A stretch of DNA of 64,000 nucleotides from Solwaraspora sp. WMMA2056. GTDB lineage: Bacteria; Actinomycetota; Actinomycetes; Mycobacteriales; Micromonosporaceae. The position numbers and the translations under genes were made by a program. The DNA lies in the NCBI RefSeq assembly GCF_030345095.1, contig NZ_CP128360.1, forward strand, positions 2,666,001-2,730,000, written 5' to 3'. The notes under the pieces were generated by a model. That model saw nothing but the letters and a program-made list of their open reading frames with translations, ran no database searches and was not told the DNA's origin. Below, piece after piece: positions 1-64,000 of this stretch (the first letter of the stretch is position 1; each line of letters begins with the position of its first letter).

Positions 1-143
1 AGACGCATGAGTGCTCCTTCGACGTGACCGTGGCCGATGCGCCGCGGTCATCGTCGAAAGGCTATGAAGGAACCGACCGGTGGGTCGTCACCGTCGGGTG
101 GACACTTCGGGTAGCTCGCGCGGGGGACAAGACCTGCCGTCGG

Positions 144-1004
144 CTACCCGGCCGTCTCGGTGATGTCGGTGCTGACGGCCAGCGGCCGGCCGGTCTCGAT
201 GTCCCTGGTCAGGCTCTGGACGCGGGCCGTGGCCAGGCCGTACGAGTCGGATCCGAGAATCTGGTGCAGGGGCGCCGTGCCGGTCTCGGCGACGGTGATG
301 ATCGCGGTGGCGGCCTTCGCCGGGTCGCCGAGCTGGGTGCCGGGCATGGCCAGGTGGGCGTCGGTCATCTCGCGGATGGCGGCGTATCCGTCGGCGGTCC
401 GGCCGGGCAGGCGCAGGCTGGCGCGCAGGAAGTCGGTGCGCAGATAACCGGGTTCGATGAGGTTGACCCGGATTTCGGCATCGGCGACCTCGCCGGCCAG
501 GGACTGGGTGAGACCTTCCAACGCGTACTTGGCGGCGCAGTACGCGCCCCAGCCGGGGAACGCGGTCAGCCCGAGGATCGACGAGACGTTGATGACGTGG
601 CCGCTGCGGCGGACGCGCATCCCGGGCAGGACGGCGCGCAGCAGGTTCCACGCCCCGAAGACCTGCACGTCGAACAGCTCCCGTACCTCGGTGTCGCTGA
701 TCTCCTCGACGGCGCCGAGCAGGCCGTAGCCGGCGTTGTTGACCACGACGTCGATGGCGCCGAAGCGGTCGGTGGCCGCCGCCACGGCGTCGACGACCTC
801 CTGCTCGTCGGCGAGGTTCACCGGCAGAGCCAGCAGCCGCGACGTGTCGATGGACTCCAGGGCCGCGGTCAGCCGTGCGGTCGAGCGGGTGGTCGCCGCG
901 ACGTTGTCGCCGCGCGCCAGCAACTGCTTGACCAGCTCGAGGCCGAGCCCGAGCGATGCGCCGGTGACGAACCAGGTCGCGGGTCCGGTGGTGGGGTACG
1001 GCAC
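144..1004 (-). CDS. SDR family NAD(P)-dependent oxidoreductase
   Basis: A 286-residue short-chain dehydrogenase/reductase, probably cytosolic and acting on a small carbonyl or alcohol substrate that the sequence does not identify. The N-terminal dinucleotide motif TGASLGLG is at residues 14-21, NNAG near 99, and the catalytic Ser-Tyr-Lys set is visible as Ser141/142, Tyr155 and Lys159 in YxxxK. The length is normal for a classical SDR. The open frame extends further upstream, but GTG at 1004 has AAGGAG 8 nt before it and starts just before the Rossmann fold, so I prefer it. The gene is divergent from an MmyB-like regulator, a pairing seen often in actinomycetes, in which the regulator probably controls the oxidoreductase (inference). 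The substrate is unknown. Confidence 0.9.
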   Translation of the reverse strand: MPYPTTGPATWFVTGASLGLGLELVKQLLARGDNVAATTRSTARLTAALESIDTSRLLALPVNLADEQEVVDAVAAATDRFGAIDVVVNNAGYGLLGAVEEISDTEVRELFDVQVFGAWNLLRAVLPGMRVRRSGHVINVSSILGLTAFPGWGAYCAAKYALEGLTQSLAGEVADAEIRVNLIEPGYLRTDFLRASLRLPGRTADGYAAIREMTDAHLAMPGTQLGDPAKAATAIITVAETGTAPLHQILGSDSYGLATARVQSLTRDIETGRPLAVSTDITETAG

Positions 1005-1173
1005 GGTGTGTCTCCTTGTCGGTGTGTCGGCGTCCCTCCGGTCGGGGGACGGGCACCATGCTGCCGCCGCGTTCCAGACCCTCGACACCGTCTGCCGAGC
1101 CCAGCTCTGCCTGGGAACAGCATGCCCACCCTGGCGCTGGCACCAGGGGCGGCGGCGCGGCAATCATGGGGAG
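1005..1173. promoter_or_regulatory. divergent promoter region, SDR / MmyB-like regulator
   Basis: A 169-bp spacer between two divergently transcribed genes must carry both promoters and probably the operator of the regulator. Short inverted repeats are visible around 1090-1145 (for example CTGG...CCAG near 1131-1146), but none stands out as a clear operator. Confidence 0.45.
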
Positions 1174-2067
1174 ATGGCGGGACACGCGGACCTCGGTGAC
1201 TTCCTGAGAAGACGTCGGGCCGCGATGACGCCCGAAGCCGCCGGCCTCGCCGTCCCGCCCGGTCAGAGCGGCCGGCGGGTACGCGGGCTGCGCCGCGAGG
1301 AGGTCGCCCACCTCGCCGGAGTGAGCGTCGACTACTACACCCGCCTGGAACAGGGCCGGCACGCCAGCCCGTCGGAGGCGGTTCTCGACGCCCTGGCCCG
1401 GGTCTTTCAACTCGACGCCGCAGCCCGTACCCACCTCACCGACCTGGCCCGCCCGGCCCGCCGCCGCGCCACCGCGGTCCGGATCCCGGCGCAGCGGGTC
1501 CGGCCCGCCATGGCGCAGCTGATCGCCTCGATGACCGACCATCCGGCCTTCGTCATCGGTCGGCGTACCGACGTCCTGGCCTCGAACGCCCTCGCCCGCG
1601 CCCTGCTCACCGACTGGACCCGCCTGCCGCCGAAGCACCGCAACTACACCCGGTGGCTCTTCCTCGACCCCGACGCCCGCGCCGCCTTCCTCAACTGGCC
1701 CACCGTGGCAGCCGAGGTGGCCGGCACGCTGCGCCTCTACGCCGGCAGATTTCCCGACGATCCGCAGCTCACCGAACTCGTCGGCGAACTGACCATCAAG
1801 AGCCCGGAGTTCCGCGCCTGGTGGAACGGCCACCAGGTGCACGAACGCACCCACGGCACCAAACAGATGGTCCACCCGGTGGTCGGCCCCATCACCATCC
1901 GGTACGAAGCGTTGGCGCTGCCCGGTGACGCGGACCAGACCTTGTTCATCTACACCACCGACCCGGGCAGCCCGTCACACGACAACCTGCGTCTGCTCGC
2001 CCTCTGGACCGATCAGCAGACCAACCCGCGGCCGAAGCCCACGCGCGCTGTTCCCGGTCCTGCCTGA
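1174..2067 (+). CDS. XRE-family regulator with MmyB-like ligand domain
   Basis: A 297-residue transcription regulator. Residues about 8-75 form an XRE helix-turn-helix with the typical LRREEVAHLAGVS and YYTRLEQGR segments. The remainder matches the MmyB-type ligand-binding domain (NYTRWLFLD segment, later RAWWNGHQV), a PAS-like fold thought to bind small hydrophobic ligands. The ATG at 1174 gives the usual short N-terminus before the HTH; a GGGGAG sequence abuts it directly, which is close for a ribosome site, so the start is only moderately sure. It is divergent from the SDR gene at 144-1004, its likely target. Function as a ligand-responsive repressor or activator is inferred from the family. 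Confidence 0.9.
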   Translation: MAGHADLGDFLRRRRAAMTPEAAGLAVPPGQSGRRVRGLRREEVAHLAGVSVDYYTRLEQGRHASPSEAVLDALARVFQLDAAARTHLTDLARPARRRATAVRIPAQRVRPAMAQLIASMTDHPAFVIGRRTDVLASNALARALLTDWTRLPPKHRNYTRWLFLDPDARAAFLNWPTVAAEVAGTLRLYAGRFPDDPQLTELVGELTIKSPEFRAWWNGHQVHERTHGTKQMVHPVVGPITIRYEALALPGDADQTLFIYTTDPGSPSHDNLRLLALWTDQQTNPRPKPTRAVPGPA

Positions 2068-2094
2068 GCCGGCCCTCAGCCGTGCCTGTGGTGG

Positions 2095-3297
2095 TCAGTC
2101 GCGGCGTAGCGCGAGCATCGCGATGTCGTCGACCAGCGGCCGGCCGTCGACCAGGGCGCTCATCACCGATACGCAGGCCGTCTCGGCGCTCGACGCGGTG
2201 ATCGCCTCGCATACCTGCCGCAGCCCGCTGTCGATCGTCGGCCCGCAGCGCTCCACCAGCCCGTCGGTGAAGAAGAACAGCAGGGAGGCGGGGGTGAGGT
2301 CGACGGTGCTGACCCGACGCGGCCGGTCGATCCGGGTGCCCAACGGCAGATCGGCGGGGACCTGCAGGCAACGTGCCCCGTCGCCGTCGACCGCCACCGG
2401 TGGCGGGTGCCCTGCGGTGGACATCGACACCACCGTGGCGGTGGGGTCGATGGTGGCGTAGCAGACGGTGGCCATCATCCCCGGCTCGAAGTGCTGCACC
2501 TTGCGGTCCAGTCGGGCGAGGACGTCGGCCGGGTCGGTGGTTTCCAGAGCGTACGCGCGCAGTGCGCTGCGCAGCCGGCCCATCACGGTGGCGGCGTGCA
2601 GGCCCCGTCCGGTGACGTCGCCGATCGCGACCCCGACCCAGCCGTCCGGCAGCGGCAGTACGTCGTACCAGTCGCCGCCGACCCCGACGTCGTGCCCGGC
2701 GACGTAGCGGGCCGCGAACTGCAGACCCGGCACCGTCGGCAGGTCGGTGGGGAGCAGGTCGTGCTGCAGCGCGACGGTGGTGGTGCGGTCGACCTGACGT
2801 TCCCGGGCCTGACTGGCCATGGCGATCCGGTCGGCGACGAGACGCAACATCTGTTCGTCGTCGGCCCGGTAGATCCGCTGCTCCCGGCTCGCCACGTGCA
2901 GTACGCCGGTGACGCTGCCGCCGATGGTGACCGGGACCGCCAGCAGCGACCGGATGCCCTGGGCGCGCAGCCCGGGGTGGGCCAGTCTGTCGTCGTCGGG
3001 GTCGGCCAGCCGCACCGCCGACCCGGACGACATGACCTGCCCGGCGTACCCGCGACGCAGCGGCAGCCGCACCGGGTGACCGTGGAACGCCTCGATGCCC
3101 CAGGCGGCGGCGGTGACGAGTTGCTGCGAGTGGGCGTCGAGCAGGCAGACCGCTGCGGTGTCGACGTGGAGCAACTGGCCGGTCCTGGCCAGTGACTCGA
3201 CGAGGAGGGCGTCGAAGCTGAGTCCGGACAGGGCAGGGTCGGTCACCGCCTCGATACGTTTGAGGCGCTCACCCGCGTTTTCGCCCTCGGCCTGCAC
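2095..3297 (-). CDS. GAF domain-containing SpoIIE-family protein phosphatase
   Basis: A 400-residue protein with an N-terminal GAF sensor domain (residues about 25-165) and a C-terminal PP2C/SpoIIE (RsbU-like) serine phosphatase domain (about 180-400). The phosphatase metal-binding segments are visible: GGDWYDV near 205, IGDVTGRG near 225 and FFTDGLVE near 340. Such proteins dephosphorylate anti-sigma-factor antagonists in partner-switching stress pathways, but no antagonist or anti-sigma gene lies nearby, so the target is not known. It is convergent with the MmyB-like gene, with a 27-bp gap, and reads toward it. No transmembrane segment is visible. Confidence 0.9.
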   Translation of the reverse strand: MQAEGENAGERLKRIEAVTDPALSGLSFDALLVESLARTGQLLHVDTAAVCLLDAHSQQLVTAAAWGIEAFHGHPVRLPLRRGYAGQVMSSGSAVRLADPDDDRLAHPGLRAQGIRSLLAVPVTIGGSVTGVLHVASREQRIYRADDEQMLRLVADRIAMASQARERQVDRTTTVALQHDLLPTDLPTVPGLQFAARYVAGHDVGVGGDWYDVLPLPDGWVGVAIGDVTGRGLHAATVMGRLRSALRAYALETTDPADVLARLDRKVQHFEPGMMATVCYATIDPTATVVSMSTAGHPPPVAVDGDGARCLQVPADLPLGTRIDRPRRVSTVDLTPASLLFFFTDGLVERCGPTIDSGLRQVCEAITASSAETACVSVMSALVDGRPLVDDIAMLALRRD

Positions 3298-3355
3298 GTC
3301 CGCAGCCTAGTCCAGCAGTCGGTCGGGGCCGCAACGAAGAGCGGCGATACGCGTG

Positions 3356-3601
3356 TCACGCGGCGGCCCGTACCGCCTGCACCAGATCGTCCACTGTGTC
3401 GACCGGTCGGTCGGCGCCGTCGAATTCGACCTCGACTCCGAATTCGGACTCGATCGCGTCGACCAGCCGCAGCAGTCCGAGTGAGTCGAGCCCCAGAGCG
3501 ACAAGCGATCCGCCGCCGAGGACCTGCTCGGCCGCCACGTCGCCGCCGGTGGCGTCGCTGACCAGGTCCGCGACCCGGCGACGCAGCCGTACGTCGTCCA
3601 T
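3356..3601 (-). CDS. stand-alone acyl carrier protein
   Basis: An 81-residue acidic carrier protein. The phosphopantetheine attachment site is the Ser in LGLDSLGLLRL (Ser40), a motif closer to fatty-acid/polyketide ACPs than to the GGHS of peptidyl carrier domains. ATG at 3601 has AAAGGAA about 7 nt upstream. It is the last gene of the leftward NRPS operon, 106 bp after the C-A-T synthetase. Because that cluster also encodes a free adenylate-forming ligase, the ACP most likely holds the acyl or aryl starter unit made by the ligase for the first condensation (inference). It needs a phosphopantetheinyl transferase encoded elsewhere; none is in this window. Confidence 0.9.
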   Translation of the reverse strand: MDDVRLRRRVADLVSDATGGDVAAEQVLGGGSLVALGLDSLGLLRLVDAIESEFGVEVEFDGADRPVDTVDDLVQAVRAAA

Positions 3602-3650
3602 CGTCGTTCCTTTCGTTCTCGCCCGGTGCCCGACCGTCGGATCAGGCGCG

Positions 3651-3717
3651 GGAGGTGTCGGGCACCGGAGGTCTCGGGCCGCCGGAGGTGTCAGGCCGCC
3701 GGAGGTGTCAGGCCCGG
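3651..3717. repeat. four imperfect 16-17 bp tandem repeats
   Basis: Copies beginning GGAGGTGTC (or GGAGGTCTC) occur at 3651, 3667, 3684 and 3701, separated by CGGGC/CAGGC and CACC/CGCC. They fill most of the gap between the C-A-T synthetase and the ACP gene, and the fourth copy contains the synthetase stop codon (3708-3710). On the transcribed strand the units read TGACACCTCC. Confidence 0.75.
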
Positions 3718-6700
3718 ATGGTGGCCGCGTCGCGGACGACGTCGGCGATCTCGGCGATCGTCGGGGCGTCGAAGAAGGTCTCCAACGGCACCTCGACGCC
3801 GAGCCGCCGGTGGATCCGGCTGCTGATCCGGGTGACCGTGAGCGAATGCCCGCCCAGGTCGAACAGGTCCTCGTGCAGACCGATCTCGGGGATCTGCAGC
3901 ACGTCCTGCCAGATCGTCCGGATCTCGGCCACGATCGGGTCCGCCGATTCGGGGTCTGTCGCGGCGGGGTCCGCCGCCGGCGCCACCGTCTCCGGGTCCG
4001 TCGGTACCACCGTCTCCGGGTCTGTCGGCGCCCGGCCGGCGACGTCGCGGGTCGGGGCCGGCAGGGCGGCGCGGTCGAGTTTGCCGTTCGGGCCCGTGGG
4101 CAGCTGGTCCAGCAGCACCCAGGCACCCGGCACCATCACCGCTGGCAGCGTCCGGGTGAGATGCTGGCGCAGCTGCGTCACGGTCGGTGCCGTCCCGGCC
4201 GGGACGAGGTACGCGACCAGCTGGCGGGTGTCGTCCGGCACGGCGCTGCCGTCGTCCGGTGCCGTCCCGGTGTGCAGCAGCACCGCCGCCTGGGCGATCG
4301 ACGGATGCTCCAGCAGCCGGGCGGTGATCTCGCCGAGTTCGATCCGGTGGCCGCGGATCTTGACCTGGTCGTCGGCTCGGCCGAGGAACTCGATCTGTCC
4401 GTCCGGCAGCCACCGGCAGACGTCCCCGGTGCGGTAGCAGCGGGCGGCGGCGTCCCCGGCGGCGAACGGGTCGGTCACGAACCGTTCGGCGGTCAGCTCC
4501 GGCCGGCGAAGGTAGCCGGCGGCGACGCCGGCCCCGCCGAGCACCAGTTCACCCGGTACGCCGACCGGCACCGGCCGGCCACGCTCGTCGAGCAGGTACG
4601 CGGCGGTGTGCGGCAGCGGCCGCCCGATCGTCACCGCCGCCGGATCGGGCGGGATCTCCGCCATCGTCGCGTAGATCGTCGCCTCGGTCGGCCCGTACCC
4701 GTTGACCAGCCGGTCCACCCGCGCGCGCAACTGGCGGGCCACCGGCACCGGCAGCTCCTCGCCGCCGGTGACCGCGACCAGCGGGTCGGCCAGGCCGGCC
4801 GCCAGCAGCACCTGCCACCCGGACGGTGTCGCCTGCAGGTGGGTGACGCCGGTCTGGCGGACCAGCCGCAGCACGCCGGCACCGTCCAGGGCGCTCACCC
4901 CGGTCGCGACCACCACCGTCCCACCGGTGGTCAACGGCAGGTAGATCTCCACCGCGCTGATGTCGAACGACAGTGACGTCAACTGCAGCCACCGGTGACC
5001 GGGGCCGCCACCGAACCGGTCGCGCATCGCCTGCACGAGGTGCGCCAGGGCACCGTGCGGCACCACCACGCCCTTGGGACGACCGGTCGAGCCGGAGGTG
5101 TAGAGCACGTACGCCACGTCGTCGGCCCCGGGCCGTTGCGTCGGCTCCACCGGGCCGGGCAGGACGCACAGTCCGGCGAGGTCGGGCAGTCCGGCGAGGT
5201 CGCCCGGGTCGCCACCGGCGCCCGGGTCGCCACCGTCGGCAGGCTCGCTACCGTCGGCAGGCTCGCTACCGTCGGCAGGCTCGGTCCGGTCGAGGGCGAG
5301 CACCGGGACGCCGGTCGGCAGTCGGGCGGCCACGGCGGCCGTGGTGACCAGCAGCGCCGGTTCGGCGTCGCCGACGATCATCGTCTGCCGTACGGGTGGA
5401 TGTCCGGGGTCGACCGGCACGTACCCGGCGCGGCAGCGCATGGCGGCGAGCTGCGCGGCGATCGCCTGCCAGGACCGGTCCAGCGCCACCGCGACCAGCG
5501 ACCCCGCCCCGACGCCGAACTGGCGGAAGATCGCGGCGAGGCGGGCGCTGGCGGCGTCCAGTTCGGCGTAGCTGAGCTGCCGGTCGCCGTCGATCACCGC
5601 GACCGCCGCCGGATCCCGGCGCACCTGCGCGGCGAAGAGCTCCGGCACGGTGGCGGGTTCGGGGCGGCCCCGGTCGCCGGCGGCGAACACCCGGGTCACC
5701 TGGTCGAGTTCGTCGGCGGACAGCAACGGAAGGCCGTGGACCGGCTGGTGCGGGTCGGCGACCACGGCGGCGAGCATGATGCGCAGGTGCGTGCCGATCC
5801 GGGCGACCGCGTCGGCGGGGATCGCCGACGGGCTGTACTGCAGGCTCAGCTCGACCAGACCGACAGCGGCATCGCCTCCGCCGCCACCGTCGGACCCGCC
5901 ACCGCCACCATCGCCGCCACCGTCGGACCCGCCGTCGGATCCGGATCCGGATCCGGGTCCGTCGACGACCTGCAGGTGCAGCGCGTTGCGGGCCGCTCCG
6001 CAGAACAGTGACCATTCGACGCTGCTCGGTACGCCGTCGAACACCGGCGCCGCGCCGCGTCGTCGGTAGCCGACCGACACCGGGGTGACCGACGGTGCCG
6101 GGCGCAGGCCGGTGACCACCTGCGCCAACGGCACCGACCGGATCGCGTTCAACGCGCGGACCTGCCGCCGCACGGCCGCCGCGTGGTCGCCGAAGCCGCC
6201 GTCGGTGACGGCGACGCACACCGGCAGTTCGTTGACGAACAGCCCGATCTCGTCGGCGGTGCCCGGCGTGCGGGTGGACAGTCCGACGCCGACCGGCACC
6301 TGCCGGTTGCCGTACCGGTCGAACACGGCCAGCACGACGGCGAGCAACAGTTCGAAACGGGTCACCCCGAGCGTGCGGCGGGCCCGGTCCAGCCCGTGGA
6401 CCAGGTCCGCGTCGAGGGTGACCGGAATGCTGGCACCAGGTTCGGCGGCGACCGGCACCCGGGTGAGACCGGGCAGGACGACGCCGCCGGGTCCGGACCA
6501 GTGAGCGGCCCAGTGGGCCCGGGCGGCCGGGATCCCGGCCGCGACCCGGTCACGCTCCGCCGTCGCCCAACTCGCCGGGCCGGCCGCCGGCACCGCGTCC
6601 GCCGGACCGTCGGCCGCCCGACCGGCCGGATCGTCCGGGGCCGGCAGCCGGACAGGCCGGCCGGCCCGCGCCGCGTTGTAGGCCACCGCCAGGTCGCGGA

Positions 6701-7124
6701 CCAGCACGTCCTTGGACATCCCGTCGAACACCAGGTGGTGGGCGGTGACCAGCAGCAGGTGCCGCCCGTCGGTGCCGGCGAGCAGGCCGAACCGGGCCAG
6801 CGGACCGGTCCGCAGGTCGTGGGCCCGGGCGATCTCGGCGGCGACGCAGGCCGGGTCGGTGGCGTCGACCGCAGGGTCGCCGTCGGTCAGTTGCGGCCGT
6901 CGGGCGGCCGGCACGAGTCGCGGTACGCCGTCGACCTCGTCGACGCGGCAGCCGAGCATCGGATGCCGGGTGACCACGGCATCGCAGGCGGCGGCCAACG
7001 CGGCCCGGTCCAGGCCGTCGCCGAACCACACCCCCAGAGCCATGTGGTACGCCGTACCGGCCACCCCGGCCTGTTCGGTGAACCAGACAGCGTGCTGTGC
7101 GTACGTGGCGTCGGCGATGCCCAC
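3708..7124 (-). CDS. nonribosomal peptide synthetase, C-A-T module
   Basis: A 1138-residue single NRPS module. Condensation domain about 5-470, with the catalytic HHLVFDG at 129-135. Adenylation domain about 490-990, with YTSGSTG at 675-681, NGYGPTEAT, the GRADDQVKIRG segment and NGKLDR. Thiolation domain at the C-terminus, with phosphopantetheine Ser1094 in DLGGHSL. My hand-aligned pocket code is D-I-V-Q-V-G-G-I-Y-K, closest to known glycine codes, so a Gly-like or other small substrate is a weak prediction. There is no epimerase or thioesterase. GTG at 7124 has AGGAGGAG 6 nt upstream; ATG at 7145 would overlap the upstream stop (ATGA) and add 7 residues. Odd features are a Gly/Ser/Asp-rich insert at about 390-420 inside the C domain and an EPADGS repeat at about 615-632 in the A domain. 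Confidence 0.93.
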   Translation of the reverse strand: MGIADATYAQHAVWFTEQAGVAGTAYHMALGVWFGDGLDRAALAAACDAVVTRHPMLGCRVDEVDGVPRLVPAARRPQLTDGDPAVDATDPACVAAEIARAHDLRTGPLARFGLLAGTDGRHLLLVTAHHLVFDGMSKDVLVRDLAVAYNAARAGRPVRLPAPDDPAGRAADGPADAVPAAGPASWATAERDRVAAGIPAARAHWAAHWSGPGGVVLPGLTRVPVAAEPGASIPVTLDADLVHGLDRARRTLGVTRFELLLAVVLAVFDRYGNRQVPVGVGLSTRTPGTADEIGLFVNELPVCVAVTDGGFGDHAAAVRRQVRALNAIRSVPLAQVVTGLRPAPSVTPVSVGYRRRGAAPVFDGVPSSVEWSLFCGAARNALHLQVVDGPGSGSGSDGGSDGGGDGGGGGSDGGGGGDAAVGLVELSLQYSPSAIPADAVARIGTHLRIMLAAVVADPHQPVHGLPLLSADELDQVTRVFAAGDRGRPEPATVPELFAAQVRRDPAAVAVIDGDRQLSYAELDAASARLAAIFRQFGVGAGSLVAVALDRSWQAIAAQLAAMRCRAGYVPVDPGHPPVRQTMIVGDAEPALLVTTAAVAARLPTGVPVLALDRTEPADGSEPADGSEPADGGDPGAGGDPGDLAGLPDLAGLCVLPGPVEPTQRPGADDVAYVLYTSGSTGRPKGVVVPHGALAHLVQAMRDRFGGGPGHRWLQLTSLSFDISAVEIYLPLTTGGTVVVATGVSALDGAGVLRLVRQTGVTHLQATPSGWQVLLAAGLADPLVAVTGGEELPVPVARQLRARVDRLVNGYGPTEATIYATMAEIPPDPAAVTIGRPLPHTAAYLLDERGRPVPVGVPGELVLGGAGVAAGYLRRPELTAERFVTDPFAAGDAAARCYRTGDVCRWLPDGQIEFLGRADDQVKIRGHRIELGEITARLLEHPSIAQAAVLLHTGTAPDDGSAVPDDTRQLVAYLVPAGTAPTVTQLRQHLTRTLPAVMVPGAWVLLDQLPTGPNGKLDRAALPAPTRDVAGRAPTDPETVVPTDPETVAPAADPAATDPESADPIVAEIRTIWQDVLQIPEIGLHEDLFDLGGHSLTVTRISSRIHRRLGVEVPLETFFDAPTIAEIADVVRDAATIRA
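5232..5285. repeat. three 18-bp in-frame tandem repeats within an NRPS gene
   Basis: The unit ACCGTCGGCAGGCTCGCT occurs at 5232-5249 and 5250-5267, and with one mismatch at 5268-5285. It encodes the hexapeptide repeat EPADGS in the adenylation domain of the C-A-T synthetase, in a loop before core motif A3. The near-identity of the copies suggests recent slippage expansion. Confidence 0.85.
5868..5957. repeat. Gly/Ser/Asp-rich low-complexity insert in C domain
   Basis: About 30 codons of nearly pure Gly, Ser and Asp, written as repeats of the GGATCC/GGTGGC/GGCGGA type, sit inside the condensation domain of the C-A-T synthetase, between the FCGAARNALHLQV segment and the GLVELSLQYSPSAI segment. 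The frame is kept through it. Confidence 0.8.
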
Positions 7125-7141
7125 GGAACTCCTCCTGGTGG

Positions 7142-8698
7142 TCATTTCAGGTCGAACAGAGCGGTCAGTTGTCGTTTAAGGACCTTGCCGGCCTCGTTGC
7201 GGGGCAACGCGTCGGTCACCACCAGCCGGGCCGGCAGCTGGTGGTCGGCGAGCCGGCCGGTGAGGAACTGCCGCACCGCCGGCAGCCGCAGCGCGGCGGG
7301 GTCGCTGCCGGGGCGGGCCACCAGGACGGCGGCGACCGCCGACCCGAGCACCGGGTGCGGTACGGCGACGACCGCCGCCTGCCCGACGGCGGGATGCTCG
7401 TGCAGCGCCGCCTCCACCTCCAGGGTGGAGATCTTGTACGCACCCGACTTGATCACGTCCTGGTGGCGGTCGGTCAGGTAGAGGTAGCCGTCGTCGTCGA
7501 GCCGGCCGAGGTCGCCCATCCGTACCCAGCCGGCCCGGAAGGTGGCCCGGTTGGCCTCGTCGTCGCGAAAGTAGGCGCGCGGATGGGCGCAGCGCAGCCA
7601 GACCTCGCCGACCGTGCCGGGCGGCAGCGGGCGGCCCTGGTCGTCGGCGATGCGCAGCGCGCCGTCGACCGGCCGGCCGACTGCGGCGTGCCGCGCCGGG
7701 TCGTAGATCATCACGGTCTGCGCGGGTGCCGCCTCGGTCGACGAGTAGTAGTTGACGATCGTCGCGGCCGGGAACGCCGCGGCGAGCCGGGCGGCCACCG
7801 CCGGGGCCAGTGCCGCCGCGGTGGAGCCGACCAGCGCCACCCCGGAGGTGTCGCAGTCGTCCAGTACGCCGGACTCCAGCAGTTCGATCGCCATCGACGG
7901 CACCAGGAACAGGGTGCCGGCGGTGGGGATCAGCCGGGCGAACCGCAGCGGGGTGAACCGGGGCAGGGTCAGCGCCGCCGCCTTCGCGGTCATCGCGTTG
8001 AACAGCATCGTCTGCCCGGCGTTGGTGCCGATCGGGAACGCGTGCAGGAACCGCTGCGAGTGCGCCAATGCCAGCCGGCGGGGGTGGGTCGGTGCCCCGG
8101 CGACCAGGTTCGCGTGGCTGGCACCGACTCCTTTGGGGCGGCCGGTGGTGCCGGAGGTGTAGAGGATCTGCGCCAGGTCACCGGGGTGCGGCAGACCGAC
8201 GCCGCCCTCATCGGCGGCACCGGACGGTTCCGTCCCGTCGGTGGTGAGCAGGTCGGCGACGGACCGGACGGTCACCCCGGCCGGCACCACCGGCGCGGCG
8301 ACGGGCCCGGATCGGGACGCGGACCCCGGTCCGGACCCGGATCCGTCGCCCATGCGTGCTCCGTGGATCACCCAGCGGGCGTCGCAGTGTCCCAGCGCGT
8401 ACGCCAGTTGACCCGGTGCGAGCCGGTCGGACAGTGGCACCGCGACCGCCCCGGCGTGCAGCACGCCGCAGTACGCCACCGCGTACCCGGTCCAGTCGCG
8501 GGCACCGAAGACCAGTCCGACCCGGTCGCCGGCACCGACCCCGGCGTCGCGCAGCGCCCGGGCGATCCGTCCGGCGTCGCGCCGCCAGTGCGCGAAGGTC
8601 AGCTGGTCGACGCCGGGCACCTCGACCGCGACCCGGTCGGGGTGCACGGAGCAGCGCCAGTCGAGCAGCTCCGGTACGGTCCGCACGGGCGCGGTCAC
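7142..8698 (-). CDS. class I adenylate-forming acyl/aryl ligase (free-standing)
   Basis: A 518-residue ANL-superfamily enzyme that activates a carboxylic acid with ATP and transfers it to a thiol. The P-loop motif YTSGTTGRPKG is at 180-190, the A5-like segment is YYSSTEAAP, the hinge region contains DRHQDVIKSG, and the C-terminal catalytic Lys is in NEAGKVLKRQ. It has no carrier domain of its own, so it probably loads the free ACP (3356-3601), although a CoA ester product cannot be excluded. GTG at 8698 overlaps the upstream stop as GTGA, with GGAG 6 nt before it. The open frame runs on to 10372, but that part is antisense shadow of the NRPS-MFS gene. A Gly/Ser-rich loop lies at about 116-132. 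The substrate (fatty, aryl or other) cannot be read with confidence. Confidence 0.9.
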   Translation of the reverse strand: MTAPVRTVPELLDWRCSVHPDRVAVEVPGVDQLTFAHWRRDAGRIARALRDAGVGAGDRVGLVFGARDWTGYAVAYCGVLHAGAVAVPLSDRLAPGQLAYALGHCDARWVIHGARMGDGSGSGPGSASRSGPVAAPVVPAGVTVRSVADLLTTDGTEPSGAADEGGVGLPHPGDLAQILYTSGTTGRPKGVGASHANLVAGAPTHPRRLALAHSQRFLHAFPIGTNAGQTMLFNAMTAKAAALTLPRFTPLRFARLIPTAGTLFLVPSMAIELLESGVLDDCDTSGVALVGSTAAALAPAVAARLAAAFPAATIVNYYSSTEAAPAQTVMIYDPARHAAVGRPVDGALRIADDQGRPLPPGTVGEVWLRCAHPRAYFRDDEANRATFRAGWVRMGDLGRLDDDGYLYLTDRHQDVIKSGAYKISTLEVEAALHEHPAVGQAAVVAVPHPVLGSAVAAVLVARPGSDPAALRLPAVRQFLTGRLADHQLPARLVVTDALPRNEAGKVLKRQLTALFDLK

Positions 8699-11600
8699 CG
8701 GGCGCTCCGGGCAGCCAGTCGGGCCTGTCGGACCTCGATGCCGACCAGGTCGTCCGGGGGCGCGTCGGGGACCTCGTCGTCGAAGCGGGACAACACCCGG
8801 GTCCGCAGCGACACGACGGCGGTCAGCCCGATGCACAGTCCGAACACGACGTACAGCAGGGCGATGCCCCGGCCCGGCCCGACGCCGATCACCGCGCCCA
8901 CCGACGTCGCCAACGCGCCGTCGGGCATCAGCAGCGGCTCCAGTACGGCGGTCGCCAGCGGCGCGATCACCCCCCAGCCGAGCGGCATCGTCGACCAGGC
9001 GACCATCTGGTTGAGGGCGAACACCCGGCCGTGGAACCGGGCCGGCACCTTGATCTGGATGATCGTGTTGTAGATGCCGTTGACCAGGCCCAACGCGCAG
9101 TACATGCCGAAGGCTCCGGCGCCGATGACCAGCAGGCTCGGGCGTAGCCCGGTCACCACGCAGGCCACTGCGATGCCGAGGGTGCCGATCAGCACGGCCC
9201 GCATCCGGTACCGGCGCGGCCCGCCCCAGACCAGCATCACCAGGCCGCCGAGGGCCGCGCCGACGCCGCCGGTGAGCGCGATCCGCGCCACCTCGGCGAG
9301 GTCGGCGAAGCCGAGCACCAGCGGCGAGAGCAGGAACAGCACCGGGAACAGGAAGAGGTTCAGCGCGGCGAAGAAGGCGAGCATGCTGCGGAACTCGCGG
9401 CGGCGCAGCGAGTAGCGCAACCCGCCGAGGATCTCCTGCCCGAGGCTCTCCCGTCGCTGCAGCGCCAACGTGCGGGGGAACCGGATGGCGATCAGCACCG
9501 CGATGGCGAACAGGTACGCGGTCACGTCGATGACCATGATGCCGGCCAGGCCGACCGCCTCGAGTGCGCCGACCGCGAGCAGCGGCACCATGAACTGGGT
9601 CAGCCCGAGCGCGGTCTGGGTCACCCCGTTGGCGTGGCCGAGGAACCGCTTGGGCACCAGCTGCGGCACCGCCGACACGAACGCCAGCCGCTGGAACGCC
9701 AGCACCACCGACAGCCAGCCGACCAGCAGGTAGAAGTGCCAGATCTCGGCCCGGTCGGTGAGCAGCAGCCCGGCCATCACCGCCTTGGCCCCACCGGCGG
9801 CGACGCTCGCGGCCAGCAGCACCCGCCGGCGGCTCGTCCGGTCGATCACCGCCCCGGCCAGCGGCGCGAGCAGCAGGCCGGGCAGCAGGCTGACGATCGA
9901 GAAGAGCGCGAACCGGGCCAGCGAGCCGGTCTCCAGATAGATCCACAGTGGTACGGCGAAGTTGGTCAGTGCCGTACCGGTGGTGGTGATGATCTGGCCG
10001 GCCGCGACCAGGCCGAACCGGCGCAGGCTGGGCGGCGGCCCGGCCGGTTGGTCGGTGGGCGGCCCGGCGGCGGTACGGGACCCGACGGCGGTATCGCCGG
10101 TGGCGGGAGCAGTGGCTGCCGTGCTGACGGCGGCCGCCGCCCCCCGGTCGGAGACCGCCACCAGCCGCCACCCCGGATCCGGGGAGTCGTCGGCCGGTGA
10201 GTTGTCCGCCGGCACCGGGCCGGAGGATCGTGGTCCGTCGGCGGTGGCGTCGGACAGGCCGAGGTGGCTGCCGGTGACGATCGACGCCAGCTCCGCCGCC
10301 CGGTACTTCAGGAAGTAGTGCCCCGCCTCGTCGATCACCGCCAGCGCGGTGCGGTCGGTCAGGAAGTGCCACTCCTGGAACCGTTCCTGATGGAAGTCGG
10401 TGCTGCGGTCCTGCTCGCCGACGACCGAGATCACCGGGGCCCGCAGCGGGGTGACCCGGTCACGCAGCAGCGCGGTGAAGTACTCCTCGGAGACCTGCGC
10501 GTCGTGGCGCATCGCCCGGATCAGGAACGCCATCTCGTCCGGGTCGAGGGACCCGACCGCGGTGCCCTGCGCCTGCAACCAGGTCCGGTAGATCCGGTCA
10601 CTGCGGATCCGGTCCACCAGGCGCATCCGTAGCAGCGGTCCGAGGAGGCCGCCGCTCGGGCGGCCGAACGGGAAGACCGCGCCGAGGTAGACCGCCGTCA
10701 GGTCCCGACCGGCCGCCTCCAACCGGCGGGCCACCTCGGTGGTGACCGCGCCGCCCGGCCCACAGTGTCCGTACAGGATCACCGGCCCGTCGACCCGGTC
10801 GAGGATCTCGCTGACCACCCCGTCGGCGATCTCCTCGATCGGTGCCGGTTCGTCGGCCAGGCCGATGTCGTGACCGGGCATCGCCACCGACAACAGCCGG
10901 TATCCGGGCGGCAGGGCGTCGGCCAGCGGCTGGTAGACGACCGCGCTGCCACCGCCGTACGGGACACAGACCAGGGTCGCGACCGGCCGTCCGGTGGTCA
11001 CCGGGGCGGTCAGCTCGTGCAGCAGGCCGTCGGCCCGCGCGGCACCGTCGGTAAGCAGCGCCGCGAGGTCACGTACGGTCCGGTGCCGGAACAGGTCCAT
11101 CACGGTGACCGACGGCCGTTCGACGTCGGGGCGGACCTGCGGCAGTTGCCGGCGCAGCCGGGCGATCACCTGGGTGGCCAGCAGGGAGTGTCCGCCCAGG
11201 TCGAAGAAGTCGTCGGTGGCACCGACCCGGGGCACCTGCAGGACGGCCTGCCAGATCTCCGCGATCATCGTCTGCACCGGGCCGTGCGGCGCGACGTACG
11301 CCCCGGTGGGTGGCCCGTCGGACGGCTCCGGCAGTGCCGCCCGGTCGACCTTGCCGTGGTCCTGCAGTGGGAGCCGGTCCAGCCAGCAGAACCGGGCGGG
11401 GATCATGTGGTCCGGGAGCCGGTCGGCGAGCAGCCGACGCAGCTCGGCGGGCTCCGGGGCGGCCGGTGGGTCGGCCCTGGGCGCTGCCGGCTGGTCGGCC
11501 CGTTCCAGGTAGCCGACGAGCCGGTCGTCGCGCAGCAGCGCGGCGGCCTGCCGGACCCCGGGCAGTTCCCGCAGGGCCGTCTCGACCTCACCCAGCTCCA

Positions 11601-14367
11601 CCCGGTAGCCACGGATCTTGACCTGGTGGTCGGTGCGGCCGAGGAAGACCAGGTTGCCGTCGGCGCGCCATCTGCCGAGGTCGCCGGTGCGGTACAGCCG
11701 GTCGCCGGGGGCACCGGACGGGTCGTCGACGAACCGCTGCGCGGTCAGTTCCGGCTGGTGCAGGTAGCCCTCGGCGAGCCGGTCGCCGCCGAGGTAGATC
11801 TCGCCGGGCACCCCGACCGGCACCGGCCGCATCCGGGTGTCGAGCACGGACACCCGGGCGTACGGCAGCGGCCGTCCGATAGGGACGCTGCCCGGCCCCC
11901 GCTCGTCGGGTGACACCCGGTACGTGGTGACGCCGACCGTCGCCTCGGTGGGGCCGTAGTGGTTGAACACCGGCACCCCGTGCCCGGCCAGCTCGGCGGC
12001 CCAGGCCAGGTCGGCCGCCTCACCGCCGAGGATCAGGGCCCGCCGGGGCAGCAGCCGGGCGGTGCCCGCCTCGGCGGCCAACGCCCGCAGATGCGACGGG
12101 GTCATCTTCAGGTAGTCGATGGCGTCGGACCGCAGCACCTCGGCGAGTTCGTCGCCGGTGCACCGGCGGGGCACCAGGTGCACGCAGCCGCCGGTCGCCA
12201 GCGCCAGGTAGAAGACCGTCACGCTGAAGTCGAACGACAGCGACTGCAGCAGCGCGTACCGGGCGGCCGGCACCACGGCGAACCGTTCGGCGACGCCGTC
12301 GAGGTAGTTGAGCACCGGCCGGTGGGCGACCGCGACCCCTTTGGGCACCCCGGTGGAGCCGGAGGTGTAGATGACGTACGCCAGGTCGTCGCCGCCGGCA
12401 CCGCCGTCCGGTGGGCGCGTCGGTCGACGCGCCAGCTCCGGGCCGATCCGGTCCAGGCAGATCGCGGCCGCCACCGCCGGTGGCGCCGCGTCGCCACCGA
12501 GCCCGGTACGCACGGTGGTGCTGGTCAGTACGGCGGCCGGCGCGGCGTCGGCGAGCATCAGCGCCAGCCGGGCGGTCGGCTGCTCCGGATCCAGCGGCAG
12601 GTACGCGCCACCGGCGCGCAGCACCCCGAGCAGGGCGACGGCCAGCTGCACCGACTGCTCCAGGCAGACGCCGACCACCCGGCCGGGGCGTACCCCGTGT
12701 TCGCGCAGGTGGTGGGCCAGCTGGTTGGCCTGCCGGTCCAGGTCGGCGTAGCTGATCCGGTCGTCGCCGCAGACCACCGCCGTCGCCTGCCCGGCGGCCA
12801 CCGCGTGCCGGGTGACCAGGTCGGCCAGGGTGGCCGCCCCGGCGGTCACCGGGCGGGGCCGGTCTGCCGGCGGCACCGGCCCGGTCGCGTACCCGTCCAG
12901 CTCCCGCCGCTGCGCGGCGTCGAGCAGCGGCAGGTCCACCACCGGCCGGTCGGGTGCGGCCACGGCGGCCCGCAGCAGCGCCTGGTAGTGGCCGGCGAGC
13001 CGGGCCACGGTCGCGGCGTCGAACAGGTCGGTGTCGTAGACCAGCATCGCCCGCAGCAGCCCGTCGTCGGTTTCGCTGACGTACAGCGACAGGTCGAACC
13101 GGGCGGCGGCGGCGTCGCTGCCGAACGCCGCGGTCTCGATCCCCGCCGGCCACCGGCTCTGCGCCCGCCCGTAGTTCTGCAACGTGAACAGCACCTGGAA
13201 CACCGGTGCCCGGCTGACGTCGCGGCTGACGTTCAACTCCTTGACCAGCCGTTCGAACGGCACCTGCTGGTGGCTGAGCGCCCCGAGCACCCGGCGGCGG
13301 GTACGCCGCAGCACCTCGGCGAAGCTCGGCTCCCCGTCGTCGGCGCCGGGCTCCCCGCTGTCGCCGTCGCCGCGCTGCCCAACGGCACCGCGCTCGCCTG
13401 CGGCGTCGGTGCGCGACAGGTCGGCGCGGATCGCGACCGTGTTGACGAAGAGCCCGACCAGGTTCTCCACCTCCGGCACCACCCGGCCGGCGACCGGGGA
13501 GCCGACGGCGAAGTCCCGCTGACCGCTGTAGCGCGACAGCACGGACTGCCAGCCGGCGAGCAGGATCATGTAGAGGGTGCTGCGGTGCGTGCGGCCGAGC
13601 CGGCGCAGCCCGGCGGTCAGCTCGGCGTCGACGGTGAACCGGTGTACGTCACCGGCGTACGACTGCGCCGCCGGCCGGGGCCGGTCGGTCGGCAGGTCCA
13701 GCGCCGGCACCCCGGCCAGCGTCGTCGTCCAGTACGCCAGCTCCCGTTCGGCGGCCGGACCGTCGGCCCGGTCGCGCTGCCAGCGGGCGTAGTCGACGTA
13801 GTCGATGGCCGGCGGTGGCGGCACCGGCCGGCCGTCGGTGAGCGCGCCGTAGAGGGTGGCGACCTCGGTGAGCAGCAGGTTCAGCGACCAGCCGTCGCTG
13901 ACGATGTGGTGCATCCCGACGTGCAGCACCTGGTCGCCCTCGCCGAGGCGGACCAGCAGCGCCCGCAGCAGCGGGGCGGCCGCCAGGTCGAACGGCGACC
14001 GTACGGCGTCGTCGACCAGCCGCCGGGCGTGTGCCTCGTCGACCGCGTCGGTCACCGTGAACGGCACCGCGACCTCCGGCACCACCTCGACCTGCGGCTC
14101 ACCGTCGGGGCTCTCGGTGAACCGCATGCGCAGGCTGTCGTGGCGGGCGGCGACGGTGTCCAGCGCGGCGCGCAGCAGCCCGGCGTCGAGCGGCCCGCGC
14201 ACCCGTACGGTGCTGTGCACCACGTAGCCGGCGGTGCCCGGGGTCAGCTGCTCGGTGAACCAGATTCGCTCCTGGCCGAACGACAAAGTCGGACTTTGCC
14301 CTTTTCGGTGCTGAATCACGTGTGATTGAATAGGGATGTCCTGCGCTGGTAGGTCAAGATTCGTCAC
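8695..14367 (-). CDS. NRPS (C-A-T-TE) fused to MFS transporter
   Basis: A 1890-residue fusion. Condensation domain about 25-465 (HHIVSDG at 153-159). Adenylation about 520-1020 (YTSGSTG at 667-673, NHYGPTEAT, HGKVDR). Carrier domain with Ser1061 in DLGGHSLL. Thioesterase about 1120-1370, with nucleophile segment GHCGPGG (Cys1202), Asp1320 and His1350. A disordered Ala/Pro/Ser linker lies at about 1377-1450. An MFS-type transporter of about 11-12 helices fills about 1450-1865, with an interhelix DRTSRRR motif. The pocket code read by hand is D-F-T-K-I-G-H-V-G-K, very close to aspartate codes. GTG at 14367 has GAGGG 8 nt upstream; ATG at 14418 would add 17 residues. It is the first gene of the leftward operon. 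NRPS/MFS fusions occur in actinomycetes but are uncommon. Release and export in one chain is inferred. Confidence 0.92.
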   Translation of the reverse strand: MTNLDLPAQDIPIQSHVIQHRKGQSPTLSFGQERIWFTEQLTPGTAGYVVHSTVRVRGPLDAGLLRAALDTVAARHDSLRMRFTESPDGEPQVEVVPEVAVPFTVTDAVDEAHARRLVDDAVRSPFDLAAAPLLRALLVRLGEGDQVLHVGMHHIVSDGWSLNLLLTEVATLYGALTDGRPVPPPPAIDYVDYARWQRDRADGPAAERELAYWTTTLAGVPALDLPTDRPRPAAQSYAGDVHRFTVDAELTAGLRRLGRTHRSTLYMILLAGWQSVLSRYSGQRDFAVGSPVAGRVVPEVENLVGLFVNTVAIRADLSRTDAAGERGAVGQRGDGDSGEPGADDGEPSFAEVLRRTRRRVLGALSHQQVPFERLVKELNVSRDVSRAPVFQVLFTLQNYGRAQSRWPAGIETAAFGSDAAAARFDLSLYVSETDDGLLRAMLVYDTDLFDAATVARLAGHYQALLRAAVAAPDRPVVDLPLLDAAQRRELDGYATGPVPPADRPRPVTAGAATLADLVTRHAVAAGQATAVVCGDDRISYADLDRQANQLAHHLREHGVRPGRVVGVCLEQSVQLAVALLGVLRAGGAYLPLDPEQPTARLALMLADAAPAAVLTSTTVRTGLGGDAAPPAVAAAICLDRIGPELARRPTRPPDGGAGGDDLAYVIYTSGSTGVPKGVAVAHRPVLNYLDGVAERFAVVPAARYALLQSLSFDFSVTVFYLALATGGCVHLVPRRCTGDELAEVLRSDAIDYLKMTPSHLRALAAEAGTARLLPRRALILGGEAADLAWAAELAGHGVPVFNHYGPTEATVGVTTYRVSPDERGPGSVPIGRPLPYARVSVLDTRMRPVPVGVPGEIYLGGDRLAEGYLHQPELTAQRFVDDPSGAPGDRLYRTGDLGRWRADGNLVFLGRTDHQVKIRGYRVELGEVETALRELPGVRQAAALLRDDRLVGYLERADQPAAPRADPPAAPEPAELRRLLADRLPDHMIPARFCWLDRLPLQDHGKVDRAALPEPSDGPPTGAYVAPHGPVQTMIAEIWQAVLQVPRVGATDDFFDLGGHSLLATQVIARLRRQLPQVRPDVERPSVTVMDLFRHRTVRDLAALLTDGAARADGLLHELTAPVTTGRPVATLVCVPYGGGSAVVYQPLADALPPGYRLLSVAMPGHDIGLADEPAPIEEIADGVVSEILDRVDGPVILYGHCGPGGAVTTEVARRLEAAGRDLTAVYLGAVFPFGRPSGGLLGPLLRMRLVDRIRSDRIYRTWLQAQGTAVGSLDPDEMAFLIRAMRHDAQVSEEYFTALLRDRVTPLRAPVISVVGEQDRSTDFHQERFQEWHFLTDRTALAVIDEAGHYFLKYRAAELASIVTGSHLGLSDATADGPRSSGPVPADNSPADDSPDPGWRLVAVSDRGAAAAVSTAATAPATGDTAVGSRTAAGPPTDQPAGPPPSLRRFGLVAAGQIITTTGTALTNFAVPLWIYLETGSLARFALFSIVSLLPGLLLAPLAGAVIDRTSRRRVLLAASVAAGGAKAVMAGLLLTDRAEIWHFYLLVGWLSVVLAFQRLAFVSAVPQLVPKRFLGHANGVTQTALGLTQFMVPLLAVGALEAVGLAGIMVIDVTAYLFAIAVLIAIRFPRTLALQRRESLGQEILGGLRYSLRRREFRSMLAFFAALNLFLFPVLFLLSPLVLGFADLAEVARIALTGGVGAALGGLVMLVWGGPRRYRMRAVLIGTLGIAVACVVTGLRPSLLVIGAGAFGMYCALGLVNGIYNTIIQIKVPARFHGRVFALNQMVAWSTMPLGWGVIAPLATAVLEPLLMPDGALATSVGAVIGVGPGRGIALLYVVFGLCIGLTAVVSLRTRVLSRFDDEVPDAPPDDLVGIEVRQARLAARSAR

Positions 14368-14502
14368 CCAGGCCGCCCTCAATCTCTCGTCATGAACCAT
14401 CAGCCTGACTTGCGTCATCGAGACATGGGAATCAACTTTTGGTGCAAGGTGGTGCAGACGAACGATCGATTCGCTGCACGTCGTGCCGTCGTACCGTCAG
14501 GA
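14368..14502. promoter_or_regulatory. bidirectional control region of the NRPS cluster
   Basis: The spacer between the leftward NRPS operon and the rightward condensation-like genes is visibly richer in A/T than its surroundings, as is the adjoining start of the NRPS gene (from about 14280). An imperfect palindrome CGAACGATCGATTCG lies at about 14460-14474 and could be an operator. No clear pair of -35/-10 boxes was found. Both coding frames continue into the region, so the exact starts remain uncertain. Confidence 0.45.
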
Positions 14503-15912
14503 ATGCGATTCGCGGATGCTGTCGTGCCCACCGAGTGGGCCATGGACGATCTGATCCACGCCGAGTTTCACGCGGGCCGCACCGACCGCGGCCCGATGAC
14601 CTGGGCCCAGCAGGTGATGTGGCGCGCCGCCACCTTGTCGAAGACCCAGCACCTGTTCCTCAACCTGCGCCGGGTGCTCGCGGTGCCCCGCCGGGCACCC
14701 GACGACCTGACCAGCGTGGCGCGGGCGATCGGCACCCTGGTCGGCCGGCACGCCGGGCTGCGGACCCGGGTCTGCCCGACTCCGGAGGGCACCGACCGCC
14801 AGGAGGTCGCCGCCGCTGGGCAGGTGCCGATTCTGGTCGTGGCCGGTGCCGGTGACGGCAGCGAGGCCGCCGCCGGGTTGATGCGCCGCCTCGGCGACGT
14901 CGCGTTCGACCACGCGCGGGAGTGGCCGGTGCGGTTCGCCGTGGTCCAGGTCGACGATCGGGTACGCCAACTGGTACTGATCTTCAGTCACTCCACGGTG
15001 GACGCCTATGCGGTCGACGTGGTCCTGCGTGACTTGCGGTTGATTCTGCTCCGGGGCGACCTGCGCACCCCCGCAGGGCTGCAGTCGCTGGACGTGGCAC
15101 GCCGTCAGCACGGCCCCGACCAGGCCCGGTCGGACCGGGCGGTGGCGTACTGGGCCCGACGGTACGAGCGGCTGGCCGGCACCCCGTTCGACCAGGTGGC
15201 GCCCGAGCTCACCCCCCGGCTGCGCCGGGGCACCCTGGTCTCGCCGGCCGTCGCCACCGCCGCCCGGATGATCGCCGCCACGCATCGCACCAGCGTTTCC
15301 ACGGTGCTGCTCGCCGCGTCCACGGCGCTCGCCGCCGGCGCGACCGACCGGCAGGTCTGCGGTTTGTTCAACATGGCGCACAACCGATTCCGACCCGAGT
15401 ACGTCGACGCCGTGGCCAATCTTGGACAGATCGGCTTCTGTTTCCTTGATGTTGCCGACCGGCCGAGTTTCTTCGAGCTGCTACCACGGATCTACCGGGT
15501 CGCGCTAGACGGCTATTCGCACGCCTACTACGACACCGCAGCGATGCGAAAGAATTTCGAGACGATGGGGTACGACTACACCACGGCATTTCTCCCGCAC
15601 TACTATTTCAACGACGTACGGTTGCCGGCAGGCAACGCGCTCGACGACGTCGTCGAGCGGTCCGAGCCTCAGCTACGGGCCGCCGCCGAGCGCAGCACCT
15701 TCAGCTGGACCGACGGGCTCGACGTCGCCTCCTGGCACCGGCTGATCCACGTCGTGGACGCCCCGGACGCCGTCGGGCTCACCCTGAGCGCGGACAGCCG
15801 GTTCCTGCCACCGGAGACGGTCGAGCCCTACCTGCGGGACCTGGAGCGGCTGCTGATCGAGGCCGCCCACCGTGACGTCGGCTGGCCCTGGCAGCCCGGC
15901 GGGCGCGGCTGA
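14503..15912 (+). CDS. stand-alone condensation-domain-like protein, copy 1
   Basis: A 469-residue protein of the chloramphenicol acetyltransferase/condensation fold. The equivalent of the HHxxxDG motif is SHSTVDA, with the likely catalytic His at 163 and Asp at 167 kept, but the first His and the Gly replaced. Later segments GQIGFCFLD and PHYYFNDVRLP are shared with the next gene, so the two are tandem paralogues. There is no carrier or adenylation domain. It is divergent from the NRPS operon and probably part of the same pathway, perhaps as a trans-acting acyltransferase or ester/amide-forming enzyme (inference). The start is uncertain: ATG 14503 has AGGA immediately before it; ATG 14539, GTG 14524 and ATG 14392 are alternatives. 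Confidence 0.85.
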   Translation: MRFADAVVPTEWAMDDLIHAEFHAGRTDRGPMTWAQQVMWRAATLSKTQHLFLNLRRVLAVPRRAPDDLTSVARAIGTLVGRHAGLRTRVCPTPEGTDRQEVAAAGQVPILVVAGAGDGSEAAAGLMRRLGDVAFDHAREWPVRFAVVQVDDRVRQLVLIFSHSTVDAYAVDVVLRDLRLILLRGDLRTPAGLQSLDVARRQHGPDQARSDRAVAYWARRYERLAGTPFDQVAPELTPRLRRGTLVSPAVATAARMIAATHRTSVSTVLLAASTALAAGATDRQVCGLFNMAHNRFRPEYVDAVANLGQIGFCFLDVADRPSFFELLPRIYRVALDGYSHAYYDTAAMRKNFETMGYDYTTAFLPHYYFNDVRLPAGNALDDVVERSEPQLRAAAERSTFSWTDGLDVASWHRLIHVVDAPDAVGLTLSADSRFLPPETVEPYLRDLERLLIEAAHRDVGWPWQPGGRG

Positions 15913-15920
15913 GCCGTCCG

Positions 15921-17273
15921 GTGCCCAACATTCGGGTCGCCGCGTCGTCGGCCGCCGTGGCACCGCTGACCTGGAGCCAACGCGCCACCTGGCCGGACCG
16001 GGCCGCCTTCGACACCGCCCCGGCGGTGCCCTACCTGCCCCGCACCCTGCGGGTGCCCGACCGGGTCGACGCCGACGTCGGGCGGCTGAGCCGGGCGGTC
16101 GGGCTGCTCGTCGAGCGGCACGCGGCGCTGCGAACCGGCTTCCAGCCGGCCGGCGACGACCTGTGCCAGGTGGTCGCGGCCACCGGCACGCTGCCGGTGC
16201 GCCTGCTCGCCGTACCGCCGTCGCGGGCCGACCCCGACGGTGCGCGGGCCGCGACGGAGCTCGCCGCGGAACTGGCCGCCGACCCGGTGGACCACCGTGA
16301 CGAGTTCGCCCTGCGGGTCGGTCTGGTCCGCTGCGGTGACCGGATACGTCAGGTGGCGCTCGCCTTCAGCCACGCCGTGGTCGACTTCCACGCCGCCGAG
16401 ATCCTGCTGCGGGACCTGCGGCTGGCGGTGCTGCGCGGTGCCGTACCCGGACCGGCCGGCTGGCAACCGGCGGACGTCGCCGCCGACGAGGCGCGCCACG
16501 GCGGCCCCCGGTCGCAGCGGGCGGCGCGGCACTGGCTCGCGCAGTTCGAGCGCCTGCCCGCCGAGATGTTCCCGGCCGGGGTCGGTGCCGGGTCGCATGA
16601 TCCGGTCGGCGCCGGGCCACGGCACCGGGTCGCCCGGTTGGTCTCCGGCGCGGTGGACCTGGCCGCCCGGGCGGTCGCCGCCCGGTACGGGGTGAGCACC
16701 GCCACGGTGCTGCTGGCCGCGATCGCCCTGGCGGTCGCCGACCGGGCCGGCACCGACGGCTGTGGGCTGGTCACCATGTCCAGCAACCGGTTCCGGGTGC
16801 ACCACCGCACCGCCGTCGCCAGCCTCAACCAGATCGGACTGTGTCACCTCGACCTGACCGGCCGGCGTCGCCTCACCGACCTGCTCGGCCCGACCTGGCA
16901 GGCGGCACTGGCGGCGTACCGGCACGCCTACTACGACCCGGCGACGCTGGCGGCGGCGTTCGCCGCGCGTGGACACCACCTCGCCTCCGCGTTGGCACCA
17001 CACTGTTACGTCAACGACCTGCGGCTGCCCCGGGAGAGCGGGCCGGCACCGGTCGCCGACCGGGCGGCACTGTGGGCCGCGACCGACCGCAGTGTGCTGA
17101 CCTGGCTGCCGGCACCGGACCGGTTTGCCTGGCGGTGCCGCTGGCAGGTGATGGACGACCCGGGCGGGGCCGCGCTGGTGGTCACGGCGGACACCGGGTA
17201 CCTGCCGCCCGGCGACGTCGAGGACCTGCTGGTCACCGTCGAGGCGAGCCTGGTGCGGGCCGCCGGCGGCTGA
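15921..17273 (+). CDS. stand-alone condensation-domain-like protein, copy 2
   Basis: A 450-residue paralogue of the preceding gene, starting 9 nt after its stop codon at GTG 15921 and clearly co-transcribed with it. The active-site segment is SHAVVDF (His151, Asp155), again missing the first His and the terminal Gly of HHxxxDG. It shares NQIGLCHLD, the HAYYDPATL segment and PHCYVNDLRLP with copy 1. The proteins are well diverged, so they likely have different acceptor or donor specificity, or act as a heteromer (inference). It could also be inactive and scaffold-like, since the motif is degenerate, but the His-Asp pair argues for activity. A strong hairpin follows at 17341. Confidence 0.87.
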   Translation: MPNIRVAASSAAVAPLTWSQRATWPDRAAFDTAPAVPYLPRTLRVPDRVDADVGRLSRAVGLLVERHAALRTGFQPAGDDLCQVVAATGTLPVRLLAVPPSRADPDGARAATELAAELAADPVDHRDEFALRVGLVRCGDRIRQVALAFSHAVVDFHAAEILLRDLRLAVLRGAVPGPAGWQPADVAADEARHGGPRSQRAARHWLAQFERLPAEMFPAGVGAGSHDPVGAGPRHRVARLVSGAVDLAARAVAARYGVSTATVLLAAIALAVADRAGTDGCGLVTMSSNRFRVHHRTAVASLNQIGLCHLDLTGRRRLTDLLGPTWQAALAAYRHAYYDPATLAAAFAARGHHLASALAPHCYVNDLRLPRESGPAPVADRAALWAATDRSVLTWLPAPDRFAWRCRWQVMDDPGGAALVVTADTGYLPPGDVEDLLVTVEASLVRAAGG

Positions 17274-17340
17274 CCCGGCGACCGGGGCCCAGAGGTTGCA
17301 CTGTGGGGGATGGCCCGGTCACTGTTCCACCTGAAAGTGT

Positions 17341-17375
17341 CCTGCCCCGCCCCCGTCGTGTGGGGGCGGGGCAGG
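17341..17375 (+). terminator. 14-bp perfect hairpin after the condensation-like genes
   Basis: CCTGCCCCGCCCCC (17341-17354) pairs perfectly with 17362-17375 around a 7-nt loop. It lacks a U-tract, as is common in high-GC actinomycetes. It lies between two convergent transcription units and may stop both. The rest of 17274-17609 holds no gene; only a smaller GTAGGC...GCCTAC hairpin at 17381-17398 was seen. Confidence 0.75.
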
Positions 17376-17609
17376 TCGCGGTAGGCGTGGTTGCCTACGG
17401 AACGCGAGGTGACCTCCGCAGGTGGCCGGATCAGGCCACCGTCACCGGGTTGGCCGGTGCTGGCGGAGCCACTGAGCTCCAGCAGGCTAGCGGCGGTGGT
17501 CTGCGGCGGTGCGGCGGCGCCGGGCGATGGTGAGCTGCGCCGCACCGCCACCCATTTCCGACACCCATCGGCGCGACGGCGGTCACCGGGCGGAGTCAGC
17601 GGGCGGGAG

Positions 17610-18791
17610 TCAGCGGGCGCTGGCTCCGGCCCGACGCTTGGTCCACACGTCGAAGGCGACCGCAGCGAGCAGCACCGCGCCCTTGACCAGCATGACGTTC
17701 TCGCTGGACGCGCCGATCAGTGACATGCCGTTGTTGATCACGCCCATGATCAGGCCGCCGGTGACCGCGCCGATCACCTTGCCGACCCCGCCCTGCACGG
17801 CGGCACCGCCGATGAAGGCGGCGGCGATCGCGTCCAGCTCGAAGGTGTTACCGGCGGTCGGTCCGGCCAGGTTGAGCCGGCCGGCGAAGACGATCCCGGC
17901 GACCGACGCCAGCACACCCATGTTGACGAAGATCCAGAAGACCACCGAGCGGGCCTTCACCCCGGACAGCACTGCGGCCTGCAGGTTGCCGCCGATGGCG
18001 TAGATCTGCCGGCCGAAGACGGCGCGCTTGGTCAGCAGGGAGTAGCCGAGCACCAGCGCTGCCAGCAGCACCAGCACCCAGGGCAGGTTCTTGAACCGGG
18101 CCAGTTGCACGATGACGAACAGCACCACCGCCGACGCGCCGAGGATCTTCAGCAGGAACAGCGGCAGCGGCTCGACCGCCTGGTCGTAGCCGAGCTTGGC
18201 GGCCCGGGCCCGCCACTGGCTGACCGCGATCCCGCCGACGGCGAACAGGCCGATCAACAGACTTGTCAGGTCCGCGCCGCCGAGCGGACCGAGTCCGATG
18301 TTGCCCAGATAGCCTTCGGTGAAGCCGTTGGCGAGGGTGCGGACCGGGTCCGGGAACGGCCCGATGCCCTGGTTGCCGAGCACCGTCAGGGTCAGCGCCC
18401 GGAACAGCAGCATGCCGGCGAGGGTGACGATGAACGCCGGAATCCCGAAGTACGCGATCCAGAAGCCCTGCCAGGCGCCGATCGCGGCACCGGCGATGAC
18501 GGTGATCAGCAGCGCCAGCGGCCAGGGCACGTCGTGCTCGACCATCAGGACGGCGGCGATCGCCCCGGTCACCCCGACCACCGAGCCGACCGACAGGTCG
18601 ATGTGCCCGGCGATGATGATCAGGATCATCCCGATCGCCAGGATCAGCACGTACGAGTTCTGCACGATGATGTTCGAGATGTTCTGCGGCTGCAGCAGCG
18701 CGCCGTCGGTCAACACCGCGAACAGTGCGACGATCAGCCCGAACGCGATGTAGATCCCGCTCTCGCGGATGTTGATTCGGGCGGCGTTCAC
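17610..18791 (-). CDS. mmsB: sugar ABC transporter permease, MmsB/GguB type
   Basis: A 393-residue integral membrane protein of the BPD_transp_2 (ribose/xylose) permease family with roughly ten hydrophobic segments. The family signature [12 protein letters not shown] lies near residue 62, and a later EAA-like loop is in [18 protein letters not shown]. The length and the long hydrophilic central loop ([11 protein letters not shown]...) match the GguB/MmsB class that handles multiple monosaccharides such as arabinose, galactose, xylose and glucose. It is the last gene of a leftward operon with mmsA (4-bp overlap) and the ChvE-type binding protein. Substrate assignment is inferred from the family and from the linked ara genes. 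Confidence 0.93.
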
Positions 18792-20326
18792 CGACCGGCC
18801 TCCTGTCCCTGCACCATGTGCTGCATGAGTCGTTCCTGGGTGGCGTCGGCACGCTGGACCTCGCCGGTGATCCGGCCGGCCGACAACGTGTAGATCCGGT
18901 CGCAGAGCCCGATCAGCTCAGGCAGCTCCGAGGAGATGACCAGGACCGCCGTACCGTTGTCGGCGATCTGGTTGATGATCGAGTAGATCTCGTACTTGGC
19001 GCCGATGTCGATGCCCCGGGTCGGTTCGTCGAGGATCAGCACGTCCGGCTCGGTGAAGATCCACTTGGAGAGCACGACCTTCTGCTGGTTGCCGCCGCTG
19101 AGCTTGCCGACGATGCTGGCCACGCTCGGGGCCTTGATGTTCATGTTGGCCCGGAACTCCTGGGCCACCCGGTGCTCCGCGCCCTCGTCGACCCAGCCGC
19201 GCCGGGCCAGCCGGCTCAGCCCGGCCGCCGACACGTTGCGCTGGATGTCCTCGATCAGGTTCAGGCCGTACCGCTTGCGGTCCTCGGTGGCGTACGCCAG
19301 TCCGTGGTCGATCGCCTCGCGAACTGAGCGCAGTTCCACCGGTCGGCCGTCCTTGACGAGCCGGCCGCTGATGTCGCGGCCGTACGCCCGCCCGAAGACA
19401 CTCATCGCCAGCTCGGTCCGCCCGGCACCCATCAGTCCGGCGAGGCCGACGATCTCGCCCCGGCGCAGGGTCAGGTTCGCCCGGTCGATCACCAGCCGGT
19501 CACCGTCGGGGGAGTGCACCGTCCAGTCCTCGATCCGCAGCGCCTCGGCACCGATCGACGGGGTCCGGGGTGGGAACCGGTGCTCCATCGACCGGCCGAC
19601 CATGCCGGAGATCAGCCGGTCCTCGGTGACCCCGTCGTCGGCCACGTCGAGGGTCTCGATCAGCTCACCGTCGCGCAGGATGCTGATCGTGTCCGCGACG
19701 GCGAGGATCTCGTCGAGCTTGTGCGAGATGATCACGCAGGTGATGCCGGTGTCACGCAGCCCACGCAGCAGGTCCAGCAGGTGCGCGGAATCCTCGTCGT
19801 TGAGCGCGGCCGTCGGCTCGTCCAGGATCAACAGCTTGACCTGCTTGGACAGTGCCTTGGCGATCTCCACGAGCTGCTGCTTGCCGACGCCGATCTCGGA
19901 CACGATCGTGGTCGGGTTCTCGGCCAGACCCACCGTGGCCAGCAGCCGGGCCGCCTGGTGGTTGGTGTGGTTCCAGTCGATCAGCCCGCGCCGGGTCTGC
20001 TCGTTGCCGAGGAAGATGTTCTCCGCGATGGACAGCTGCGGGCACAGCGCCAGCTCCTGGTGGATGATGACGATGCCCCGGTGCTCGCTGTCGCGGATGC
20101 CGGCGAAGTGGCACGGCCGGCCGTCGAAGGTGACCTCTCCGGCGTACGACCCGTGCGGGTAGACGCCGGAGAGGACCTTCATCAGGGTCGACTTGCCGGC
20201 GCCGTTCTCGCCGCAGATGGCATGGATCTCGCCCCGGCGTACGCTCAGGTTCACGTCGTGCAGAGCGCGTACGCCGGGGAAGGTCTTGGTGATTCCCCGC
20301 ATCTGCAGGATGGCGTCGGCGGTCAT
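18788..20326 (-). CDS. mmsA: sugar ABC transporter ATPase, MmsA/GguA type
   Basis: A 512-residue double-ABC ATPase that energises monosaccharide import. The first half has Walker [10 protein letters not shown] near residue 39 and Walker [11 protein letters not shown] near 165. In the second half the P-loop is the degenerate GLMGAGRTE, the signature is LSGGNQQKV and Walker B is LILDEPTRG. Degeneracy of the second P-loop is normal in this family. The stop overlaps the permease start by 4 bp, and the gene lies 7 bp downstream of the binding-protein gene. The first four residues precede [14 protein letters not shown], typical of the family. Confidence 0.95.
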
Positions 20327-20333
20327 CGTCGGC

Positions 20334-21476
20334 TCAGCCCAGCTGGTCCGCGGTGTAGTAGCCGCTCTCGATCAACAGCTCGTAGTTGCTCTTGTCGATG
20401 ATCACCGGTTCGAGCAGGTACGACGGGACGACCTTCTCGCCGTTGTCGTAGTCGGTGGTGTTGTTGACCTCCGGCTCGTTCCCGTTGAGGATGGCGTGCG
20501 CCATCTCGACCGTTTTCTTGGCCAGCTCCCGGGTGTCCTTGAAGATCGTCGAGTACTGCTCGTCGGCCAGGATCGACTTGACCGAGGCCTCCTCGGCGTC
20601 CTGCCCGGTCACCACCGGGTAGGGCTGGCCGGCGGTGCCGTACCCGTTGCTCTTGAGCGCGGACAGGATGCCGATGGAGAGTCCGTCGTACGGCGAGAGC
20701 ACCCCGTCGACGGTGACGCCGCCCTGGTAGGTCCGGGTGAGGATGTTTTCCATCCGCTGCTGGGCGGTGCCCGGGTCCCAGCGCAGGATCGCGACGGTGT
20801 CGAAGTCGGTCTGGCCGCTGCGGACCACCAGCTTGCCGGAGTCGATGTGCGGCTGCAGCACCGACATCGCGCCGTTGAAGAAGAAGGTGGCGTTGTTGTC
20901 GTCCGGGGAGCCGGCGAACAGTTCGATGTTGAACGGTCCGGTGGCCGCACCGGCGGAGCCGTCCGCGTTGAGCATGCCGAGCCCGACGAGCAGCGAGGTG
21001 GCCTGCTGGACGCCGACCTTGAAGTTGTCGAAAGTGGCGTAGTAGTCCACGTTGGGGCTGTTACGGATCAGCCGGTCGTAGGCGATGACCGGGATGCCCT
21101 GGTCAGCGGCCTGCTCCAGCTGGGTGGAGAGCGCGGTGCCGTCGATCGAGGCGACGATCAGCAGCCGGGCACCCCGGGTGATCTGGTTCTCGATCTGGTT
21201 GGCCTGGGTGGGGATGTCGTTCTCGGCGTACTGCAGGTCGACCTCGTAGCCGAGCTCCTCCAGCGCGGCCTTGACGTTGTCGCCGTCGCTGATCCAGCGC
21301 TCGGAGACCCGGGTCGGCATGGTGACACCGACGAGGGCTCCGGTGTTGTCGCCGCCGGTGCCCTGCTGGTCGACGGTCTTCTCACTGGATCCGCAGGCGG
21401 TCAGCGCGGCGGCCAGCACGGCTGCCGCGCCGACCGCGACCGCGCGTCGACTCATGGTGATGGTGCGTGGGTACAC
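20334..21476 (-). CDS. chvE: ChvE-type multiple-sugar-binding lipoprotein
   Basis: A 380-residue periplasmic-binding-protein-family lipoprotein. A charged N-terminus, a hydrophobic stretch and the lipobox LTAC end near residue 29, so the mature protein is anchored by a lipidated Cys. The body matches ChvE-like aldose-binding proteins ([37 protein letters not shown] region, [10 protein letters not shown]). GTG at 21476 has AGGGGAG 6 nt upstream; the open frame extends to 21626 but lacks a better start. It delivers sugar to MmsA/MmsB. A promoter with an overlapping LacI-type operator lies 190-220 bp upstream. Confidence 0.93.
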
Positions 21477-21667
21477 GAACGTCTCCCCTCGGGTGGGATG
21501 CCCGCGGCGGTCGCCACGGGTGGGAGTGCCGGGTGCGGCACCGGCGATCGGGCCGGACGGCATGACCGCAGGTACGCCGACCGAGGTCGGGGACAGGGCG
21601 GCGGCGCGGCTGGCGCAGCCGTCCACATTAGGGATATGTTGCCTGGTCGTTGGCCGTGTGAGTCAGC

Positions 21668-21696
21668 AGTGTTATCGCTAACAAGATCGCTGTCAA
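21668..21696 (-). promoter_or_regulatory. chvE-mmsAB promoter with overlapping LacI-type operator
   Basis: Reading leftward, TTGACA (21696-21691) is followed after 16-17 nt by TAACAC/AACACT. The near-perfect palindrome TGTTATCGCTAACA occupies 21670-21683, covering the spacer and the -10 side, the classical position for repression. Its consensus TGTTAGCGCTAACA is typical of LacI-family operators. The other part of the 355-bp spacer 21477-21831 holds the chvE leader and no gene. Confidence 0.7.
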
Positions 21697-21831
21697 GCAG
21701 TCTGTGCAAGGTTGATGAAATCGGTGCGAAACATCTTCGACCCGTGGCGACCGGCGGTCGATCCGCGCCGGTGAGCGGTCGACCCGAGTCGGTCGGCGGG
21801 TCAGCGGGTCGACGGTCAGTGAGCCGGCGGG

Positions 21832-22848
21832 TCAGTGGGGCGGGGCCACGCTGTCGCGGCTGACCAGGGTCGGCTCGATGGTGAGTCGCTCGTCGCTGCG
21901 GGCGCCGGACTCGATCTGCCGCAGCAGCAACGCCAGGCTCGCCTTGGCCACCGCGTCGAAGTCCGGCCGTACGGTGGTCAGCGGGGGAGTGAAGTAGGCG
22001 GCCTCGGGCACGTCGTCGAAGCCGACGATGCTGACCTCGTCGGGGACCCGGCGGCCCCGCTCGCTCAGGGCGCGCAGGATGCCGAGCGCGAGGTGGTCGT
22101 TGGCGGCGAAGACCGCGGTGGCGTCGCGCATCCGGGCCAGCATCTGCCCGGCCCGGTAACCGGACGCGGCACTCCAGTCGGCGGGCACCAGGGGCGGCAC
22201 CTCCGCGCCCGCCTCCCGCAGGGTCTCCTCCCAGCCGGCGATCCGCCCGGCGCTGTCGAACCAGTCCGCCGGTCCGGAGACGTGCCAGACGGTGGAGTGG
22301 CCGGCCTCCAGCAGACAGCGGGTGGCGGCCCGGGCGCCGGCGGCCTGGTCGACGGTGACCAGCGCGGTGTTGCGCCGTGGATCGCCGTCGATGGTCACCA
22401 GCGGTACGCCGTCGGGCACCTGCTCGACGGCCTCCCCGGCGCTCACCACGGGGGCGATCACCACCAGCCCGGCGACCCGCTGGTCCAGGTGGCGATCCAC
22501 CACGCCGGCGATGGACTGCCGGTCCAGGCTGCGGACGCTGCCGACGTTCACCGCGAACCCGGCCGCGCCGGCAGCCTGCTCGAAGGCGGCCAGCAGCGAC
22601 GCCGGACCATAGAGAGTGGAGTTCTGGGCCACCACGCCGATCACCTGGGACCGCCCGGTCACCAGGGCCCGGGCGGCCCGGTTCGGCCGGTAGCCGAGCT
22701 CGGCGATCGCGGCCCGCACCCGCAGCCGGGTCTGTTCCCGTACGTTCGGGTGGCCGTTGAGCACCCGGGACACCGTCTGGTGGCTGACCCCGGCCAGCCG
22801 GGCCACATCCGTCATCGCCGGTTCCCGGACGCTTCTGCTGCTCACCGT
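21832..22848 (-). CDS. LacI-family regulator of the pentose locus
   Basis: A 338-residue regulator with an N-terminal LacI helix-turn-helix (MTDVARLAGVSHQTVSRVLNG beginning at residue 12, including the hinge RPNRAARAL) and a periplasmic-binding-protein-like effector domain. GTG at 22848 has AGGGTGG about 8 nt upstream; the frame extends to 23013 but with no supporting signal. It lies between the two sugar importer operons, in the same direction as chvE-mmsAB and divergent from ytfQ-araA. LacI-type palindromes precede both operons, so it probably represses both and responds to arabinose or a derivative (inference). It does not resemble the GntR-type AraR of Bacillus. Confidence 0.92.
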   Translation of the reverse strand, partial: TVSSRSVREPAMTDVARLAGVSHQTVSRVLNGHPNVREQTRLRVRAAIAELGYRPNRAARALVTGRSQVIGVVAQNSTLYGPASLLAAFEQAAGAAGFAVNVGSVRSLDRQSIAGVVDRHLDQRVAGLVVIAPVVSAGEAVEQVPDGVPLVTIDGDPRRNTALVTVDQAAGARAATRCLLEAGHSTVWHVSGPADWFDSAGRIAGWEETLREAGAEVPPLVPADWSAASGYRAGQMLARMRDATAVFAANDHLALGILRALSERGRRVPDEVSIVGFDDVPEAAYFTPPLTTVRPDFDAVAKASLALLLRQIESGARSDERLTIEPTLVSRDSVAPPH

Positions 22849-23005
22849 TGCCCACCCTCGAAGTCCTGCCGGGTCGAGCCGGCGCTGTGCCGATGATCTG
22901 ACGGCCCGGCGTCGGTGCCGGTCCGCGCGGCGGTCCGACGTGCCGGGCCGGGTACGCCGGCCGGCCCGGTCACCACCGGCGGCGGCTCCGTCACCAGCGA
23001 GGTTA

Positions 23006-23057
23006 GCGGTCACCTACCGTGGCGCGCCATCACGCCTGGCAGCGTGTAGGTGACCGC
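23006..23057. repeat. 12-bp perfect inverted repeat, 28-bp spacer
   Basis: GCGGTCACCTAC (23006-23017) is the exact reverse complement of GTAGGTGACCGC (23046-23057). It lies in the 634-bp intergenic region between the LacI gene and ytfQ, about 160 bp upstream of the LacI start. It could be a hairpin in a leader RNA or paired regulator sites. Confidence 0.7.
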
Positions 23058-23145
23058 CGTGACCGACCGCCCGGCCGGTCGTACGCCGGGCGGGCGGCAC
23101 GCGGTGGGCAACGGAGCGGCTACTCTGGCGGACGACAGCTGTCTA

Positions 23146-23159
23146 TGTTATCGCTCATC
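23146..23159. promoter_or_regulatory. partial LacI-type operator
   Basis: TGTTATCGCTCATC matches the first ten bases of the chvE operator TGTTATCGCTAACA. It is 237 bp from the second site at 23383, on the other side of a candidate promoter, a layout compatible with DNA looping. Confidence 0.45.
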
Positions 23160-23234
23160 TGCGGGATCCGCGCTCGCCCGGGGGATTCACGGGCGTTCCT
23201 CGCAACGGACCGGTAACGGCCCCGATTCACCCCC

Positions 23235-23262
23235 TTGACGCGCTCGATGAGAACGGTAACAC
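23235..23262 (+). promoter_or_regulatory. candidate promoter for ytfQ-ara operon
   Basis: TTGACG (23235-23240), a 16-nt spacer and TAACAC (23257-23262) point toward the importer/ara operon. The boxes resemble those before chvE. The start codon is about 220 bp downstream, giving a long leader. Confidence 0.4.
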
Positions 23263-23382
23263 TCCTGAAACGCGGCGGTTGCCCCCCAGCTGCCGCACGG
23301 CTCCGCTCCAGTCTGGCCACCTGGAGAGGGCGCAAACGGGTCGAAGGCCACGACGTACCACGAGGGCTTCGACCCGCGACAA

Positions 23383-23396
23383 CGTTAACGCTAACA
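23383..23396. promoter_or_regulatory. LacI-type operator upstream of ytfQ
   Basis: CGTTAACGCTAACA differs from the chvE operator TGTTATCGCTAACA at only two positions and keeps the right half-site exactly. It lies 87 bp before the ytfQ start, downstream of the candidate promoter, where bound repressor would block transcription. Confidence 0.65.
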
Positions 23397-23482
23397 ATCG
23401 GTCCACCGGCCCCGCCGGCCGTTTCGACCGCCGGCCGTCCGTCCCCCTGGCGGGCGGCATCAGCCTCAGCGGGAGGTAGGCA

Positions 23483-24463
23483 GTGCTCAGACGTTTTTCC
23501 GCCGTCGCGATCGCGGCGATGATGGTGGCGACCGCCGCCGCGTGCGGTGACTCCGGCGGCGACGGCGCCGCAGGTGGCGGGGACGACGCGATCGTCCTCG
23601 GTTTCTCCCAGGTCGGCGCCGAGAGTGGCTGGCGTACGGCGAACACCAAGTCGGTCCAGGACTCCGCCAAGGAGGCCGGGATCACCCTGCAGTTCGCCGA
23701 CGCGCAGCAGAAGCAGGAAAACCAGATCAAGGCGATCCGCAACTTCATCGCCCAGCAGGTCGACGTGATCGCCTTCTCGCCGGTCGTGGAGTCCGGCTGG
23801 GACACGGTGCTCAAGGAGGCCAAGGACGCCGACATCCCGGTGATCCTGACCGACCGGGCGGTGGACTCGCAGGACGAGACGCTCTACGAGAGCTTCATCG
23901 GCTCCGACTTCGTCCTCGAGGGTCGGCTCTCCGGGGAGTGGCTGGTCGAGGAGTTCGCCGACAACCCGGGACCGGTCAAGATCGTCGAGCTGCAGGGCAC
24001 CACCGGCTCGGCGCCGGCCAACGACCGCAAGCAGGGCTTCGGTGAGGCGATCGCCGCCGACCCGAAGTTCGAGATTATCGCGTCGCAGACCGGCGAGTTC
24101 ACCCGCGCCAAGGGCAAGGAGGTCATGGAGGCCTTCCTGCAGGCGCACAACGACATCGACGTGCTGTTCGCGCACAACGACGACATGGGCCTGGGTGCCA
24201 TCGAGGCGATCGAGGCCGCGGGTCTGGTGCCGGGTCAGGACATCACGATCATCACGATCGACGCGGTCCGCGACGGCATGCAGGCCCTGGCCGACGGCAA
24301 GATCAACTTCATCGCGGAGTGCAGCCCGCTGCTCGGGCCACAGCTGATGGAGCTGGTCAAGCAGGTGCACGCCGGTGAGACCGTACCGAAGCGGGTGGTC
24401 ACCGAGGAGACCACCTTCACCCAGGAGCAGGCGAAGGAAGCCCTGCCCACCCGGGAGTACTGA
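23483..24463 (+). CDS. ytfQ: YtfQ-type sugar-binding lipoprotein
   Basis: A 326-residue substrate-binding lipoprotein: signal peptide to residue about 21 with the lipobox segment AAACG, then the YtfQ-specific sequence GFSQVGAESGWRTANT. GTG at 23483 has GGGAGG 8 nt upstream. In E. coli YtfQ binds galactofuranose; in Shewanella the equivalent (AraU) serves arabinose or arabino-oligosaccharides. Here the operon continues into araBDA, so L-arabinose or arabinofuranose is the more likely ligand (inference). It is followed by a hairpin and then the ATPase gene, an arrangement that usually raises binding-protein levels over the membrane parts. Confidence 0.92.
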   Translation: MLRRFSAVAIAAMMVATAAACGDSGGDGAAGGGDDAIVLGFSQVGAESGWRTANTKSVQDSAKEAGITLQFADAQQKQENQIKAIRNFIAQQVDVIAFSPVVESGWDTVLKEAKDADIPVILTDRAVDSQDETLYESFIGSDFVLEGRLSGEWLVEEFADNPGPVKIVELQGTTGSAPANDRKQGFGEAIAADPKFEIIASQTGEFTRAKGKEVMEAFLQAHNDIDVLFAHNDDMGLGAIEAIEAAGLVPGQDITIITIDAVRDGMQALADGKINFIAECSPLLGPQLMELVKQVHAGETVPKRVVTEETTFTQEQAKEALPTREY

Positions 24464-24469
24464 GCCACG

Positions 24470-24512
24470 ACCGGCGGCCCTGACCGGAACACACCCCGGC
24501 AGGGCCGCCGGT
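24470..24512 (+). terminator. intra-operon hairpin after ytfQ
   Basis: A 13-bp perfect stem: 24470-24482 (ACCGGCGGCCCTG) pairs with 24500-24512 around a 17-nt loop. It lies between the binding-protein gene and the ATPase gene of one operon, so a role as partial terminator or mRNA-stability element is more likely than full termination. Confidence 0.65.
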
Positions 24513-24576
24513 GGCGGTCTCCCCGACGCCCGAGCCCGGCGGCGGCCGGCGGCAGCGACAGCAGTGAGAGGTACGG

Positions 24577-26099
<1,523 letters not shown>

Positions 26100-26103
<4 letters not shown>

Positions 26104-27281
26104 GCGAGGCACGCCGACGACTGATCGGACTCGGCCGGCAGCGGCTGTTCTGGCCGGTGCTGATTCTGGTGGTGCTGCTGGTCAGCAACCTGTTCTTCAC
26201 TCCGAGCTTCTTCTCGATCACGATGCGCGACGGACATCTGTACGGCTCGTTGATCGACATCCTGCGGGCCAGCACCCCGCTGATCCTGGCCGCGGTCGGG
26301 ATGACAGTGGTCATCGCCACCGGCGGCATCGACCTGTCGGTCGGCTCGGTCATGGCCATCTCCGGTGCGATCGCCTGCCTGCACATCAGCGGCCTGACCG
26401 ACCAGAACAGCGTCTCCGGGGTGCTGCTCGCGGTGGCCATGGCGCTGGGCCTGTCGCTGCTGCTCGGCCTCTGGAACGGCACGCTGGTGTCGCTGATCGG
26501 CATCCAGCCCATCATCGCCACCCTGATCCTGATGGTCGCCGGTCGAGGACTGGCGCAGCTGATCACCGACGGGCAGATCATCAACGTCAACTCCGCGCCG
26601 TACAAGGTGATCGGTGCCGGGTACGCGCTGACCCTGCCGGTGTCGGTGCTGATCGTGGCCGGGGTCGTCACCGCCGCCGCGCTGCTGATCCGCCGCAGCG
26701 CGCTCGGCATGCTCGTCGAATCGGTCGGCGGCAACCCGACCGCCAGCCGGCTGGCCGGCATCCGCTCCCGGCAGCTGATCGTCCTGGCGTACGTCTTCGC
26801 CGGGCTCTGCGCCGGCATCGCCGGGCTGATCTTCAGCTCCAACGTCTCCAGCGCCGACGGCAACAACGCCGGCAACCTGATCGAACTCGACGCGATCCTC
26901 GCGGTCGTGATCGGCGGCACCGCCCTGACCGGTGGCCGGTTCTCCCTGGCCGGCAGCGTCCTCGGCGCGGTGATCATCAAGTCCCTCGACATCACCATCT
27001 ACACCATCGGCATTCCCAGCGAAGCGAACCTGCTGTTCAAGGCGGTCGTGGTGATCGTGCTCTGCCTGGCGCAGTCGCCGGCGTTCCGGGCCCGGGTCAC
27101 CGGCCTCGGTCGCCGTGGCGGCCAGACCAGGCCGGGCGGTCCCGGCGGTCCGGGTGGTCCCGGCGGTCCGGGTGGCCCATCCGCTCCCCGGTCCGGCGGC
27201 ACCGGTGACGACGCACCACGAGCGGCCGCACCGACGGCAACGACCCCGGCCGGACAGGCAGCGGCGGAGGTACAGGCATGA
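26100..27281 (+). CDS. ytfT: sugar ABC transporter permease, YtfT type
   Basis: A 393-residue membrane permease of the BPD_transp_2 family with about ten hydrophobic segments and the signature [12 protein letters not shown] near residue 76. ATG at 26100 overlaps the ATPase stop (ATGA). It forms a heteromeric channel with the following YjfF-like permease. The last 60 or so residues are a hydrophilic, Gly/Pro/Ala-rich tail absent from typical family members; its DNA includes two 18-bp repeats (27141-27176). The tail would face the cytoplasm if the topology is standard, and its role is unknown. Confidence 0.93.
27141..27176. repeat. two 18-bp tandem repeats in the ytfT tail
   Basis: CCCGGCGGTCCGGGTGGT (27141-27158) is repeated with one mismatch at 27159-27176, coding for the Gly-Pro run GGPGGPGG in the C-terminal extension of the permease. 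Confidence 0.8.
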
Positions 27282-28303
27282 TCGACATCAGCGACCCCCA
27301 GCAGCGGGCCGCCGCCGCTGCGACGGTGAGCGCCCCCCGGCACCGCTGGTACCTGCCGCAGTCGCGGCACCTGCCGGTGGTGGCCACGCTCACCCTGCTG
27401 GCCACCATGTACGGGCTCGGCGCGCTCAACTACCCCCGGTTCTCCCGGCCACAGGTCGCGCTGAACATCTTCGTCGACAACGCCTTCCTGCTGGTCGTGG
27501 CGGTCGGCATGACCTTCGTCATCCTCACCGGCGGGATCGACCTGTCCGTCGGCGCGGTGGTCGCGCTGACCACGGTCTGCGCCGCCGTACTGCTGCGCGA
27601 GGGCTGGCCGGCCGGAGTGGTGCTCCCGGTGGTGCTGCTGATCGGCACCACGATCGGGTTGCTGATGGGCCTGGTCATCCACTTCTTCGACATCCAACCA
27701 TTCATAGCCACCCTCGCCGGCATGTTCTTCGCCCGCGGCCTGTGCCACCTGATCACCCGGGACTCGATCACGATCACCGACGGGTTCTGGACCACGATGG
27801 CGCAGCACCGGATCCGGTTCGGTGACGGTCTGTTCATCTCGATCAGCGTGGTCATCGCGCTCATCGTCGTCCTGATCGCGGCGTACGTGCTGTCCTACAC
27901 CCCGTTCGGCCGCAACGTCTACGCGGTCGGCGGCAACCCCCAGTCGGCGTTGCTGATGGGCCTGCCGGTCGCCCGGACCCGGATCGCCGTCTACACCATC
28001 AGCGGCTTCTGCGCCGCGCTCGGCGGGGTGCTGCTCAGCTTCTACATGCTCTCCGGCTACAGCCTGCACGCCCAGGGCATGGAACTCGACGCCATCGCCG
28101 CCGTGGTGATCGGCGGCACGCTGCTCACCGGCGGGTCCGGCTACCTGCTCGGCACCGTACTCGGCGTCGGTGTGCTCGGTCTCATCCAGACGATCATCGC
28201 CTTCCAGGGCAACCTGAGTTCCTGGTGGACGAAGATCGTCATCGGCGCCCTGCTGTTCGCCTTCATCATCCTGCAACGCCTGGTGACCCGGCGGCGCAGA
28301 TGA
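27278..28303 (+). CDS. yjfF: sugar ABC transporter permease, YjfF type
   Basis: A 341-residue membrane permease, second channel subunit of the YtfQ-type importer. The family signature GGIDLSVGAVVA is near residue 85 and the ELDAIAAVVIGGTLLTGGSG loop near 268. ATG at 27278 overlaps the ytfT stop (ATGA), so translation is coupled. A hydrophilic N-terminal stretch of about 30 residues precedes the first helix. It is followed after 61 bp by araB. Confidence 0.94.
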   Translation: MIDISDPQQRAAAAATVSAPRHRWYLPQSRHLPVVATLTLLATMYGLGALNYPRFSRPQVALNIFVDNAFLLVVAVGMTFVILTGGIDLSVGAVVALTTVCAAVLLREGWPAGVVLPVVLLIGTTIGLLMGLVIHFFDIQPFIATLAGMFFARGLCHLITRDSITITDGFWTTMAQHRIRFGDGLFISISVVIALIVVLIAAYVLSYTPFGRNVYAVGGNPQSALLMGLPVARTRIAVYTISGFCAALGGVLLSFYMLSGYSLHAQGMELDAIAAVVIGGTLLTGGSGYLLGTVLGVGVLGLIQTIIAFQGNLSSWWTKIVIGALLFAFIILQRLVTRRRR

Positions 28304-28307
28304 CTCG

Positions 28308-28339
28308 CCATAGCGGTCAGATCCACCATAGTGGTCAGA
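28308..28339. repeat. 14-bp direct repeat upstream of araB
   Basis: CCATAGCGGTCAGA (28308-28321) and CCATAGTGGTCAGA (28326-28339) differ at one base, with an 18-bp period, in the 61-bp gap between yjfF and araB. They might be a regulator site or a translation-control element. Confidence 0.6.
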
Positions 28340-28364
28340 CAGGACTCCACCACAGGGAGAACGG

Positions 28365-30047
28365 GTGAACACCGACCAGTACACCATCGGCATCGACTTC
28401 GGCACCCTGTCCGGACGGGCGGTCGTGGTCCGGGTCGCCGACGGCGCGGAGCTCGGCTCGGCGGTGCACGAGTACCGCAACGCCGTCATCGACCGGGCCC
28501 TGCCCAGCAGCGGCAAACCGCTACCGCCGGACTGGGCGCTGCAGGACCCCGAGGACTACCGTGAGGTGCTGCGGCACGCCGTACCGGCGGCCGTGGCCGA
28601 CGCCGGCGTCGACCCGGCGCAGGTGATCGGCATCGCCACCGACTTCACCGCCTGCACCGTGCTGCCGACCCTCGCCGACGGCACCCCGCTGTGCCAGCTG
28701 CCCGAGCTTGCCGACCGGCCGCACGCCTGGCCGAAACTGTGGAAGCACCACTCGGCGCAGCCGCAGGCCGACCGGATCAACGCCCTCGCGCACGAGCGCG
28801 GCGAACCGTGGATCGGCCGCTACGGCGGCCGGATCTCCGCCGAGTGGCAGTTCGCCAAGGCGCTGCAGGTGCTGGAGGAGGATCCGCAGGTCTACGCCCG
28901 TACCCAGCGGTGGATCGAGGCCGCCGACTGGATCGTCTGGCAGCTGTGCGGCACCGAGACCCGTAACGCCTGCACCGCCGGCTACAAGGGCATCCACCAG
29001 GACGGCCGGTACCCGGACCCGGCGTACCTGGCGGCGCTGCACCCCGACTTCGCCGACTTCGCGGCGACCCGGCTGGAGCATCCGATCCTGCCGCTGGGTG
29101 CGCGGGCCGGCGGGCTGAGCGCCGAGGCCGCCGGCTGGACCGGGCTGCCGGCCGGTATCGCGGTCGCCGTCGGCAACGTCGACGCCCACGTCACCCCGCC
29201 GGCCGCCGGCGCGGTCGCCCCCGGCCAGCTGCTCGCCGTGATGGGCACCTCCACCTGCCACGTGATGAACGGCACCGACCTGGTCGAGGTCCCCGGCATC
29301 TGCGGCGTCGTCGACGGCGGCATCACCGCCGGGGCGTACGGCTACGAGGCCGGCCAGTCCGGCGTCGGCGACATCTTCGCCTGGTTCGTCGACCACGCCG
29401 TACCGCCGGCGGTGCACGACGAGGCGGCTCGCCTCGGGCTCAGCGTGCACGAGCTGCTCACCCGGCAGGCCGCCGAGCAGCCGGTCGGCGGGCACGGGCT
29501 GGTCGCCCTGGACTGGCACAGCGGCAACCGGTCGGTCCTGGTCGACCACCACCTGTCCGGGCTGATCGTCGGGCTCACCCTGGCCACCCGGCCGGACGAG
29601 ATCTACCGGGCACTGATCGAGGCGACCGCCTTCGGCACCCGGACCATCGTGGAGACGTTCGAACGGGCCGGGCTGCCGGTGACCGAGTTCGTCGTCGCCG
29701 GTGGCCTCAAGCGCAACAAGCTGATCATGCAGATCTACGCCGACGTGCTGCGCCGGCCGGTCAGCGTGGCCAGCTCCGACCAGGCGCCGGCGCTCGGCTC
29801 GGCGATCCACGCGGCGGTCGCCGCCGGGGCGTACCCGGACGTGGTCACCGCCGCCGGTGCGATGGGCGCGGTGGAGACCGCCGTCTACCGGCCCGACGCC
29901 GACCGCGCCGCCGGCTACGACCTGCTGTACGCCGAGTACCAGCTGCTGCACGACCACTTCGGCACCGGCGCCGACAAGGCGATGCACCGGCTGCGGGACA
30001 TCCGTAACGCCGCTCTCGCCCGCTCCGACCGGGAGGCTTCCGTCTGA
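28365..30047 (+). CDS. araB: ribulokinase
   Basis: A 560-residue FGGY-family carbohydrate kinase that phosphorylates L-ribulose to L-ribulose 5-phosphate. The N-terminal phosphate motif is IGIDFGTLSGRAVVV at residues 8-22; the AraB-type segments CTAGYKGIHQ, MGTSTCHVM and YGYEAGQSGVGD follow; the C-terminal FGGY-like adenosine site is FVVAGGLKRNKLIMQIYADV. GTG at 28365 has AGGGAG 6 nt upstream. The length is normal. The stop overlaps the araD start, and the three ara genes are transcribed with the importer. Confidence 0.96.
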   Translation: MNTDQYTIGIDFGTLSGRAVVVRVADGAELGSAVHEYRNAVIDRALPSSGKPLPPDWALQDPEDYREVLRHAVPAAVADAGVDPAQVIGIATDFTACTVLPTLADGTPLCQLPELADRPHAWPKLWKHHSAQPQADRINALAHERGEPWIGRYGGRISAEWQFAKALQVLEEDPQVYARTQRWIEAADWIVWQLCGTETRNACTAGYKGIHQDGRYPDPAYLAALHPDFADFAATRLEHPILPLGARAGGLSAEAAGWTGLPAGIAVAVGNVDAHVTPPAAGAVAPGQLLAVMGTSTCHVMNGTDLVEVPGICGVVDGGITAGAYGYEAGQSGVGDIFAWFVDHAVPPAVHDEAARLGLSVHELLTRQAAEQPVGGHGLVALDWHSGNRSVLVDHHLSGLIVGLTLATRPDEIYRALIEATAFGTRTIVETFERAGLPVTEFVVAGGLKRNKLIMQIYADVLRRPVSVASSDQAPALGSAIHAAVAAGAYPDVVTAAGAMGAVETAVYRPDADRAAGYDLLYAEYQLLHDHFGTGADKAMHRLRDIRNAALARSDREASV

Positions 30048-30736
30048 TGACCACCACCGCTCAGCCCAGCGCCGACGTGGCCGCCGAGATCGTCCGGCTG
30101 CGCGCCGAGGTGTGCCGGCTGCACGAGCACCTGACCCGCTGGGGTCTGGTCACCTGGACCAGCGGCAACGTCTCGGCCCGGGTGCCCGGCGCCGACCTGC
30201 TGGTGATCAAGCCCTCCGGGGTCAGCTACGACGAGCTCACCCCGGCGCACATGGTCGTCACCGACCTCGACGGCACCCTGGTCGAAGGCGACTACGCGCC
30301 GTCGAGCGACACCGAGGCGCACGCGTACGTCTACCGGCACATGCCGGCCGTCGGCGGGGTGGTGCACACGCACAGCCCGTACGCCACCGCCTGGGCCGCC
30401 CGGTGCGAGCCGATCCCGTGCGCGGTGACCGCGATGGCCGACGAGTTCGGCGGCGAGATCCCGGTCGGGCCGTTCGCGTTGATCGGTTCCGACGCGATCG
30501 GCCGGGGCATCGTCGAGACGCTCACCGGTCACCGCTCGCCGGCCGTCCTGATGCGTCAGCACGGTCCGTTCACCATCGGCGCCACCGCCAAGGCGGCGGT
30601 GAAGGCGGCGGTGATGTGCGAGGACGTCGCCCGCACGATCCACCTGGCCCGTCAGCTCGGCCCGGTCGAGCCGCTGCCGCAGGCCGCGATCGACGCGCTG
30701 TACGAGCGCTACCAGAACGTGTACGGCCAGCGGTGA
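30047..30736 (+). CDS. araD: L-ribulose-5-phosphate 4-epimerase
   Basis: A 229-residue class II aldolase-family epimerase converting L-ribulose 5-phosphate to D-xylulose 5-phosphate. The substrate-binding segments WTSGNVSAR and [10 protein letters not shown] are present, Asp/Glu residues follow near 87 (SSDTEAH), and the zinc ligands sit in HTHSPYA and later in MRQHGPF. ATG at 30047 overlaps the araB stop by one base. It completes the arabinose pathway together with araB and araA. Confidence 0.95.
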
Positions 30737-30773
30737 GCTGCGACCGGCGGATTGTTGTACTAAAGGGGGATCT

Positions 30774-32285
30774 GTGATGGAGGCAGGGAAACGGTCCGCG
30801 CAGGTGTGGTTCCTCACCGGCAGCCAGGGGCTGTACGGCGACGACACGCTGCGCCAGGTGGCCGAGCAGTCCCAGGAGATCGCCGGCCGGCTCGGCGCCG
30901 CCGACGGGTTGCCGGTCGAGATCGTCTGGCGCCCGGTGCTGACCAGCCCGGAGGAGATCCTCCGGGTCTGCCTGGCGGCCAACACCGAACCCGACGTGGT
31001 CGGCGTGATCGCCTGGATGCACACCTTCTCGCCGGCCAAGATGTGGATCGCCGGGCTGGACGCGCTGCGCAAGCCGCTGCTGCACCTGCACACCCAGGCC
31101 AACGTCGAACTGCCGTGGGCAGAGATCGACATGGACTTCATGAACCTGAACCAGGCCGCGCACGGCGACCGCGAGTTCGGCTACGTGCAGACCCGGCTCG
31201 GGGTGGCCCGCAAGACCGTCGCCGGCCACGTCAGCGACCCCCGGGTCGTCGGTCGGATCGCCGGCTGGGCGCGGGCCGCGATCGGCCACAGCGAGCTGCG
31301 GTCGCTGAAGCTGGCCCGGTTCGGCGACAACATGCGCAACGTCGCGGTGACCGAAGGCGACAAGGTGGAGGCGCAGGTCCGGTTCGGCGTCTCGGTCAAC
31401 ACGTACGGGGTGAACGAGCTCGTCGAGGCGGTCGACGCGGTGCCGGACCCCGACGTCAAGGTCCTGGTCGACGAGTACGAGCAGCGGTACCGGGTCGACC
31501 CGGCGCTGCGGGCCGGCGGCGACCGGCACGACTCGCTGCGCTACGCCGCCCGCATCGAGCTGGGCCTGCGCGGCTTCCTCACCGAGGGCGGCTTCCGGGC
31601 GTTCACCACGAACTTCGAGGACCTCGGCGGGCTGCGGCAACTGCCCGGCCTGGCGGTGCAGCGGCTGATGGCCGACGGCTACGGCTTCGGCGGCGAAGGC
31701 GACTGGAAGACGGCCGTACTTGTCCGCACCCTGAAGGCGATGTCGACCGGGCTCGACGGCGGCACGTCGTTCATGGAGGACTACACCTACGACCTGACCC
31801 CCGGTCAGGAGCGGATCCTCGGCGCGCACATGCTGGAGGTCTGCCCGAGCATCGCCGCCGACACCCCGTCGTGTGAGATCCATCCGCTGAGCATCGGCGG
31901 CCGCGAGGACCCCGTACGGCTGGTCTTCGACGCCGCACCCGGCCGGGCCGTCGTGCTCGGCATGGTCGACCTGGGCGAACGGTTCCGCCTGGTGGCCAAC
32001 GAGATAGAGGTCGTGCCGCCGGCACAGCCGTTGCCGAAGTTGCCGGTGGCCCGGGCGGTGTGGCGCCCCGAGCCGGACCTGCCGACGTCGGCGGAGGCGT
32101 GGCTGACCGCCGGCGGCCCGCATCACACCGTCCTCTCCCAGGCCGTCGGGGTGGACGAGTTGCACGATCTGGCCGAGATGACCGGCACCGAGTTGGCGGT
32201 CATCGACGCCGATACGACGACCCGGCGGTTCGCCGCCGAGTTGCGCTGGAGTCAGGCGTACCACCGGCTGGCCCGGGGCTTCTGA
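30774..32285 (+). CDS. araA: L-arabinose isomerase
   Basis: A 503-residue isomerase converting L-arabinose to L-ribulose, Mn-dependent in known enzymes. Recognisable AraA segments: [21 protein letters not shown] near residues 12-32, [15 protein letters not shown], and [12 protein letters not shown], with the conserved Glu/His metal ligands expected there and in [10 protein letters not shown] and [11 protein letters not shown] 30774 is followed immediately by ATG 30777; AAAGGGGGA lies about 6 nt upstream, so either may start. It is the last gene of the operon, 37 bp after araD, and is followed by a strong terminator. Confidence 0.96.
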
Positions 32286-32289
32286 GCCG

Positions 32290-32332
32290 CCGTCCTGCTG
32301 CCCGGGTGCTGGCGCCCCGGGCAGCAGGACGG
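32290..32332. terminator. 17-bp perfect hairpin terminator after araA
   Basis: CCGTCCTGCTGCCCGGG (32290-32306) pairs perfectly with 32316-32332 around a 9-nt loop. It starts 4 nt after the araA stop and lies between convergent genes, so it can act in both directions. Confidence 0.88.
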
Positions 32333-32385
32333 GTGGATGCCCGGATCAGAGATTTCGGGGTGACGCCTGGTCGGGGGCTGGTCGG

Positions 32386-32811
32386 TCACTGCCCCGCGTA
32401 CCGGGTGGTGGCGCTGGTGCCGGTCCAGGCGGGCAGGTGCATGGTGGTCTGCGCGGCGAGGGCCTGGCTGGTCTGCCAGCGGCGGAGCGCGTCCTTGATG
32501 CGGTCGTTCTGTTCGTAGGTGCGGTCGAGTTCGGCGTAGACGATGCCGAGGTCGTGGGCGATCCGTTCGAGGAAGGCGGCGACTTCGCCGGGGTCGAGGC
32601 CCCGGCCGCCGCCGCGCCGGGGGGCCGTCGGGAAGCGGTGGCTGCGGATCTGCCAAGGGCGGATCGGCCGGTACGCGGTGGGTCGCTGGTTGCGGCTGCG
32701 ACCAGCGGGTACGCGGTAGACGCCGCTGCCCTGCGGCCAGTCACGTGGCGGGGTGGTGGCCATCTTGCGGCGTTGCCAGCGCAGTCGCCAGCGTCGCCAG
32801 AGCTCTCGCAT
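32386..32811 (-). CDS. small DivIVA-domain-like protein
   Basis: A 141-residue protein with a basic N-terminal half (RELWRRWRLRWQRRK, then an Arg/Pro-rich region) and a C-terminal segment resembling the DivIVA coiled-coil start: LDPGEVAAFLERIAHDLG, then YAELDRTYEQNDRIKDALRRWQT. In actinomycetes DivIVA-type proteins bind polar membrane and organise growth; this version lacks most of the coiled coil, so it may be an adaptor or have another role. ATG at 32811 has GGGGAGG upstream. It faces away from the GntR-type regulator gene, sharing a control region with a promoter and palindrome 250 bp upstream. Confidence 0.75.
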   Translation of the reverse strand: MRELWRRWRLRWQRRKMATTPPRDWPQGSGVYRVPAGRSRNQRPTAYRPIRPWQIRSHRFPTAPRRGGGRGLDPGEVAAFLERIAHDLGIVYAELDRTYEQNDRIKDALRRWQTSQALAAQTTMHLPAWTGTSATTRYAGQ

Positions 32812-33064
32812 CACGTGTTCCTCCCCATTGTCTTCGCTGCTGGTGCCGTTCGGGCGGTGTCGTGGGTGTGTCTGGACGGGGGTGGCCCTGCCGCTTGCCG
32901 ATCCCGACGGGGCCACCCCACCCCAATCGCCGCAGCCCTCCTTGGCAGTACGGCGACCAGGGCAAACCTTCGGGGCCGGGACGCCCAACGAGCGGCATGA
33001 CTCGCTGACCGCCCCGACCGGAGGTGAGCGCCCCAAGCTGCCGTGCAAGGAGTGCTCGCGTCAA

Positions 33065-33093
33065 AACTTAGGCGGCTAAGCCGCCTATGTCAA
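33065..33093 (-). promoter_or_regulatory. leftward promoter with palindrome filling its spacer
   Basis: Reading leftward, TTGACA (33093-33088), a 17-nt spacer and TAAGTT (33070-33065) form a good vegetative-type promoter. The spacer holds a 19-bp palindrome, TAGGCGGC-TAA-GCCGCCTA (33069-33087). The likely ligand is the GntR-type regulator encoded 70 bp to the right. The rest of 32812-33156 is non-coding as far as I can see; it would be a 247-nt leader of the DivIVA-like gene. Confidence 0.7.
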
Positions 33094-33156
33094 CGAATCC
33101 TTGTCGCGGTCACGTGTCTCGTGATCGAATCGGGTTGCCGTGCAAGGAGACTCGAA

Positions 33157-33429
33157 ATGCCTACGCAGCCCGACTATGTCCGCATTTCGGACGCCTACGC
33201 CGCCGCGATCGTCAGCGGGCGGCTCAAGCCAGGGGAGAAGCTGCTCTCGATCGCCGAGATGAGCCAGCGCTACAAGGTCGGCGCCACGACCATCAAGATG
33301 GTCCTCGTACGGCTGGAAGCCCGCCGGCTGGTCCGCCGTCACCAGGGCAAGGGCACGTTCGTCGAGCCCAGCGACCGATGGCTACTGCCCGACGGCGACG
33401 ATGATGACGAGCCGGATTTCGAGATCTGA
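33157..33429 (+). CDS. minimal GntR-type winged-helix regulator
   Basis: A 90-residue protein that is almost entirely a GntR winged helix (DAYAAAIVSGRLKPGEKL, then RYKVGATTIKMVLVRLEARRLV, then HQGKGTFV), followed by an acidic tail DGDDDDEPDFEI. There is no effector-binding domain, so it must sense through a partner, through its concentration, or not at all. ATG at 33157 has AAGGAG 8 nt upstream; the longer frame from 33043 is unlikely. It probably binds the palindrome at 33069-33087 (inference). Confidence 0.85.
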   Translation: MPTQPDYVRISDAYAAAIVSGRLKPGEKLLSIAEMSQRYKVGATTIKMVLVRLEARRLVRRHQGKGTFVEPSDRWLLPDGDDDDEPDFEI

Positions 33430-33850
33430 GGGTTGCGGCATAGCGACACTTCGCCTGGCTTCCTGGCATCCAATCGTCACTAACCAGCCCACCTCAGCGG
33501 CTGGTAGCCGGGCAAGTGACAAGGAGGGTCGGGAAGGCGGGCTTCTCGTGTCGGGTCAGCCTCGCAGCTGTCGCTGGCGGCCGCACCGACTCGGATCTGC
33601 CGCGGTGGGCTAAGCAACGGTTTATTTTGGGGGTCGGCGGCTGGGACGTGCAGACGGTCGACGAGTGCCTTCGCCTGAACGGTATGGCGAATGGTGGTCA
33701 CTCGGGCAATTTCACCTGCTCGATATTCTGATCGAGCTACGCCGGTGCGAGGGCCGCCGCAATTGCGATGGGTTCTCGCGCCGGCCCCTCGTCGGCGTGT
33801 GGACGTGAGGGGGATCCTGTACGATCTGTCAACAGCGCAGGAGGAATACC
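33430..33850. other. 421-bp spacer without a recognisable gene
   Basis: The base composition is less GC-rich and codon bias is not actinomycete-like in any frame. Short frames (for example 33516-33731) have no convincing ribosome site or family resemblance. It may be a decayed gene or the leader of the small membrane-protein gene. Confidence 0.4.
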
Positions 33851-34153
33851 ATGTCAACCCAGCAAGAGTCCCTCAGTTCGGAGCGGACGAACTTCAGAAT
33901 TGTTTTTGTGGCGGTCCTGTCCGCCCTTGGTCTGGCGACGTTGATCGTGAACTTCCTGCTGGCCGGTGCGGTAGGGGCTGCCGGGGCGGTTGCTTCAATC
34001 TGGGGACTGCGTGCCGATCGGCAGCACCGGACCGCGTATCAGGTTTTTCTCGCTATCTCTCTGCTCACCGTGGCAATTTCGCTACTGATGAGCGTTTTCT
34101 TGCTCTCGGTGGACCGTCCTGAGCCAAGCGTCACGGTAGTCCCGAAACCATGA
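33851..34153 (+). CDS. small two-helix membrane protein
   Basis: A 100-residue protein, family not recognised. Two hydrophobic segments, about residues 17-50 (probably one long or two short helices around FVAVLSALGLATLIVNFLL and AGAVGAAGAVASIWG) and about 65-87, are joined by a charged loop RADRQHR. The C-terminus PEPSVTVVPKP is short and Pro-rich. ATG at 33851 has a strong AGGAGG 7 nt upstream, which is the best evidence that it is real. Base composition is lower in GC than its neighbours, hinting at a different origin. Confidence 0.7.
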   Translation: MSTQQESLSSERTNFRIVFVAVLSALGLATLIVNFLLAGAVGAAGAVASIWGLRADRQHRTAYQVFLAISLLTVAISLLMSVFLLSVDRPEPSVTVVPKP

Positions 34154-34184
34154 TCATGGCCTCAGACCACGCGTAGGTTGTCGG

Positions 34185-35453
34185 TCAGCGTCGGGCGCGC
34201 ACGCCGCGACCGGCCCACCAGACGACGACGCCGACGGCGAACACGGCCAGCCCGGTGAGCACCGCCGCACCGGGCAGGGTGGCGGCCAGCAGCAGGCAGC
34301 CGACGATCCCGACGAGTGGTACGGCCCTCGGCAACGCGCCCTCGTCGCGGTGCAGGGTCAGCGCGGCGGCGTTGGCCACCGCGTAGTAGACCAGTACGCC
34401 GAACGACGAGAAGCCGATCGCCTCGCGCAGGTCGGCGACGCAGACCAGGGCCACCACCGCGACGCCGACCGCGATCTCCGCCCGGTGCGGCACCTGCCGA
34501 CGCGGATGCACGGCGTCCAGCCCGGCGGGCAGGTGCCGGCCCCGGGACATCGCGAACACGGTCCGGGACACCCCGAGGATCAACGCCAGCAGCGCGCCGA
34601 GCGCCGCCGTGGCCGCGCCGATGCGTACCACCGGGGTCAACCAGCCGGCACCGACCTGGGACACGGCGGCGGCCAGCGGTGCCGGCGTGTCGGCCAGCCC
34701 GGCCGGGCCCAGCGCCCGCAGCACGGCGACCGCGACCAGCGCGTACACGGCCAGGGTGATGCCCAGCGCGATCGGGATCGCCCGGGGGATGGTGCGCTGC
34801 GGGTCGCGGACCTCCTCGCCGAGGGTGGCGATCCGGGCGTAGCCGGCGAACGCGAAGAAGAGCAGGCCGGCACCCTGCAGCACCCCCCACCCGTCGACCG
34901 GTCCGCCGCCGGCCGCGCCGGCCCCCGCTGTGCCGAGGACCGGTCGGGCACCGCCGAGCAGCCCGACGACGACCACGGCGGCCAGCACCGTCAACACGAC
35001 GGTGACGATCACCCGGGTCGCCCACGCCGACCGGTGCACGCCGAACAGGTTCAGTACGGTGAGCGCGACCACCGCCGCGACCGCGACCGGCCGGGCGTAC
35101 GCCGGTGCCAGGTAGCTGCCGACGGTGAGCGCCATCGCCGCGCAGGAGGCCGTCTTGCCGACCACGAAGCCCCAGCCGGCGAGGTGGCCCCAGAGGTCGC
35201 CGAGCCGCTGCCGGCCGTAGACGTAGGTGCCGCCGGACTCCGGGTAGCGGGCGGCCAGCCGGGCCGACGACATCGCGTTGCAGTACGCCACCACGGCGGC
35301 GATCGCGAGGGCGGCCAGCAGCCATCCGCCGGCGGCGGCCGCCGCCGGGGCGAACGCCGCGAAGACCCCGGCGCCGATCATCGCCCCGAGCCCGATGACG
35401 ACGGCGTCGCGGGTGCCGAGCCGGCGGGCCAGCGGGGTGTCGGCGGCGGTCAT
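34185..35453 (-). CDS. APC-family amino acid/polyamine permease
   Basis: A 422-residue membrane transporter with about twelve hydrophobic segments. The APC-type start is visible: RRLGTRDAVVIGLGAMIGAGVFAAF, where GAMIGAGVF is the substrate-binding helix 1 break, and later FFAFAGYARIATLGEEVRDP, the helix 6 signature. The substrate is not predictable from this. ATG at 35453 overlaps the SURF1 stop by 4 bp (ATGA), so the two are co-transcribed; the frame further upstream is in SURF1 DNA. Confidence 0.92.
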   Translation of the reverse strand: MTAADTPLARRLGTRDAVVIGLGAMIGAGVFAAFAPAAAAAGGWLLAALAIAAVVAYCNAMSSARLAARYPESGGTYVYGRQRLGDLWGHLAGWGFVVGKTASCAAMALTVGSYLAPAYARPVAVAAVVALTVLNLFGVHRSAWATRVIVTVVLTVLAAVVVVGLLGGARPVLGTAGAGAAGGGPVDGWGVLQGAGLLFFAFAGYARIATLGEEVRDPQRTIPRAIPIALGITLAVYALVAVAVLRALGPAGLADTPAPLAAAVSQVGAGWLTPVVRIGAATAALGALLALILGVSRTVFAMSRGRHLPAGLDAVHPRRQVPHRAEIAVGVAVVALVCVADLREAIGFSSFGVLVYYAVANAAALTLHRDEGALPRAVPLVGIVGCLLLAATLPGAAVLTGLAVFAVGVVVWWAGRGVRARR

Positions 35454-36313
35454 GCCGGCGGGTTGGCCGCCCGGTCGGTCTGCCGCTGTTGCGCGGCCGC
35501 CCGGTCGGTGGGTCTGGATGTCGCGGCCGCCCGGTCGGTGGGTCCAGGCTCGGCGGCTCGGCGGGTGTGCGCCTCCCGGCGGGCCAGCCAGCCGTACCCG
35601 ACCAGGGTCATCGCGGCGAAGATCCACCACTGGGCCACGTACCCGCCGTTCTGCCAGCTGTTCTCGTGCCGGATGGCGACCGCGACGAACGCCGGGTCCG
35701 GCGTCGGGGTCTGCTCCTGCAGCAGCAGGTAGCCGCCGCGTACCGGGTAGGGCAGCTCGGTGGCGAGGGCTCCGGTGGCGATCCGGCGGGTCTCCAACTT
35801 GCCGTCGCGGCGGGTGACCGCACCGGACATCGGCTCCGGCTGGCGGACCAGCCCGATCACGGTCACCTCACCGGTGGGTGTGGCCGGCAGTTGCGGCTGC
35901 GCGTCGGCGCCGCTGTCGGCCGGCGGGATCCAGCCCCGGTCGACCAGGACGGCGGAGCCGTCGGCCAGCACCAGCGGGGTGACGATCTCGAAACCGACCC
36001 GGCTGTTCGCCGTCCGGCTGCGGACCAGGACCTGGTTGTCGACGTCGTAGCGCCCGGTCGCGGTGACCCGGGTCCAGGTCGCCGACTGCGGCGGCGGCGC
36101 ACCGGCGGTACCGGCGGCCGCCCCGGGCGGGCCGACGACCTGCGTCACCGCCACCGGGATCTGGTCGGCGGCGGCGTCGATCCGGTCGTTGACCTCGCTG
36201 CGTTGGTGGTAGCGGTCGAGCTGCCAGTTGCCCAGCTGCACCATCACCGTGGCGGCCACCACCGCCAGCGCGAGGTGACCCAACCATCGGGGCGTCAGCA
36301 GGAACCGGTACAC
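35450..36313 (-). CDS. SURF1-family cytochrome oxidase assembly protein
   Basis: A 287-residue membrane protein of the SURF1 family, involved in assembly of haem-copper cytochrome c oxidase. The N-terminal helix (LGHLALAVVAATVMVQLG) is followed by the family motif GNWQLDRY; mid-protein segments are VLVDRGWIPP and VIGLVRQPEP; a second helix near 228-245 contains QWWIFAAMTLVGYGWLARRE. The C-terminal tail is three 10-residue repeats beginning PTDRAA/QTDRAA, encoded by 30-bp repeats. GTG at 36313 is the most sensible start although no clear ribosome site is seen. Confidence 0.9.
   Translation of the reverse strand: MYRFLLTPRWLGHLALAVVAATVMVQLGNWQLDRYHQRSEVNDRIDAAADQIPVAVTQVVGPPGAAAGTAGAPPPQSATWTRVTATGRYDVDNQVLVRSRTANSRVGFEIVTPLVLADGSAVLVDRGWIPPADSGADAQPQLPATPTGEVTVIGLVRQPEPMSGAVTRRDGKLETRRIATGALATELPYPVRGGYLLLQEQTPTPDPAFVAVAIRHENSWQNGGYVAQWWIFAAMTLVGYGWLARREAHTRRAAEPGPTDRAAATSRPTDRAAAQQRQTDRAANPPA
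35465..35539. repeat. 30-bp-period repeats in the SURF1 tail
   Basis: GGCCGCCCGGTCGGT occurs exactly at 35465, 35495 and 35525, a strict 30-bp period, encoding three 10-residue repeats at the C-terminus of the SURF1 protein. Confidence 0.85.
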
Positions 36314-36459
36314 ATGTCGGAGGCTACCCGGTAACGTCTTGCGGCTGTCCCTCCACTCCGTCCGGGGGTGACGGGGCCCGCGCGGCGACCGGCACGACCA
36401 CCGCACCGGCCAGCTCAGCCCGACCGCCGCAACCGCAGACCAGCACAGAGGAGTCGCAG

Positions 36460-38049
36460 ATGCCGTCCGTGCCCCGCCTGGTGGTGAGTGCCCCCGCCTC
36501 TGGACACGGTAAGACCTCGGTGGCGATCGGGCTGCTCGCCGCGTTGCGCGAGCTCGGCCTGAGCACCGCCGGGGCGAAGATCGGACCGGACCACACCGAC
36601 GCGGCGTACCTCGGGGCCGCCGCCGGCCGGCCCGGCCGCAACCTGGACCCGATGCTGGTCGGCACCGGCCGGATCGGTCCGCTGCTGGCCCACGGCGCGG
36701 CCGGGGCGGACGTCGCGGTGCTCGGTGGGGCGATGGGCCTGTACGACAGTCTGGGCACCCGGGCGGACAGTGCGTCGACGGCGACGGTGGCCACCGCGTT
36801 GCGGGCTCCGGTGGTGATGGTGGTCGACGCGGCGGCGATGGGCCAGTCGATCGGTGCGCTGGTGCACGGCTTCCGGGCCTACGACGACCTGATCTGGCTC
36901 GCCGGGGTGATCCTCAACCGGGTCAGTTCGGCCCGTCACGAGCAGGTGCTGCGCGAGGCGCTCGACGACATCGGGGTGCCGGTGCTGGGCGCGCTGCACC
37001 GGGGCGAGCTGCCCGCCGGCATTCCCCGCGCCGCCGGGGTGGTGCCGGTGGCGCACCACAGCATCGACACCGTACGGCTGATCCGTCGCCTCGGTGAGGC
37101 GGTGGACGCCGCCGTGGACCTCGACCGGGTGCTGGCCCTGGCCCGGTCGGCGCCGCCGCTGCCGGTGCCGGCCTGGTCGGCCGCGGACGCCCTGGCCGCC
37201 GAGGCGGAGGCGGCCGGCGCCCCGCCGGTGACGCCGCCGGTACGGCGACCGGTGATCGCCGTCGCCGGTACGCCGGAGCTGGTCTACGGCTACACCGAGA
37301 CGGTGGAGCTGATCACCGCCGCCGGTGGGGCGGTGGTGCCGTTCGACCCGCTGCGCGACGAACTGCTGCCGGAGGCGACCGCGGCGCTGGTCCTGCCCGG
37401 CGGGTTGCCGGAGGCGTACCTGCCGGAGTTGTCGGCGAACCGGGCGTTGACCGCCGCCGTGGCGGATCTGGCCCGGGCCGGCCGGCCGGTGCTGGCCGAG
37501 GGCAGTGGCCTGTTGTGGCTGGTCCGCGAGTGCGACGGCCGGCCGATGGGGGAGGTGTTCGACGCGGCCGCGATGACCTCGGACCGGATGGTCGTCGGCT
37601 ACCGGGAGGCGACGTCGCGGGCGGCCACCCCGGTAGCCCCGCTGGGTGGCCGGATGATCGGCTACAAGCAGCATCAGGTGGTGGTCTCCCCGCGCGCCGG
37701 GCACACCCCGGCGTGGACGTGGGGCAACGGGGTACCGGAGGGGTTCGTCTGGCGTCGGGTGCACGCCTCCCAGTTGACGCTGCACTGGGCCGGGGCGCCG
37801 GACATCGCCCGGCGGCTGGTCCTGGCCGCCGCCGATGGCCGGTTGGCCGGCGCGGACTCCCGGGGCCCGGCTGGCGACGGGCGCGTCCCCGGCCCGGACC
37901 ATCGCGGTGGCGACGGTCCGGTCCCGGAGGAGTCGCCGATGCCGCCGATGGGCCCGATGCCGCCCATGCCGCCGATGGCGCGTCCGACGCCGCTGGCCGA
38001 GGAGGACACCGATCCGCTGCTGGTGCACTCAGCCGATGATCTCGGCTGA
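36460..38049 (+). CDS. cobB: cobyrinate a,c-diamide synthase-like protein, catalytic Cys missing
   Basis: A 529-residue protein of the CobB/CbiA family, which amidates cobyrinic acid in cobalamin synthesis with ATP and glutamine. The P-loop is SAPASGHGKT at 10-19; the GRPGRNLDPML segment is typical of the family. The C-terminal amidotransferase-like domain starts near 262, but where the family has the nucleophilic Cys (AEC-x-G) this protein reads AEGSGLLWL: residue 348 is Gly (codon GGC at 37501-37503). Glutamine-driven chemistry may therefore be lost, or the protein may use ammonia or a partner. The C-terminus is a long Pro/Met/Gly-rich tail. It overlaps the convergent PBP gene by 21 bp. Cobalamin context (cobC, cobT, cobA) lies 2 kb further on. 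Confidence 0.85.
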   Translation: MPSVPRLVVSAPASGHGKTSVAIGLLAALRELGLSTAGAKIGPDHTDAAYLGAAAGRPGRNLDPMLVGTGRIGPLLAHGAAGADVAVLGGAMGLYDSLGTRADSASTATVATALRAPVVMVVDAAAMGQSIGALVHGFRAYDDLIWLAGVILNRVSSARHEQVLREALDDIGVPVLGALHRGELPAGIPRAAGVVPVAHHSIDTVRLIRRLGEAVDAAVDLDRVLALARSAPPLPVPAWSAADALAAEAEAAGAPPVTPPVRRPVIAVAGTPELVYGYTETVELITAAGGAVVPFDPLRDELLPEATAALVLPGGLPEAYLPELSANRALTAAVADLARAGRPVLAEGSGLLWLVRECDGRPMGEVFDAAAMTSDRMVVGYREATSRAATPVAPLGGRMIGYKQHQVVVSPRAGHTPAWTWGNGVPEGFVWRRVHASQLTLHWAGAPDIARRLVLAAADGRLAGADSRGPAGDGRVPGPDHRGGDGPVPEESPMPPMGPMPPMPPMARPTPLAEEDTDPLLVHSADDLG

Positions 38050-40197
38050 CGGTGGCGCGAACTGGCGTACCGGTCGGTCCTTGAGCGCGTTCTTCAGCGT
38101 GCCGGCCGCCGTGTCCACCGGCTTCTGGGACTGCCAGTCGCCGACGGCGTTGAACGGGTTGTCCGGGTCGGCGATGAAGCTGGCCACCGCGAGGTCCGGG
38201 GTGTAGCCGGTGAACCAGGCCGACCGGGTGCTGTCGGTGGTGCCCGTCTTGCCGGCGACCGGCCGGCCGACCGCCTTGGCCACGCCGTCGGCGGTGGACC
38301 AGCCGCCGCAGCCGCCGGCGGCGGGCCGGTCACCGACCGGGCACCGGGCGGCGTCGGTGGCGGCGCGGGCCACGTCCGGCGAGAACGCCGCGTGGCAGCG
38401 CGGGGTGGCCACCTCGACCTCGGCCCCGGTCAACGTCCGGTAGGTGACCGGGCTGCCGTCCGGATTCTCCACCGACAGCACCGGGGAGTCCTCGCAGTGG
38501 CTGCCGTCTGCGGCGATGGTGGCGTAGGCGTTCGCCATCTCCAGCGGCGTCACGTCGGACACGCCGAGGGTGAACGCGCCCCATTTGCTGGCGTGCTCGG
38601 GGGAGGCGTTGCGCTTGTCGACGTCGGTGCGCCAGCGCAGCCCGAGCCGTTCGGCCATCTGCACCGCCTTCTCGGCGCCGACCTGCTGCAACAGCCACAC
38701 GAAGTAGGTGTTGACCGACTTGCCGAAGCCGGACCACATGTAGTGGTAGCCGGCCATCGCGCCGGAGGCGTTGCTCGGGCACCAGCGGCCACCGCAGCTG
38801 CTGGTGCCTTCGCCGCCGTCGTAGATGGAGTTGATCCGGTGCGGGGCGTTGAAGCCGGAGCGCAGCGGCATGCCGGCGTCCAGCGCGGCCAGCATGGTGA
38901 ACATCTTGAACGTCGACCCGGCCTGGTATCCGGGCAGGTCGCCGCCGCCGAGCAGCGGGGTCACCGTGTTCGGGTAGTTGCCCTTGACCCCCTTGCTGCG
39001 CAGGGTGGGGTTGGAGTGCCCGCCGTTGTCGGTCTGGTCCAGCGAGTAGACCCGGTTGATCGCCATCGCCCTGACGTGGCCGGTGCCGGGCTCGACGGCG
39101 ACCAGTCCGTGGGCGAACGGGCTGCCGATCGACTCCCGGGAGGTGACCTGGTCCTGGGCGGCCTTCTGGGTGGCCGGGTCGAGGCTGGTGACGATCCGGT
39201 ACCCGCCGGTGCGCAGGTTGCCCAGCCGCTCCGACGGGCTGTCGCCGAACGCCTTCTGCCCCATCCACCAGGACTTCAGGTAGTCGCAGAAGAAGCCCCA
39301 GTCGTTGTGCTCAGCCGGCACCGAGACACACTCGTTGGGTGGCGTACTCAGGTTGAGCTGGATCGGTTCGGCCTTGGACCGCGCGGCGGCGGCGGGGGCC
39401 AGGTAGCCCAGCGCGGCCATCCGGTCGATGACGTAGTTGCGGCGTTCGGTCGCGGCGGCCTGGTCCGAGGTGGCCGGGTCGTACTCCGACGGCGCCTTGA
39501 CCAGGCCGGCGATGAGCGCGGCCTCGCTGGCGCTGAGTTCCCGGGGGTGTTTGGAGAAGAAGATCTCCGCGGCCGCGTAGATGCCGTACGCCCGGTGGCC
39601 GAAGTAGGCGGCGTTGAGGTAACGCTCCAGGATCTCCGGCTTGGACAGCTGCTTCTCCAGCTCCATCGCGATCCGGATCTCGCGGATCTTGCGGCCGGGG
39701 GTCTGTGCGGTCGCCGCCTGCAGCTCCAGTGGTGTCTCGGCGGTCTCCTGCAGGGCGAGCCGGACGTACTGCATGGTCAGCGTGGAGCCGCCCTGGGACA
39801 CCCCGCCGGCCTGGGAGTTGGCCACGAACGCGCGGGCGACACCCTTGGGGTCGACGCCGTTGTGCTGGTAGAACCGGACGTCCTCGGAGGCGACGATCGC
39901 CTGCTGGATGAAGGGCGACATCTCGGTCAGCGGGACGTACTTGCGGTGCTCCTCGTAGAACATCGTCACCAGGGTCCGGCCGTCCGCCGCGTACACGTAG
40001 GTGGTCTGGGCCGGGTCGATGTCGCGCAGCTTCTCCGGGACCTGTTCGATGGCCCGGGTGCTGGCGATGACGGTGAGGCCGGCGACTGCGGCCAGCGGGT
40101 AGGCGGCGGCGGCGACCACGACGCCGGCGATCAGACCGGCGCGGAGCAACTGGACGAGGCGGCCACGGCGGGCGGGGTTTCGGCTGCGCTTGGTCAC
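38029..40197 (-). CDS. bifunctional penicillin-binding protein (PBP1A type)
   Basis: A 722-residue class A PBP for peptidoglycan polymerisation and cross-linking. A basic cytoplasmic start and one membrane helix (about 18-45) precede a GT51 transglycosylase domain with catalytic Glu105 in SEDVRFYQHNGVD and the QGGSTLTMQ motif. The transpeptidase domain follows, with SxxK at 428-431 (STFK), SVN at 494-496 and KTG at 650-652. All catalytic motifs are intact. GTG at 40197 is used; the ribosome site is weak. The gene sits head-to-tail against cobB and divergent from cobC, interrupting the cobalamin genes. Confidence 0.95.
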   Translation of the reverse strand: MTKRSRNPARRGRLVQLLRAGLIAGVVVAAAAYPLAAVAGLTVIASTRAIEQVPEKLRDIDPAQTTYVYAADGRTLVTMFYEEHRKYVPLTEMSPFIQQAIVASEDVRFYQHNGVDPKGVARAFVANSQAGGVSQGGSTLTMQYVRLALQETAETPLELQAATAQTPGRKIREIRIAMELEKQLSKPEILERYLNAAYFGHRAYGIYAAAEIFFSKHPRELSASEAALIAGLVKAPSEYDPATSDQAAATERRNYVIDRMAALGYLAPAAAARSKAEPIQLNLSTPPNECVSVPAEHNDWGFFCDYLKSWWMGQKAFGDSPSERLGNLRTGGYRIVTSLDPATQKAAQDQVTSRESIGSPFAHGLVAVEPGTGHVRAMAINRVYSLDQTDNGGHSNPTLRSKGVKGNYPNTVTPLLGGGDLPGYQAGSTFKMFTMLAALDAGMPLRSGFNAPHRINSIYDGGEGTSSCGGRWCPSNASGAMAGYHYMWSGFGKSVNTYFVWLLQQVGAEKAVQMAERLGLRWRTDVDKRNASPEHASKWGAFTLGVSDVTPLEMANAYATIAADGSHCEDSPVLSVENPDGSPVTYRTLTGAEVEVATPRCHAAFSPDVARAATDAARCPVGDRPAAGGCGGWSTADGVAKAVGRPVAGKTGTTDSTRSAWFTGYTPDLAVASFIADPDNPFNAVGDWQSQKPVDTAAGTLKNALKDRPVRQFAPPSAEIIG

Positions 40198-40309
40198 GGC
40201 TTCAAACGTAGGCCGGACAGCCGCAAAACATGTCCAAAAGGATTAAAACCACAAGACGAATCGTGTCACAAGCGTCACCCTTCGTCGATTTCACCCCCTC
40301 CGGGCGGGC

Positions 40310-41425
40310 ATGATCCCCGTCATGCAGCAGTCGGATCGGACACCGGAGGACGGCCAGCCGGCCCAGCGCGGCCAGCCACCCGAGTACGACCTGGGGCACC
40401 ACGGCGACGTCGACGCCACCCCCGGCCTGGTCGACCTCGCGGTCAACGTCCGCGTCGGCGAACCACCCCACTGGCTGCTCGCGCCGGTCCGGGCCAGCCT
40501 CGGCGACCTGGCCCGCTACCCCGACCAACGGCCCGCCCGCGCCGCCGTCGCCGCCCGGCACACCCGCCCGCCCGACGAGGTCCTGCTCACCGCCGGTGCC
40601 GCCCAGGGCTTCGTGCTGCTCGCCCAGGCACTGCGCGACGCCCGCCACCCGGTGGTGGTGCACCCGCAGTTCACCGAGCCGGAGGCCGCCCTGCGCGCCG
40701 CCGGACACCGGGTCGACCGGGTGCTGCTACGCCCCGACACCGGCTTCACCCTCGACCCGGCGCGGATCCCCGCCGACGCCGACCTGGTCTTCATCGGCAA
40801 CCCGACCAACCCGACGTCGGTGCTGCACCCGGCCGACACGATCGCCGCCCTCACCCGGCCCGGCCGGACCGTCGTCGTCGACGAGGCCTTCGCCGACACC
40901 ACCTGCGCCGCCGGCGTACCGGGCGAACCACAGTCGCTGGCCGACCGCCGCGACCTGCCCGGCCTGGTGGTGGTCCGCAGCCTCACCAAGACCTGGGCCC
41001 TGGCCGGGCTGCGCATCGGCTACCTGCTCGGCCCGGCCGCACTGCTGGCCCGCCTCGCGGCGGTCGCGCCGCTGTGGCCGGTCGCCACCCCGGCGCTGGT
41101 CGCCGCCGAGATCTGCGCCAGCCGCCGGGCGGTCGGGGCCGAACGCCGGTACGCCGCCACGCTCGCCGCCGACCGCGGCCACCTGCTCCGCCGGCTTCGG
41201 GAACTGCCCGGCGTCACCGTCGCCGGCACCCCGGCCAGCGCCTTCGTGCTGCTCCATCTCGTCGGCGCCGATCAGGTCCGCCGCCGGTTGCGCCAGCAGG
41301 GCTGGGCGGTACGCCGAGGCGACACCTTCCCCGGACTGGGCCCCGACTGGCTGCGGGTGGCGGTACGGGACACTGCCACCACCGACGCGTTCGTCCACGT
41401 GCTGCGCGCGACCCTGGAGGACTGA
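40310..41425 (+). CDS. cobC: Rv2231c-type CobC, PLP-dependent aminotransferase-like
   Basis: A 371-residue fold-type I PLP enzyme related to histidinol-phosphate aminotransferase and threonine-phosphate decarboxylase. The PLP-binding Lys is in SLTKTWALAGLRIGY near residue 228; FIGNPTNPTS and VVDEAFAD are the usual cofactor segments. In this family the product would feed (R)-1-amino-2-propanol phosphate into the nucleotide loop of cobalamin. ATG at 40310 or 40322 (second Met) can start it. The stop overlaps the cobT start by one base, so it forms an operon cobC-cobT-cobA. Confidence 0.88.
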   Translation: MIPVMQQSDRTPEDGQPAQRGQPPEYDLGHHGDVDATPGLVDLAVNVRVGEPPHWLLAPVRASLGDLARYPDQRPARAAVAARHTRPPDEVLLTAGAAQGFVLLAQALRDARHPVVVHPQFTEPEAALRAAGHRVDRVLLRPDTGFTLDPARIPADADLVFIGNPTNPTSVLHPADTIAALTRPGRTVVVDEAFADTTCAAGVPGEPQSLADRRDLPGLVVVRSLTKTWALAGLRIGYLLGPAALLARLAAVAPLWPVATPALVAAEICASRRAVGAERRYAATLAADRGHLLRRLRELPGVTVAGTPASAFVLLHLVGADQVRRRLRQQGWAVRRGDTFPGLGPDWLRVAVRDTATTDAFVHVLRATLED

Positions 41426-42474
41426 TGCTCGACACGGCCCTGGCCGCGATCCGACCACTCGACGACGACGCGATGGCACAGGCCCGGGCGCTGCACGCCC
41501 GGCTGACCAAACCCGCCGGCTCACTCGGCGTCCTGGAGGAGCTGTCGGTGCGGCTGGCCGGGCTCGCCGGTGCGTGCCCACCGCCGCTGCCCGAACCGGC
41601 CGCGGTGGCGATCTTCGCCGCCGACCACGGCGTGCACCGCCACGGGGTGACCGGCTGGCCGCAGGAGGTCACCGCCCAGATGGTGGCCAACTTCCTGGCC
41701 GGTGGCGCGGTCGTCAACGCCTTCGCCCGGCAGGTCGGGGCGAGCGTCACCGTGGTCGACGTCGGGGTCGCCACCGTGCTGGAGCCGGCGGACGGCCTGG
41801 TCCAGGCCCGGATCCGGCCCGGTACGGCCGACCTGTCTAGCGGCCCGGCGATGACCGTCGACGAGGCCCGGGCCGCCATCGACGTCGGCCTGCGTGTCGC
41901 GGCGGACCTGCACGCCGCCGGTGCGCGGGTGCTGCTCACCGGCGACATGGGCATCGCCAACACCACCGCCGCCGCCGCGCTGGTCGCCGGCTTCACCGGT
42001 GCCGACGCCGCCGAGGTCACCGGCCGGGGCACCGGGGTGGACGACGAGACGTACCGGCACAAGGTCGCCGTCGTCGCGGCGGCCCTGCGCCGGCACCGGC
42101 CCGACCCGGTCGATCCGATCGGTGTGCTCTCCGCGATCGGTGGACTGGAGCACGCCGCGCTCAGCGGCTTCATCCTCGGTGCCGCCGCCCGCCGGATCCC
42201 GGTGATCGTCGACGGGGTCAGCGCGGTCGCGGCGTCGCTCGCGGCGGCGTCGCTCGCCCCGGCGGCCACCGGCGCGATGGTCGCCGGGCACCGCTCGGTG
42301 GAGCCGGGCGCTACGGTAGGGCTGCGGCACCTCGGCCTGCAGCCACTGGTCGATCTGGGGCTGCGCCTGGGGGAGGGCACCGGCGCCCTGCTCGCCTGGC
42401 CGATCGTGGCCAGCGCGGTCCGGGTCCTGCACGAGGTGGCCACCTTCGACGCGGCGGGAGTCTCCGAGAAGTGA
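41425..42474 (+). CDS. cobT: nicotinate-nucleotide-dimethylbenzimidazole phosphoribosyltransferase
   Basis: A 349-residue CobT that makes alpha-ribazole phosphate for the lower ligand of cobalamin. Characteristic segments: RLTKPAGSLGVLEEL near residues 30-45, FAADHGV, GDMGIANTT near 172, and the catalytic Glu in GHRSVEPGA near residue 293. ATG at 41425 has GGAGG 4 nt upstream and overlaps the cobC stop (TGATG). The frame continues far upstream, but that is antisense to the PBP gene and across cobC, and is not real. Confidence 0.95.
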   Translation: MLDTALAAIRPLDDDAMAQARALHARLTKPAGSLGVLEELSVRLAGLAGACPPPLPEPAAVAIFAADHGVHRHGVTGWPQEVTAQMVANFLAGGAVVNAFARQVGASVTVVDVGVATVLEPADGLVQARIRPGTADLSSGPAMTVDEARAAIDVGLRVAADLHAAGARVLLTGDMGIANTTAAAALVAGFTGADAAEVTGRGTGVDDETYRHKVAVVAAALRRHRPDPVDPIGVLSAIGGLEHAALSGFILGAAARRIPVIVDGVSAVAASLAAASLAPAATGAMVAGHRSVEPGATVGLRHLGLQPLVDLGLRLGEGTGALLAWPIVASAVRVLHEVATFDAAGVSEK

Positions 42475-43703
42475 ACCTGTACCCCCTGGGGCTGCGCCTG
42501 GCCGGCCGCCGGGTGCTGGTGGTCGGCGGCGGCACCGTCGCCACCCGACGGGTCCCGGCGCTGCTGGACGCCGGGGCCGACGTACTCGTGGTGTCACCGG
42601 AACTGACCCCGACGCTGCACGGCCTGGTGACCGCAGGCCGGGTGGACTGGCGGCCGCGCCGGTTCGAGCCGGCCGACCTCGACGGGGTCTGGCTGGCCCA
42701 GGTCGCCGTGGACGACGCGGCTGCCGCCGCCGAGGTGAGCGCTGCCGCCGAGCCACGCCGGGTCTTCTGCGTACGGGCCGACGACCGCACCGAGGCCACC
42801 GCCTGGACCCCGGCGGTCACCCGGCACGGTCCGGTGACCGTCGCGGTGCTCGGTGGCGGCGATCCGCAGCGGGCGGTCCGGGTCCGTGACGCGATCGGTC
42901 AGCGGCTCGCCGACGGCAGCATCCCGGTCGCCGACCCGGCGCCGGCCCCGGCGTCCGCCGGGTCGACCACCGGCCGGGTGGTGCTGATCGGCGCCGGCCC
43001 CGGCGACCCCGAGCTGATCACCGTGAAGGGCCGACGGCTGCTCGCCGAGGCCGACGTCGTCGTCGCCGACCGGCTGGTCCCCGGCCTGCTGCTGGACGAG
43101 CTGCCGGCCCGGGTGGAGCTGATCGACGCGGCGAAGATCCCGTACGGTCCGGCCGCCGCCCAGGAGGAGATCAACCGGATCCTGGTCGACCGGGCCCGCA
43201 CCGGGGCGACCGTGGTGCGGCTCAAGGGCGGCGACCCGTACGTCTTCGGTCGCGGCGGGGAGGAGCTGCTCGCCTGCGTCGAGGCCGGCGTACCGGTCTG
43301 CGTGGTGCCGGGGGTGACCAGCTCGATCGCCGCGCCCGCCGCCGCCGGCGTGCCGGTGACCCATCGCGGCGTAGCCCACGAGTTCACCGTGGTCTCCGGG
43401 CATCTGCCGCCGGGACACCGGCTGTCCCTGGTGGACTGGCCGGCACTGGCCCGGCTGCGCGGCACCCTGGTGGTCCTGATGGGGCTGAAGAACCTGTCGG
43501 CGATCACCGACACGTTGCTGACCAACGGTCGCAGCGGGGACACCCCGGTGGCGGTGGTGCAGGAGGCGACCACCGGCGCCGAGCGGGCGCTGACGTCCAC
43601 GTTGGCCGCCGTGGCCGGCGACGTCGCGGCCGCCGGGCTGCGGCCGCCGGCGGTGGTGGTGGTCGGCGACGTGGTGCACGCGCTGCGCCCGGACGCCGGC
43701 TGA
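42471..43703 (+). CDS. cobA: uroporphyrinogen-III C-methyltransferase fused to precorrin-2 dehydrogenase-like domain
   Basis: A 410-residue CysG/CobA-type fusion. Residues 1-150 resemble the NAD-dependent precorrin-2 dehydrogenase/ferrochelatase domain (LVVGGGTVATRRV near 16-28). Residues about 167-405 are the SAM-dependent methyltransferase with IGAGPGDPELITVKG, RLKGGDPYVFGRGGEE and VPGVTSSIAAPA. It makes precorrin-2 for cobalamin and possibly sirohaem. GTG at 42471 overlaps the cobT stop (GTGA). The dehydrogenase domain is short compared with CysG and its last part may be degenerate. Confidence 0.92.
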   Translation: MNLYPLGLRLAGRRVLVVGGGTVATRRVPALLDAGADVLVVSPELTPTLHGLVTAGRVDWRPRRFEPADLDGVWLAQVAVDDAAAAAEVSAAAEPRRVFCVRADDRTEATAWTPAVTRHGPVTVAVLGGGDPQRAVRVRDAIGQRLADGSIPVADPAPAPASAGSTTGRVVLIGAGPGDPELITVKGRRLLAEADVVVADRLVPGLLLDELPARVELIDAAKIPYGPAAAQEEINRILVDRARTGATVVRLKGGDPYVFGRGGEELLACVEAGVPVCVVPGVTSSIAAPAAAGVPVTHRGVAHEFTVVSGHLPPGHRLSLVDWPALARLRGTLVVLMGLKNLSAITDTLLTNGRSGDTPVAVVQEATTGAERALTSTLAAVAGDVAAAGLRPPAVVVVGDVVHALRPDAG

Positions 43704-43764
43704 AGCCGGTCCTGCGCGCTGACGGCCAAACTGGGCCCTGAAGGCCTGGTCCGGCGCTGAGGTC

Positions 43765-43801
43765 GGTCCGGCGCGCCGCGCGACGGCGGACGCGCCGGAC
43801 C
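43765..43801. terminator. hairpin between convergent cobA and otsB genes
   Basis: GGTCCGGCGCG (43765-43775) pairs perfectly with 43791-43801 around a 15-nt loop. It is located between two convergent stop codons, so likely bidirectional. Confidence 0.6.
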
Positions 43802-43810
43802 TTCACCCGG

Positions 43811-46420
43811 TCAGAGCGTGAGCATGTCGTCCAGCAGCAGGGCGCACCGGATCAGACCCAGATGGCTGTACGCCTGCGGATGGTTGCCCAGTCCGCGCTC
43901 GGCCATCGGGTCGTACTGCTCGGGCAGCAGGCCGGTCGGACCGGCGGTGTCGATCATCTGCTCGAACAGTTCCTCGGCGTCGCTGCGCCGACCGGTCCGC
44001 AGGTACGCCTCGATCAGCCAGGCGGTGCAGATGTGGAATCCGCCCTCCCGGCCGGGCAGGCCGTCGTCCCAGCGGTAGCGGTAGACGACCGGGCCGCTGC
44101 GCAGGTCGGCCTCGACCTTCAGGACGGTGGCCAGGAACCGGGGGTCGTCGTCGGGCAGCAGCCCGGACAACCCGATCCACAGCGACGAGGCGTCCATCTC
44201 CTCGTCGCCGTAGGCGACCGTGTACGCGCCGGCCTTCTCGTGCCAGCCGTACTCCAGCACGTTGTGCCCGATCCGGTCGCGCAGCTCGACCCACTCGGGC
44301 CGTTCGCCGCCGCCGTGACGGCGCACCATGTGCAGCGCCCGGTCCACCGTCATCCAGCACATCACCTTGGAGAAGACGTGGTGCCGGGGGGCGAGTCGCG
44401 CCTCCCACAGGCCGTGGTCGGGCTCGTGCCAGCGGCGCTCCACCGCCTGCACCATCGCCTCCAGCACCCGCCACTCGTCGTCGCGGACGGATCCGCGCGC
44501 GTCGGCGACCACCGCGAGCAGGTCGGCGATCGGACCGAACACGTCGAGCTGCAGCTGATGGTTGGCCAGGTTGCCGACCCGGACCGGGCGGGAACCGGCG
44601 TAACCGGGCAGGGTGTCGATGACCGCCTCGGCGCCCAGCTCGAAACCCTCGACCGTGTAGAGCGGGTGCAGCCGCTCCGGGTGCCCGCCGGTGCGTTCCA
44701 CACAGCCGTCCACCCAGCGCAGGAACGCCTCGGCCTCGGTCAGCGAGCCGAGGTCGACCAGCGCGCGGGCGCTCATCGCCGCGTCGCGTAGCCAGCAGTA
44801 GCGGTAGTCCCAGTTGCGGACCCCGCCGAGCTCCTCCGGCAGGGAGGTGGTCGCGGCGGCGAGGATCGACCCGGTCGCCTCGTGGCACAGCCCGCGCAGC
44901 GTCAACGCGCTGCGGGTGACCAGTTCCCGGCCGGTGCTGGGCAGCTTCAGCTCGCGGACCCAGTCCCGCCAGGGCTGTTCGGCGGCGGACTGCCGCTGCT
45001 GCACCGGTACGGTGTGGTGCTCCAGGCTGTGCGAGCCGAACCGCAGCTCCATGGTGAGCATCCCGCCGAGCGCGGCCAGGTCGACCAGGGCCCGGGCGGT
45101 CTCCCGGCCGCCGTCGTCGACGACCTTCCACTCCACGCCGGGGGAGTAGAGCGCGACCGGTTCGTTGGAGCCGAGCACCAGCAGCCCGTCGCCGAGCGGC
45201 TGCAGCTGGACGGCGACCTGACCGAACTCGGGCCGGGGCGCGAACTCCAGCTGGGCCTGGCCGGTGCCGGTGAGCACCCGCACCAGGGTGGAGTCGGCGC
45301 CGGGGACGACGGTGTCGTCGGCGGCCGGCTCGGCGGTGGGCAGGTCGAGCCAGTCGGTGACGGTCAACCCGGACCAGCGGGTCTCCACGGTCATCGTGCC
45401 GGGCCGGTAGCGCTGCCCCAGCGGCAGTCCGCCCCGGGCCGGGGCGACGGTGAAGTGGCCGGCCGGTGCCCCGCCGAGCAGGTCGGCGAAGATCGCCGAC
45501 GAGTCCGGCCGGGGGTGGCACAGCCAGGTGACCCTGGCGTCCGGGGTGAGCAGCGCGATGGTGCGTCCGTTGGCGAGCATCGAGTGCCGCTCGATCGGTA
45601 CGGCGTGCTCGCCGTAGAGCCAGTTGCGTCGGGTCTCCAGCAGTACGCCGAGCAGCCGGGCGGCGTCGATCGGCTCGGCCACCCGGAAGTCCGCCCGGGT
45701 CTCGCCGTCGCCGATCTTGACGCCGACGTCCGGGCCGTGCAGGTTGGCGAAGGCGCTCTCGTCGGTGATCGAGTCGCCGATGAACAGCACTGCGCTGGCG
45801 GAGGTCTGGGTCCGGATCTGGTCCAGGGCGGTGCCCTTGTCGGTGGCGACCACCGACAGCTCGACCACCTCCTTGCCCTGGGTCACGGTGACGTCGGGCC
45901 AGCTGGCCGGGCCGGACCGGACCGCGTCGACCACCTCGGCGGCGACCTGCGGGTCGGCACCCCGGGTGTGCACCGCCACGCTGGCCGGTTTGACCTCCAG
46001 CCGGATTCCCGGCCGGTCCTTGATCAGCTGCCGTAGCTCCCGCTTGAGCTGGGAGTGCACCTGCAACTGCTCGGGGGCGAGCCGTTCGACGAAGCCGATG
46101 TCGAACTCGGAACCGTGGCTGCCGACCAGGTGGACCTCGCTGGGCAGCCGCGACAGTGCGGCCAGGTCACGCAGCGCCCGGCTGGAGACCACCGCGACGG
46201 TGGTCTGTGGCAGGGCGGCCAACGCGCGTACCGCCGCGACCGACTCCGGCAGCGGCACGGCCTTGGCCGGGTCCTCGACGATCGGCGCGAGGGTGCCGTC
46301 GTAGTCGCAGGCAACCAGGAGTATCGGCATCCGGGCGATCCGCCCGATCGCCGCGCGCAGCTCGGGATCGATCCGGTCCGCGGCCGCGCGTACGTCCCCG
46401 TCAAGGACGGACGTTTTCAT
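43811..46420 (-). CDS. otsB: trehalose-phosphatase fused to GH15 glycosidase domain
   Basis: An 869-residue fusion. Residues about 30-260 are an OtsB HAD phosphatase: ACDYDGTLAPI (nucleophile Asp39), SSRALRDL and GDSITDESAF. Residues about 275-869 resemble glycoside hydrolase family 15 (glucoamylase/trehalase-like): WLCHPRPDSSAIFADLLGG, RNWDYRYCWLRDAAM and ANHQLQLDVFGPI, with acidic catalytic candidates near WVDGCVERTGGH and GWHEKAGAYT. The phosphatase releases trehalose from trehalose 6-phosphate; the GH15 part could hydrolyse trehalose or an alpha-glucan (inference). The ATG immediately follows the otsA stop, indicating translational coupling. Confidence 0.93.
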   Translation of the reverse strand: MKTSVLDGDVRAAADRIDPELRAAIGRIARMPILLVACDYDGTLAPIVEDPAKAVPLPESVAAVRALAALPQTTVAVVSSRALRDLAALSRLPSEVHLVGSHGSEFDIGFVERLAPEQLQVHSQLKRELRQLIKDRPGIRLEVKPASVAVHTRGADPQVAAEVVDAVRSGPASWPDVTVTQGKEVVELSVVATDKGTALDQIRTQTSASAVLFIGDSITDESAFANLHGPDVGVKIGDGETRADFRVAEPIDAARLLGVLLETRRNWLYGEHAVPIERHSMLANGRTIALLTPDARVTWLCHPRPDSSAIFADLLGGAPAGHFTVAPARGGLPLGQRYRPGTMTVETRWSGLTVTDWLDLPTAEPAADDTVVPGADSTLVRVLTGTGQAQLEFAPRPEFGQVAVQLQPLGDGLLVLGSNEPVALYSPGVEWKVVDDGGRETARALVDLAALGGMLTMELRFGSHSLEHHTVPVQQRQSAAEQPWRDWVRELKLPSTGRELVTRSALTLRGLCHEATGSILAAATTSLPEELGGVRNWDYRYCWLRDAAMSARALVDLGSLTEAEAFLRWVDGCVERTGGHPERLHPLYTVEGFELGAEAVIDTLPGYAGSRPVRVGNLANHQLQLDVFGPIADLLAVVADARGSVRDDEWRVLEAMVQAVERRWHEPDHGLWEARLAPRHHVFSKVMCWMTVDRALHMVRRHGGGERPEWVELRDRIGHNVLEYGWHEKAGAYTVAYGDEEMDASSLWIGLSGLLPDDDPRFLATVLKVEADLRSGPVVYRYRWDDGLPGREGGFHICTAWLIEAYLRTGRRSDAEELFEQMIDTAGPTGLLPEQYDPMAERGLGNHPQAYSHLGLIRCALLLDDMLTL

Positions 46421-47818
46421 TCATTCCTCCGTCTCGGGCACACCGAGTTCTGTGAGGAAGGAGCGGGCCCAGTGGCCGACGTCATGGGTCCGTAGGTGGC
46501 GTTGCATGATCCGCATCCGCCGCCGGGCCTCGGAACTGTCGACGTGCACCGCCCGCAGCAACGCGTCCTTGACGCCGTCCGGGTCGTGCGGGTTGCACAG
46601 GAACGCTTGCCGCAGCTCCGTCGCGGCACCGGCGAACTCGCTGAGCACGAGTGCCCCGCCGGTGTCGGCGCGAGCCGCGACGTACTCCTTGGCCACCAGG
46701 TTCATTCCGTCTCGCAGTGGTGTCACCATCATCACATCGGCCGCGCGGTAGAGCGCGGCGAGTTCACTGCGACTGTACGACTGGTGCAGGTAGTGCACGG
46801 CGGGCACACCCACCCGGCCGAATTCACCATTAATCCGACCAACTTCGCGCTCCACCTTGACCCGAAGTGCCTGGTAGTGCTCGACCCGTTCGCGGCTGGG
46901 CGTGGCGACCTGCACCATAACCGCGTCCGGAACTGTCAGCTTTCCGTCAGCAAGAAGTTCGCGGAAGGCTTTCAGCCTCAGTTCGATGCCCTTGGTGTAG
47001 TCCAGTCGGTCCACCCCGAGGATGACGGTCTTCGGATCCCCCAGCTCGGCCCGGATCTGCTTGGCCCGCGCCTGCACCGACGGGTCGTGGGCCATCCGCT
47101 CCATCTCGGGTACGTCGATCGAGATGGGGAACGCGCCGGCCTTCACCTTGCGTCCGTCGACCTGGATCATCTGGCCCTCGTAGCGCAGCCCCAGCAGGTG
47201 CCGGGCCAGCCGGACGAAGTTCTGGGCCGCCAGCCGCTGCTGGAAGCCGACCAGGTCGGCGCCGAGCAGGCCGCGCAGGATCTCGGCCCGCTGCGGCATC
47301 TGCATGAACAGCTCGATCGGCGGGAACGGGATGTGCAGGAAGAATCCGATGCGCAGGTCGGGCCGGATCTCCCGGAGCATCGCCGGCACCAGCTGCAACT
47401 GGTAGTCCTGCACCCAGACGGTGGCACCCTCGTCGGCGACCTCGGCGGCCGCCTCGGCGAACCGGGCGTTGACCACCCGGTACGCCTCCCGCCAGCGGCG
47501 TTTGAACGCGGGCGTCTCCACCGCGTCGTGGTACAGCGGCCAGATGGTGGCGTTGGACTGGCCTTCGTAGTAGCGTTCCAACTCCTCGGCGCTCAGTGGC
47601 ACCGGGTGCAGCCGGATGCCCTCCAGGTCGAAGGGGTCGGGCGCGGCTCCTGCGCCGCCGGCCCAGCCCACCCAGGTGCCATGGTGCTGGGCGAGCACCG
47701 GATGCAGGGCGGTCACCAGCCCGCCGGGGCTGCGACGCCACTGGCGTCCTTCGGACGTGGTCACCTCGTCCACCGGTAGGCGGTTGGCGACCACTACGAA
47801 CGAGCTCCGAACCGTCAC
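46421..47818 (-). CDS. otsA: alpha,alpha-trehalose-phosphate synthase
   Basis: A 465-residue GT20 enzyme forming trehalose 6-phosphate from UDP- or GDP-glucose and glucose 6-phosphate. Recognisable segments: NRLPV near residue 12, GGLVTAL near 31, [36 protein letters not shown] and [13 protein letters not shown] with the sugar-phosphate-binding residues. The length is normal. It is the first gene of a two-gene operon with the otsB fusion and is divergent from ettA. Trehalose is a stress protectant and cell-envelope precursor in actinomycetes. Confidence 0.96.
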
Positions 47819-48208
47819 GTTCCGTACACCTCCGGTGATTACGGGACCGCCATGAGCGTACTGTGCGGGTCAGGCGGTTGGACCCCCGTCCCCCTCCTGG
47901 CGTCCCAGTTGTTCCCGCCCCTGGTGCCCAGCCGGGCCGGCCGCCGAAACCAGTGGGGATGGTGTGGTCTGCGACACCGCGCCCGGTGCGGCCGGTTCAC
48001 GAGCGGTCGCACCGTGGGGTGACATGCGGTCGGGGGGCCGGACCTGTCAGGATTGACGACGGCGTACAGACGTAGCACCAGTCCGCCCGCTCGCGGGCGG
48101 GCCTGCATGAGCACCAGTCCGCCCGCTCGCGGCGGGGGTGGGTCGGCGAGAGCCGCGAGACGCCCGCGTCCGGCGGGTTCCACGAGAGTTCTGGAGGTAG
48201 GCCGCACC
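47819..48208. promoter_or_regulatory. 390-bp divergent spacer otsA / ettA
   Basis: No gene seen; it must carry promoters for otsA and ettA. Two direct 23-bp copies of AGCACCAGTCCGCCCGCTCG(CGG) lie at 48074-48096 and 48110-48132, each able to form a small CCCGC...GCGGG hairpin. They are in the ettA leader. Confidence 0.55.
48074..48132. repeat. 23-bp direct repeats in ettA leader
   Basis: Identical 23-bp segments at 48074-48096 and 48110-48132, 36 bp apart, 77 bp before the ettA start. Each includes a self-complementary CCCGCTCGCGGG-like core. Confidence 0.8.
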
Positions 48209-49877
<1,669 letters not shown>

Positions 49878-49885
<8 letters not shown>

Positions 49886-50390
49886 CCTGGCCTCGGCGGG
49901 CAGCGTACCGGCGGGTGGCGCACCCACCGGTACGCTGCCCGCCGTACCCGGCGGGCAGCGCTACACCTTCCACGCCGCGCTGCGCTGGTCGGACCTTGAC
50001 GCGTACGGGCATCTGAACAACGCCCGGTTCCTGACCCTCTACGAGGAGGCACGGGTCGCGCTGATGTTCTCCGGTGGCCGTGCCTGGGGTGTCGACTCGT
50101 TCGCCGACGGGGTGCTCATCCACCGGCACGAGGTCGACTATCTGCGTCCGGTCGACTACCGGTTGGGTCGGGCCACCGCCGAGCAGGCACCCAGCGTACG
50201 GATCGAGCTCTGGATCGAGCAGGTCCGGCCGTCGCGGTTCACCGTGGCGTACGAGATGTTCGACGGTGACCAGGTGGTCAGCCGGGCCCGGTCGGTCCTG
50301 GTGCCGTTCGACCTCGGCCAGGGGCGGCCGCGTCGGCTGACCGACGCCGAGCGGGCCTTCCTGCTGCCGTACGTGCGGCCCGCCGACTGA
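49878..50390 (+). CDS. hotdog-fold acyl-CoA thioesterase
   Basis: A 170-residue 4-hydroxybenzoyl-CoA thioesterase-family protein. The active-site helix region is RWSDLDAYGHLNNARFLTLYEEAR near residues 36-59, where the Asp and the following GHLNN are family hallmarks. GTG at 49878 overlaps the end of ettA by 8 bp; the first 25 or so residues are low-complexity and may not be conserved. It probably hydrolyses an acyl-CoA; the substrate is not known. Confidence 0.9.
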
Positions 50391-51184
50391 TGGCCGCCGC
50401 CTCCCCGGCGGACCCGGGGGCGTCCGGCGGTCACGGGATCACCGGGCTCGCCGACGCCGGCGCCTTCCTCGCCCGGCTGACCCGGCTGGACCCCGCCGCC
50501 GTCGTGCGGCTGCGGTCGGTCGGACCGGGTCGGACCGAGCTCTGGGCCCGGCTGCCCTGGTCGGTGCTGGTCCAACGGACGGTCGCCGGACCGGGGCCCG
50601 GCGACGTGACCGTCGCCGCCGGGGATCTGCTGGCCCGGCTCGCCGGTGCCGACGGCGTCCTGCCGTCGCGTCGCGACGACGCCTGGCGGTGGCCGGTGCC
50701 GTCCGGGACGGTCCGGACCGTGGAGACCGTCCCGGCCGACGAGGTCCGCCGGGTGGCCGCCGCCGCTGCCGGCACCCTGCGGGCCGCCCAGCGCGACGGC
50801 GTCGGCGGCCGGGCGGTCGGCGCGCGGGCGCTGCGCGATGCCCTGCTCGACCACGTCGCGATCGTGGTGACCGGCGACGACGCGCCGACCCTGCGGGTCG
50901 AGGTTCGTCAGTCGCTGGTGCAGGCGGTGGTACGGATGAGTTTCCTAGGGGCCAAGGTCGGCCCGGCCCGCCATCGCCAGCCAGTTGGATCTTGGCACCT
51001 GGCCGGGCGTCGCGAGCCGGGATCGGGGCCGGTGTCCGGCGGGCCGACCGACGGTGGTACGTCAGTGGTACGGGTCCGGACAGTAGGCAACTGGGTAGGA
51101 CTTGATGCGCCGTACGGCGTCGCCTGGACACAAAGAGTTAACAATTTGACGCTAGCGCCGATAGCCAATCAGTCGAACGGCTGA
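50390..51184 (+). CDS. hypothetical protein, ettA operon
   Basis: A 264-residue protein with no family I can name. It is mostly hydrophilic, Ala/Arg/Val-rich, with no signal peptide or membrane helix. The ATG overlaps the thioesterase stop (TGATG), so it is translated with ettA and the thioesterase. Residues about 195-225 are Gly/Pro-rich, followed by a conserved-looking end VRVRTVGNWVGLDAPYGVAW. Base composition drops toward the 3' end. A role linked to its operon partners is possible but not shown. Confidence 0.75.
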   Translation: MAAASPADPGASGGHGITGLADAGAFLARLTRLDPAAVVRLRSVGPGRTELWARLPWSVLVQRTVAGPGPGDVTVAAGDLLARLAGADGVLPSRRDDAWRWPVPSGTVRTVETVPADEVRRVAAAAAGTLRAAQRDGVGGRAVGARALRDALLDHVAIVVTGDDAPTLRVEVRQSLVQAVVRMSFLGAKVGPARHRQPVGSWHLAGRREPGSGPVSGGPTDGGTSVVRVRTVGNWVGLDAPYGVAWTQRVNNLTLAPIANQSNG

Positions 51185-51313
51185 TGCCTCATCATCCCTC
51201 TGGTTCGGGGGGGCCGGTGGGGGGGTGTCTCGGCCCGGCTATCCGGGTACCGTCGTGCCTCGGATCCGACGCAATGTAGGCGCTCGGATCCGCTGGGGAG
51301 TGAGGTGCGCATA

Positions 51314-51952
51314 ATGCCGTGGTGGTCGTGGCGCTCCGGTCACGCGAATGCCGAAGAGACAAGTACCCGAAGCAGGTCGGGAGCGGACAGCGGTGTGCGG
51401 CTGGGGCCGCCCGCGCCACGTGTGCCGGAACAGAGCGTCCGGCCTGCGGCTGAACTCGGGCCGACCAGACCAGCCGGGCTGCCCTGCCCGGTTCCGGTGC
51501 CCGCAGCGGCATCAGGTAAGGAGATGTCGTCGCAGGTCGCGCCGGTGACCCTGCGCCGCGTCGGGGACGCGCTCGACCTGCTCGACATCCGGTATCTCGC
51601 CGACGGCGACGGCAGCCTGCTGGCGATGTGGGAACGGCACGCCGTGCTGTTCACCCTCGAGGGACCGGACGACGAGATCCTGGTGGTACGGGCCCGTCCG
51701 CACTCGACGGTGCCACCGGACTGGGCCGACCGCGCCTATCGGGTGGTCAACGAGTGGAACCACACCCGACGCTTCTGCAAGGCCTACGTCGGCGACCCCA
51801 CCGACCGGGGTCAGCTGCCGATCTACGCCGAGTTGCAGGTCCCGTTGGCCGCTGGCGCGCACGACGCGTTACTGGTCGAGGTGCTCGACTGCGGTGCTGC
51901 GGTGGCGACCACCTTCGTGGACTGGTTGCACGACGAGGGGGCGCTGCTCTAG
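51314..51952 (+). CDS. YbjN-domain protein
   Basis: A 212-residue protein; residues about 70-212 match the actinobacterial YbjN/T3SS-chaperone-like fold (YLADGDGSLLAMWE, then WADRAYRVVNEWNHTRRFCKAYVGD). The N-terminal third is variable and low-complexity after MPWWSWRSG. ATG 51314 has GAGG about 9 nt upstream and keeps the conserved tryptophan-rich start; GTG 51305 is the alternative. The function is not known, and it may act as a chaperone-like or regulatory protein. Upstream, 51185-51313 is a non-coding gap that likely holds its promoter. Confidence 0.85.
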   Translation: MPWWSWRSGHANAEETSTRSRSGADSGVRLGPPAPRVPEQSVRPAAELGPTRPAGLPCPVPVPAAASGKEMSSQVAPVTLRRVGDALDLLDIRYLADGDGSLLAMWERHAVLFTLEGPDDEILVVRARPHSTVPPDWADRAYRVVNEWNHTRRFCKAYVGDPTDRGQLPIYAELQVPLAAGAHDALLVEVLDCGAAVATTFVDWLHDEGALL

Positions 51953-51968
51953 CGGCCGTCGCACCGGT

Positions 51969-51990
51969 GGCGGGTCCGGCGCGACCCGCC
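51969..51990. terminator. short hairpin between YbjN and globin genes
   Basis: GGCGGGT (51969-51975) and ACCCGCC (51984-51990) form a 7-bp GC-rich stem around 8 nt, between convergent genes. Confidence 0.45.
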
Positions 51991-52021
51991 CTGCCCGTCA
52001 GCCGGCGGCGGGACCGCCCGG

Positions 52022-52492
52022 TCAGCCGGCGGACAGGTCGCGCCCGGGCGGCTGGGTCGGCTCCATCTCGTTCACCATGAAGTACGCGGCCCGCTCGAGG
52101 TAGTCCCAGAGCAGGCTGGCGAGCTCAGGATGCAGCTGCAGCCGGTCGACCGCCCGGCGCATGTGCCGCAGCCACGCGTCCCGCTCCGCGACTCCGATCC
52201 GGTACGGCGCGTGGCGCATCCGTAGCCTCGGATGGCCCCGCTGCTGGGAGTAGGTACCCGGACCGCCCCAGTACTGCATCAGGAACAGCGTCAGCCGCTC
52301 CGCAGCCGGTCCCAGATCCGCCTCCGGGTACATCGGCCGCAGCAACGGATCGTCGGCGACGCCGGCGTAGAACTCGTCCACGAGACGACGGAAGGTCGGC
52401 TCGCCGCCGACGGCGGTGAAGAAGGTCGCCGCCGGGTCGCCGGCGGCGGGCGGCGTGCCGGAGGCACCGGTGGCGGGATCGGACGCTGTCAC
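52022..52492 (-). CDS. glbO: group 2 truncated haemoglobin
   Basis: A 156-residue 2-on-2 globin. After a variable N-terminus come [42 protein letters not shown] and the proximal haem His in MRHAPYRIG, a typical group 2 pattern, with Trp in the later RDAWLRHM segment. These proteins bind O2 tightly and are linked to redox or peroxide handling in actinobacteria. ATG at 52492 fits, and the first 20 residues are low-complexity. It is convergent with the YbjN gene. Confidence 0.93.
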
Positions 52493-52537
52493 GCTTCCAT
52501 CCTGCCAGCCGGGGCGCGGGCGGTCGGCCCGGGTCCG

Positions 52538-53989
52538 TCAGGCGCTGCCGACCTGGCTCGGCGGCTGGTCGCCGGCGCCGCCGGCCCGGTTCTGGCCAGC
52601 GCTCCCGGCGTGTTGGTCGGGTCGACTCCGTGGCACCAGCCGCCCGACCGCCGATCCCGTCGGCCCGCTGCCGGCCGAACCCGTCGCGCCGGCGGTCGGC
52701 GGCGTCGTCGTCTCGGCGACCGCGACCGCGGCGGCAGCGGCGTCGAAGCGCTCCGCGTCCGGCCACCGCAGCAGCGCCAGCGAGACCACGATCGCCCCGG
52801 CCAGGCTCCACAACCCGACCACCGTGGGGATGTCGAAGCGGTCGGCGAGCACCCCGGTGAGCAGCACCGCCGTGCCCTGGCTGACCTGCATCCCGGTCGC
52901 CACCACCCCGAACGCGCGGGCACGGTAGCCCTGGGGCAGGGCCCGGACGAACAACCCGTTGGTCACCGGCAGCAGCCCGGCCACCGCGAAGCCGCAGACG
53001 GCGGCCAGCGCAGCCACCACGACGGGACTGGGGTCGAACATCACCGGGGCCAGCACGAGTGGGGCGAGCACCGCGAACGGTCGGATCAGTCGGCTGCGTC
53101 GGTCCGGCCGGACGAACCGGCCGATGAGCAGGCCACCGAGGATGTAACCGGTCGGGCTGGCCGCCATGATCATGGCCTGGGCGAGACCCCGGTCGGCGTC
53201 GTCGACGCCCGGTTGGGCCGCCCACTCGGCCGCCCACGCGGCCGCCAGCCCTTCGGGGACGATCGCGAACAACGGAACCGTCCACACCAGTACCGCGATG
53301 GCGCGCAGGACGTCGGTGCCCCACACCAGCCGGAACCCTTCCGCCGTCTCGCGCAGCAGATGCTGACGGCCGTCGACGCTGGTCGTCGCCGGTCGGGCCC
53401 GGATCCCCAGCCGGACCACCAGCGCCGACAGCGCGAACGTCGCGGCGTTGAGCAGCAGCGCCGCACGGGGGTTGACCGCGGCGACGGCCGCACCGGCGAC
53501 GTACCCGCCGACCTGGACGAGCTGGCTGGTGCTGGCGTTGACCGACAGCCCGACGATCAGCCGGTCGCCGGTCAGGATGGTCGGGATCAGCGCGGATCGG
53601 GCCGCCTGGTTCGGTGGGCTCGCCAGGGTGGCGCAGAAGAGCAGCCCCAGCATCGCCCACACCGGCAGTCCGGGGATCGCCACCAGCGCGATGAGCACCA
53701 TCCGGATGAGGTCGGTGGTGATCATGACCCGGTGGTACGGGTACCGTTCAGCGACCGTGGTCAGCAACGGCCCACCGATCAGCCAGGGCAGGAAACTGAC
53801 CGCGAAGGCGGCCGCCGACAGCGCGACCGACTGGGTCTGCCGGTAGACCAGCACCGTGACGGCGGCCTTCGCGATGTAGTCGCCGGCCCAGGACAGCGTC
53901 ACCGAGGCGAACAGGAAACGAAACTCCCCGACCGCGAAGACATCGCGGAAGGTGGCCGGTTTCCCGGCGTGGTGTGTCTCGTCGGACAC
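52538..53989 (-). CDS. MFS transporter
   Basis: A 483-residue major facilitator of about twelve helices (first helix FRFLFASVTLSWAGDYIAKAAVTVLV). Related to the MFS exporters of the MdfA/EntS-like group that have a gap between helices 6 and 7. The C-terminal 60 residues are a hydrophilic Ala/Thr/Gly/Pro tail. GTG at 53989 has GGAGG 8 nt upstream; ATG 54004 and 54106 are possible but less good. The substrate is unknown. It lies downstream of the IS607 element, 45 bp upstream of the globin gene, and probably forms an operon with it. Confidence 0.88.
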   Translation of the reverse strand: MSDETHHAGKPATFRDVFAVGEFRFLFASVTLSWAGDYIAKAAVTVLVYRQTQSVALSAAAFAVSFLPWLIGGPLLTTVAERYPYHRVMITTDLIRMVLIALVAIPGLPVWAMLGLLFCATLASPPNQAARSALIPTILTGDRLIVGLSVNASTSQLVQVGGYVAGAAVAAVNPRAALLLNAATFALSALVVRLGIRARPATTSVDGRQHLLRETAEGFRLVWGTDVLRAIAVLVWTVPLFAIVPEGLAAAWAAEWAAQPGVDDADRGLAQAMIMAASPTGYILGGLLIGRFVRPDRRSRLIRPFAVLAPLVLAPVMFDPSPVVVAALAAVCGFAVAGLLPVTNGLFVRALPQGYRARAFGVVATGMQVSQGTAVLLTGVLADRFDIPTVVGLWSLAGAIVVSLALLRWPDAERFDAAAAAVAVAETTTPPTAGATGSAGSGPTGSAVGRLVPRSRPDQHAGSAGQNRAGGAGDQPPSQVGSA

Positions 53990-54292
53990 GGACGGCGCCT
54001 CCATCGTTCTCGGCGGCCCGCTCGTGGCAGGTGCGCCGGGGAACGTCCCGGACGTACGGCTGAGCGAAGTGGCGGTGACACTCCGATGACACTCGTCCCG
54101 GATCATGCCCGATCGGGTGACATCTGGCTAGTGTGAACGGCTGGTTTGTCGTCACTCTGACTAAACGTACGGATGACAACCAGACCGCCATCCGGCGTCG
54201 CCGCCCTGCTCATCGGCTGATGGTGACCACCCCCGCCGGCCGTGCCGTCGGGCGGGCTCAGGTCGCCGTGCCCGCGATTCCGCCGTTACCTC
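53990..54292. other. 303-bp gap: MFS promoter and IS607 right flank
   Basis: It must contain the promoter of the MFS gene and the right end of the IS607-family element after the tnpB stop (54293). The tnpB 3' end and the DNA just past it is where the guide (omega) RNA of TnpB would lie. I could not fix the element boundary by eye. Confidence 0.4.
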
Positions 54293-55666
54293 TCAGTGGG
54301 CTTTAGTGAGCGCACGGTTGGTAGTCCTGCCTTGCGGTAGGACGGTCCCGGTCTGATCCGCTTGAGCGGTGCCGGGTTCACGCTTCACGGCCACCTGCCC
54401 GCGTGCGCGGGTCTTCTGGTCGGCTCGACGTGCTGCCACCGGGCCACTCCCGGCGGTTGCCGCCGCAAGGGCGGCCAGGTTCACCGCGGCGTTGTGGTCA
54501 CGGTCGATGACCAGACCGCACGCCTCACACCGGTATTCACGCTCGGGCAGGGCCAGCTTGGTTTTCACCGTGCCACAGCCCGAGCAGGTCTTGCTGGACG
54601 GGTACCAGCGGTCGGCCACCACAAGCCGGCCGCCGTTCCATCCGGTCTTGTACGCCAACTGGCGGCGGATCTCCGCGAATCCGGCGTCGGCGACGTGCCG
54701 AGCCAACCGCCGGTTGCGCAGCATGCCGGTGAGGTTGAGGTCTTCCACCACAACGGTGCCGGACGTCGTGGCGAGTCGGGTGGTGAGCTTGTGCAGCCCG
54801 TCACGGCGCAGATGAGCGACCCGGGCGTGAGCACGACCGAGCCGGCTCGCGGCCCGTTCCCACCGCTTCGAGGGACGTCGTCCGGTACGCCGGTCCGGGC
54901 CCTGCTTGCGCGACAGCGTCCGGCCGAGCGCATGCATCCGTTGCCGCGCGGCCACGAGGTGGCGCGGGTTGTCGACCAACTCGCCGGTGGACAGCACCGC
55001 GAGATGCCGGATACCGACGTCCACACCAACCACCGAGCCGGGTCGGGCCGGGCTGCGTTCGGCGCGTTCGACCTCGACGGTGAACGACACATGCCACCGC
55101 CGGCCATCACGACGCACTGTCGCGGACATGATCCGGGCGGTGCCGGCTTCAATACGGCGGGCGAGCTTGCGGGCGGACTCGTGCAACTTCAACCGGCCCA
55201 GCCGGGGCAGCACCACATGCTTGCGGTCCGGTTCGACCCGGATCGCCCCGGTGGTGAACCGCACGCTGGGCGTGGTACGGCGGCGGGACTTGAACCGGGG
55301 GAAACCCGACGGCCGACCGGCGCGTTTCCCGCTGCGGGAATCAGCCCAGTTACTCAACCCGCGAGCGAGCGCGTCGAGGCCGGTGTTGAACGCCTCCTTC
55401 GACACCTCACCCCACCACGGCGCGACTTCGGGCTTCGCGGCGTTCCATGCCTTCCGAAGACCGGCCAGCGACCAGGACAGTGATGGCGTCAGCAACTCGT
55501 CTGGTACGCCGTAGGAGCGTTCGGCGATGCGCTGGCCCATGACCGCCTTGACCTTCGCGAGCGCCCAGTTGTGGGCGAGCCGGGCGGCCCCAGCGTGTGC
55601 AAGGACGTCGCGTTCCTGGAGCGGGGTGAGGTCGAGGGCGAACCGGTACGCCTGGATCGTTTTCAC
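54293..55666 (-). CDS. tnpB: RNA-guided endonuclease TnpB (IS607)
   Basis: A 457-residue TnpB. The OrfB N-terminal helix-turn-helix begins KTIQAYRFALDLTP. The RuvC residues are Asp216 (GVDVGIRHL), Glu308 (VVVEDLNLTGM) and the Asp of DRDHNAAVNLA near 388-390. The zinc ribbon is CSGC...CEAC (about 361-383). All are intact. TnpB proteins are nucleases guided by an RNA from the element's right end, promoting element retention. GTG at 55666 overlaps the tnpA stop (GTGA). The basic C-terminal tail (KTRARGQVAVKREPG) is normal. Confidence 0.95.
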   Translation of the reverse strand: MKTIQAYRFALDLTPLQERDVLAHAGAARLAHNWALAKVKAVMGQRIAERSYGVPDELLTPSLSWSLAGLRKAWNAAKPEVAPWWGEVSKEAFNTGLDALARGLSNWADSRSGKRAGRPSGFPRFKSRRRTTPSVRFTTGAIRVEPDRKHVVLPRLGRLKLHESARKLARRIEAGTARIMSATVRRDGRRWHVSFTVEVERAERSPARPGSVVGVDVGIRHLAVLSTGELVDNPRHLVAARQRMHALGRTLSRKQGPDRRTGRRPSKRWERAASRLGRAHARVAHLRRDGLHKLTTRLATTSGTVVVEDLNLTGMLRNRRLARHVADAGFAEIRRQLAYKTGWNGGRLVVADRWYPSSKTCSGCGTVKTKLALPEREYRCEACGLVIDRDHNAAVNLAALAAATAGSGPVAARRADQKTRARGQVAVKREPGTAQADQTGTVLPQGRTTNRALTKAH

Positions 55667-56244
55667 GCCGGGCCACTCCCGGTGGCGACTTCGACCGCCC
55701 GGCGGACACGGTTCGCGCCAGCGCGACGCCCGTACAGGCGGGCGCACAACGACGTCAGGATCTCCGTCACGTCGCGGACCAGATCATCGTCGACCTCAGC
55801 CGGGTCGACCACCAGCAGTCGGCGGCCCTGCGCGGCCAGCGCCGCCTCAACGTACTCGGCCCCGAACCGGGCGAACCGGTCCCGATGCTCAACCACGATC
55901 GTTGCCACCTTCGGGTCGCGCAGCAGCGCGAGGAACTTCTTGCGGTGCCCGTTCAACGCGGATCCAACCTCGGTCACCACCCGGTCGACGCCGAGTTTCT
56001 GCCCGGTGGCCCACACGGTGACCCGGGCGACTTGCCGGTCCAGGTCGGGTTTCTGATCGGCTGAGGACACCCGGGCGTACACCACGGTCTGCCCCGTCTC
56101 GGCCGACGTGCCGGTGACCGGCTCACCGACCATGATCAGTCGACCGATCCGGTAGGTGGGAACAGGCAGCGTCCCGGCTGCGTACTGTCGCCGAGCGGTG
56201 ATGTACGCGATGCCGGTCGACGCTGCCCACTCCTTGAGGTTCAC
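55663..56244 (-). CDS. tnpA: IS607-family serine recombinase
   Basis: A 193-residue transposase. Residues about 1-40 form a MerR-like helix-turn-helix (LKEWAASTGIAYITARRQYAAGTLP). The serine recombinase domain begins TVVYARVSSADQKPDLDRQV, with the nucleophile in RVSS near residue 59-60, and contains EHRDRFARFG with conserved arginines. The length and order are typical for IS607. GTG at 56244; TATGAT lies only 7 nt upstream, so the transcript may be nearly leaderless. Confidence 0.94.
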   Translation of the reverse strand: MNLKEWAASTGIAYITARRQYAAGTLPVPTYRIGRLIMVGEPVTGTSAETGQTVVYARVSSADQKPDLDRQVARVTVWATGQKLGVDRVVTEVGSALNGHRKKFLALLRDPKVATIVVEHRDRFARFGAEYVEAALAAQGRRLLVVDPAEVDDDLVRDVTEILTSLCARLYGRRAGANRVRRAVEVATGSGPA

Positions 56245-56296
56245 GCGAGCATCATAGCAGCTTCAAGAGCGCCATAGATGCCCGGAGCGCCAACAG

Positions 56297-57346
56297 TCAG
56301 CTACCCTCCTGCTCACCGGCCGACCCACGGGCGACGAACATCCGCCCGGCGGCGATCTGCGCCGAGATCCCGGAGGTCTGCAACGCGGCGGCCAACTGGC
56401 GGCGCAACTGCCTACCCACAGTGAACTGGCCCTCCGCGGTGGTCTTGGCGACCGTACGGATCACCGCGCCGTCGATCGTGATCTGTTCCACGCCGAGTAC
56501 GTCGGGCGGCTCGACGAAATGGTCGGCGAACTCACCGTCGGCGGCCACCCCCAGAGCGGCGGTACGCAGTACCGCGGTGGCCTGCTCCGGGTCGGCGAAG
56601 CCGATCGGCATGTCGACCACGACCATCGCCCAGCCCTGGCTCTTGTTGCCGACCCGGATGATCTCCCCGTTGCGGATGTACCAGAGCACGCCACGGGCGT
56701 CGCGGACCGTGGTGATCCGTAGGCCGACCGCCTCCACCACTCCGGTCGCCTCGCCGAGGTCGACCGTGTCACCCACCCCGTACTGATCCTCCAGCAGCAT
56801 GAACAGGCCGGAGAGCAGATCCTTCACCAGCGCCTGCGCCCCGAAGCCCAACGCGATGCCGGCGATGCCGGCGCTGGCCAGCAGCGGGGCGAGGTTGAAG
56901 CTCAGCTCGCCGAGGATCAGCAGGACAGCGAGGGAGAACACCACCGCGCTGACCATGCTGCGCAGCACCGACCCGATCGCCTCGGCCCGTTGCCGCCGTC
57001 GCTCCGGCATCGCCACCGGTCCGACCGGTGGCACCCGTTCGCGCAGCGGGCGCAGGATCGCCGGGCCGGACACCGTCGAGGTGCTGGTCACCAACCGCCG
57101 GATGGCCCGGTGCAGCAGGTACCGCAGCACCACCGCCGCGATCACGATCAACAGGATCCGGATCGGCTTGACCAGCAGCCAGAAACTCCCCTCGGCCAGC
57201 CAGGGCAGGCCGGTCCAGTCGAACACCTGGTTGCAGACCGGATCGTCCTGCGGGCACTCCGGGCTCACCGTCGGCGCGGGTGACTCCTGCGCCGACCAGG
57301 CCAGTGGCCCGGCGGCGTCAGCGGGTGGTAGCAGCTGCACGGTCAT
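56297..57346 (-). CDS. MscS-family mechanosensitive ion channel
   Basis: A 349-residue membrane protein. An N-terminal extracytoplasmic region (residues about 1-50) is followed by helices about 54-75 and 128-145 and then the pore helix with GIAGIALGFGAQALVKDLLSG, the MscS signature. The cytoplasmic beta domain contains DTVDLGEATGVVEAVGLRITTVRD and VRNGEII-like sequence. It opens under membrane tension to relieve osmotic shock. ATG 57346 is preferred over 57409. It lies immediately left of the IS607 tnpA promoter region, same direction. Confidence 0.92.
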   Translation of the reverse strand: MTVQLLPPADAAGPLAWSAQESPAPTVSPECPQDDPVCNQVFDWTGLPWLAEGSFWLLVKPIRILLIVIAAVVLRYLLHRAIRRLVTSTSTVSGPAILRPLRERVPPVGPVAMPERRRQRAEAIGSVLRSMVSAVVFSLAVLLILGELSFNLAPLLASAGIAGIALGFGAQALVKDLLSGLFMLLEDQYGVGDTVDLGEATGVVEAVGLRITTVRDARGVLWYIRNGEIIRVGNKSQGWAMVVVDMPIGFADPEQATAVLRTAALGVAADGEFADHFVEPPDVLGVEQITIDGAVIRTVAKTTAEGQFTVGRQLRRQLAAALQTSGISAQIAAGRMFVARGSAGEQEGS

Positions 57347-57607
57347 TTCGTACCGTACGTCGCCCACCGGTCGGCGGGCGGCCCACCCGGGCGGTGGAAC
57401 CGGACGCAACAGGTCATCGGCGCACCATCCGCCGACCGCACACGGGGTAGCGGCCGAATAGTACGTGCATTCGGGTCATCTATCGGGGACTATTGGCGCA
57501 CAGGTGTCGGCGTCACGCCGACGCAGGTCACGGTCCGATGGTCGGATCGTGTCGATTCACGTCGGGTGCCAGGAGCGGGTGGGAACACAACCGGGAGGGT
57601 GAGCGGG

Positions 57608-58144
57608 ATGCCTGACATACGACCCACGGTGGGCTCCGGTTCGTTGGTGCTCAATGCCACGTACGAGCCGCTGTGTGTCGTGTCGGTGCGTCGGGCCGCC
57701 ATTCTCGTGCTCTCCGCGAAGGCGGTCTGCGTCGCCGACGGCGAGGGCATGCTGCACAGCGCCCGGCAGCATCTGCCGGTGCCGTCGGTGGTGCGCCTGA
57801 CCCGGTACGTCCGGGTGCCGTACCGCACCCATGTCGGCCTGTCCCGGCGGGCGATCTTCGCCCGCGACGGCGGGCGCTGCGGCTACTGCCGGGGCCCGGC
57901 GGAGACCATCGACCACGTCTTCCCCCGCAGCCGGGGCGGCCGGCACGTCTGGGAGAACGTGGTCGCCGCCTGTGCCCGCTGCAACCACACCAAGGGTGAC
58001 CGGACACCGGCGGAGCTGGGCTGGCGGCTGCAGACCGCGCCGGCGGCGCCGAAGGGTACGGCCTGGCGGGTGCTCGGACACCGGGCGCCCGATCCACGGT
58101 GGGCCGACTGGCTGGACCTGCCCGAGGTCGAAGCCGCTGCCTGA
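57608..58144 (+). CDS. HNH endonuclease-family protein
   Basis: A 178-residue protein. The N-terminal half contains LVLNATYEPLCVVS and RYVRVPYRTHVGLSRRAIFARDG, the usual actinobacterial pattern. The HNH site comprises CGYC, IDHVFPRSRGG and CxxCNHTKGD (about residues 94-142). The zinc Cys pairs and catalytic His are all present. ATG at 57608 has GGGAGG 9 nt upstream. Housekeeping proteins of this type are widespread in actinomycetes, but their role is unclear. The gap 57347-57607 is non-coding and holds the promoters of this gene and of the divergent MscS gene. Confidence 0.92.
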   Translation: MPDIRPTVGSGSLVLNATYEPLCVVSVRRAAILVLSAKAVCVADGEGMLHSARQHLPVPSVVRLTRYVRVPYRTHVGLSRRAIFARDGGRCGYCRGPAETIDHVFPRSRGGRHVWENVVAACARCNHTKGDRTPAELGWRLQTAPAAPKGTAWRVLGHRAPDPRWADWLDLPEVEAAA

Positions 58145-58155
58145 ACCGGGCCGGC

Positions 58156-59166
58156 TCAGCCGCCCTCGGCGTCGACCAGGGAGGCGAAGACGACCACGTT
58201 GTCCGCGTACCCGGTGGAGCCACCCACCCACTGGCCGCCGCAGGTGATCAGGCGCAGGCCCGCGCGGCTGTAGTCGGCGTACACCCGCTCGGCCGGCAGG
58301 GACGACTTGTCGAACCGTTCCACCGAGTTGACCTCGAAGACCGCCACCGAGCCGTCCATCCGCCGGATCTGGATCTTCGCACCCGGCTGCAGCGTGCTCG
58401 CCTGGTAGAACACCGACGGCCCGGTGGTGGTGTCGACGTGTCCGACGATCACCGCCGGGCCGTTCTCGCCCGGCGTCGGGCTCGCCACGTACCAGCCGGC
58501 CTCGTTGTGCCGGTTCAGCTCCGGTACGGCGATCGTGCCGTCGTCGGCCAACCCGACGTCGTGCACCGCCGCCTGCAGCCGCAGCGACGGAATGGTCAGG
58601 CTGACCGGGTCACTGGCCGCCATCGGCGGGTGTTCCCGGCTGACGTGGCGCTCCCCGCCCGGCAGCCACCGCGCCAGCGGCGTGCCGGTGACCCGTTCGA
58701 AGCCGAACCCGGCGACGAACACCCCGACGACGATCAGCACCAGGGCCACCGGGCGCAACCGGGGCGTACCTGATCGGGCCCGCCCGGCGGCACCCGCGAC
58801 CTGCCCGACACCGGCCCGACCGCGCCGGCGACCCCACGGCCAGCCCCGGTGGGCGCCGGAGCCGCGCCGCCGGGCCGGTGCGGACCGGTCGGCCGCCCGG
58901 GAGCGGCCCGGCGGGCCGGTGGGCTGCGAGGCCGCTACGGCGGCCACCCCGCGCACCGGTGCCCGGGCGATGCCCCGGGCGGTACCCGGGATCGCCGGCA
59001 GTGGCACCACCGGACCGTCGGCATCCGAGGCCGGCCTGGGCCGGCCGTAGGTGCTCACCCGTGGCGTGACCGTGTGCGCGGTGGTCCCGGCTGTGCCGAT
59101 CTGAGCCAGCACCGACACCAGAGCGCCGTACAGCCGGTCCTGCGACGGTGCGCGACGGGCGGCCAT
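58156..59166 (-). CDS. class F sortase
   Basis: A 336-residue transpeptidase. A long, Arg/Pro/Ala-rich N-terminus (about 1-130) precedes one membrane helix (RPVALVLIVVGVFVAGFGFE, about 138-157) and the sortase domain. The catalytic His is in IVGHVDTTTG, the Cys in LITCGGQWVG, and the conserved Arg is probably in the preceding strand or the C-terminal loop. The unusually long cytoplasmic tail may be over-annotated, but no better start was found. It sits 15 bp downstream of the putative substrate gene in the same direction. Confidence 0.88.
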   Translation of the reverse strand: MAARRAPSQDRLYGALVSVLAQIGTAGTTAHTVTPRVSTYGRPRPASDADGPVVPLPAIPGTARGIARAPVRGVAAVAASQPTGPPGRSRAADRSAPARRRGSGAHRGWPWGRRRGRAGVGQVAGAAGRARSGTPRLRPVALVLIVVGVFVAGFGFERVTGTPLARWLPGGERHVSREHPPMAASDPVSLTIPSLRLQAAVHDVGLADDGTIAVPELNRHNEAGWYVASPTPGENGPAVIVGHVDTTTGPSVFYQASTLQPGAKIQIRRMDGSVAVFEVNSVERFDKSSLPAERVYADYSRAGLRLITCGGQWVGGSTGYADNVVVFASLVDAEGG

Positions 59167-59181
59167 CTGGCCGTCGGCGGG

Positions 59182-59709
59182 TCAGGCGCCGGAGTCGGCG
59201 CGGCGGCGGCGCATGGCGAGCAACCCGATGCCCACCCCCAGCCCGACCGCGGCGATCCCACCGGTCAGCAGGGCCGAGCCGCCGGCTCCGGTACCGGCCG
59301 AGGCGGTGCCGCCCCCGCCGGCGTCCGGCCCCCGGGTCGGATGGGCGGTACCGGTCACGGTGAGCGTGGTGGTCGCCGTGTTGCCGTTCTGGCACTGCAG
59401 GTCGACCGGGTAGCGCCCCGGCCGTTTGCTGCCGGGCACCGTCACCTGGCCGGTGAGCAGACCCTGGTCGGGCGTGACGATCACCCGGCCGAAGGCGTCC
59501 GACTCGACGGTCGCCTGGCTGTTGTTGTCGTCGCCGCAGCTGGCCCGGATCGTCAACCTCTCACCGGCCTGCACCGTGCTCGGCTCGGCCTCCACGTACG
59601 TGCTACCGGCGTAGGCCGGTGTCGCCGTCGCCAGGACCGTCGCGATGCCGATCAGCACGGCCATGGCCAGGCTGGCGAGCGTCCGGACCGGTTGCCTCGA
59701 TTCCCGCAT
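59182..59709 (-). CDS. secreted, membrane-anchored surface protein, sortase partner
   Basis: A 175-residue protein: a signal peptide ending near ATPAYA at residue 34, an Ig-like beta domain (35-120; a Cys pair at ASCGDD and LQCQNG may form a disulphide), a Gly/Thr-rich linker, a C-terminal helix (GGIAAVGLGVGIGLLAM) and a basic RRRR tail. The layout is that of a sortase substrate, but no clear LPxTG is present. It lies upstream of, and is co-transcribed with, the class F sortase, suggesting a functional pair (inference). ATG at 59709. Confidence 0.85.
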   Translation of the reverse strand: MRESRQPVRTLASLAMAVLIGIATVLATATPAYAGSTYVEAEPSTVQAGERLTIRASCGDDNNSQATVESDAFGRVIVTPDQGLLTGQVTVPGSKRPGRYPVDLQCQNGNTATTTLTVTGTAHPTRGPDAGGGGTASAGTGAGGSALLTGGIAAVGLGVGIGLLAMRRRRADSGA

Positions 59710-59834
59710 GATCCCCTCCCGAGCTCACCGGTCGGACTTCCCACCACGGCCACCGGCACGCCGTACCGACCGGGTGAACCCCGCCGCACCACCCAGGTGC
59801 GTCCGGTGCGCGGGTGGCCTGCCAGGATCGACCC

Positions 59835-61343
59835 ATGCCGCAGATCCATGAGTTGAGCGCGGTGGAGCAGGCGGCCGCGGTCCGCCGGGGCGAACTGCGC
59901 AGCATCGACCTCGTCGAGCACTACCTGACCCGGATCGCCGCGCACTCCGACACCGTCGGCGCCTTCGTCACGGTCACCCCGGACGCCGCCCGCGCGCAGG
60001 CCAGGGCACTCGACGAGGTCCCGTTCGCCGGCCGCGAGCGGCGGCACCCCGGCCCGCTGTACGGCGTACCGGTGGCGATCAAGGACCTCACGCTGACCGC
60101 CGGGGTGCGGACCACCTTCGGCTCGGCCGCGTTCGTCGACCACGTACCGAGCGTCGACGCCGACGTGGTGCGGCTGCTGCGCGCCGCCGGCACCGTCAGC
60201 CTCGGCAAGACCAGCGCCGCCGAGCTGGGCTGCTCCCTCTACACCGAGGGCGAGGTCGCCCCGCCCGCGCGCAACCCGTGGGATCTGACCTGCACCGCCG
60301 GCGGCTCCAGCGGGGGTGCCGCTGCTGCGGTCGCCGCCGGGTTGGTCCCGTTCGCGCAGGGCTCCGACGGCGGCGGCTCCAACCGGATCCCGGCCGCGCT
60401 CTGCGGCCTGGTCGGCTACAAACCGACCCGGGGGCTGGTCTCCGGTGGGCCCCTCGGCGCCGGCGGGTTCGGGCTGCCCAGCCACGGGCCGATCGCCCGG
60501 ACGGTGACCGACGCCGCCGCGCTGCTCGACGCCATGGCGGTGCCGGTGCCCGGCGAGCCGTACCTGCCACCCGCCGCGCCGGCCGGCGGGTACCTGGCCG
60601 CCGCTCGGGCCGCCGATCCCGGTCGGCTGCGGATCGGCCGGTTCACCACCCCGATGCTCGCCGACGAACCGGTGCACCCCGACTGTGTGGCGGCGGTGGA
60701 CACGGCGGCGGCGCTGCTCGCCGACGCCGGCCACGACGTGGTCGAGGTCCCGGCACCGCTCGGGCCGCAACTGTGGCCGCTGTTCGAGACCATCTGGTAC
60801 GTCCTGGCGCTGTCCCCGGTGCCGCCACAGCGGCAGAACCAGCTGCTGCCACTGACCCGGCTGCTGCGCGAGCGCGGTCAGGCGATCAGCGCGGCGACGC
60901 TGGTCACCACGCTGAGTGAGCTGCAGGTCCAGGTACGCCGGGCGATGCACGCCGTCGCCGGGCTGGACCTGCTGTTGTGCCCGACGCTGAGTCGGCCACA
61001 GGCACCGGTCGGCTGGTTCACCGAAACGGGTGACCCGGCGGAGGATTTCGACCGGCAGCGGCGCTTCTCGCCGTACTGTGCGGTGTTCAACGTCACCGGG
61101 CAACCGTCGGTGTCCGTTCCGGTGGCGGACAGTGCTGCCGGTGCGCCGGTCGGCGTCCTGCTGACCGGGCAGGCCGGTGCGGACGCCACGGTGCTGGCCG
61201 CCGCCGCCCAACTTGAGCAGCGGGCCGGCCGGACCGGGCGGCACCCGGAGATCTGGTGGGCCGACGGCTCCGCTACCGTGAAGGCGTCTGAGCCGCAACG
61301 GGCTGGCGGCGCGGCCACGTCCAGGACTTCTGACATCCGCTGA
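59835..61343 (+). CDS. amidase-signature hydrolase
   Basis: A 502-residue amidase-signature enzyme. The Ser-cisSer-Lys triad is visible as Lys in VAIKDL near residue 78, the cis-Ser in TAGGSSGG (about 153) and the nucleophile Ser in [17 protein letters not shown] (about 177). Related to Asp/Glu-tRNA amidotransferase subunit A, but no GatC or GatB gene is nearby, so a small amide hydrolase is more likely. ATG 59835 is preferred; a start at 59814 would add 7 residues. Confidence 0.92.
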
Positions 61344-61375
61344 GTCCCTTGAACCGATGCCGGGGGGCGTTGAGA

Positions 61376-61666
61376 TTGTCTGTAACCCACACGGTGCTGT
61401 ACTTCGTCGTCATCCCAGCGGTCGTCGTACTCGTGGTGGCCGCTCTGGCGCTGGTCGGCGGGCGCGGTGGGGCGGACCGCCGCTACCGTCCGGGCCGACC
61501 GTTCGAGTTCAGCCCGGTCTGGTACGTCGCCGCCGGCGACAGGTCCGCAGGGGTCCAGGCGGCGGAGCTGCCGGCCGGTACGGAACCGGCGGCGATCGAG
61601 TCCGCTGAGGCCGGTTCCGGGCAGTCCCGGCCGGGTGTGACGGGAGGCGCAAGTGACCGTTGGTGA
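61376..61666 (+). CDS. small membrane protein upstream of DUF5130 gene
   Basis: A 96-residue protein with one N-terminal helix (TVLYFVVIPAVVVLVVAALALVGG) and a hydrophilic C-terminal tail. TTG at 61376 has GGGGGG about 9 nt upstream and gives a short, conserved-looking N-terminus (SVTHTVLYF); TTG 61349 would be longer. It overlaps the DUF5130 gene by 14 bp, so translation is coupled. The family is not known by name. Confidence 0.75.
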   Translation: MSVTHTVLYFVVIPAVVVLVVAALALVGGRGGADRRYRPGRPFEFSPVWYVAAGDRSAGVQAAELPAGTEPAAIESAEAGSGQSRPGVTGGASDRW

Positions 61667-62072
61667 GCAGGTGCACGAGCAGTCGAGTGACGCCACCCGC
61701 CGGGCCGCGACCATGCCGGGGCCGTTCAACACCCGGCAGCTGCTCCGCCTCGACGAGGCATTGCGGCTGGCGGACTCGGCGACCGGCCTGGCGTTCAGCA
61801 TCTACGTCGGCGAGATCGAGGAGCCGTCCCGGGAGTACGCGGTGACCCTGCACCGGCAGCTCACCGACCCGGACGCCTCGGTGCTCATCGCCGTGTCGCC
61901 GAACCAGCGGCTGCTGGAGATCGTGACCGGCGCGCAGGCGCGCCGGCGGATCCCGGACCGCGACGCCAAGCTCGCCGCGCTGTCCATGGTGGCCTCCTTC
62001 GGCGGCGGCGACCTGGCCGGCGGCCTGGTCAGCGGCATCGACCAGTTGGCCTCGCGCGCCGGCAAGATCTGA
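61653..62072 (+). CDS. DUF5130-family protein
   Basis: A 139-residue protein matching actinobacterial DUF5130 (TPM-like): GPFNTRQLLRLDEALRLADSATGLAFSIYVGE, then RRIPDRDAKLAALSM. Function is unknown, and there is no membrane segment. GTG at 61653 overlaps the small membrane-protein gene by 14 bp. Confidence 0.88.
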   Translation: MTVGEQVHEQSSDATRRAATMPGPFNTRQLLRLDEALRLADSATGLAFSIYVGEIEEPSREYAVTLHRQLTDPDASVLIAVSPNQRLLEIVTGAQARRRIPDRDAKLAALSMVASFGGGDLAGGLVSGIDQLASRAGKI

Positions 62073-62091
62073 TCGGTCCGCTTCGTGCCGG

Positions 62092-63126
62092 TCAGGGCAC
62101 CAGCACGGCCCGACCGTGGATCTTGCCCTCACGCAACTGCTGGTACGCCTGGACCGTCTCGGTCAGCGGGAACGTCTGCACCTCGGCGCGGAGCAGACCC
62201 TGCCGGGCGAGCGCGATCACCTCGGCCAGTTCGGCTCGGGTGCCCCAGAACGGGACGATCACGTCGGTCTCGAACGGCACTGGCGGCGGGCCTTCCGCGG
62301 TCGGTGTGACGGGCAGCGTACCGCCGCCGAGGCCGACGAGAGTGAGCTGCCCGCCGGTGGCGACGACCTGACGGGCCGTGTCGAGGGTTGCCTCGCCGCA
62401 GACGAAGTCGAGGACCACCTCGGCACCGTCCGGTGCCGGACCGGTCAGTTCGCGGATCTGCTCGACCGCCGCCGGCCCGGCCTGCACGGTGTGGTGCGCG
62501 CCCATCTGTTTGGCCAGCCGTAGCGCGGTGTCCCTGGTGTCCACCGCGATGATCGTCGCGGCGGTGGTCGCCGCGAGGATCTGTACGGCCATGTGACCGA
62601 GACCACCGATGCCGATGACCACGCAGCAGGTGCCGGGTCGGAGCGCGTCGCGGCTCAGTGAGATCGCGTGGTACGGGGTGAGCCCGGCGTCGGTCAACGG
62701 CGCCGCCTGCACCGGGTCAAGCCCGCCCAGCGGCAGCAGCCGGTCCGCCGGCACCACCACGTGGTCGGCCAGGCCGCCGTCGCGGCTGAGGCCGACGCCG
62801 CCGACCGGTACGGTGCGGCACTGGTTCTCCCGCCCGCGCAGGCAGGCCCGGCAGCGCCCGCAGCCGAGGATTCCGTACACCGCCACGGCGTCCCCGTCGG
62901 ACCATCCGCTCACCCCTGGGCCGAGCTGAGCGACCCGGCCGGCGATCTCATGGCCAAGGGTCATCGGGGTGGGGAAGACCCCGGCGGGCGCGTCGAGGAT
63001 GTGCAGGTCCGAGTGGCAAGCGCCGACGGCCGCCGTGGTCAGCAGCACCTCGCCGGGACCGGGGGTCGGGGTGGGCACCTCGACGAGTTCGAGGGTGCCC
63101 GGCGCGGTGAGTTGGATGGCACGCAT
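62092..63126 (-). CDS. zinc-dependent NAD(P) alcohol dehydrogenase
   Basis: A 344-residue medium-chain dehydrogenase. Zinc catalytic residues: Cys37 in GACHSDLH and the His-Glu in GHEIAG near 59-60. Structural zinc Cys set CGRCRACLRGRENQC near 89-103. The Rossmann signature GIGGLGHMAVQ lies near 172-183. Resembles alcohol or aldehyde reductases, but the substrate is not evident. ATG at 63126. No convincing gene lies upstream until 63604. Confidence 0.93.
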   Translation of the reverse strand: MRAIQLTAPGTLELVEVPTPTPGPGEVLLTTAAVGACHSDLHILDAPAGVFPTPMTLGHEIAGRVAQLGPGVSGWSDGDAVAVYGILGCGRCRACLRGRENQCRTVPVGGVGLSRDGGLADHVVVPADRLLPLGGLDPVQAAPLTDAGLTPYHAISLSRDALRPGTCCVVIGIGGLGHMAVQILAATTAATIIAVDTRDTALRLAKQMGAHHTVQAGPAAVEQIRELTGPAPDGAEVVLDFVCGEATLDTARQVVATGGQLTLVGLGGGTLPVTPTAEGPPPVPFETDVIVPFWGTRAELAEVIALARQGLLRAEVQTFPLTETVQAYQQLREGKIHGRAVLVP

Positions 63127-63603
63127 GCCTTCAGCGTCGGCCCTGCCCGCCGGCCCCGTCCGGCGAACCGCCCCGGATCACCCGCTGCGGCTGAGTCGCC
63201 CCGTCCCGCGTCGCGCCGAAATGGATGCCGCCGTACCGACCTTGATCGGCGAAGTCGGGTCTTCTACGAGACGCGGTCCGTCGCGCCAAGGTAATAGCGG
63301 ACGGCGGTCGTCAGGGCCGTGAGGGTCGGGTAGGTGAGCTGGCCGGCCGGTCCGGCGACTGACGCCGGTCGAGCGACCGCACCCGGGAGAGGTCGATGAC
63401 AGCGGCGCTCGGCCAGTCCTGCCGGCTGAGCGGCACGAGGAAAGCAGGTGCGGGGTCGGGCGCGGTCCGTTCGCGCCTGCTCGGCGGTCGATCCGAGGGT
63501 CAGGCGTCGCGCTGCGCAAATGGTCGCTGCACACCCGACTGGGTGCCACAGTTGGTGCGCAGACAGCCGGCCGTGATCGGATCTGTCGTCGGATGATCGT
63601 CGG
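63127..63603. other. 477-bp stretch without a recognised gene
   Basis: Short frames on both strands (for example 63178-63549 leftward and 63396-63596 rightward) have no good ribosome site and no recognisable protein family. The region must contain the ADH promoter. A decayed gene is possible. Confidence 0.4.
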
Positions 63604-63834
63604 TCACCTCGGCCTGACGAAGACGCCCCGCCCTTTGACCACTTGGACGAGGCCCTCGTCTACGAGGACACGCACGGTGTGTAGCACGGTCCCTCGGGCG
63701 AGTCCGTACCGCTGCTGAAGCTGGACGACGCTGGGGATCGGCCGGCCCGGCGGTAGTTCTCCGGCTTCGATCTGGGCGCGAAGCAGGTCCGCGAGTTGGC
63801 GGTAGAGCGGCACCGGCCCGTCCGGATCGATCAC
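63604..63834 (-). CDS. minimal GntR-type winged-helix regulator
   Basis: A 76-residue protein consisting of only a GntR-type winged helix: PLYRQLADLLRAQIEAGELPPG, then LQQRYGLARGTVLHTVRVLVDEGLV, then KGRGVFV. There is no effector domain. It resembles the 90-residue protein at 33157-33429 in size and architecture but is not a close copy. Target unknown. Confidence 0.82.
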   Translation of the reverse strand: MIDPDGPVPLYRQLADLLRAQIEAGELPPGRPIPSVVQLQQRYGLARGTVLHTVRVLVDEGLVQVVKGRGVFVRPR

Positions 63835-63945
63835 GGCCCGAACGATATGCGTTGGCGGCGGGCCACATTCTGTTATGGCAGACCATGGACGACCATGTAC
63901 CGCCAGCGGTAGAGTTCCTTCATCGACGCGGAATGAGGAGGGCCT

Positions 63946-64000
63946 ATGGCCGAGACGTTGGTGGTTGGTCCGCGCCAGCTACCGGGGAGCGGTTTGGTGA
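63946..64000 (+). CDS. partial CDS running off the window end
   Basis: ATG at 63946 preceded by GAGGAGGG. Only 18 codons are visible (MAETLVVGPRQLPGSGLV) with no stop; the protein cannot be identified from these. The GntR-type gene is divergent from it, and their shared spacer (63835-63945) likely carries both promoters. Confidence 0.6.
   Translation, partial: MAETLVVGPRQLPGSGLV

Follow-up and report, generated by a model that had tools for sequence, protein, structure and literature searches.

The window, a 64,000-nucleotide stretch from Solwaraspora sp. WMMA2056, encodes a nonribosomal peptide synthetase (NRPS) module that continues in one polypeptide from condensation (C), adenylation (A), and carrier (T) domains through a thioesterase (TE) into an MFS transporter. 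Judged from its sequence and those of its relatives, this C-A-T-TE-MFS fusion is real, old, and conserved, and the active-site configuration of the fused TE identifies it as an ObiF-type cysteine thioesterase. We favor, with moderate confidence, the reading that the module is the last of a short NRPS line, in which the Cys-TE would release a short acyl-peptide next to an exporter tethered to it. That an old fusion has been retained in many actinomycetes suggests one and the same machine for the release and the export of a small molecule.

The fusion gene (8695..14418, minus strand) runs from an ATG at 14418 to a stop at 8695 and encodes 1907 amino acids in the uninterrupted order C-A-T-TE-linker-MFS. 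Translation and the order of Pfam domains confirm the single open frame claimed in a preliminary description of this DNA; its boundary at 8695 was correct, whereas its other boundary, 14367, is an in-frame Val codon at residue 18, and the strand (minus) had not been given. The condensation domain (residues 44-507, 12898..14289; PF00668, 345 bits) has an intact HHIVSDG motif, the adenylation domain (residues 537-1030, 11329..12810; PF00501, 254 bits) carries the Asp-like code DFTKIGHVG, and the carrier domain (residues 1052-1122, 11053..11265; PF00550) retains GGHSL. They are followed by the Cys-type TE (residues 1148-1377, 10288..10977; PF00975) with the triad Cys1219, Asp1337, and His1367, by a linker that varies and is biased in its composition (residues about 1378-1467, 10018..10287; characterized by composition, dN/dS, and gaps), and by the MFS transporter domain (residues about 1468-1850, 8869..10017; PF07690), from which a C-terminal tail extends to 8698; all of these lie on the minus strand. 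The Pfam matches, Condensation 44-507, AMP-binding 537-886, PP-binding 1052-1122, Thioesterase 1148-1377, and MFS_1 1472-1807, all exceed their curated cut-offs, with AMP-binding_C (944-1023) marginally below its own (23.5 versus 24.5 bits). Translation and Pfam therefore give C, A, T, and TE in order with their active-site motifs, as in an NRPS terminal module. The MFS profile PF07690 scores 63.4 bits (cut-off, 33.4) and is matched over positions 2-339 of 347; the NCBIfam model for an H+ antiporter, TIGR00900, gives 147.9 bits, which is below its curated cut-off of 319.6. PF05977, which we take to include EntS-like proteins, also matches. The GC content of third codon positions is high along the whole frame (C-A-T-TE, 0.93; linker, 0.87; MFS part, 0.96). 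The true start of the fusion is uncertain because the first ATG of the divergent ORF (14392) overlaps the fusion start; the first ATGs of the divergent fusion and C1 genes overlap by 27 bases (14392-14418), so that at least one true start probably lies further inside.

The TE-MFS frame is open in all seven genomes searched within the genus, and each of them carries the fusion. It also occurs in seven Micromonospora loci (from a named collection), in two Embleya strains and on Streptomyces clavuligerus pSCL4 (both from large plasmids), in further Micromonosporaceae, and in family f31. TE and MFS share one frame in 65 of the 76 fetched loci, which gives 66 in-frame fusions when the window is counted; the other 11 loci comprise nine fetched as a lone MFS, one MFS-only frame, and one in which the contig breaks off behind the TE. 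Because only the best candidates per genome were scored (10 in the draw of relatives, 7 in the class and phylum draws), the following counts are lower bounds. In the relatives draw, at least 31 of 101 genomes (own included) carry the TE-MFS frame, some of them two or three times, and the other four matched genomes have one locus cut by a contig end and three with an MFS that has no TE in frame. In the class draw, at least 6 of 148 genomes matched at 1e-70, own included, and the other five are all of family f31, whereas the best seven candidates from each of the 149 genomes of the phylum draw yielded no further fusion, only the own genome and a stand-alone MFS. With the TE alone as the query (up to 26 best candidates per genome scored in the relatives draw and up to 17 in the class draw), at least 47 hits were obtained in the relatives draw at E <= 4e-50, of which 46 are fusions, including L231, whose contig ends within the MFS, and the remaining one (L114) is cut directly behind the TE. 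In the class draw, each of the 12 strong hits (own included) is a fusion. Unfused Cys-TEs were found among the weaker hits, three in the relatives draw (33-39% identity), each of them forming the end of its protein, and two in the class draw (31-34%).

A stop codon between TE and MFS, or absence of the fusion from close relatives, had been proposed as what would speak against it; no such stop was found among the fusions read, and the fusion is present throughout the genus genomes searched and in at least 31 of 101 genomes of the relatives draw. A sequencing or frame artefact, which the preliminary description had already thought unlikely, is ruled out, since a fusion of the same order recurs in many independent genomes. 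It had also asked whether order and linker are conserved: the order is the same across genomes, whereas the linker varies freely. Several fusions, L079 and L105 for example, are the final module of longer lines; in two others (L085 and L104), the upstream module is only partly in frame, and in one (L099) it is missing from the frame. The last of these, a lone TE-MFS protein of 769 amino acids (L099:6319-8625, minus strand; no C-A-T match in the fetched 18 kb), has Gly at the nucleophile position, and its features suggest a decayed or repurposed fusion. At another locus (L116:5908-12660, plus strand), C-A-T-TE-MFS is extended by a C-terminal APH-type phosphotransferase domain (PF01636, 105.8 bits), possibly a modifying or self-resistance enzyme in frame with synthesis and export.

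The genes next to the fusion are consistent with a short assembly line. An acyl-AMP/CoA ligase-like gene (7142..8698, minus strand; PF00501) begins with a GTG that overlaps the fusion stop (GTGA), and a C-A-T module gene (3708..7145, minus strand; Pfam), whose code DIVQVGGIY is Gly-like, begins with an ATG that overlaps the ligase stop (ATGA); such overlaps from fusion to ligase to C-A-T are typical of coupled translation. Upstream of the fusion, on the plus strand, lie two stand-alone condensation-like proteins, both of which are divergent and retain HxxxD: the first (14392..15912, start uncertain; PF00668, 39 bits) is syntenic in relatives, and the second (15921..17273; PF00668, 53 bits) is present in part of them. 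Fusion, ligase, C-A-T, and the first stand-alone gene are syntenic in six fetched genus relatives and in seven Micromonospora loci, the count for one of the latter (L023) excluding C-A-T because its contig stops inside the ligase. Three of the six genus relatives lack the second stand-alone gene, and its best match in them is the first. Within the five genes, Pfam and NCBIfam find the fused MFS as the sole exporter-like domain and no hydroxylase. Further along, at 17610-20326, lie sugar ABC genes whose matches to GguB and GguA exceed the NCBIfam cut-offs. On the other side, a gene for a 400-amino-acid protein that weakly matches the RssB and PtsP models (2095-3297, minus strand) adjoins the cluster in five of the six fetched genus relatives; by eye it is possibly a GAF/PP2C-type regulator.

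The preliminary description had recognized a TE in the fusion and overlooked its Cys-type, ObiF-like nature, which bears most on the mechanism. In the window, the nucleophile is Cys1219 in GHCGPG, and Cys occupies this position in 64 of the 66 fused TEs, the exceptions being Ser (L115) and Gly (L099). The best match of the TE among solved structures is ObiF1 (E 6.1e-26; next, 2.9e-17). The ObiF1 configuration, with its oxyanion His, Asp at position II, position I, and Arg1190, is described in the available text of PMC6668435. When the fused TEs are mapped on ObiF1, the oxyanion His is found in 66/66 and the equivalent of Arg1190 in 50/66; Asp stands at position II (the ObiF/RifR position) in all 66, and position I, the usual Asp site, is always small (Ala in 41, Gly in 25; Ala in the window, Gly in ObiF1). 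Other TEs of the same genomes differ: among 39 whose pattern was read, 32 have Ser, 2 Cys, 3 Gly or Thr (doubtful), and 2 no match to the pattern, the last two showing GRSAG by eye. These controls come from 40 places fetched from those listed in frames of more than 1000 amino acids, NRPS and PKS mixed, of which 39 gave a hit. Outside the fusions, Cys was thus seen in the integrated control TE L202, the sole convincing one of these two, and also in a stand-alone TE, L163. A beta-lactam-forming TE of the SulM type was rejected, since Gln-Cys-Asn, given in the available part of PMC11298585 as the mark of such TEs, is absent; a His precedes the Cys in all 66 fused TEs and in the window a Gly follows it, and Pfam and NCBIfam find no sulfotransferase among the eight window genes scanned.

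The residue loaded by the terminal module bears on what such a TE would do. Codes, read from an alignment at positions that we take from GrsA numbering, were obtained for 63 of the 66 terminal A domains: 29 are Asp-like, 13 Ser, 3 Cys, 2 Thr, and 16 of other kinds. Asp-like, Ser, Thr, and Cys codes thus make up 47/63 terminal codes versus 5/72 readable codes of other A domains at the same loci, although the classes were defined with the terminal codes already in view and related sequences are counted repeatedly. The 72 nonterminal codes comprise 33 Gly-like, 4 Ser, 1 Asp-like, and 34 other; 29 of the 101 other A domains were set aside as unreadable or without Asp235. On the TE tree, a quick tree with some weak forks, the five code classes need 10 changes by parsimony, so the terminal-code bias does not reflect one inheritance, though the sequences are not independent. 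The named code closest to the window's DFTKIGHVG is DLTKVGHVGK (Asp/Asn), from PMC12283262. The available text of this paper backs our Ser, Thr, Cys, Gly, and Asp assignments through codes that are closely similar, and it records that Asp codes can accept beta-hydroxy-Asp. The exact codes DFTKIGHVG, DFTKVGHVG, and DFTKLGHVG were not found in the literature searched, and the accessible part of PMC11253843 contained no codes. By analogy with ObiF1, Ser and Thr could close beta-lactones and Cys a beta-thiolactone; the Asp-like code of the window would lead to a beta-lactone only with a beta-hydroxylated residue, and a terminal Asp could otherwise yield a cyclic anhydride or another product.

We propose that the line consists of the ligase, then C-A-T, then C-A-T-TE-MFS, with the divergent stand-alone condensation-like proteins alongside. 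By its codes, the chain in the window would be acyl, Gly-like, Asp-like, with Ser, Thr, or Cys last in relatives. The acyl-peptide would pass from the carrier domain onto Cys1219 of the TE, and the thioester would be resolved, most simply by the side chain of the last residue, which would close a ring. The product would leave next to the MFS exporter, which a flexible linker keeps on the same polypeptide, and the tethered MFS would take it over and export it. The coupling of release to export that the preliminary description had in mind would follow naturally from this layout. Since substrate and product are putative, we take Cys-TE release beside an exporter as the likely mode of the fusion and refrain from classing it among the beta-lactone synthetases.

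A possibility that deserves weight, though we hold it to be the lesser chance, is that the Cys-TE merely hydrolyzes the chain or transfers it onto an external nucleophile; the product, linear or macrocyclic, would still be exported by the fused exporter. The triad geometry is common to hydrolytic type II TEs, and the terminal code is Asp-like in the window and of other kinds in 16/63 cases. What tells against hydrolysis is the enrichment of terminal codes for residues with a beta nucleophile or a carboxylate, together with the Cys itself: in ObiF1, according to the available text of PMC6668435, the C1146S exchange turned beta-lactone formation into hydrolysis, and retention of Cys in 64/66 fused TEs hence argues for a chemistry that Ser does poorly.

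The fusions appear to share a history. In the MFS tree, the 66 fused domains and 11 other MFS sequences lie on opposite sides of a branch with a support of 99. The fused TEs group together in the TE tree (support, only 83), and with ObiF1 and two unfused Cys-TEs they form a group with an SH-aLRT value of 99, apart from the other TEs of the same genomes. Both are quick trees, for which long branches were warned of, and the TE tree omits control TEs that are short or below 25 bits and includes one row labeled as other (L156) that is the fused TE of G002. These topologies fit a single origin of the fusion. Over 61 proteins (those of the 66 that passed a filter on domain length), the distances of the MFS domain correlate with those of TE at 0.82 and of C at 0.81 and with those of A at only 0.56, which points to an adenylation domain exchanged more freely than the rest. 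One unfused Cys-TE NRPS (L228) is followed 56 bases downstream by a separate MFS-like gene of 421 residues and looks like a prefusion arrangement, though its MFS is only about 23% identical. Behind another unfused Cys-TE NRPS, from the actinomycete family f33 (L211), the sequence reads by eye as AzlC-type permease-like.

A more ambitious reading, which we put forward as speculative and rather unlikely, would take the fusions as a large, single-origin actinomycete family in which the ObiF-type Cys-TE closes a strained or highly electrophilic terminus and the welded exporter keeps the warhead from the cytosol, C, TE, and MFS having remained a unit in which the A domain was replaced in the course of time. 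The terminus would be a beta-lactone from Ser or Thr, a beta-thiolactone from Cys, and a cyclic anhydride or equivalent from Asp, and self-protection would be achieved by architecture.

Whether the MFS part works as a transporter also matters to the preferred reading of release beside an exporter. Identity to the six genus relatives is 90-99% for MFS, 85-98% for TE, 79-96% for A, and 76-95% for C, and MFS ranks first in conservation among the four domains in 10/10 comparisons listed. Over eight pairs, dN/dS is 0.12-0.29 for MFS and 0.09-0.25 for TE, compared with 0.25-0.48 for A and 0.29-0.42 for C; it is 0.29-0.74 for the linker and 0-0.27 for the C-terminal tail. The linker, about 80 to 90 amino acids in the window (80% A, P, G, S, T, D, or E) and 20-128 across the 66 fusions, is gapped in 8/8 pairs and is the gappiest region in 6/8. 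Selection thus constrains TE and MFS more strongly than C, A, and the carrier domain, and the linker varies freely, a pattern that speaks for a working transporter on a flexible tether. The fused MFS has 12 near-invariant charged or amide residues, nine of which are common to at least seven of nine stand-alone transporters, and D1526, R1527, R1530, K1790, and R1798 are among the conserved residues in the window; a working transporter is therefore likely. The loop 2-3 residues D1526, R1527, and R1530 are kept as acidic or basic residues in 65, 66, and 65 of the 66 fusions, respectively, and presumably represent MFS motif A. Solved structures gave no match to the MFS part at E 0.1.

It is unlikely that the MFS serves mainly as a membrane anchor or equal-dosage device and does not receive the product directly from the TE. 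The linker is indeed variable in length and sequence, unlike a rigid interdomain channel, but the MFS domain is the best conserved in the comparisons listed and has a low dN/dS, and an anchor would not need the residues shared with stand-alone transporters.

We regard it as quite improbable that the MFS is made also, or only, as a second product, from an internal start or by proteolysis. An in-frame start codon is present in 61/66 linkers, in 10/66 behind a Shine-Dalgarno-like sequence, and three Micromonospora fusions among these 10 (L019, L020, and L021) have their in-frame ATG at the MFS start, so that an extra internal start is possible in some Micromonospora. The linker of the window, however, has only two in-frame GTG codons, neither of them behind a Shine-Dalgarno-like sequence, which makes separate products by internal initiation unlikely there. 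Moreover, if separate products were sufficient, splits would be expected, and there are none among the 46 informative strong TE hits of the relatives draw.

An enterobactin-like siderophore system, with the fusion as the equivalent of EntF plus EntS, is very improbable: Ser accounts for 13/63 terminal codes and PF05977 matches, but the NCBIfam EntF model reaches 387 bits against a cut-off of 2400, the TE Asp stands at a position different from that in EntF, the window code is Asp-like, and no dihydroxybenzoate ligase model for the ligase appears among the 25 NCBIfam matches listed of 105. EntF is a C-A-T-TE protein with a Ser-loading domain and a Ser nucleophile in its TE, and EntS is an MFS exporter; as in the fusion, a terminal module is paired with an MFS exporter, but in enterobactin synthesis the two are separate genes.

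Should the hand-off from TE to MFS be real, the fusion would unite synthesis, release, and export in a single chain, which is rare, and would be a design that nature uses to handle products that are reactive. As a sequence handle, the Cys-TE/MFS pair leads to many unexplored clusters, perhaps of makers of electrophilic warheads, and a large family with changing terminal codes makes ObiF-type TE chemistry comparable side by side.

RefSeq probably uses the name "non-ribosomal peptide synthetase/MFS transporter" for what are presumably these same fusions, and the preliminary description mentions such annotations as well; to our knowledge, it is an architecture name only. The bacterial architecture is probably already named, and what is new is the link to a Cys-TE, the apparent single origin, and the bias in the terminal residue. 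Among the papers listed by our literature searches, none dealt with bacterial NRPS-MFS fusions; they included a sensor-kinase-MFS family and fungal TE-MFS lists. Two fungal models have TE and then MFS at the end of a megasynthase, a Verticillium KS-AT-ACP-ACP-TE-MFS protein (PMC9495618) and an Ophiocordyceps hybrid with Te-MFS (PMC11057048); both are genome-predicted polyketide or hybrid synthases, presented in the accessible text as domain lists without function, and are likened to the fusion by domain order alone. Type II editing TEs share the triad Asp position with the fused TE, the RifR-like triad being common among them, and ObiF1 and SulM TEs are grouped with them in the available part of PMC11298585; those sampled in the same genomes, however, mostly have Ser and all fall outside the ObiF1 group, and the fused TE, unlike them, sits in cis behind a carrier domain. 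The TE of SulM, which forms the beta-lactam of sulfazecin, resembles the fused TE in its Cys nucleophile and Asp at position II, as far as PMC11298585 describes it, but the window has His-Cys-Gly instead of Gln-Cys-Asn and a fused MFS. The closest likeness in the TE is ObiF1 of obafluorin (PDB 6N8E, C-A-T-TE), which has the same Cys, Asp at position II, small position I, and oxyanion His. It loads a beta-hydroxy amino acid, whereas the window code is Asp-like, and in ObiF of P. fluorescens, according to the accessible text of PMC6668435, the TE is followed by an MbtH-like and an aryl-acid A domain, whereas in the fusion it is followed by the MFS transporter.
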